IMG/VR virus record: IMGVR_UViG_3300037488_003126
Location: 1 to 24,004 of that record
Source of the DNA: a virus
Strand: one strand, 5' to 3'
Length of the DNA: 24,004 nucleotides
In this document: positions 1 to 24,004 of the stretch, piece after piece
Position numbering within the stretch: the stretch's first letter is position 1
Layout: every line of letters starts with the position of its first letter
Notes under the pieces: model-generated
The model's input: only the letters and a program-made list of their open reading frames with translations
What the model was told of the DNA's origin: nothing
Databases searched by the model: none
Made by a program: the position numbers and the translations under genes

Positions 1-10
1 GTGTATTCCA

Positions 11-286
11 TTAATTATAATTTACTGTACCAAGTCCAGACCGTGTTAACCAGAAGTTCATCAGGTTGCCTCTGAATATTTTTACACGCTCCATATTTCG
101 GGTGGTGATGGTTATTTTAGTTCGCTTACTACTGCATTTAATTACAGCAGATAAAACTTCCGTTTCAAACATTAACGCCAGCGCATCAATACCTTCCTGT
201 GGTGTTATCGCATTGCTGAATGCAACAGATATAGAAGCTTCGCTGCCATCTTTCTTTTCGGTTACGTTAAATAGTAGGTTGTGCAT
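11..286 (-). CDS. Small hypothetical phage protein (91 aa)
   Basis: I do not recognise this protein. It starts at ATG 286, only seven bases after the stop of the upstream glycosyltransferase gene, so the two are very likely cotranscribed on the minus strand. The sequence is soluble-looking, with no signal peptide or membrane segment. It has alternating beta-type stretches (SEASISVAFS, RTKITITTRNM) around a central helix, suggesting a compact alpha/beta fold of about 90 residues. The frame is open over its whole length and stops inside the window. The overlapping plus-strand reading frame at 66-398 has no comparable family character. Function unknown; that it is a real gene is inferred from operon spacing and protein-like composition. 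Confidence 0.55.
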   Translation of the reverse strand: MHNLLFNVTEKKDGSEASISVAFSNAITPQEGIDALALMFETEVLSAVIKCSSKRTKITITTRNMERVKIFRGNLMNFWLTRSGLGTVNYN

Positions 287-293
287 GGTTATA

Positions 294-971
294 TTATTGC
301 CCTTCGACTACGCTCAGGTTGACAGCTTGCTGCCGTTCATAAAAAGTGGAATAAAAAAAATAGCTTTCACGGTCAAGGTATTGCTGCAAAAACATTAAAC
401 CGTTTGCATTTGTAAACTGATGTAAATAGTTATTATGATTTCTGCCACCGCATTTTCCGGTGTTGTGTTTCATTCCGATGCAGATTTCTTTCTGCGGTGT
501 TATGCGCGTACCTTTTATGTTTTTCCACAGGTGCATATCGGTGTAGGGGTCATGGTCCTGGCACCACGGGAAATTCATATCCGGTTTTATAAGTGTGCTC
601 ATTGCACTGCTGCAATACGAATGCGAAATTTTAAACCATTTATGCAAACGCAAATGATAATACACGGTGTATGTAGTTCCAAAGATGTCGGGCATACCGG
701 CTTCCTGCCATTTCGCAATCATAAATTCAATGTAGGTAGTGGCATACCAATCATCATTTTCCATGAACAGGATAACAACAAAACCTTTGTTGCGCAAACG
801 GTCGTAACCTGTGCGGTAGCGGTACGTGATATCACATTTATCATTCACCGGTGCATCGTTTACCACTTCAATATGATCAGGCTGCACGGTTTGCGCTTTC
901 AACATGCGCAGGCAATTTGCCATCAGTTCAGGGCGGTCGCCACGGTCGGGTATTAAGACTGCTATTTTCAT
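294..971 (-). CDS. Glycosyltransferase-like protein, GT-A fold (225 aa)
   Basis: Likely a nucleotide-sugar glycosyltransferase of the family 2 type. The N-terminus (MKIAVLIPDRGDRPELMANC) has the beta-strand plus charged loop usual for these enzymes, and ENDD at residues 71-74 is in the place of the metal-binding DxD motif (context FMENDDWY). At 225 aa it covers little more than the catalytic domain. ATG 971 is chosen; a TTG at 986 falls inside the promoter box and is unlikely. The -7 box at 991-984 puts the transcript start only a few bases before the ATG. It is transcribed away from the tail operon and is probably a phage accessory gene, perhaps modifying host surface or virion glycans; that role is inference. 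The last nine residues are encoded by a hairpin repeat. Confidence 0.7.
   Translation of the reverse strand: MKIAVLIPDRGDRPELMANCLRMLKAQTVQPDHIEVVNDAPVNDKCDITYRYRTGYDRLRNKGFVVILFMENDDWYATTYIEFMIAKWQEAGMPDIFGTTYTVYYHLRLHKWFKISHSYCSSAMSTLIKPDMNFPWCQDHDPYTDMHLWKNIKGTRITPQKEICIGMKHNTGKCGGRNHNNYLHQFTNANGLMFLQQYLDRESYFFYSTFYERQQAVNLSVVEGQ
299..325 (+). repeat. Hairpin repeat copy 1 (3' end of glycosyltransferase gene)
   Basis: A GCCCTTCGACTACGCTCAGG-type element followed by TTGACAG, one base different from the standard GGGTGACAG ending. It lies at the junction of two minus-strand genes but has the plus-strand orientation shared by all other copies. Read on the minus strand it supplies the last codons of the glycosyltransferase (VNLSVVEGQ, then stop). 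Confidence 0.8.
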
Positions 972-983
972 TTTTATAGTTTG

Positions 984-991
984 CAAATGTA
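984..991 (-). promoter_or_regulatory. Bacteroidota -7 promoter box (TACATTTG) for the glycosyltransferase gene
   Basis: Read on the minus strand this is TACATTTG, a match to TAnnTTTG, about 12 nt before ATG 971. No TTTG stands 19 nt upstream; that position lies under the dyad at 1008-1026, so the promoter may depend on a bound regulator. Confidence 0.6.
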
Positions 992-1007
992 AACTACATT
1001 AAATTCA

Positions 1008-1026
1008 ACTGTAGCAATGCTACAGT
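1008..1026. promoter_or_regulatory. Operator-like dyad, 9+9 bp around one base
   Basis: ACTGTAGCA, then A, then TGCTACAGT: a perfect inverted repeat. The same dyad with T as the central base recurs at 14662-14680. Its centre is about 40 bp upstream of the minus-strand start and about 50 bp upstream of the probable plus-strand start. A dimeric regulator of late transcription could bind here; this is inference. Confidence 0.6.
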
Positions 1027-1090
1027 ATTTTTTATTAACAGGTTTTCAATAGGGATTTTTGGCGCAACGTTTCACATAAAATATAATCGC

Positions 1091-2614
1091 ATGTCAAGTA
1101 ATGCAGTAGGTTTGGAGAGAGTTTCCCGCATTCTCGGTTACAAAATCACGAAAGGAAATTTCAGCGAAAGCAGCCCTAACCTTCCGCAACGTGTGGCTAT
1201 TTTGGCGGAGGCAAATACCGCCAACCAAAGCGATTTAGATACTGCCGGTGTTGAAGTTACATCAGCACTGCAAGCCGGACAGCTGTATGGTTTCGGTTCA
1301 CCTATTTATCACATCATGCGTATTCTTCGCCCAGCAAGCGGTGGAGGTATTGGCGGTGTGCCTACTGTAGTTTATGCGCAGGAAGAAGCAGGAGGCGCAA
1401 CGGCTAAAGAAGTGGAGGTAGTGGCTACCGGAACGGCTACCGGAAACGGAACGCACACCATACTAATTGCAGGGCGTACCGGATTAGACGGAACGTATTA
1501 TGATATTAACATTACCAGCGGTGACACGGCCAGCGATATACACGCAAAAATTGAGGATGCTATTAACGCTGTTCTCGGTTCGCCTGTAACAGCTGCATCT
1601 ACTGATTATGAGGCAACACTTACCACCAAATGGAAAGGCTTAACCGCAAATGATCTGGTAGTTACTGTTGACACCAACGATAACGATTTAGGTATTACTT
1701 ACGCTGTAACTAATACCGTTGCCGGAAGCGGAACACCATCTGTTCAGGCTGCGCTTGATCAGTTTGGAAATGACTGGGTAACTATTGTAGTAAATGGTTA
1801 CGGAACACAAAGCAATACGCTGAACACGCTGGAAGATTTCAACGGTATTCCTGACCCCGAAAACCCAAGCGGACGATACGCAAGTATTGTGATGAAACCG
1901 TTTATTGCCATCACCGGTTCAACGGCTGATGATCCTACATCTGTTACTGATAGCCGCTTAGACGAAGTTACAATTTCTATCGCACCTGCACCGGGCAGTG
2001 ATGCTTTCCATTTTGAAGCGGCAGCCAATATGTGTTTGTTGTTTGCCCGTAAATCGCAGGATACGCCTAATCTGGATGTGGGCGGTTCGTCTTACAGCGA
2101 TATGCCGGTGCCTGCCGATGGTGACATTGGAAGCATGGCCGATTATGAAAACCGCGATGCCTTTGTAAAAGAAGGTTGCTCCACTGTTCAGCTTATTTCC
2201 GGTAAATACCAGGTACAGGATTTTGTAACAACTTACCACAAGCTTGGTGAAATTCCTCCGCAATTCCGTTACTGCCGTAACCTGATGCTCGACTTTAACG
2301 TGCGCTATGGTTACTACCTGTTGGAACTTATCAATGTTCTGGACCACAGTATCAGCAATGATAATGATGTGGTAACTGCACAAAATGTAGTGAAACCAAA
2401 GCAGTGGAAAGGTGTATTGAATTCATACGCTGATGATTTGGTAGTGCGTGGTTTGGTGGCTGATGCTGACTTTATGAAAGACAGCATTACCGTAGAAATA
2501 AGCACTGTAAACCCTGACCGCTTTGAAACGTTTTTCCGTTACAAGCGCACCGGATGTGTGAGGGTTGCAAGCACTACCGCAGAAGCTGGATTTAATTTTG
2601 GTTCAAACAATTAA
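1091..2614 (+). CDS. Contractile tail sheath protein (Mu gpL-like)
   Basis: Sheath subunit that surrounds the tail tube and contracts to drive it through the host envelope. The 507 aa are close to the usual length. The order fits the family: an N-terminal arm, an insertion of repetitive beta-rich sequence at about residues 100-215 (as in Mu gpL), and a conserved C-terminal core ending in RYKRTGCVRVASTTAEAGF, typical of sheath C-termini. It is the first gene of the tail operon and is followed 17 bp later by the tube gene, the usual order in myophages. The start at ATG 1091 follows an A/T-rich leader with no Shine-Dalgarno sequence. Transcription probably begins in the duplicated promoter segment just upstream. 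Recognition is from protein features and context. Confidence 0.88.
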   Translation: MSSNAVGLERVSRILGYKITKGNFSESSPNLPQRVAILAEANTANQSDLDTAGVEVTSALQAGQLYGFGSPIYHIMRILRPASGGGIGGVPTVVYAQEEAGGATAKEVEVVATGTATGNGTHTILIAGRTGLDGTYYDINITSGDTASDIHAKIEDAINAVLGSPVTAASTDYEATLTTKWKGLTANDLVVTVDTNDNDLGITYAVTNTVAGSGTPSVQAALDQFGNDWVTIVVNGYGTQSNTLNTLEDFNGIPDPENPSGRYASIVMKPFIAITGSTADDPTSVTDSRLDEVTISIAPAPGSDAFHFEAAANMCLLFARKSQDTPNLDVGGSSYSDMPVPADGDIGSMADYENRDAFVKEGCSTVQLISGKYQVQDFVTTYHKLGEIPPQFRYCRNLMLDFNVRYGYYLLELINVLDHSISNDNDVVTAQNVVKPKQWKGVLNSYADDLVVRGLVADADFMKDSITVEISTVNPDRFETFFRYKRTGCVRVASTTAEAGFNFGSNN

Positions 2615-2631
2615 AAAAAACATAGCACGAA

Positions 2632-3039
2632 ATGGCAATCATAGCAGGCGACTTTACCGAGATTACATTTAACCACCCAACGCTGGGCACCGGAACATTT
2701 TTTCCGAAAGCTGCGGAGGATAGCACCCTTGACACAGGCGGTTTCCGCAACAACGATGACGGAAGCGGTATTGATGGTGCAGGCCGTGTTATTATGCAAA
2801 AGAACCGTGTGCGCTGGAGTTTTGAAACTTCATGTGCCATGGACCAGGTTACTGAAAATGATTTACAGAAACTGAGCGACCTTGCGGAATCGGCAACGGA
2901 AGCTGACTGGACTTTTTCGCATGTAAGCGGAACTATCTGGCAGGCTAAAGGCTCACCGGTTGGTGATGTGCAAGGTAACGGTAACGCAGGAACATTTGCG
3001 CTGAAGGTTGCAGGTGGTGGTAAAATGAAAAAACAATAA
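2632..3039 (+). CDS. Tail tube protein
   Basis: Inner tube subunit of the contractile tail. The 135-aa length, beta-rich pattern and position immediately after the sheath gene and immediately before the chaperone gene are what is expected for a Mu gpM-type or related tube protein. The sequence begins MAIIAGDFTEITFNHPTLG and ends with glycine-rich ALKVAGGGKMKKQ. The middle (RWSFETSCAMDQVTENDLQK) resembles the strand-helix unit of tube proteins. There is no signal peptide or membrane segment. The next gene starts four bases after the stop. Assignment to the tube role leans on position as much as on sequence. Confidence 0.78.
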   Translation: MAIIAGDFTEITFNHPTLGTGTFFPKAAEDSTLDTGGFRNNDDGSGIDGAGRVIMQKNRVRWSFETSCAMDQVTENDLQKLSDLAESATEADWTFSHVSGTIWQAKGSPVGDVQGNGNAGTFALKVAGGGKMKKQ

Positions 3040-3042
3040 AGG

Positions 3043-3438
3043 ATGAAAGTAGCGATTGAAGTTGCGGCTGCTGAGGTTGAAAAATGGTTAGACTTTAAAA
3101 AGGTTTCGCCCAGCAAACGCGAAAAGCTGAAAGAAAATATTGATGCTCTTGCCGAAGCAATCAGCAGTGGTGTGTTAGTATTAACTGAAAAGAATGAGTG
3201 GAAACAAACGCTGAACTTTCCGTTGGAAGGCGACAGTGTTATTACCGAAATGATTTACAAGCCCCGATTGAATGTTGCGCAGGTGAGTGATAAATTGAAA
3301 GGTGTAAACTCAAAAGATTTGAAAGGATTTTTGGCTGCTTATGTTTCGGCACTTACTGACCAACCGATGGCTCTTTGCAAAAAATTAGACACTGAAGATA
3401 ATTCACTTGCTGAAAACATAGCGGTTTTTTTTCTTTAG
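3043..3438 (+). CDS. Tail assembly chaperone, short (unshifted) product
   Basis: Equivalent to lambda gpG or the Mu gp41-type chaperone, which coats the tape measure protein before the tube polymerises. It is 131 aa and helix-rich, rich in lysine and glutamate in its first half. It lies between tube and tape measure genes, the invariant place for this protein. The reading frame ends at TAG 3436 just after eight consecutive T residues (3425-3432). A second frame then stays open to 3596, directly before the tape measure gene. That arrangement is the hallmark of the programmed frameshift that makes a longer G-T-type product. The last residues, IAVFFL, are therefore only on the short form. Confidence 0.82.
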   Translation: MKVAIEVAAAEVEKWLDFKKVSPSKREKLKENIDALAEAISSGVLVLTEKNEWKQTLNFPLEGDSVITEMIYKPRLNVAQVSDKLKGVNSKDLKGFLAAYVSALTDQPMALCKKLDTEDNSLAENIAVFFL

Positions 3439-3497
3439 ACCAGGACAGTCTTTTTAATATGATACGGTCAGTTGTGCGCGAATACAACTGGCCGTAT
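3426..3497 (+). promoter_or_regulatory. Probable -1 ribosomal frameshift signal: slippery T run and downstream hairpin
   Basis: The heptamer T TTT TTT (3426-3432) fits the X XXY YYZ pattern in the chaperone frame, with CTT TAG following. Downstream, 3462-3475 pairs with 3484-3497 in a 14-bp stem (one T-G wobble) around the loop GCGCGAAT. The spacer of 29 nt is longer than the usual 5-9 nt, so the hairpin may stimulate only weakly or do something else. Confidence 0.72.
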
Positions 3498-3596
3498 TTT
3501 ATTATAGACAGGATGTATATTGATAATACAGACTACAAAGGAATTGAATTTTGGTATGAAGATGTGCAGCAAATGAAAAAGGAATTACAAAAATAA
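3432..3596 (+). CDS. Frameshift extension of the tail assembly chaperone (T-type domain)
   Basis: Reading one base back from TTT 3430-3432 gives an open frame of 54 codons (SLDQDSLFNMIRSVVREYNW at its start, QQMKKELQK at its end). It stops at 3594-3596, two bases before the tape measure ATG. There is no start codon near its beginning, so translation by -1 shift from the gene at 3043 explains it best. The fusion would be about 184 residues. In lambda and other long-tailed phages the corresponding extension binds the tail tube protein while the shared N-terminal part binds the tape measure. The composition, rich in aromatic and charged residues (YIDNTDYKGIEFWYEDV), matches that kind of domain. 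Confidence 0.8.
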   Translation, partial: SLDQDSLFNMIRSVVREYNWPYFIIDRMYIDNTDYKGIEFWYEDVQQMKKELQK

Positions 3597-3598
3597 AA

Positions 3599-5608
3599 AT
3601 GGCAGCGTTTACAATACCAAGTGTTTTTACGGCAGTTGATAAGTTCAGCGGACCTGTGCGCAGCATGGCTAATGCTGCTCAATCGTTTGCTGAAAAAGCA
3701 GAGGTTGCCATAGCCCGTGCAGACAGAGGTTTCCGTAAATTAAGCGGAGGTTTGATTTCAGAAACTTCGCGTCAGTTTATGTCATTTGCATCAACGGCAG
3801 CTGTGGCAGCTGCTATTGTTGGCGGTGCTTCTTTTTCTGTAAAAAGTTTGAAGGATTATGAAACGGCAGTGCAAAGTTTCAGAACGATTGTAAGTGATGC
3901 CAGTGATCAGGAATTTGCAGCCTACCGGGAGCAGATAAACCTGGTAGCAAAAGACACGCGCAGAAGCAGTATTGAAGTGGCGCAATCGTTTGAAAAGATA
4001 GCCGGATTAAATGCAACGTTTGCCGAAACTGCTGATGGATTGGCTGCGGTATCCAATGCGGCTATTGTTCTTGCCAAGGCCAGCGGAATGGAACTGGGTG
4101 CCAGTGCTGAAAACCTAGTTGGTATTATGAACCAATTTGCCTTTAGTGCTGATGAAGCGGACCGCGCCATTAACGTGCTTGCAGCAGGGCAGGCCGTAGG
4201 TGCTGCCAATATTGAACAAACGGCTGAGGCTTTTAAAAATTTCGGAGCAACAGCAAAGGGTGCGAATATTACATTGGAAGAAAGCGTTGGATTAATTCAA
4301 ACGCTGGGCAAGTTTTCCATCTTCGGTGCTGAGGCCGGAACCAAGCTGCGCGGTGCGGTAAGTAAATTACAGGAAGCAGGTGTTGGTTATGCCAGCGGAC
4401 AATTTAATGTGAACGATGCACTGGCAGAAGCAAAGGCACGTATTGATAAATTGACCGATGCAAAAGCAAAGGATGAAGCCATTAGTAAAATGTTTGGCAT
4501 GGAAAATAAGAATGCCGGATTAATCTTATTGAACAACATACAAACGTATAAGGATTATACTACAGGCGTAACCGGCACTTCTGAGGCAAGTAAGGCAGCG
4601 GCTATCAACTCATCAACCTTGGCGGTACGGATTGAAGAATTAAAAGCGGCATGGGTAAATATGCTTACTTCCAGCGATGCAGCCGGTGGTAGTTTAGGTG
4701 CTGTTAAAAATGTAATTGGTTTTGTTACCGATAATCTGAATGTGATTGTTGGTGTGCTGGGTACAGCCATTGCGGTTTTTGCTGCATGGAAAATAGGAAT
4801 AGTTGCTTCGCAGATTGCGCTGGGTGCATATAATATTGTGTTAGGTATCAGCAACGCATTAAGCACTACATCAGTTATGCTTACCAGTCAGAATGCACTG
4901 GCGCAGAAAGCCTATTTAGTTACTACAAAACTAATGACAGCCGGATTGTGGTTATATGATGCAGCTGTGATTGCGGTAAATGTTGTTACCGCTTTATGGA
5001 CTGCGAATTTTGCAGCATTGAATGTTATTATGGCTGCCAATCCGATTGGTTTAATTATTGGCGCAGTGGTAATACTCACTGCTTTAGTAGTTGCCATCAT
5101 TGCCAAGTGGCAAGAGTGGGGCGCAACATTAGCCATCTTTCTTGGTCCGTTAGGTTTTGTAATTTCTCTTATTCAAAGTTTCCGCAGGAACTGGGATATG
5201 TTGGTTCAGGCTTTCCAGACGGGCGGAATAATAGGTGCGCTGAAAGCAATCGGTAAAATATTTATTGATGCTATTCTTATGCCGTTACAGCAGCTTTTGG
5301 AAATTGCTGCAAAGCTGCCGGGTAAAGCCGGTGAGTGGGCCGCAACCGGTGCTGATAAAATTGAGCAGTTCAGAAATACATTAGGTGTAAACACCACTAC
5401 CGATGAAAACGGAAATCCGTTACCGGCAAAAGAGGCTATTAATCCAAAGCAGGTAGAGCAAGATGCGTTGGTGCAGCGCATGGAAAAAACAAATACTTCC
5501 AGCGTGAATGTAAACTTTAATGATCCCGGAAAAATGATTAAAAATATTTCGGGTGGTGATGATTTAATAGGTGTTCAACTTTCATCTACTTCAACATGGT
5601 CGCAGTAG
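3599..5608 (+). CDS. Tail tape measure protein
   Basis: Sets tail length and is probably ejected into the host envelope. The 669 aa have the usual makeup: an alanine-rich helical N-terminal half resembling the TP901-type tape measure domain (for example AAGQAVGAANIEQTAEAF and VGLIQTLGKF), then hydrophobic segments at about residues 375-415 and 440-505. These include ANPIGLIIGAVVILTALVV, whose NPIGL motif is common in tape measure proteins. The C-terminal part is polar. At a common rule of about 0.15 nm per residue it would specify a tail near 100 nm. The gene starts two bases after the chaperone extension, and its last 13 bases overlap the next gene in another frame. Confidence 0.9.
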   Translation: MAAFTIPSVFTAVDKFSGPVRSMANAAQSFAEKAEVAIARADRGFRKLSGGLISETSRQFMSFASTAAVAAAIVGGASFSVKSLKDYETAVQSFRTIVSDASDQEFAAYREQINLVAKDTRRSSIEVAQSFEKIAGLNATFAETADGLAAVSNAAIVLAKASGMELGASAENLVGIMNQFAFSADEADRAINVLAAGQAVGAANIEQTAEAFKNFGATAKGANITLEESVGLIQTLGKFSIFGAEAGTKLRGAVSKLQEAGVGYASGQFNVNDALAEAKARIDKLTDAKAKDEAISKMFGMENKNAGLILLNNIQTYKDYTTGVTGTSEASKAAAINSSTLAVRIEELKAAWVNMLTSSDAAGGSLGAVKNVIGFVTDNLNVIVGVLGTAIAVFAAWKIGIVASQIALGAYNIVLGISNALSTTSVMLTSQNALAQKAYLVTTKLMTAGLWLYDAAVIAVNVVTALWTANFAALNVIMAANPIGLIIGAVVILTALVVAIIAKWQEWGATLAIFLGPLGFVISLIQSFRRNWDMLVQAFQTGGIIGALKAIGKIFIDAILMPLQQLLEIAAKLPGKAGEWAATGADKIEQFRNTLGVNTTTDENGNPLPAKEAINPKQVEQDALVQRMEKTNTSSVNVNFNDPGKMIKNISGGDDLIGVQLSSTSTWSQ

Positions 5609-6150
5609 GTGATTTGAATTTATTGGAGAGCAACAGCGGAGGTGATGTACTTCTGAAAGGACGCGACCTGCAGTTTATTTACGGCTGGCAAAACATGCCT
5701 TACCTGGCTTTGTTTGGTGGTAATATTGCGCAGGATACGCCATCATTGGTATTACCAGAAGAGCAGCGGTTTGATTACTGGGGAAATAGTTTGTTTCATG
5801 CAGCCGAACCTGAGTTGCAATTCAATTCATTGACGGAACGAATGCTGATGAATGTGGAGTTGAGTTCCGCAGGTCGTTTGCAAATTGAGCAGGCTGTAAA
5901 AAAAGATTTGCAGTTTATGCAAGCCTTCGCGATTATTGAAGTGGAGGTTAGTATTACAGGTGTGGACCGTGTGGAAATTCTTATCCGCTTTACCAAGCCT
6001 GACAAATTGCAGCAGCGAGAATTTATATTCATCTGGGATAACACAAACAGTTCACTAACTTATGTAACACCTTCTGAAAATCAATATTTAGGAACGGAGA
6101 GTGGCGGATTTATTACAACGGAAAGCGGAGAATTAATTTCATTATGGTAA
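5596..6150 (+). CDS. Baseplate wedge protein, Mu gp46-like
   Basis: Probable gp46/gp25-like baseplate component that starts sheath and tube assembly. Family features: an N-terminal region with GGDVLLKGRDLQF, a RFDYWGNSLF stretch at about residues 55-65 in the place of the WWG motif of GP46 proteins, and a helix-strand core with EVEVSITGVDRVEILIRF. At 184 aa it is a little longer than Mu gp46 because of a C-terminal tail carrying an imperfect duplication (GTESGGFITTESGEL). The start ATG 5596 lies within the end of the tape measure gene, suggesting translational coupling. The following gene is baseplate J, as in Mu. Confidence 0.75.
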   Translation: MVAVGDLNLLESNSGGDVLLKGRDLQFIYGWQNMPYLALFGGNIAQDTPSLVLPEEQRFDYWGNSLFHAAEPELQFNSLTERMLMNVELSSAGRLQIEQAVKKDLQFMQAFAIIEVEVSITGVDRVEILIRFTKPDKLQQREFIFIWDNTNSSLTYVTPSENQYLGTESGGFITTESGELISLW

Positions 6151-6168
6151 CTAACAAAATAAACTAAG

Positions 6169-6197
6169 ATGCTTCGACTACGCTCAGCATGACAGCC
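6169..6197 (+). repeat. Hairpin repeat copy 2
   Basis: ATGCTTCGACTACGCTCAGC followed by ATGACAGCC. The outer stem is ATGCT with AGCAT, whereas other copies have GCCCT with AGGGT, so paired positions change together. It ends eight bases before the ATG of the baseplate J gene. Confidence 0.88.
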
Positions 6198-6205
6198 AAT
6201 AAAAA

Positions 6206-7366
6206 ATGATAACGATACCAACACTTAACGCACTTTACACACAAATTCTTGCCGACCTGGAAGCGGAATTTAATATTACTATTCCGCTGTTTGGTAAGAA
6301 TTTTTTACGTGCCTTGGCTGCTGTGCAGGCTGCCAAGTTGAAACTGTTTTATCTGGCGGTTGGCAACATTCAGAAAAACATTTTTTGCGATACAGCAGAT
6401 CCGGAGGCAAGTGGCGGAACGCTGGAACGTTTCGGAAGAGTGAAGCTAAACCGTAATCCTTTTCCTGCTGTGGCCGGTCAATACACGGTTGCGGTTACAG
6501 GAACAATCAGTTCTGTAATTCCTGCGCAAACAACTTTTAAAAGCGATGATACCAGCACTTCGCCAGGCTACCTTTTTATTTTAGATAGCGCCTACACGCT
6601 TACAGCAACAACGGATTATATTACCCTTCGCGCCTTAACAGCCGGTGAAGATGCCGTATTGGTTGCTACCGATACGCTGACGGCCACTGCACCTATTGCA
6701 GGCGTGAACAGTGCGGCTGCAATAAGTGCTATTGTAGTGGCTGCTGAAGATGCTGAAACAATTGAAGAGTACCGCGCTGAGGTATTGGCAGCTTACAGAT
6801 TGGAGCCGCAAGGCGGAGCCGCAACGGATTACCGCCTGTGGGCAAGTGATGCAGTTGGTGTGCGCCAAACGTATCCGTATGCAAAAACAGGCGAAAGCAA
6901 TGTAATTGATTTGTATGTGGAAGGTAACACTGCCAACGGTGTGCCCAGTGCCGGAGTATTAGCGCAGGTGGAAGCGGTGGTAGAATTAGATCCTGATACT
7001 TCCAAACCATTGAATGAACGGGGGCGCAGGCCGTTGGGTGTGTTGCAGGTAAATTACCTGGATGTGGTACCGCTGAGTGTAAATATTACGGTGAATGATT
7101 TTGTAGGTACTGAAGAGCAAAAAGAAAATATTGATAATGCCATTGCCGATGCGCTGGATGCCATCCGTCCGTTTGTTAGCGGTGCTGATATTGTTGCGGA
7201 CAGGAACGACACGCTGAGCGAAACACGCATGTCTTTTTATATTCAGGATGCCGAACCAACGGTTTCTTTTTCATCAGTGGATATTACAGTGAATGGTGTG
7301 GCGCAAACAAGCTATCAATTTACGATGGGTGATATACCGTATTATAATTCATTAACCTGGAACTAA
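6206..7366 (+). CDS. Baseplate J-like protein (Mu gp47-like)
   Basis: Baseplate wedge protein that links the hub to the fibres. The 386 aa match the family length. Recognisable parts: an N-terminal helical region with PLFGKNFLRALAAVQAAKLK, a central beta domain with AGQYTVAVTGTISSVIPAQT and ITLRALTAGEDAVL, then the family-typical segment EDAETIEEYRAEVLAAYRLE with PQGGAATDYRLWA shortly after it (about residues 185-210), and a C-terminal beta part. The start follows a hairpin repeat by eight bases in an A-run with no Shine-Dalgarno sequence. Its place between gp46- and gp48-like genes agrees with Mu. Confidence 0.9.
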   Translation: MITIPTLNALYTQILADLEAEFNITIPLFGKNFLRALAAVQAAKLKLFYLAVGNIQKNIFCDTADPEASGGTLERFGRVKLNRNPFPAVAGQYTVAVTGTISSVIPAQTTFKSDDTSTSPGYLFILDSAYTLTATTDYITLRALTAGEDAVLVATDTLTATAPIAGVNSAAAISAIVVAAEDAETIEEYRAEVLAAYRLEPQGGAATDYRLWASDAVGVRQTYPYAKTGESNVIDLYVEGNTANGVPSAGVLAQVEAVVELDPDTSKPLNERGRRPLGVLQVNYLDVVPLSVNITVNDFVGTEEQKENIDNAIADALDAIRPFVSGADIVADRNDTLSETRMSFYIQDAEPTVSFSSVDITVNGVAQTSYQFTMGDIPYYNSLTWN

Positions 7367-7376
7367 TAATTATTAA

Positions 7377-7402
7377 GCCCTTCGACTACGCTCAGGGTGA
7401 CA
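7377..7402 (+). repeat. Hairpin repeat copy 3
   Basis: Standard form GCCCTTCGACTACGCTCAGG plus GTGACA. It ends four bases before the ATG of the gp48-like gene, so it occupies the ribosome-binding region. Confidence 0.9.
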
Positions 7403-7406
7403 AAGA

Positions 7407-8195
7407 ATGACTACTGAAGAAAAAATAGAAAAATTATCATCGCAACTTTACCCATCTGGCCGTGCCATGCGCACCATCGGATGGAAGGAAAAGCTGCACA
7501 CTGCCCTTGCGCTGAGTGAGGCAAGGGCGTGGGATGATAATGCCTCTACCCTACTGAGTATATTGCCGGATAACGACAGCTTTACTGCACAGGATTGCAC
7601 AGACTGGGAACGCAGGTTGGGCATGATTACCAACCTGAGCACCGATATTGAGGACCGAAAAGCAGCGATATTATTAAAGATGAATTACCCGGGCACACTT
7701 CGCGCACGGCAGAATTACCGCTATGTGGAGGCGCAGTTGCAGGCGGCAGGATTTAATGTTTATGTGCATGAGAACCGTTTTAGTATTGGTGGCGGAAATT
7801 ACGAAACCATGTCACCTGTTGAGGTAGTTGGTGATACCTACGGTGATGTAAGCCAGTTTGGTTCCGGCCAGTTTGGTGATTTTCAATTTGGTTCAGGTTA
7901 TGATACTGCCTTTTCATTGCTTATGCAGCGTGTTCAGTTTGGTGATTGGCAGTTTGGCGGAAGTCAGTTTGCATGGCGCTATAAAAAAGAATACTTTGTT
8001 GCAAACCACATCAGCGAAACGCAGGATGAAACATTTCACATCGGTTCAAACCTCCGTTCAACCTTCTTTATCGGTGATGCTTACTTAGGAGAGTTTGCAG
8101 ATGTTCCGGCATCGCGCAAAGATGAATTCCGTCAATTGATTTTAAAACTAAAACCCGCCCAAACAGTGGCATTTCTATTCATTAATTATACATAA
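7407..8195 (+). CDS. Baseplate/tail protein, Mu gp48-like (YmfQ/DUF2313 type)
   Basis: Probable gp48-like baseplate protein that connects the J protein with tail fibres. The N-terminal half has the family pattern: SSQLYPSGRAMR near the start, a helix with DNASTLLSILPDN, then DCTDWERRLGM followed by a region with DIEDRKAAILLKM. The C-terminal half is unusual, with FG-repeat segments at about residues 149-165 and 177-190 (SQFGSGQFGDFQFGSG and VQFGDWQFGGSQF), likely a glycine/aromatic-rich fibre-docking region. At 262 aa it is longer than Mu gp48 because of this part. It is followed by a fibre-type gene, as in Mu. Confidence 0.82.
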   Translation: MTTEEKIEKLSSQLYPSGRAMRTIGWKEKLHTALALSEARAWDDNASTLLSILPDNDSFTAQDCTDWERRLGMITNLSTDIEDRKAAILLKMNYPGTLRARQNYRYVEAQLQAAGFNVYVHENRFSIGGGNYETMSPVEVVGDTYGDVSQFGSGQFGDFQFGSGYDTAFSLLMQRVQFGDWQFGGSQFAWRYKKEYFVANHISETQDETFHIGSNLRSTFFIGDAYLGEFADVPASRKDEFRQLILKLKPAQTVAFLFINYT

Positions 8196-8202
8196 AAAAA
8201 TC

Positions 8203-8778
8203 ATGATTAAATTAATCAACAAAACAGGAACAACAACAACGGATGTAGATTATCCGCTTGGCAAGATTACTAATAACCCAGGTGATAACTCAGGTAATGA
8301 GTTGGATGAAAATTTTTTCAATGACTATGTACAGGCGTTTGAAAAAGCATTTGATGTTTCCGGATTAGTAGATAATGGACTACCGGATAATGATGTAAAT
8401 GAGTACCAAATGTTCAAGGCAATGCAGATAGCTATGCGACCTTATAAAGCATATTCAGCTTTGCTATCACAGGCCGGAACTGCCGCACCAACTGTAGAGA
8501 GTATTGATGCGGATGGAAATGCTAATAGCCCGCTTGAAAACTCGCTGAGCGGTCCTATAGTATGGAGCTATAGTAACGTTGGTGAATACATAGGAACATT
8601 GGCTGCGGCTTTTGTTGACAAAAAAACGTTTCTATTGATCAGGAATGAAAGTAATACCATCATCAGTATTGAGCGTTTTAATGCTAACTCACTTTTGATA
8701 AACACCCGTGATAATGCCGGAACGCTTACTAACGGTTTACTTACACAAACATCTGTTGAAATTCGTGTTTACAGATAA
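8203..8778 (+). CDS. Putative tail fibre / structural protein
   Basis: 191 aa with no close named family that I can assign with certainty. The position directly after the gp48-like gene is that of the tail fibre in Mu. The N-terminus has asparagine/aspartate-rich sequence (KITNNPGDNSGNELDENFF). The middle carries AYSALLSQAGTAAPTVES, and the C-terminal half is a beta-rich domain with GPIVWSYSNVGEYIGTLAAA. This combination is, from memory, found at the ends of tail proteins in Bacteroidota phages. The stop codon overlaps the ATG of the next gene (TAATG at 8776-8780), pointing to coupled translation. Base composition resembles its neighbours. Confidence 0.6.
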   Translation: MIKLINKTGTTTTDVDYPLGKITNNPGDNSGNELDENFFNDYVQAFEKAFDVSGLVDNGLPDNDVNEYQMFKAMQIAMRPYKAYSALLSQAGTAAPTVESIDADGNANSPLENSLSGPIVWSYSNVGEYIGTLAAAFVDKKTFLLIRNESNTIISIERFNANSLLINTRDNAGTLTNGLLTQTSVEIRVYR

Positions 8779-9515
8779 TGCTTCAGCTTAATATCAATAC
8801 CGATGCAGTAGTTGTTTTTACCAACACGCTGGAAAAGATGCACAAAAGCGCATTGCCGGTGGCTATACGCACGGCATTGAATTCTGCTGCGTTTGATATG
8901 AAGAAGAAAACGTTGTTAAAAAGTGCGGGTGATGCGTTTGAAAACCGTCAGAAAAATTTCTTTAAAGCATTTAGTAAGGTTGATATGGCTAAAGGTTTTG
9001 ATGTAAATGGTATGGCGGCAACGGTTGGCTTTGTTGAACAGGGATTGAAAGGTGATAAGAATTTTGCGGTAAAAGATTTACAGCAACAGGAAGAAGGCGG
9101 ACGGATTGGCGGCAGAACATTTGTTGCGCTGAACCAGGCACGAAGAGGTAACTCATGGTCTGGATTAGTAGCTGCAAGAAATCGTATCAGTAAAATTCAG
9201 AACATTATCAATTCGCGAAATGCGAAAGGAGTAAATGAAAAGCAAAAATTTGTAAAGTCTGTGTTTTTTGCAGGAAGAGGTGGTTATGTAATGGCTGACT
9301 TTAAAGGCAACAGGATTTTATTTCGTGTAAACTCTGTGCGCAGAATGGCTGAAGGTGGCTTTAAACTGACTGCTTTGTATTCAATGGAAAAAAGCCGCAG
9401 CGTAAAAGTGAATCGTACCAACTTTGCAAAAACAGCAGCATTGACCAGCGCACAGCAGATTGAGCGGTTTTATATTGATGAGGCGAAGAAACAAATTGAA
9501 CGGCTGAAAAACTAA
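8778..9515 (+). CDS. Minor tail protein, gpZ/HK97 gp10-like
   Basis: Probable tail completion or connector protein of the gpZ type. Features: an N-terminal helix with VFTNTLEKMHKSALPVAIRT and ALNSAAFDMKKKTLLKSA, which matches the start of prophage minor tail protein Z, then a basic region rich in lysine and arginine and a beta-rich C-terminal half ending in a helix (AQQIERFYIDEAKKQIERLK). The 245-aa length fits. In most phages such proteins are encoded between head and tail genes; here the gene lies inside the baseplate block, between fibre-type and gp43-like genes. That position lowers confidence in the exact role. Confidence 0.6.
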   Translation: MLQLNINTDAVVVFTNTLEKMHKSALPVAIRTALNSAAFDMKKKTLLKSAGDAFENRQKNFFKAFSKVDMAKGFDVNGMAATVGFVEQGLKGDKNFAVKDLQQQEEGGRIGGRTFVALNQARRGNSWSGLVAARNRISKIQNIINSRNAKGVNEKQKFVKSVFFAGRGGYVMADFKGNRILFRVNSVRRMAEGGFKLTALYSMEKSRSVKVNRTNFAKTAALTSAQQIERFYIDEAKKQIERLKN

Positions 9516-9516
9516 G

Positions 9517-9542
9517 ATGCTGAAACAAGTTCAGCATGACGG
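9517..9542 (+). repeat. Hairpin repeat copy 4
   Basis: ATGCTGAA-ACAAG-TTCAGCAT, an 8-bp perfect stem with a five-base loop, followed by GACGG. It ends six bases before the ATG at 9549. An identical core recurs as copy 6. Confidence 0.88.
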
Positions 9543-9548
9543 AAGAAA

Positions 9549-10775
9549 ATGAGTTGGATTGAAAAAATAAAAACAGACTTAATCATTACCACCGGTGATG
9601 CTAAGGAATACCGTCCGCAATGGCTGAACGCCACTAAATCGGTTGACTTTAATATTACCGAGTTTGATTTTGTAAACGTGCAGGGTTCGTTAGTTGACAG
9701 GCGCGAACCAAAGGCACGTAAATTTAATCTGGAACTTTATTTTCAGGGTGAGGATTGTTTAGATACTTCTGCTGCTTTTGAATTATCGGCCAATGATAAA
9801 CGTGCATGGCGGGTATCGCATCCTTTTTACGGAAGCATTATTTGTCACCCGGCAAGCTTGCTTTTTGATAATACCAAACTGAACGTTACCAAGATTACCG
9901 GAACTATTATTGAAACCATTACCAATGATAAACCAAAATCAAACATTTCACCGGTTGATAAGATTACGGAAGATAAACAGGCGCTGGATGAGGTATGCGC
10001 TGAGGTGTTTGCAGCAACTGTAACACCGGAAGCAAGCGATGTAAGCAGCATGATTGACAGCACACAACAAACGTATGATGAAGGTGCGTTGGTGGCCCGT
10101 GGTGATGATGCGCAGAATTACTTTAATCTTTTCAATACGGCTAACGCAGCTATCTTGAATGCAACTGCGCAGCCGTTGGCGGCCATACGTGCGTTACAGG
10201 CCGTGATTAATGCGCCTGCCATTTTTGCTGATAATGTGCAGAACCGTTTTGGATTGTTGCAGGATCAGTTTGATGCGCTGCGCAATCAATTGACAAACAT
10301 TTTTTCTCCTAATGAAAAACGTATTTACCAGGCACAGGGAAGTGCCATGGTTTCGTCTATGGCTTTGGCTGCGGCAACTCCGCAAACGGCAAGCGAATAC
10401 GGTAACATGCAGGCTGCGCTGGATATAGCCGAAACGCTGCTGAATAATTACAATCAGTTTCTGGAAGATCTGGACGGGCTGCAAACCGATAACGGTGGTT
10501 TACCTGAAAGTTATATACCGGACCCTGAACCGCTGATTGGTTTGAATGATTTGATTTCATTTACGGTGAGCAACCTGTTTGATATTGCACTGGAAGCAAA
10601 ACAGGAACGTGCGATTATATTGGAAGAGGACAGCAACGCGATTTTATTAACGCATCGCTTTTACGGATTGGATGCGGCAGATGAGTTGCTGGATTATTTT
10701 ATTGCCACCAACCAATTAGGATTGAATGAACTGTTGCAGATCAGGAAGGGAAGGAAGATTTTTTATTATGTATAA
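9549..10775 (+). CDS. DNA circularisation N-domain tail protein (Mu gp43/gpN-like)
   Basis: Baseplate hub-associated protein of the family named for its DNA circularisation N-terminal domain. The N-terminal 110 residues fit well: a beta-strand start, ARKFNLELYFQGEDCLDTSA at about residues 57-76, then the RVSHPFYGSIICHP motif matching the family's HP-x-x-G pattern. The rest is mostly helical with an alanine-rich middle, common in this family. At 408 aa the length is usual. It is followed by gp44- and gp45-like genes in the Mu order, but these three lie after the fibre gene instead of before gp46. It is preceded by a hairpin repeat. Confidence 0.82.
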   Translation: MSWIEKIKTDLIITTGDAKEYRPQWLNATKSVDFNITEFDFVNVQGSLVDRREPKARKFNLELYFQGEDCLDTSAAFELSANDKRAWRVSHPFYGSIICHPASLLFDNTKLNVTKITGTIIETITNDKPKSNISPVDKITEDKQALDEVCAEVFAATVTPEASDVSSMIDSTQQTYDEGALVARGDDAQNYFNLFNTANAAILNATAQPLAAIRALQAVINAPAIFADNVQNRFGLLQDQFDALRNQLTNIFSPNEKRIYQAQGSAMVSSMALAAATPQTASEYGNMQAALDIAETLLNNYNQFLEDLDGLQTDNGGLPESYIPDPEPLIGLNDLISFTVSNLFDIALEAKQERAIILEEDSNAILLTHRFYGLDAADELLDYFIATNQLGLNELLQIRKGRKIFYYV

Positions 10776-10784
10776 AATATTAAT

Positions 10785-10813
10785 GCCCTTCGACTACGCT
10801 CAGGGTGACAGCC
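10785..10813 (+). repeat. Hairpin repeat copy 5
   Basis: Standard GCCCTTCGACTACGCTCAGG plus GTGACAGCC, five bases before the ATG of the gp44-like gene. Confidence 0.9.
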
Positions 10814-10818
10814 AATAA

Positions 10819-11835
10819 ATGACGCTAAAAATAAATAATTCAAAATTTGATTTCTTTAACAGGTTTTCGGTAACGCTGAGGTATGACAGTGTTGCCTCTG
10901 CGTTTGGTTTTGAGGCGTATTTTAATACTGAAAGCACAGAGCATAAGCAATTACTAAAGCCGTTGAGGTATGCACGCTGTGTGGTAGAGCATGAAGGTGA
11001 AACGCTTATTACCGGAACGTTGTTAAATAATACATTTAAGTCTGCACCGGCAAAACAGGCCGTGCAGTTAAGTGGTTATTCAGTAACGGGTGTGTTGGAA
11101 GATTGCGAAACCTTTGAGCCGCTACAGAGTGATAATCTTACGCTGAAAGAAATTGCTGAAAAGTTATTGAAACCGTTTGGAATTTCTATTGCCATTGCTG
11201 AAGCTGTGAAAAGTAAAATGGATGAAAAGATTACAGTAAGCACATCGGGCGAAAAGCAACGCATTAAAAGTTACCTGACTGAATTGGCTGCACAAAAAAA
11301 TATTATTGTTTCGCACACTGCCGGAGGTGCACTGTTGTTTACAGTTGCCAACGCAAAGCAAAAGCCGGTATTGCATTTTGATAGTGGTATTCCGGGAACT
11401 GAAATGAACCTGACAATTAACGGGCAGGCCATGCATAGCGATATAAAAGTGGTAGCGCAGGCAGATACCGAAAGCACCAACACCGCAGAGAATGTTATTA
11501 AAAATCCGTTTGTTTCGGCATACCGGCCAAAGGTGGTAGTACAAAGCTCCGGTGATGATAACAACACGGAGCAGGCGGCAAAGAATATATTGGCTGATGA
11601 GTTGAAGAATATAAAACTTTCCATCAACACGGACCGCTGGATGATTGACGGGAAAGTGATAAAGCCAAACATGGTGATTTCAGTTACTAACGATGAATTG
11701 TTTTTGTATAAAAAAACCAACTGGTTTGTGGAGAGTGTAAAACTGGATGGTGATAGTAGCAAAACAACGGCAACGTTGGAATGTGTATTGCCGGAGGTTT
11801 ATAATGGAAATGCGCCTGTGAATATTTTTAATTAA
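10819..11835 (+). CDS. Baseplate hub protein, Mu gp44 (gpP)-like / gp27 fold
   Basis: Probable baseplate hub that carries the spike and matches the sixfold tube. The 338-aa length is near Mu gp44. The pattern fits a gp27-like double beta-barrel: an early barrel with NRFSVTLRYDSVASAFGFEA, then CVVEHEGETLITGTLLNN, the family-like SGYSVTGVLEDCE segment, and the helix LTLKEIAEKLLKPFGISI at about residues 108-125. The barrel continues after that and ends with TATLECVLPEVYNG. Its neighbours, a gp43-like gene before and a gp45-like spike gene after, support the call. A hairpin repeat lies in each flanking junction. Confidence 0.85.
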   Translation: MTLKINNSKFDFFNRFSVTLRYDSVASAFGFEAYFNTESTEHKQLLKPLRYARCVVEHEGETLITGTLLNNTFKSAPAKQAVQLSGYSVTGVLEDCETFEPLQSDNLTLKEIAEKLLKPFGISIAIAEAVKSKMDEKITVSTSGEKQRIKSYLTELAAQKNIIVSHTAGGALLFTVANAKQKPVLHFDSGIPGTEMNLTINGQAMHSDIKVVAQADTESTNTAENVIKNPFVSAYRPKVVVQSSGDDNNTEQAAKNILADELKNIKLSINTDRWMIDGKVIKPNMVISVTNDELFLYKKTNWFVESVKLDGDSSKTTATLECVLPEVYNGNAPVNIFN

Positions 11836-11839
11836 TGAG

Positions 11840-11865
11840 ATGCTGAAACAAGTTCAGCATGACGG
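11840..11865 (+). repeat. Hairpin repeat copy 6
   Basis: The same ATGCTGAA-ACAAG-TTCAGCAT hairpin as copy 4, followed by GACGG, four bases before the ATG of the spike gene. Confidence 0.88.
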
Positions 11866-11869
11866 ATAA

Positions 11870-12394
11870 ATGATAAACATAGTAAGAACCATAGACACAA
11901 CGGTTGATAGTATTGGTCGCAGGATTGTGAAGTTTTTCCGTTTGGGTAAAACGGTTGAAACAGCTATGCAGGCAGCCGCTTACGGAACAGATGCGCAACC
12001 TATTGAAGATTGTATTGCGATATATGCTCAAACGGGAGTGAAAGGGAAAACGGTGATCATCGGTTACATTAATAAGAATGCAGTTGCCGGAGTTGGTGAA
12101 CATCGTTTATTTTCAACGGATGCGGATGGTGCCGTGCAATTTTATATTCACTTAAAAAATGACGGCACCTGTGAAATTGGAGGAAGCGCAAACCACATGA
12201 CAAGGTATGAAGAATTAGAAACTGCATTTAATGAATTGAAAAGTGATTTCAACACGCATGTAAATAATTATAACACCCACGTTCATCCGGGTGTGTTGGC
12301 TGGTCCTGCAAGCACCGCTGTAACAGTATCGGTTAGCACACCATCACAGGCGGATATAAGTGGGGCGAAGATTGATGAAATAAAAACGTTGTAA
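11870..12394 (+). CDS. Baseplate spike protein, Mu gp45-like
   Basis: Membrane-piercing spike at the centre of the baseplate. The 174 aa contain an OB-like N-terminal domain (about residues 40-95) followed by a slender tip region. At residues 137-139 an HxH motif (NTHVHPG) matches the iron-binding histidine pair known at the spike tips of P2 gpV-type and Mu gp45-type proteins. A further histidine (H130) lies in FNTHVNNY just before. The helix EELETAFNELKSDFNTH probably sits before the tip. It is the last gene of the tail block and is followed by a hairpin and a new promoter. Its start lies four bases after a hairpin repeat. Confidence 0.85.
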   Translation: MINIVRTIDTTVDSIGRRIVKFFRLGKTVETAMQAAAYGTDAQPIEDCIAIYAQTGVKGKTVIIGYINKNAVAGVGEHRLFSTDADGAVQFYIHLKNDGTCEIGGSANHMTRYEELETAFNELKSDFNTHVNNYNTHVHPGVLAGPASTAVTVSVSTPSQADISGAKIDEIKTL

Positions 12395-12410
12395 AACCAC
12401 CCCTTTAATT

Positions 12411-12433
12411 CCCCTCCTTAAAAAAAGGAGGGG
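12411..12433. terminator. CCCCTCCTT/AAGGAGGGG hairpin after the tail operon
   Basis: A 9-bp perfect stem with a five-A loop, directly after the spike gene and before the next promoter. There is no following T run, so it may be a weak terminator or a dispersed repeat; the same hairpin type recurs at 23536-23562. It overlies the -33 position of the promoter at 12455. Confidence 0.5.
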
Positions 12434-12454
12434 CGAAGATAAAAATAAATAGTT

Positions 12455-12462
12455 TACATTTG
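12455..12462 (+). promoter_or_regulatory. Promoter -7 box (TACATTTG) for the head operon
   Basis: TACATTTG inside AGTTTACATTTGCAAAC, the identical 17-mer found on the minus strand at 996-980 and 14650-14634. The box ends six bases before ATG 12469, so the transcript would have almost no leader. No TTTG is seen 19 nt upstream. Confidence 0.62.
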
Positions 12463-12468
12463 CAAACC

Positions 12469-12771
12469 ATGAATTCAGTATATTACGACAGTGCGGATAT
12501 CTATGTTGAAAGCGGAACTACCCTTCGCGAAAAGATAGCGAAGGTAGATGCCATTATTGAGGCATTGGAAACCAGTGCGCTGAAAGCAGCCGGAAAAAAC
12601 AGCATACAGGAATACACGTTAAATGACGGTCAAACCACTATACGCACAGCTTACAGAAGCGCATCAGAAGTAGAGGCAAGCATTACTGCATTTGAGCGGA
12701 TAAGGCAGCGTTATATCAACAGGCTAAATGGCCGCCACATGCGTTTTGTGGATGGTAAAAACTTCAGTTAA
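12469..12771 (+). CDS. gpW-like head-tail joining protein
   Basis: Small protein in front of the portal gene, the place of lambda gpW. The 100 aa contain a helix (TTLREKIAKVDAIIEAL), a short beta hairpin (IQEYTLNDGQTTIRTAYRS) and a second helix (EVEASITAFERIRQRYINRL), the alpha-beta-beta-alpha order of gpW. It is longer than lambda gpW (68 aa) at its N-terminus. ATG 12469 is preferred over TTG 12460, which lies inside the promoter box. The portal ATG follows two bases after the stop. Assignment rests on fold pattern and position, since sequence similarity to lambda is too low to judge by eye. Confidence 0.68.
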   Translation: MNSVYYDSADIYVESGTTLREKIAKVDAIIEALETSALKAAGKNSIQEYTLNDGQTTIRTAYRSASEVEASITAFERIRQRYINRLNGRHMRFVDGKNFS

Positions 12772-12773
12772 TC

Positions 12774-14390
12774 ATGGGCATACTTCAAAGTTTAGTTAAT
12801 TTATTTTCAGCAAAAAAAAAAGAGGTTGCAGAACGTGGCCCCGAAGCAAGTTACGGGTATGGCCGTACCTTGTATGTAAAAAGTTATGATGGCGAAAAGA
12901 ACCTGGGCGAGATAGGCCCGGTGTATGATTATGTGCTGGATCATGAAGTATTGCGGATGCGCAGCTGGCAGGCATATCTGGAAAGTGAGATAGCGCAAAC
13001 GGTTTTAAAAAAATATTCGCTTTGGCATATTGGTAAAGGTTTACGCCTGCAAGCTGAACCATTGGAAGAGGTATTGAAAAGTGAAGGTATTACGTTTGAT
13101 GCGGAAGATTTTAATGAGATAACGGAAGCCCGTTTTAAAGCCTACAGCGGATCGCGCATTGCGGATTATTCAGACATGCGCAGCTTAGATAAAATTGCGC
13201 GTATTGCTTTTGTTAATGCTATTATTGGCGGTGATGTGTTGGTTGTTTTGCGTTATGAGGAAGGTTCTGTAAAGGTGCAACTGATAGACGGTGCGCATGT
13301 TTGCTCGCCTTACCTTGGTTCTGATTTATTTGGTACTGCAAAAAACAGCGGACATAAAATTATTCACGGTGTAGAGGTAGATGCGAAAGGAAAGCATGTG
13401 CGCTACTATGTAAGAAAGCCGGGTGTTGTTTTTAATTATGATGTGTATCCAGTGGAAGCGCGTAACAGCTTTGGGCAGGTAACTGCGTTTATGGTTTACG
13501 GCATGGATTACCGCATTGATAACACGCGCGGAATTCCTTTAATATCTACTGTGTTGGAAAGTTTGAAAAAGCTGGAACGCTATAAGGAAGCAACAGTAGG
13601 AAGTGCAGAAGAAAGGCAAAAAATAATTTTACAGGTGGTGCATCAGGCTTATTCTGATGGCGAAAACCCGATGGCAAAGCAACTGGCAAAAGCATTTAAT
13701 GCAGAAGCCGGAGCGAATGACCTGCCGGAAGATATCAGAGGTACGCAATTGGCGAATACGGTGGCAGCCACTACCAATAAAAGCGCATTTAATATGCCTG
13801 TTGGCGCTGAGATGAAAACACTGGAGAGTAAAAATGAATTATACTTTAAAGATTTTTACACCGTGAATATTGATATTGTGTGCGCGGTGATTGGCATACC
13901 GCCAAACGTTGCGATGAGTAAGTATGACAGTAATTTTTCTGCTGCACGTGCAGCTATAAAAGACTGGGAGCATACACTGCAGGTGAACCGTAAAGATTTT
14001 TCGGAACAGTTTTACCAGAATATTTATAATTTCTGGCTCGATATTGAAGTATTGAATAACCGCATACAGGCACCTGGTTATTTAATGGCTTTACTTACTA
14101 AAGTGAGAACAGTGTTAGATGCTTACCGAAACGCCCGATTTGCGGGTGCAAATGTGCCTCACATTGATCCTTTGAAAGAGGTAAATGCAGAACGTGCAAA
14201 ACTGGGTAAAGCAGCAGAGAATATACCACTGGCAACGGTTGAGAGTGCTACTGAAGCTTTGAATGAAGGTGACAGCGACAGCAACATGCGCCAATTTGCA
14301 AAAGAATATGAGTATGCAAAAGAATTAAATATACCGGTGATTACACCTGTAGCTGCTCCGCCTGAAAATCCGGCACCGGAAGAAGAGTAA
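12774..14390 (+). CDS. Portal protein, lambda gpB family
   Basis: Dodecameric portal at the capsid vertex through which DNA is packaged and ejected. The 538 aa match the lambda family (lambda gpB is 533). Recognised segments: the N-terminal YDYVLDHEVLRMRSWQAYLE with a following helix, the wing region with FVNAIIGGDVLVVLRYEEG, RGIPLISTVLESLKKLERYK (family helix, about residues 246-265), the YDSNFSAARAAIKDWEHTLQ motif that lambda-family portals share as SN[YF]S.AR, and the C-terminal NVPHIDPLKEVNAERAKL. It ends in a proline/glutamate-rich tail. Twelve bases separate its stop from the convergent minus-strand gene. No terminase is found upstream, which is where lambda has it. Confidence 0.93.
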   Translation: MGILQSLVNLFSAKKKEVAERGPEASYGYGRTLYVKSYDGEKNLGEIGPVYDYVLDHEVLRMRSWQAYLESEIAQTVLKKYSLWHIGKGLRLQAEPLEEVLKSEGITFDAEDFNEITEARFKAYSGSRIADYSDMRSLDKIARIAFVNAIIGGDVLVVLRYEEGSVKVQLIDGAHVCSPYLGSDLFGTAKNSGHKIIHGVEVDAKGKHVRYYVRKPGVVFNYDVYPVEARNSFGQVTAFMVYGMDYRIDNTRGIPLISTVLESLKKLERYKEATVGSAEERQKIILQVVHQAYSDGENPMAKQLAKAFNAEAGANDLPEDIRGTQLANTVAATTNKSAFNMPVGAEMKTLESKNELYFKDFYTVNIDIVCAVIGIPPNVAMSKYDSNFSAARAAIKDWEHTLQVNRKDFSEQFYQNIYNFWLDIEVLNNRIQAPGYLMALLTKVRTVLDAYRNARFAGANVPHIDPLKEVNAERAKLGKAAENIPLATVESATEALNEGDSDSNMRQFAKEYEYAKELNIPVITPVAAPPENPAPEEE

Positions 14391-14402
14391 GATTAAACTT
14401 TG

Positions 14403-14612
14403 TTATATTTTATTATTGCGAACCACTTTAAGATGTGCAGGTTCTTTATCCGCGAGATCGCGGAGGTGTGGCTTTAAGTAGCTGCTGAGGTCAATACCTT
14501 TATTACCTGCAATAACTACCAGCATTTTTTTTAATTCTTCGGGAACACTTTCAATCACGATGCGGTTACTTATTCGCTTTTCATCTGGCTTTGTTTTAGC
14601 TTGTGATTTCAT
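14403..14612 (-). CDS. Small ribbon-helix-helix-like protein
   Basis: 69 aa, probably a DNA-binding protein of the ribbon-helix-helix (CopG/Arc) type. The stretch SNRIVIESVPEELKKMLVVI gives the strand and first helix, and KGIDLSSYLKPHLRDLA the turn and second helix, as in these regulators. The N-terminal 13 residues are basic and flexible. The gene lies on the opposite strand inside the head operon, converging with the portal gene, and has its own TACATTTG box about 26 nt before the ATG inside the duplicated promoter segment. It could be the regulator that binds the dyad at 14662-14680 and 1008-1026; that link is inference. Alternatively it is an accessory antitoxin-like gene without a partner. 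Confidence 0.6.
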   Translation of the reverse strand: MKSQAKTKPDEKRISNRIVIESVPEELKKMLVVIAGNKGIDLSSYLKPHLRDLADKEPAHLKVVRNNKI

Positions 14613-14637
14613 GTGATTTGTAGAGATTGTTAGTTTG

Positions 14638-14645
14638 CAAATGTA
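14638..14645 (-). promoter_or_regulatory. Promoter -7 box (TACATTTG) for the minus-strand gene
   Basis: TACATTTG on the minus strand, about 26 nt before ATG 14612, within the same 17-mer as the boxes at 984 and 12455. The -33 position again falls under the dyad. Confidence 0.6.
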
Positions 14646-14661
14646 AACTGATATAAATTCA

Positions 14662-14680
14662 ACTGTAGCATTGCTACAGT
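14662..14680. promoter_or_regulatory. Operator-like dyad, second copy
   Basis: ACTGTAGCA, T, TGCTACAGT. Identical arms to 1008-1026; only the central base differs (T here, A there), which is the one change that leaves the symmetry intact. This suggests the arms are under selection. Confidence 0.6.
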
Positions 14681-14723
14681 ATTTTTTATTAACAGGTTTT
14701 CAATAGGGATTTTTGGCGGCACA

Positions 14724-15683
14724 ATGAAAAAAGAACTTTATCTGTTCGCCCCCATTTATGATTTTGTAGCGGAAGCTGTGTTATCGCAGATTGAGGATAA
14801 TATGGATAATGATGTTACGCTGCGCACACTTACGCCCGGTGGTAATCTTTTTGCAGCTTACAGTATTTATGCCAAGTTGAAAGAACATGGTAATGTTCAT
14901 CTGAAAGTAGATGGTGCTGCAAATTCTGCCGGTGCCTTTTTACCGCTTTATGCAAAATCATCTGAGTGCCTGGATGTATCGCGTTTTGTTTTTCACCGCG
15001 CTGATATGTTTGTTGAAAACGCAGAGGAACAGAAATTTCTGGATGATGTGAATAAGGACCTGAAGCGCCAGATGAAAATGCGCATTGATGCTGATAAATG
15101 GAAAGAGGCGACCGGCATCACGATTGAACAAATGTTTGATCCTACTACCCGAAAAGATTTTACGCTTACCGGTGTTCAGGCTAAAGCAGTTGGTTTGGTT
15201 ACGAAAGTAGTTAAGCTGACACCCCAAATGCAAAAAGAGCTTGTTGCTTTAAATGATTACTACAAAGTAGCAGCAACAACTGAAGAAGAAGAAAATAAAA
15301 ATCCAAAAATCACAACAATGACAAAAGAAGAATTCAAAGCCAAGCATCCTGAAGTGTATGCTGCAATTGCAACTGAAGCCGTAACTGCCGAGCGCGACCG
15401 TGTTGGTGCGTGGATGGCTTTTTCAAAAGCTGATCCTGAAGCAGTGGCAAAGGGTATTAAAGAAGGTAAAAACCTTTCGCAAACCGAAATGGCTGAGCTG
15501 AGCGTGAAAATGCTGAGCGGAAAAACACTGGATACCATTAAAGATGAAAACGCTGAAGCGGTGAAAACCGATGAGGTGAAGGATCCTAAAAATGCGAAAG
15601 CAAAAACAGATGCTGAAAAAGAAGTGGCAGCATTTGAAGAGCGCATTGACGGGCATCTGGGCTTGAAAAAAGAAGTAAAATAA
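14724..15683 (+). CDS. Head maturation protease (ClpP/S14 fold) with C-terminal scaffold region
   Basis: Serine protease that processes the procapsid, like lambda gpC. The N-terminal 190 residues are ClpP-like: TLTPGGNLFAAYSIYAKL has the TPGG oxyanion segment (residues 37-40), DGAANSAGAF carries the probable nucleophile S68, and FVFHRA the probable catalytic H91. The third catalytic residue is not certain. From about residue 199 the protein becomes helical and charged, resembling a fused scaffold (lambda Nu3 type), and it ends EERIDGHLGLKKEVK. The 319-aa length fits a protease plus short scaffold. Decoration and capsid genes follow. Transcription likely starts in the 88-bp segment just upstream. 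An internal start for the scaffold alone is listed separately. Confidence 0.85.
   Translation: MKKELYLFAPIYDFVAEAVLSQIEDNMDNDVTLRTLTPGGNLFAAYSIYAKLKEHGNVHLKVDGAANSAGAFLPLYAKSSECLDVSRFVFHRADMFVENAEEQKFLDDVNKDLKRQMKMRIDADKWKEATGITIEQMFDPTTRKDFTLTGVQAKAVGLVTKVVKLTPQMQKELVALNDYYKVAATTEEEENKNPKITTMTKEEFKAKHPEVYAAIATEAVTAERDRVGAWMAFSKADPEAVAKGIKEGKNLSQTEMAELSVKMLSGKTLDTIKDENAEAVKTDEVKDPKNAKAKTDAEKEVAAFEERIDGHLGLKKEVK
15318..15683 (+). other. Possible internal start producing a scaffold protein alone
   Basis: An in-frame ATG at 15318 (residue 199 of the protease gene) follows the linker TEEEENKNPKITT and starts MTKEEFKAKHPEVYAAIATE, just where the helical scaffold part begins. A 121-residue product would match the nested Nu3-in-C arrangement of lambda. 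The upstream A-rich stretch is typical of starts in this window. Not proven by sequence. Confidence 0.45.
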
Positions 15684-15694
15684 AAAAAGCTAAA

Positions 15695-15723
15695 GCCCTT
15701 CGACTACGCTCAGGGTGACAGCC
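15695..15723 (+). repeat. Hairpin repeat copy 7
   Basis: Standard GCCCTTCGACTACGCTCAGG plus GTGACAGCC between the protease and decoration genes, 34 bases before the next ATG. Confidence 0.9.
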
Positions 15724-15757
15724 GGTAAAAAAAACAAACATTCTAAAAAAATAAATC

Positions 15758-16198
15758 ATGTCAGCAACAACAGCAGAGAACACCACCAATAAGTTGGTTA
15801 CTAATTATGACAGCAGCAAAATCTTTTTGCGCGATAACCGTTTTCAGGAAGGAACTTATACTGCGGGTATCTATGATATTACGCTGGAAGCGGGTACGGT
15901 GATGGGCCGTATTACTGCCAGCGGAAAAGTTATTCCTTTTGAAAGTGATGCCAGCGATGGCAGCCAGTATCCGTTTGCGGTGTTGGCCGAAACCACGGAA
16001 GTGGCGGAAGGTGATGATGCCATCCTTAGCCTGTGCGTTGCCGGTGATGTGGATGAAGGTATGTTGGTGTTTGTGAAAGATGGCGATGACCTGGAAACGG
16101 TTGTTGACGGAAAGATTGTGCGCGACCGCATTGGCAGCGACAGTGTGGCCATAATGCTGAAAGCGGCAACGGAGAATACTTCTTACGATAATCAATAA
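15758..16198 (+). CDS. Head decoration protein, lambda gpD-like
   Basis: Capsid-stabilising trimeric decoration protein. The 146 aa include NRFQEGTYTAGIYDITLEAG and GTVMGRITASGKVIPFES, the beta-strand pattern of the gpD family, then DGSQYPFAVLAETTEVAEG and ILSLCVAGDVDEGMLVFV. It lies between protease and major capsid genes exactly as in lambda (C, D, E). It is longer than lambda gpD (110 aa) by N-terminal and C-terminal extensions. It is acidic overall, with many aspartates. The ATG at 15758 follows an A-rich leader. Confidence 0.82.
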   Translation: MSATTAENTTNKLVTNYDSSKIFLRDNRFQEGTYTAGIYDITLEAGTVMGRITASGKVIPFESDASDGSQYPFAVLAETTEVAEGDDAILSLCVAGDVDEGMLVFVKDGDDLETVVDGKIVRDRIGSDSVAIMLKAATENTSYDNQ

Positions 16199-16208
16199 AA
16201 AAAACAAG

Positions 16209-16250
16209 GCCCTTTGTCCCGATAGCTATCGGGAACGCTCAGGGTGACAG
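16209..16250 (+). repeat. Hairpin repeat copy 8, with an inserted inner palindrome
   Basis: The ends match the standard repeat (GCCCTTTG and CGCTCAGGGTGACAG), but the interior is a perfect 18-base palindrome TCCCGATAGCTATCGGGA at 16217-16234. It lies between the decoration and capsid genes and shows the family is modular: constant outer arms, exchangeable inner hairpin. Confidence 0.85.
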
Positions 16251-16283
16251 CTAATAAAAATAAAAATCTAAATACACACAAAA

Positions 16284-17318
16284 ATGAACATTCAGGAAGC
16301 AAGAAGTATTTTCACAAAAAAACTTATCGCTGTTTATAAAGAGAAATTGACGGCAACTGCGTTTTTGCGCAGCTTCTTTCCATCAGTGGAAAGTATGACG
16401 AAAGAAATTTCTATTGAGGTGCAGCGTAATGGCGAGCCGGTAGCGGTAGATGTACACCGTTACAGCGATGGTAACCTGAACAAGTTCAGCAAAAGCACAG
16501 AAAAGATTTTTGTGCCACCGTACTTTTATGAATACATTGTTGCAAATGACCACCGTTTGTATGATGTTGCCATCGGTGCGCAAAATGAAGCGGCATTTGT
16601 TCAACTGGCCATGGAAATGGCGGATGAGTTATTTGCTCTTCAGCAAAAAATTGAGCGCAAGTATGAATTGATGTGCGCTCAGGTATTGGAAGATGGTATT
16701 GTGCAATTGCGCACATCCACCAATATTGACTTCAAACGTAAAGCCGGTTCATTGGTGGACCTTGGCGGAGGTAATTACTGGGCATCAGCTGTTGACCCTT
16801 ACGAAGATTTGGAAGCGGGTGCAAACTTTTTGCGCCAAACCGGTAAAGCTGGCGGAGGTGTTTTTAACGGGCTTTTCGGAGCACAGGCATTCAGTGCGTT
16901 GTTAAACAACACTGCGTTCAAAGAACGTAATGATTTGAAAAATATCAGTCTGGATGCGGTTGCGCCTCCACAGCGTAATTCGCTTGGTGCTGCTTTCCAT
17001 GGTGAAATAAGCATTGGCAGCTACAAACTGCGTTTGTGGACTTACCCTGAATTTTATGATTTGAGCGGAACCAGCACACCTTACCTGGATGAGAAAAAGG
17101 TAGTGATGCTTCCTGAAAATCCGAACTTTAAATTAGCTTTTGCAGCAGTGCCGCAGCTGATTGAGAACGGTGGTGAGATACCACAAAAAGGTGCTTACCT
17201 GGTTCAGGAGTTCATTGACAAAAAGAAAACTGCTCACGAGATCAGTATTAAATCTGCAGGTATTCCGGTTCCGGTTGCTGTTGACCAGATTTACACACTG
17301 AAAGTGGTAACAGGATAG
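16284..17318 (+). CDS. Major capsid protein, lambda gpE family
   Basis: Main HK97-fold shell protein. The 344 aa are almost the length of lambda gpE (341). Family-like features: the N-terminal helix with LTATAFLRSFFPSVESMTKE, the strand segment KEISIEVQRNGEPVAVDVHR, then KIFVPPYFYEYIVAND, helices with LAMEMADELFALQQKIERKY, and the C-terminal KKTAHEISIKSAGIPVPVA with a final strand. The order protease, decoration protein, capsid protein is that of lambda. The start at 16284 follows a run of A and a hairpin repeat 33 bases upstream. A strong hairpin follows the gene. Confidence 0.92.
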   Translation: MNIQEARSIFTKKLIAVYKEKLTATAFLRSFFPSVESMTKEISIEVQRNGEPVAVDVHRYSDGNLNKFSKSTEKIFVPPYFYEYIVANDHRLYDVAIGAQNEAAFVQLAMEMADELFALQQKIERKYELMCAQVLEDGIVQLRTSTNIDFKRKAGSLVDLGGGNYWASAVDPYEDLEAGANFLRQTGKAGGGVFNGLFGAQAFSALLNNTAFKERNDLKNISLDAVAPPQRNSLGAAFHGEISIGSYKLRLWTYPEFYDLSGTSTPYLDEKKVVMLPENPNFKLAFAAVPQLIENGGEIPQKGAYLVQEFIDKKKTAHEISIKSAGIPVPVAVDQIYTLKVVTG

Positions 17319-17329
17319 TATTGAAACAA

Positions 17330-17366
17330 GGTTGCAGGATGCATAAACATTATGCATCCTACAACC
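17330..17366 (+). other. Strong RNA hairpin after the capsid gene
   Basis: GGTTG and AGGATGCATAA (17330-17346, with one mismatched C) pair with TTATGCATCCT and CAACC (17350-17366) around the loop ACA: 16 base pairs with one mismatch. It is followed by an A-rich rather than T-rich stretch, so it is not a standard terminator. It may stabilise the abundant capsid message or reduce readthrough into the connector genes. Confidence 0.55.
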
Positions 17367-17382
17367 ATAAAACAAAACACGC

Positions 17383-17715
17383 ATGAAAACAGGAACAGTA
17401 AAAGTTACGGCATTAAGCGGAAAAGGGAATAAAATATTCCGTTCCGGTGATGTAGTTAAAGAAAGCAACTTTCCGGAAGGTAACTGGAAAGGTTTGGTTT
17501 CGGGTGGGTACATCGTTGAAAGCACTTCGCTTTCAGCACAAGCTCGCTCAGATGCCTCCCAGGCATCTGCCGTGCTCAGCATGACAGCCAACGAAAATTC
17601 TATTCCTGCATTTGATGCTATTGACAAAAAAGGCATTAAAGCATTGCTGACTGAAAAGGGAATTGCCTTTGATGATAAAATGAATAAACAAGCTCTTTAC
17701 GATCTTTTAAAATAA
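17383..17715 (+). CDS. Small head protein with C-terminal HeH/SAP-like domain, interrupted by an in-frame repeat
   Basis: 110 aa in the place of lambda FI, directly after the capsid gene. The N-terminal 45 residues form a small beta domain (TVKVTALSGKGNKIFRSGDV and SNFPEGNWKGLVSGGYIV). The last 37 residues (IPAFDAIDKKGIKALLTEKG, FDDKMNKQALYDLLK) look like a helix-extended-helix domain of the HeH/LEM/SAP type found in such phage proteins. Between them, residues about 48-69 are encoded by a hairpin repeat (17523-17589) read in frame, giving AQARSDASQASAVLSMTAN. The repeat has thus become an interdomain linker. The role in head completion is inferred from position. Confidence 0.68.
   Translation: MKTGTVKVTALSGKGNKIFRSGDVVKESNFPEGNWKGLVSGGYIVESTSLSAQARSDASQASAVLSMTANENSIPAFDAIDKKGIKALLTEKGIAFDDKMNKQALYDLLK
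17523..17589 (+). repeat. Hairpin repeat copy 9, long form, inside a coding sequence
   Basis: Long variant with TTCGCT, GCTCGCTCAGATG, a perfect 9-bp inner stem CAGATGCCT-CCC-AGGCATCTG (17549-17569), CCGTGCTCAG and CATGACAGCC. The same long form recurs at 22681-22746 between genes, with the inner stem changed to CAGATGT/ACATCTG. Here it is in frame with no stop codon. Confidence 0.85.
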
Positions 17716-17742
17716 GGTTTTTAGGTTTGGATTAGTGGAGTG

Positions 17743-17775
17743 GAAAAGGGCGTGTGGTTAGCGCCCTTTTCTTTT
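17743..17775 (+). terminator. Intrinsic terminator
   Basis: GAAAAGGGCG (17743-17752) pairs with CGCCCTTTTC (17762-17771) around a nine-base loop, followed by TTTTAAT. It is a standard rho-independent structure between the FI-position gene and the next gene. It would end or attenuate transcription coming from the capsid gene. Confidence 0.75.
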
Positions 17776-17794
17776 AATAAACCTCACCTCTTAT

Positions 17795-17813
17795 CCTCTC
17801 CTTAAAGGAGAGG
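17795..17813. repeat. CCTCTCCTT/AAGGAGAGG hairpin
   Basis: A 19-base near-perfect palindrome (9-bp arms around one A) preceded by ACCTCACCTCTTAT. It resembles the CCCCTCC hairpins at 12411 and 23536 and is probably a dispersed repeat of the same kind. With the terminator just upstream it fills the 142-base gap before the gene at 17858; no clear promoter box is seen there. Confidence 0.55.
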
Positions 17814-17857
17814 AAGCAAAGCACTAACACACGAACCGGTTAAATGAAATAAGGTAA

Positions 17858-18235
17858 ATGGGATTACTGGAAGATATAAAAGAAGATTTGGTTGATATTA
17901 CTTCGGACAGTGATGGGTTTGGTGTGGAACTTGTTTTTACTAATCCTGCAGGTGATGCTACGGCAACTATAAACGGCTTGCACACAAAGCATCACATATC
18001 ACTGGATGAAACGGGCAGGCCGGTAAACAGCAAGAATGCACACATATCATTTGTAGAAAGTTTGCTGATAGCAGAAGATTATACCATACGCAGTGCAAGC
18101 GGTGAGGTAAACCTGAAAGGCCATAAGGTAAGTGTAGTGGATAGTACCGGTGATGTAAAGCATTATATGATACGTGAATGGTTTCCGGATGAAAAGCTGG
18201 GTTTGATCGTTTGCATTTTAGGTGATTTTGAATAA
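17858..18235 (+). CDS. Head-tail connector / stopper-type protein (lambda FII position)
   Basis: 125 aa in the position of the head-tail joining protein. It has an N-terminal helix (GLLEDIKEDLVDITSDSDGF) and then a beta-rich body (VELVFTNPAGDATATINGL, HISFVESLL, GHKVSVVDSTGDVKHYMIRE), compatible with the small beta-barrel of FII-like adaptors and ending in strand-forming LGLIVCILGDFE. No membrane segment or catalytic motif. It is followed by a hairpin repeat and the tail terminator-like gene. The name rests on position, length and predicted strands, not on a motif I can identify with certainty. Confidence 0.6.
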   Translation: MGLLEDIKEDLVDITSDSDGFGVELVFTNPAGDATATINGLHTKHHISLDETGRPVNSKNAHISFVESLLIAEDYTIRSASGEVNLKGHKVSVVDSTGDVKHYMIREWFPDEKLGLIVCILGDFE

Positions 18236-18250
18236 TATAAAAAAGGTGAA

Positions 18251-18279
18251 GCCCTTCGACTACGCTCAGGGTGACAGCC
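18251..18279 (+). repeat. Hairpin repeat copy 10
   Basis: Standard GCCCTTCGACTACGCTCAGG plus GTGACAGCC, ten bases before ATG 18290. Confidence 0.9.
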
Positions 18280-18289
18280 GAAAAATAAA

Positions 18290-18907
18290 ATGGCAGTAAT
18301 ACCAGGTGAAATAGGAAGGCAGGCTTATGAGTTGGTAGGTGACCGCATAGCGGAAATACTAGCTGATGAATTACCTAATCAATTTAGCCTTAGCACCGCA
18401 TCAGCGGATATAAAAAGCGTATTGCAGGCAGAGGTTTACACGGAACGTGTGGTGCCTTTTGATAAAGAAGAGGTTCCCTGTGTGAATGTGCAACTGGCCA
18501 GCGGTGACTATGCCGGCCAGACAGTAAAGCAAGCAGACGGTACTTATATCTTTTTTATTGATTGCTATGCTTCGGCAAAAAATAAAGATAACAGTGAAGG
18601 TGATGTGTTTGCCCTGGTGAAATTAAAAAAGCTGATTGGTGTTATCCGTGCAATTATCCAGGATACACGTTACCTGACATTAGGCTATGCGCGCGGTTTT
18701 GTGATGAACAGACAAATAACCGGTATTGCGATAGCTAATAATTCTCAGCAGGATGCTATGCATATTGTGATGGGAAGGTTAACGCTTACGGTTAAAGTAC
18801 CGGAAACGGTTGAATTGCTGGAACCAACATTGGCGGAAGGATACCAAACAACTGTAAAATTATACGAAACAGAGAAAGGATATCTGTGGGATAAAGAAGA
18901 ATATTAA
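18290..18907 (+). CDS. Tail terminator-like protein (gpU / Mu gp37 type)
   Basis: Last gene of the head-connector block. The 205 aa start with a long helix ([19 protein letters not shown]) and continue with the strand pattern [33 protein letters not shown] and a helix with [16 protein letters not shown]. The body then ends in strands with [13 protein letters not shown]. This alpha/beta order with a central polymer-capping sheet is common to tail terminator proteins that cap the tube and join it to the head. In Mu and related phages such a gene lies just before the sheath; here the sheath is 17 kb upstream. Function is inferred from fold pattern and location. Confidence 0.58.
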
Positions 18908-18918
18908 TTCTGAAAAAT

Positions 18919-20802
<1,884 letters not shown>

Positions 20803-20815
20803 TAAACAAACAAAA

Positions 20816-21130
20816 ATGAAAAAACTATTTATCGCAGCCTTATTTTTTGCATCAGTGGCGGCAGATGCGCAATCGTTAACTTATGAGTTGGGTAATCCGG
20901 GTTTTGAGTATCAAAACACGTTTCCACAGCTTAATGAAACAAAGGACAGCGTTATCTTTCAATGTCAAAATATTGTTGTAACGATAGTAGGGGCTCCTGT
21001 AGGGAAGCATGAGCAGATGTATCCTAACGTTAGGGTTGCTTTAAAACAGCCTTATAATCTGGCTAAAATTGACAGTCTGTTGAGGCTGGAGGTGGTGAAT
21101 TTTGTGAATGAAACTTATAATCAAAAATAA
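20816..21130 (+). CDS. Small secreted protein
   Basis: 104 aa, not a family I recognise. The start at ATG 20816, in the A-rich leader 14 bases after the fibre gene, gives a clear signal peptide (MKKLFIAALFFASVAADAQ) with a probable cut after ADA. The mature part is about 85 residues and beta-rich at first (TKDSVIFQCQNIVVTIVGAP), then helical (KIDSLLRLEVVNFVNE). A longer frame from 20741 would run inside the fibre gene and is unlikely. Placement between fibre and holin-like genes suggests a periplasmic or envelope role; nothing more specific can be supported. Confidence 0.6.
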   Translation: MKKLFIAALFFASVAADAQSLTYELGNPGFEYQNTFPQLNETKDSVIFQCQNIVVTIVGAPVGKHEQMYPNVRVALKQPYNLAKIDSLLRLEVVNFVNETYNQK

Positions 21131-21131
21131 A

Positions 21132-21368
21132 ATGAAAAACGCAAAAGAGATTTACATGTACCTGTTGGGTGCATTTATAGTTGGTGCATCAGCTACTGTT
21201 ATTGTTATGCTGATCAGTAAATCATTGCCTGAAAACAATAAGGATATTGTAAATATTGCGCTTGGTAGTATGCTTACAATGGCCGGCAGTGTGGTGAGTT
21301 ATTTTTTCGGAAGCTCAAAAGGAAGTTCTGATAAAACTGCGCTTCTGAATGATAAAACAACACCGTAA
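21132..21368 (+). CDS. Holin-like protein, two membrane segments
   Basis: 78 aa with two hydrophobic segments, YLLGAFIVGASATVIVMLIS and IALGSMLTMAGSVVSYFFG, separated by a short polar loop (SLPENNKDIVN) and followed by a polar C-terminus with GSSKGSSDKTALL. The second segment and SYFFGSSKGS end resemble small holin-like proteins of other phages. It likely forms the membrane lesion that lets the endolysin out. ATG 21132 is preferred, two bases after the previous stop; ATG 21108 would overlap that gene. Function is inferred from topology and from the downstream endolysin-like gene. Confidence 0.65.
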   Translation: MKNAKEIYMYLLGAFIVGASATVIVMLISKSLPENNKDIVNIALGSMLTMAGSVVSYFFGSSKGSSDKTALLNDKTTP

Positions 21369-21392
21369 AATTATTTTTAAATACCTCGCAGT

Positions 21393-21665
21393 ATGTTAAA
21401 ATTTGAACTAAAGGACCTTATTTATATTGTTGTTATTTTAGTTGGTGGCGCTGTTACCTACGGACGATTGACTACCAATCTTACGGATGCTGAAAAGCGG
21501 ATTGTTTCGCTGGAAACACAGTTATCTACCTTGAAGAATAACGACAATAAGCAGGATATAGGTTTTGCGGTGATGGAGCAAAAAATATCAACCATTAAAG
21601 AACAAAATGACCGTATATTGGAAATACTTGACCCTCGCACTACTGATAGCCGTATCGGCAGATAG
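21393..21665 (+). CDS. TM-anchored coiled-coil protein (XhlA-like or inner-membrane spanin candidate)
   Basis: 90 aa: one N-terminal membrane segment (LIYIVVILVGGAVTYG, residues 9-24), then a long helical coiled coil (DAEKRIVSLETQLSTLKNN and MEQKISTIKEQNDRILEIL). This architecture occurs in haemolysin XhlA-type lysis helpers and in inner-membrane spanin subunits. Its last 59 bases overlap the start of the next gene, which encodes a signal peptide; that overlap resembles Rz/Rz1 pairs in layout. However, the downstream product carries a PAS domain and lacks a lipobox cysteine, so it is not a normal outer-membrane spanin. Confidence 0.58.
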   Translation: MLKFELKDLIYIVVILVGGAVTYGRLTTNLTDAEKRIVSLETQLSTLKNNDNKQDIGFAVMEQKISTIKEQNDRILEILDPRTTDSRIGR

Positions 21666-22056
21666 TGCAACCGGGCAAAGTAAATTACACGAGCTTCAGG
21701 AAGATAATTTTGCTGTACTGGTATGGGCTGCAAAATGTCCAGGCAACAAAACCAATACGGCTGTAATTACGGTTAATGACAGCGGGCAGATAAATTATAT
21801 ATCTACTAACTTATTTAAAGAGCTGGGTTATTCGCGGCATGAGGTTATAGGACAGCGGCTTTTTAATTTTATTGATAGTGATGAGGTAACTGCTGCCATC
21901 AACAGTTGGCAATACTGCACGCAAACAGAGAATGAGAATTTTTTATTCCGCTTTGGCTTCCGGAAAAAGAACGGTGAATTTATAAGGCTGGAGTGGGAAG
22001 GTAAATGGATAGTAAGGACCGTTGATGAGTATGAATGCATTGTAACCTTTAATTAA
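21607..22056 (+). CDS. PAS-domain protein with predicted signal peptide
   Basis: 149 aa. Residues 1-23 look like a signal peptide (YLTLALLIAVSADSATG). A single PAS domain follows from about residue 50: AVITVNDSGQINYISTNLFK, ELGYSRHEVIGQRLFNFI, and the last strands FGFRKKNGEFIRLEWEGKWI. These are the family's typical entry, helix and sheet motifs. There is no kinase, cyclase or HTH domain. No later ATG, GTG or TTG start in frame is seen before the PAS domain, so ATG 21607 inside the previous gene is taken. A stand-alone, possibly exported PAS protein in a lysis cassette is odd; if not exported, the hydrophobic N-terminus may be a membrane anchor. Confidence 0.68.
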   Translation: MTVYWKYLTLALLIAVSADSATGQSKLHELQEDNFAVLVWAAKCPGNKTNTAVITVNDSGQINYISTNLFKELGYSRHEVIGQRLFNFIDSDEVTAAINSWQYCTQTENENFLFRFGFRKKNGEFIRLEWEGKWIVRTVDEYECIVTFN

Positions 22057-22058
22057 CA

Positions 22059-22124
22059 ATGATGAGATTTATCAGATTTATCATTCGCTATTATAAATAT
22101 TTAACCAGGAACAGATATATATGA
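22059..22124 (+). CDS. Tiny ORF, 21 aa, basic and aromatic
   Basis: ATG 22059 directly after the PAS gene encodes MMRFIRFIIRYYKYLTRNRY plus Ile, a basic, aromatic peptide with amphipathic character. Its TGA overlaps the ATG of the next tiny ORF (ATGA at 22121-22124). Could be a leader for coupled translation or chance; no family is recognised. Confidence 0.35.
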   Translation: MMRFIRFIIRYYKYLTRNRYI

Positions 22125-22225
22125 GCCTGCATCCATACGAGCCTAATAGGCAACGCAAGGCTGGATGGATAATATTTCTCATCCTTTGTGCTGTAATAGT
22201 GGCGCTTCATCTTTTAGCACCATGA
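22121..22225 (+). CDS. Small single-pass membrane protein, 34 aa
   Basis: A 34-residue frame with a positively charged N-terminal part (HPYEPNRQRKA) and one clear membrane segment (GWIIFLILCAVIVALHLL). It overlaps the preceding tiny ORF by ATGA and the endolysin-like gene by ATGA (22222-22225), so three consecutive frames are linked by stop-start overlaps. The topology (polar basic side cytoplasmic, short outside tail) would suit a small holin or antiholin-type regulator of lysis. It is below usual annotation cut-offs, but the hydrophobic segment and the two overlaps support it. Confidence 0.55.
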   Translation: MSLHPYEPNRQRKAGWIIFLILCAVIVALHLLAP

Positions 22226-22677
22226 ACATAGTACAGTACACAGCAAGTAATATTAAGGGTTATAATGGCAAGGTTATTTTTGTTGATGAGGATTTTGTGC
22301 CTCAGCTTGACTTGGCGAATGAGGTATTGAAGGAAGAAAAGATGATGATGCACGTTACATCATCGGGCAGATGGGACACGTATGTAAAAGGTGCTATTGT
22401 TAAACCTGCTGAGAAAGGAAATCATTTGGTTTTTCAGGCGCTTGATTTTAACCTAGAGGATCTGATAACCGGCATTTGGTATAACAGCCTGAAATTAGGT
22501 GACGGAACAGGCAGGGATGAGGTGGTAATGAATAAAATAGCTGATAAAGCAAAGTTGCGTTTCGGAAAAGCATTCAAAACAAAAGACAGTGTGCACCTGG
22601 ATAGTAACCTAAATCACCTGAACCCTGCGCTGTGGCAGATAAAATATAAAGAAGCGCAGGCTTTAAAACCTAAATAA
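22222..22677 (+). CDS. Probable endolysin, M15-type peptidase (151 aa)
   Basis: Likely cell-wall peptidase of the VanY/L-Ala-D-Glu endopeptidase type. The zinc-site pattern SxHxxGxAxD of this family can be aligned to GNHLVFQALD (residues 66-75), giving H68 and D75. The last ligand fits H125 in KDSVHLD. HVTSSGR (44-50) is in the place of the conserved SxxR region. The start ATG 22222 is coupled to the small membrane ORF by ATGA. The serine and central glycine of the motif are replaced (G and F), so activity is not assured. No signal peptide, so release would need the holin-like proteins just upstream. Confidence 0.6.
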   Translation: MNIVQYTASNIKGYNGKVIFVDEDFVPQLDLANEVLKEEKMMMHVTSSGRWDTYVKGAIVKPAEKGNHLVFQALDFNLEDLITGIWYNSLKLGDGTGRDEVVMNKIADKAKLRFGKAFKTKDSVHLDSNLNHLNPALWQIKYKEAQALKPK

Positions 22678-22680
22678 TAA

Positions 22681-22746
22681 GGCCATTCGCTAACGCAAAG
22701 GCTCGCTCAGATGTTCACCGGACATCTGCCGTGCTCAGGGTGACAG
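22681..22746 (+). repeat. Hairpin repeat copy 11, long form
   Basis: Same long form as copy 9: CCATTCGCT, GCTCGCTCAGATG, inner stem CAGATGT/ACATCTG, CCGTGCTCAGGGTGACAG. It follows the endolysin stop by three bases. The inner stem differs from copy 9 but still pairs. Confidence 0.85.
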
Positions 22747-22808
22747 AATTGTTTCCCTTATTGATGAGGTAAACAATGATAAAGTATAATGAAATCAATA
22801 CTTAAACG

Positions 22809-23516
22809 ATGAAAACAAAAGAGAGAATTATATGGATGGCCGTGGCTGGTGTGCTGATTGCAGCATTGTTTATAAGAGGTTGTAAAAATGAAATGTTGCC
22901 GATATGGAAGAGGTGCCCGGTGGCGGTTAAATGCCCTACTGTTGATACGGCCACGAGCTATATTGAAGTATTTGATAGTTTGCAAAGGCGAATTGATTTT
23001 TTGGAGCAAAGTGGCAAGCCCTTCGACAAGCTCAGGGTGACAAAACCGAAAGCTCAGGATCCTGCGTTTTGGTTTACAATGGAACAGGGGGCTGATACGG
23101 CTGCGATAATTGAAAGGTATAAGGCTACACTTGCGGATTGCTTTGCTGAAAACAGCTATACCCTACCCTACCATGATGATAGCATTGCTGCGGTGATGAA
23201 TATAACGGTGAGTGAGAATAAGGCGAAGGAAGCGAAATTAAGTTATAAGTTAATTTTTCCAGTGGCGCATACCAGTAACCTGGTAACTGTTACTACTGAT
23301 ACAACGGTGGTGCATGGTTACGGGCCTGCTTTAACGTTTGGCGGAGGTATTGAAGCCGGTGTTAATGGTTTGTACTTTGCCGGTGGTGGATTAGGTATCA
23401 GCACTACTAAAGGCTCACACTTTACAGTGGAGTATAATGCGTATAAGCTGCTGACGGGTGAGGATAAGTATTCGTTCAGGGTTGGGTGGCATCAGGTGAT
23501 AAGGCTGCGTAAATAA
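22809..23516 (+). CDS. Membrane-anchored protein of unknown function, with in-frame hairpin repeat
   Basis: 235 aa. An N-terminal membrane segment (IIWMAVAGVLIAALFIRGC, residues 7-25) is followed by a region with CPTVDTATSYIEVFDSLQRR that may be coiled. The C-terminal half is beta-rich: GPALTFGGGIEAGVNGLYFA and KGSHFTVEYNAYKLL, alternating polar and aromatic residues as in outer-membrane strands or a surface beta domain. Residues 70-78 (KPFDKLRVT) come from a hairpin repeat read in frame. Its position after the endolysin suggests an envelope or spanin-like role, which I cannot show. The short inserted segment falls between the helical and beta parts. Confidence 0.6.
   Translation: MKTKERIIWMAVAGVLIAALFIRGCKNEMLPIWKRCPVAVKCPTVDTATSYIEVFDSLQRRIDFLEQSGKPFDKLRVTKPKAQDPAFWFTMEQGADTAAIIERYKATLADCFAENSYTLPYHDDSIAAVMNITVSENKAKEAKLSYKLIFPVAHTSNLVTVTTDTTVVHGYGPALTFGGGIEAGVNGLYFAGGGLGISTTKGSHFTVEYNAYKLLTGEDKYSFRVGWHQVIRLRK
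23018..23042 (+). repeat. Hairpin repeat copy 12, inside a coding sequence
   Basis: GCCCTTCGACAAGCTCAGGG plus TGACA, the short variant with ACAAG in the loop. It is read in frame as KPFDKLRVT without a stop. Confidence 0.88.
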
Positions 23517-23525
23517 AACCACCCC

Positions 23526-23562
23526 GTCCTGCGGACACCCCTCCTTGAAAAAAGGAGGGGTG
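23526..23562. terminator. Composite hairpins after the last phage gene
   Basis: GTCC-TGC-GGAC (23526-23536) followed by CACCCCTCCTT (23536-23546) pairing with AAGGAGGGGTG (23552-23562), ten bases after the stop at 23516. It resembles the hairpin at 12411-12433. There is no T run, so it is either a weak terminator or a dispersed repeat. Confidence 0.5.
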
Positions 23563-23604
23563 CAGGCAATACCTCCACTTTTAAATTTGCGTAGCAACCT
23601 CATC

Positions 23605-23640
23605 AGGGCGTAAAATTTTACGCCCTACAAAAATCTTTTT
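23605..23640 (+). terminator. Perfect 22-bp palindrome with T run: intrinsic terminator
   Basis: AGGGCGTAAAATTTTACGCCCT at 23605-23626 is a perfect palindrome, followed by ACAAAAATC and a T run at 23636-23642. It probably ends the lysis operon transcript. Confidence 0.68.
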
Positions 23641-23670
23641 TTGCAGTTACAGTTATTTGATTTACATTTG
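23640..23670 (+). promoter_or_regulatory. Consensus Bacteroidota promoter (TTTG, 19 nt, TACATTTG)
   Basis: TTTG at 23640-23643 and TACATTTG at 23663-23670 with a 19-nt spacer match the phylum consensus exactly, the only full match found in the window. The start of transcription would be near 23675, which is where a structured RNA candidate begins. Confidence 0.72.
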
Positions 23671-23674
23671 TGAA

Positions 23675-23761
23675 CTGCTTTCAACCCCGAAAAGGGGACA
23701 GTGAAAATCGGTTGTAAAAATAGGAAATTTTTAAACCTTTACTTTTCACCTTTGAAAGCAG
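23675..23761 (+). ncRNA. Candidate structured small RNA, three-way junction
   Basis: Stem P1: CTGCTTTCAA (23675-23684) with TTGAAAGCAG (23752-23761), 10 bp. P2: CCCC-GAAAA-GGGG (23685-23697). P3: GTGAAAA (23701-23707) with TTTTCAC (23743-23749), continued after an internal loop by P4: GGTT, bulged G, TAAAAAT, loop AGGAA, ATTTTTA, AACC (23710-23737). Nearly all bases are paired and P1 begins at the predicted transcript start. No reading frame fits. I cannot match it to a named RNA family. The transcript may extend further: 23762-23894 contains no gene I can support and only weak inverted repeats (for example CACA/TGTG near 23795-23810). Confidence 0.6.
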
Positions 23762-23894
23762 GGAGGCTCAAAACTTAAAATAAACCCAACCCCACATTAT
23801 GTTAAGTGTGGCGCACAGCCAACCGTGTAGCAAGCACACATGATGCCTACCTACAAACTTTTCAAAATATTTAATTGGATAAAAGAGAATTTTA

Positions 23895-23916
23895 AACCAC
23901 ATCATTTGATGTGGTT
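23895..23916 (-). terminator. Intrinsic terminator of the right-hand minus-strand gene
   Basis: AACCACATCA-TT-TGATGTGGTT (10-bp perfect stem), placed eight bases after the minus-strand stop and followed on that strand by TTTAAAATTC. It could act for plus-strand transcripts as well. Confidence 0.7.
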
Positions 23917-23924
23917 AAATGCTT

Positions 23925-24004
23925 TTATAGCAATGCTGCTATTCCTAAAGCGGTTGCTAAGATAAGACCAACAATCCATTGAATTGTTGTATTCTGATAC
24001 CACT
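23925..24004 (-). CDS. C-terminal end of a membrane protein (partial)
   Basis: The minus-strand frame entering from the right edge encodes WYQNTTIQWIVGLILATALG followed by IAALL and a TAA stop at 23927-23925. Residues from about IQW onward form a single hydrophobic segment, so the protein ends in a membrane helix. An intrinsic terminator follows at once, which supports a real gene end. Only 25 codons are visible, too few to name it. It may be the first host gene beyond the prophage or a further phage gene transcribed the other way. Confidence 0.55.
   Translation of the reverse strand, partial: WYQNTTIQWIVGLILATALGIAALL

Follow-up and report, generated by a model that had tools for sequence, protein, structure and literature searches.

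CGTC-type REP-like elements on one strand at the structural gene junctions of a contractile-tailed phage

Twelve hairpin copies among phage structural genes

According to the PHROG assignments, the window (the whole 24,004-base stretch of DNA that was analysed, an IMG/VR virus record) includes genes for the sheath (1091), the tape measure (3599), 2 baseplate proteins (6206 and 7407), 2 hub proteins (9549 and 10819), the portal (12774), the protease (14724), the decoration protein (15758), the major head protein (16284), and the head closure protein (17858). Each structural gene is a full-length open frame, and the copies described below lie among these genes, which are those of a contractile-tailed phage. 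Gene 18290, which the first-pass annotation had called terminator-like, has a sole match, to phrog_4671, of unknown function. The window gave no match to the Rfam 15 covariance models at the gathering score, and a tRNA search of it was empty.

The first-pass annotation described 12 copies of a hairpin element, all in the plus orientation even at 299, where transcription is opposite. Reading of the sequence and a scan of both strands verified 12 of 12 copies at their coordinates, on the plus strand throughout (p = 0.0005, two-sided, random-orientation null). A detector of outer-arm complementarity found 11 copies in the window versus a mean of 0.05 (maximum 1) in 100 Markov-1 shuffles; the copy it missed, at 17523, has an imperfect outer stem.

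The interior of the element is interchangeable, as the first-pass annotation had stated, and comparison of the copies revealed 5 types: (i) type A has the interior TCGACTACGCTC and 6 copies (299–324, 6169–6194, 7377–7402, 10785–10810, 15695–15720, and 18251–18276); (ii) type B has the interior GAAACAAGTTC and 2 copies (9517–9541 and 11840–11864); (iii) type C, a single copy (16209–16249), has the inner palindrome CCCGATAGCTATCGGG; (iv) type D, with 2 copies (17523–17586 and 22681–22745), has a long second hairpin as its interior; and (v) type E, a single copy (23018–23042), has the interior TCGACAAGCTC. The outer stems were also said to covary, which holds for most copies (CCC/GGG versus TGC/GCA, as in GCCC/GGG at 7377 and ATGC/GCAT at 6169; TGCTGAA/TTCAGCA) and fails at 299 (CCC/GGT), 22681 (GCC/GGG), and 17523. 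A 5-bp outer stem and a weak interior characterise types A and E, whose RNA folding does not exceed that of shuffled sequence (z about −0.2); types C and D have larger interiors. The type B stem ATGCTGAA/TTCAGCAT, a perfect 8 bp at 9517, encloses a 5-nt loop and folds better than shuffles (z = −3.9). The reverse complement of every copy opens with TGTC (10 copies) or CGTC (9517 and 11840), and GTAG occurs on the minus strand, in the loop of type A only.

Gene borders hold 10 of the 12 copies, against a non-coding share of 6.1% in the remaining window (p = 4e-11). Nine copies are located between co-directional plus-strand genes, and 6 of these end 4–13 nt 5' of the ATGs of the downstream genes: the copy at 6169 lies between gene 5596–6150 and the baseplate gene 6206–7366, that at 7377 between the latter and gene 7407–8195, those at 9517 and 10785 before the hub genes 9549 and 10819, that at 11840 before gene 11870, and that at 18251 between the head closure gene 17858–18235 and gene 18290. 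The other 3 lie between the protease gene 14724–15683 and the decoration gene 15758 (copy 15695), between the decoration gene and the major head protein gene 16284 (copy 16209), and between an ORF ending at 22677 and one starting at 22809 (copy 22681). The copy at 299 is inserted between 2 minus-strand genes, antisense to both, and gives C-terminal codons of the upstream gene (ORF 294–986). The remaining 2 are intragenic and in frame: copy 17523 encodes a variable linker between 2 parts of the protein of ORF 17383–17715, where the linker of the homologues varies in length, and copy 23018 encodes KPFDKLRVTK within ORF 22809–23516.

The placement of 6 copies just 5' of structural ATGs, proposed in the first-pass annotation, agrees with the PHROG assignments for the baseplate, hub, and tail genes, with a spacing of 4–13 rather than 4–10 nt. 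A preference for start codons as such does not follow, since the junction copies are as near to the upstream stop (1–18 nt) as to the downstream start, and copies 17523 and 23018 lie within ORFs.

Element class and bacterial carriers

CGTC REPs are a known class of dispersed bacterial repeats without a dedicated transposase, found in many phyla and sometimes intragenic (PMC3733652); they include neisserial dRS3 and rickettsial RPE-4 and RPE-6 (Di Nocera, De Gregorio and Rocco 2013, PMC3733652). Their published form is a CGTC, TGTC, or CCTC tag, an uninterrupted 8–9 bp stem with A-T first, and a 4–5 nt loop, and inverted (HH) dimers are their predominant arrangement (PMC3733652). Read on the complementary strand, the phage copies share with this class the unpaired TGTC or CGTC tag, a short stem whose outer pairs covary (AT often comes first), and a small loop, together with dispersal over many phyla, an intergenic bias, in-frame intragenic units, and the lack of an associated transposase. 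They differ in being phage-borne single units, on one strand, at 6–10 times the host density, and inside former gene overlaps. The interiors of types A, C, D, and E depart from the published stem and loop, whereas type B, with its CGTC tag on the other strand, conforms. Because type B fits the published description and the others fit it in part, we designate the 12 copies CGTC-type REP-like elements.

Two other classes of small mobile hairpins were compared. GTAG REPs and REPINs with RAYT (TnpA-REP) are likewise short palindromic dispersed repeats that form inverted dimers in hosts and insert between genes (PMC3733652, PMC6006769, PMC8266576), but the present elements have no GTAG or GTGG foot at the stem. 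A RAYT gene, which the first-pass annotation expected, did not turn up in association with the element: the 29 Y1_Tnp matches in 9 host genomes include none flanked by it, as published for CGTC REPs, and one weak match has a pair more than 1 kb away. An origin through RAYT was therefore rejected, as Y1 transposases are present in most of these hosts and never flanked by the element; no mobilising enzyme was found. PeSLs of T4-like phages, which consist of a phage early promoter and a stem-loop and mediate gene shuffling (Arbiol et al. 2010, as cited in PMC4503421), are likewise small, mobile hairpin cassettes located between phage genes (PMC4503421), whereas, going by that description of them, the present elements differ as host-type repeats among structural genes. 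Neither this sequence nor the presence of such REPs in phages was described in the papers covered by our literature search, which took in few subscription journals.

The link drawn in the first-pass annotation between these copies and REP-like repeats of Bacteroidota proved right, the same element families being dispersed in Bacteroidota chromosomes. The exact 25-mer was matched in at least 119 stretches from species genomes versus 6 from IMG/VR, 2 of which are this phage. Among the matches listed, its carriers are mostly Bacteroidota, with others in Clostridia, Chloroflexi, SAR324, Cloacimonadota, and Peribacteria. The 16-mer core has 1–95 copies per genome in 14 such hosts, occupying both strands in genomes with several copies, and a 23-base form was found in just 11 of 296 drawn genomes of one phylum; the distribution is therefore patchy. 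The host copies, taken from several loci per genome among the matches listed and with genes called by a simple longest-frame rule, are mostly intergenic and dispersed in chromosomes, and they show no conservation past TGACA. One chromosome (G027) has 250 arms, most of them paired in regular inverted dimers at a spacing of about 60 bp, with both strands interleaved, and 37 of 61 close pairs in hosts have one inverted arrangement. No such dimers exist among the phage copies. In MAGs of the likely host order, single units outnumber pairs (20 versus 4).

Four of the 5 interior types were detected in Bacteroidota genomes, 3 of them (A, B, and D) in one small order, that of genome G003 (n = 7 genomes, including a MAG labelled Chitinophaga pinensis), in which type D is present in 5 of 7 genomes. 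Type E was found at other loci in Bacteroidota, including one in a MAG that also carries the label Chitinophaga pinensis, and type C was not found in element context in the host loci examined. The small order is our best guess for the host group of the phage. The GC content is 42% in the window and 37–44% in the MAG loci; a search of the 7 genomes for a relative of the phage head protein, run without a positive control, found none.

Junctions in related phages

Thirty-six related phage loci (402 kb) were collected by portal and head protein scans, with contigs of the same phage kept apart; their head or portal proteins are mostly 40–68% identical to those of the window phage. They hold no copy of the element, nor does the next 5.8 kb of the same phage, on another contig. 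The INPHARED isolate phages gave no match to one 66-nt query spanning one copy (window 6150–6215).

The occupied junctions are closed in these relatives. Six junctions measure 55 (gp47-type), 40 (gp48-type), 33 and 43 (hub), 34 (gp45-type), and 54 nt (head closure/18290) in the window, whereas in relatives the genes at these junctions overlap (ATGA, TAATG) or lie no more than 9 nt apart, with gaps ranging from −8 to +1 at copy 6169, −8 to +3 at 7377, −4 to +1 at 9517, −4 to +3 at 10785, −14 to +2 at 11840, and −14 to +9 at 18251. The protease/decoration junction (copy 15695), mostly −1 to 12 nt and up to 57 nt in relatives, and the decoration/head-protein junction (copy 16209), variable at 3–207 nt, are therefore weaker evidence. 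No exact empty site was found, the closest relatives being too distant. No target-site duplication was found at the copies, and an apparent 5-mer excess was traced to multiple sampling of a single larger Bacteroides repeat.

Since relatives have no copies and closed orthologous junctions, we read the elements as a recent gain rather than a conserved regulator; we conclude that they inserted into these junctions recently. The comparison of orthologous junctions proposed in the first-pass annotation thus bears out its suggestion of active spread into permissive junctions. Proximity to start codons would follow from the tolerance of insertions in the gap separating a stop from the next start. The occurrence of types A, B, and D in one host order and of E in other Bacteroidota loci calls for several independent insertions. 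Counting against such invasion are the missing enzyme, target-site duplication, and exact empty site, and the density, 6–10 fold above that in the densest hosts sampled, which means that something favours the phage.

We hold it likely that these CGTC-type REP-like elements are non-autonomous, came from bacterial hosts, and reached this contractile-tailed Bacteroidota phage in recent, repeated events. Copies would have been inserted at many places in the phage genome, and selection for a compact genome would have retained those between stop and start or in frame in tolerant stretches. Retention in such gaps would leave copies a few bases 5' of start codons. With less certainty, the use of one strand by all 12 may reflect strand-specific insertion, in the simplest case into single-stranded DNA exposed in phage replication.

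Orientation and competing explanations

Simple spread is hard to square with the uniform orientation because host copies in like positions point the other way. Host single units within 25 nt past a stop codon are antisense rather than sense in ratios of 14:5 (co-directional) and 9:1 (convergent), and 5 of 5 units with a start also within 25 nt are antisense. By contrast, 8 of 8 phage copies compared just past stops are sense (versus 5:14 sense to antisense in hosts, Fisher p = 6e-4). The copy at 299 keeps the plus strand though its operon runs in the opposite direction, so that strand-specific insertion is favoured over selection at the RNA level, on the strength of this one copy.

Other viral contigs vary. 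Strand counts are 16:0 in G016, 5:7 in G018, and 0:5, antisense to its genes, in G020; G016 and G018 are 2 other phage lineages with many copies, and G362 shares copies with G016. A general strand coherence of viral copies, significant before dimer collapse (p = 5e-5), was lost afterwards, when the neighbour statistic of viral copies was no different from that of host copies (39:13 versus 19:8, p = 0.79). The pooled test fails to separate viruses from hosts, and the strand reading is therefore hypothetical. Replication-strand polarity in hosts was also rejected, the copies having no relation to local GC skew (94/203). Our preferred but tentative explanation of the bias is insertion in a strand-specific way, with single-stranded DNA in phage replication as the simplest target; we give it rather less than an even chance. 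Somewhat more doubtful is the broader proposal that CGTC-type REPs move strand-specifically via single-stranded DNA, with replicating phages as targets and as vehicles between bacteria, and with a phage polarity opposite to that in hosts.

The orientation could instead have been selected. A recruited regulator, in which sense hairpins took the place of translational coupling (ATGA, TAATG) at structural genes and now determine initiation or mRNA processing, with both orientation and spacing under selection, would account for the polarity opposite to hosts and for a same-sense copy at each of 6 formerly coupled or near-touching junctions. The sense 3' arm carries ATGACA or GTGACA, and the short frame from this motif terminates at the following gene's ATGA at 6169, 10785, and 11840. 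Reinitiation from these motifs was rejected, however, since 3 of 5 ATGA-start genes versus the 1 in 3 expected by frame is not significant. The copies are conserved in no relative, 2 are intragenic and 1 is antisense to its operon, the A and E hairpins show no folding advantage over shuffles, and copies are missing from other non-coupled junctions in the window. We consider this explanation unlikely, though possible in the case of translation; the role in translation initiation, RNA processing, or stoichiometry raised by the first-pass annotation gained no positive support.

Slightly less probable still is local amplification, whereby one founder copy or a few were duplicated inside the phage genome, which would give a uniform orientation without strand-specific insertion. 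TGACAGCC is present in 5 phage copies (types A and D), compared with about 5% of the host copies (7/135, 8-mer count), copies 6169 and 10785 both have TGACAGCCAATAAA despite their different stems, and the 2 type B copies are identical across 29 nt. These bases, common beyond the element boundary, suggest some copying inside the phage, although the shared flank may be a common A-rich start context. Duplication within a genome can also yield inverted copies, and the 5 interiors, 4 of them known from Bacteroidota genomes, require several independent arrivals. The weakest alternative, a defective resident prophage that gathered host repeats as would any other chromosomal region, draws on the chromosomal nature of these repeats in Bacteroidota and on other host-type hairpins in the window, but is improbable given the full-length structural genes, a density at 6–10 times the level in the densest sampled hosts, the uniform orientation, and the missing host-type inverted dimers.

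Recent and repeated entry of host elements thus remains our preferred explanation. CGTC REPs span many phyla, and no enzyme or vehicle is known for them; it is plausible that phages are carriers of repeats that have no transposase of their own. The several subtypes in one phage indicate that such repeats have entered phage DNA in recent times and more than once, and have opened junctions that otherwise overlap. Recent insertions set against closed junctions, with a polarity unlike that in hosts, make the insertion mechanism testable, and hairpins 5' of phage start codons need not be regulators.

Repeats at the wide gene junctions

Besides the REP-like hairpin element, the window carries an 88-nt direct repeat, the 2 units of which (977–1064 and 14631–14718) are 94% identical and lie 5' of the sheath gene and the protease gene, respectively. 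The repeat contains AGTTTGCAAATGTAAACT plus a GTAGCAATGCTAC hairpin, and sites resembling AGTTTACATTTGCAAAC also occur at 402, 12451, and 23660. The repeat is a candidate phage promoter or operator. Two further types of hairpin occupy other wide junctions: a CCCCTCCTTAAAAAAAGGAGGGG-like type at 12397–12435, 17781–17815, and 23517–23565, and a type comprising GGATGCATAAACATTATGCATCC and GGGCGTAAAATTTTACGCCC at 17330–17357 and 23605–23632. By appearance, both types look like additional dispersed repeats.

Further genes and the phage continuation

The structural genes lie on the strand opposite to the minus-strand gene at 294–986, which encodes a glycosyltransferase family 2-like protein (PF00535, E = 0.003, below the cut-off). 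A PAS-domain gene (21607–22056; PF00989, E = 1e-7) is an unusual cargo inside the phage late region. The same phage is represented by contig 3300037487_002563 (stretch L254), which extends 5.8 kb beyond the window end and encodes a C-5 cytosine methylase of 582 aa in the added region. No copies of the element were found in this 5.8-kb continuation.

Elements in other phages and a bacterial chromosome

Two other phage lineages with many copies are represented by G016 (L320–L322), grouped with G015 (L318–L319), and by G018 (L324–L325). G016 is another phage, as judged from its portal and terminase genes, and its element is a related one that ends in AGTGACC or AGTAACC. All 16 of these copies are on the coding strand, and several lie in frame inside a 12.8-kb gene. 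G018, a third phage according to its portal and head protein, has approximately 17 element arms of mixed orientation within 38 kb. The bacterial chromosome G027 (L326–L404), a 3.9-Mb genome in a single contig, has 250 arms, which are mostly arranged as inverted dimers with a nearly constant spacing of 60–61 bp. This chromosome is a good model for how element dimers spread.
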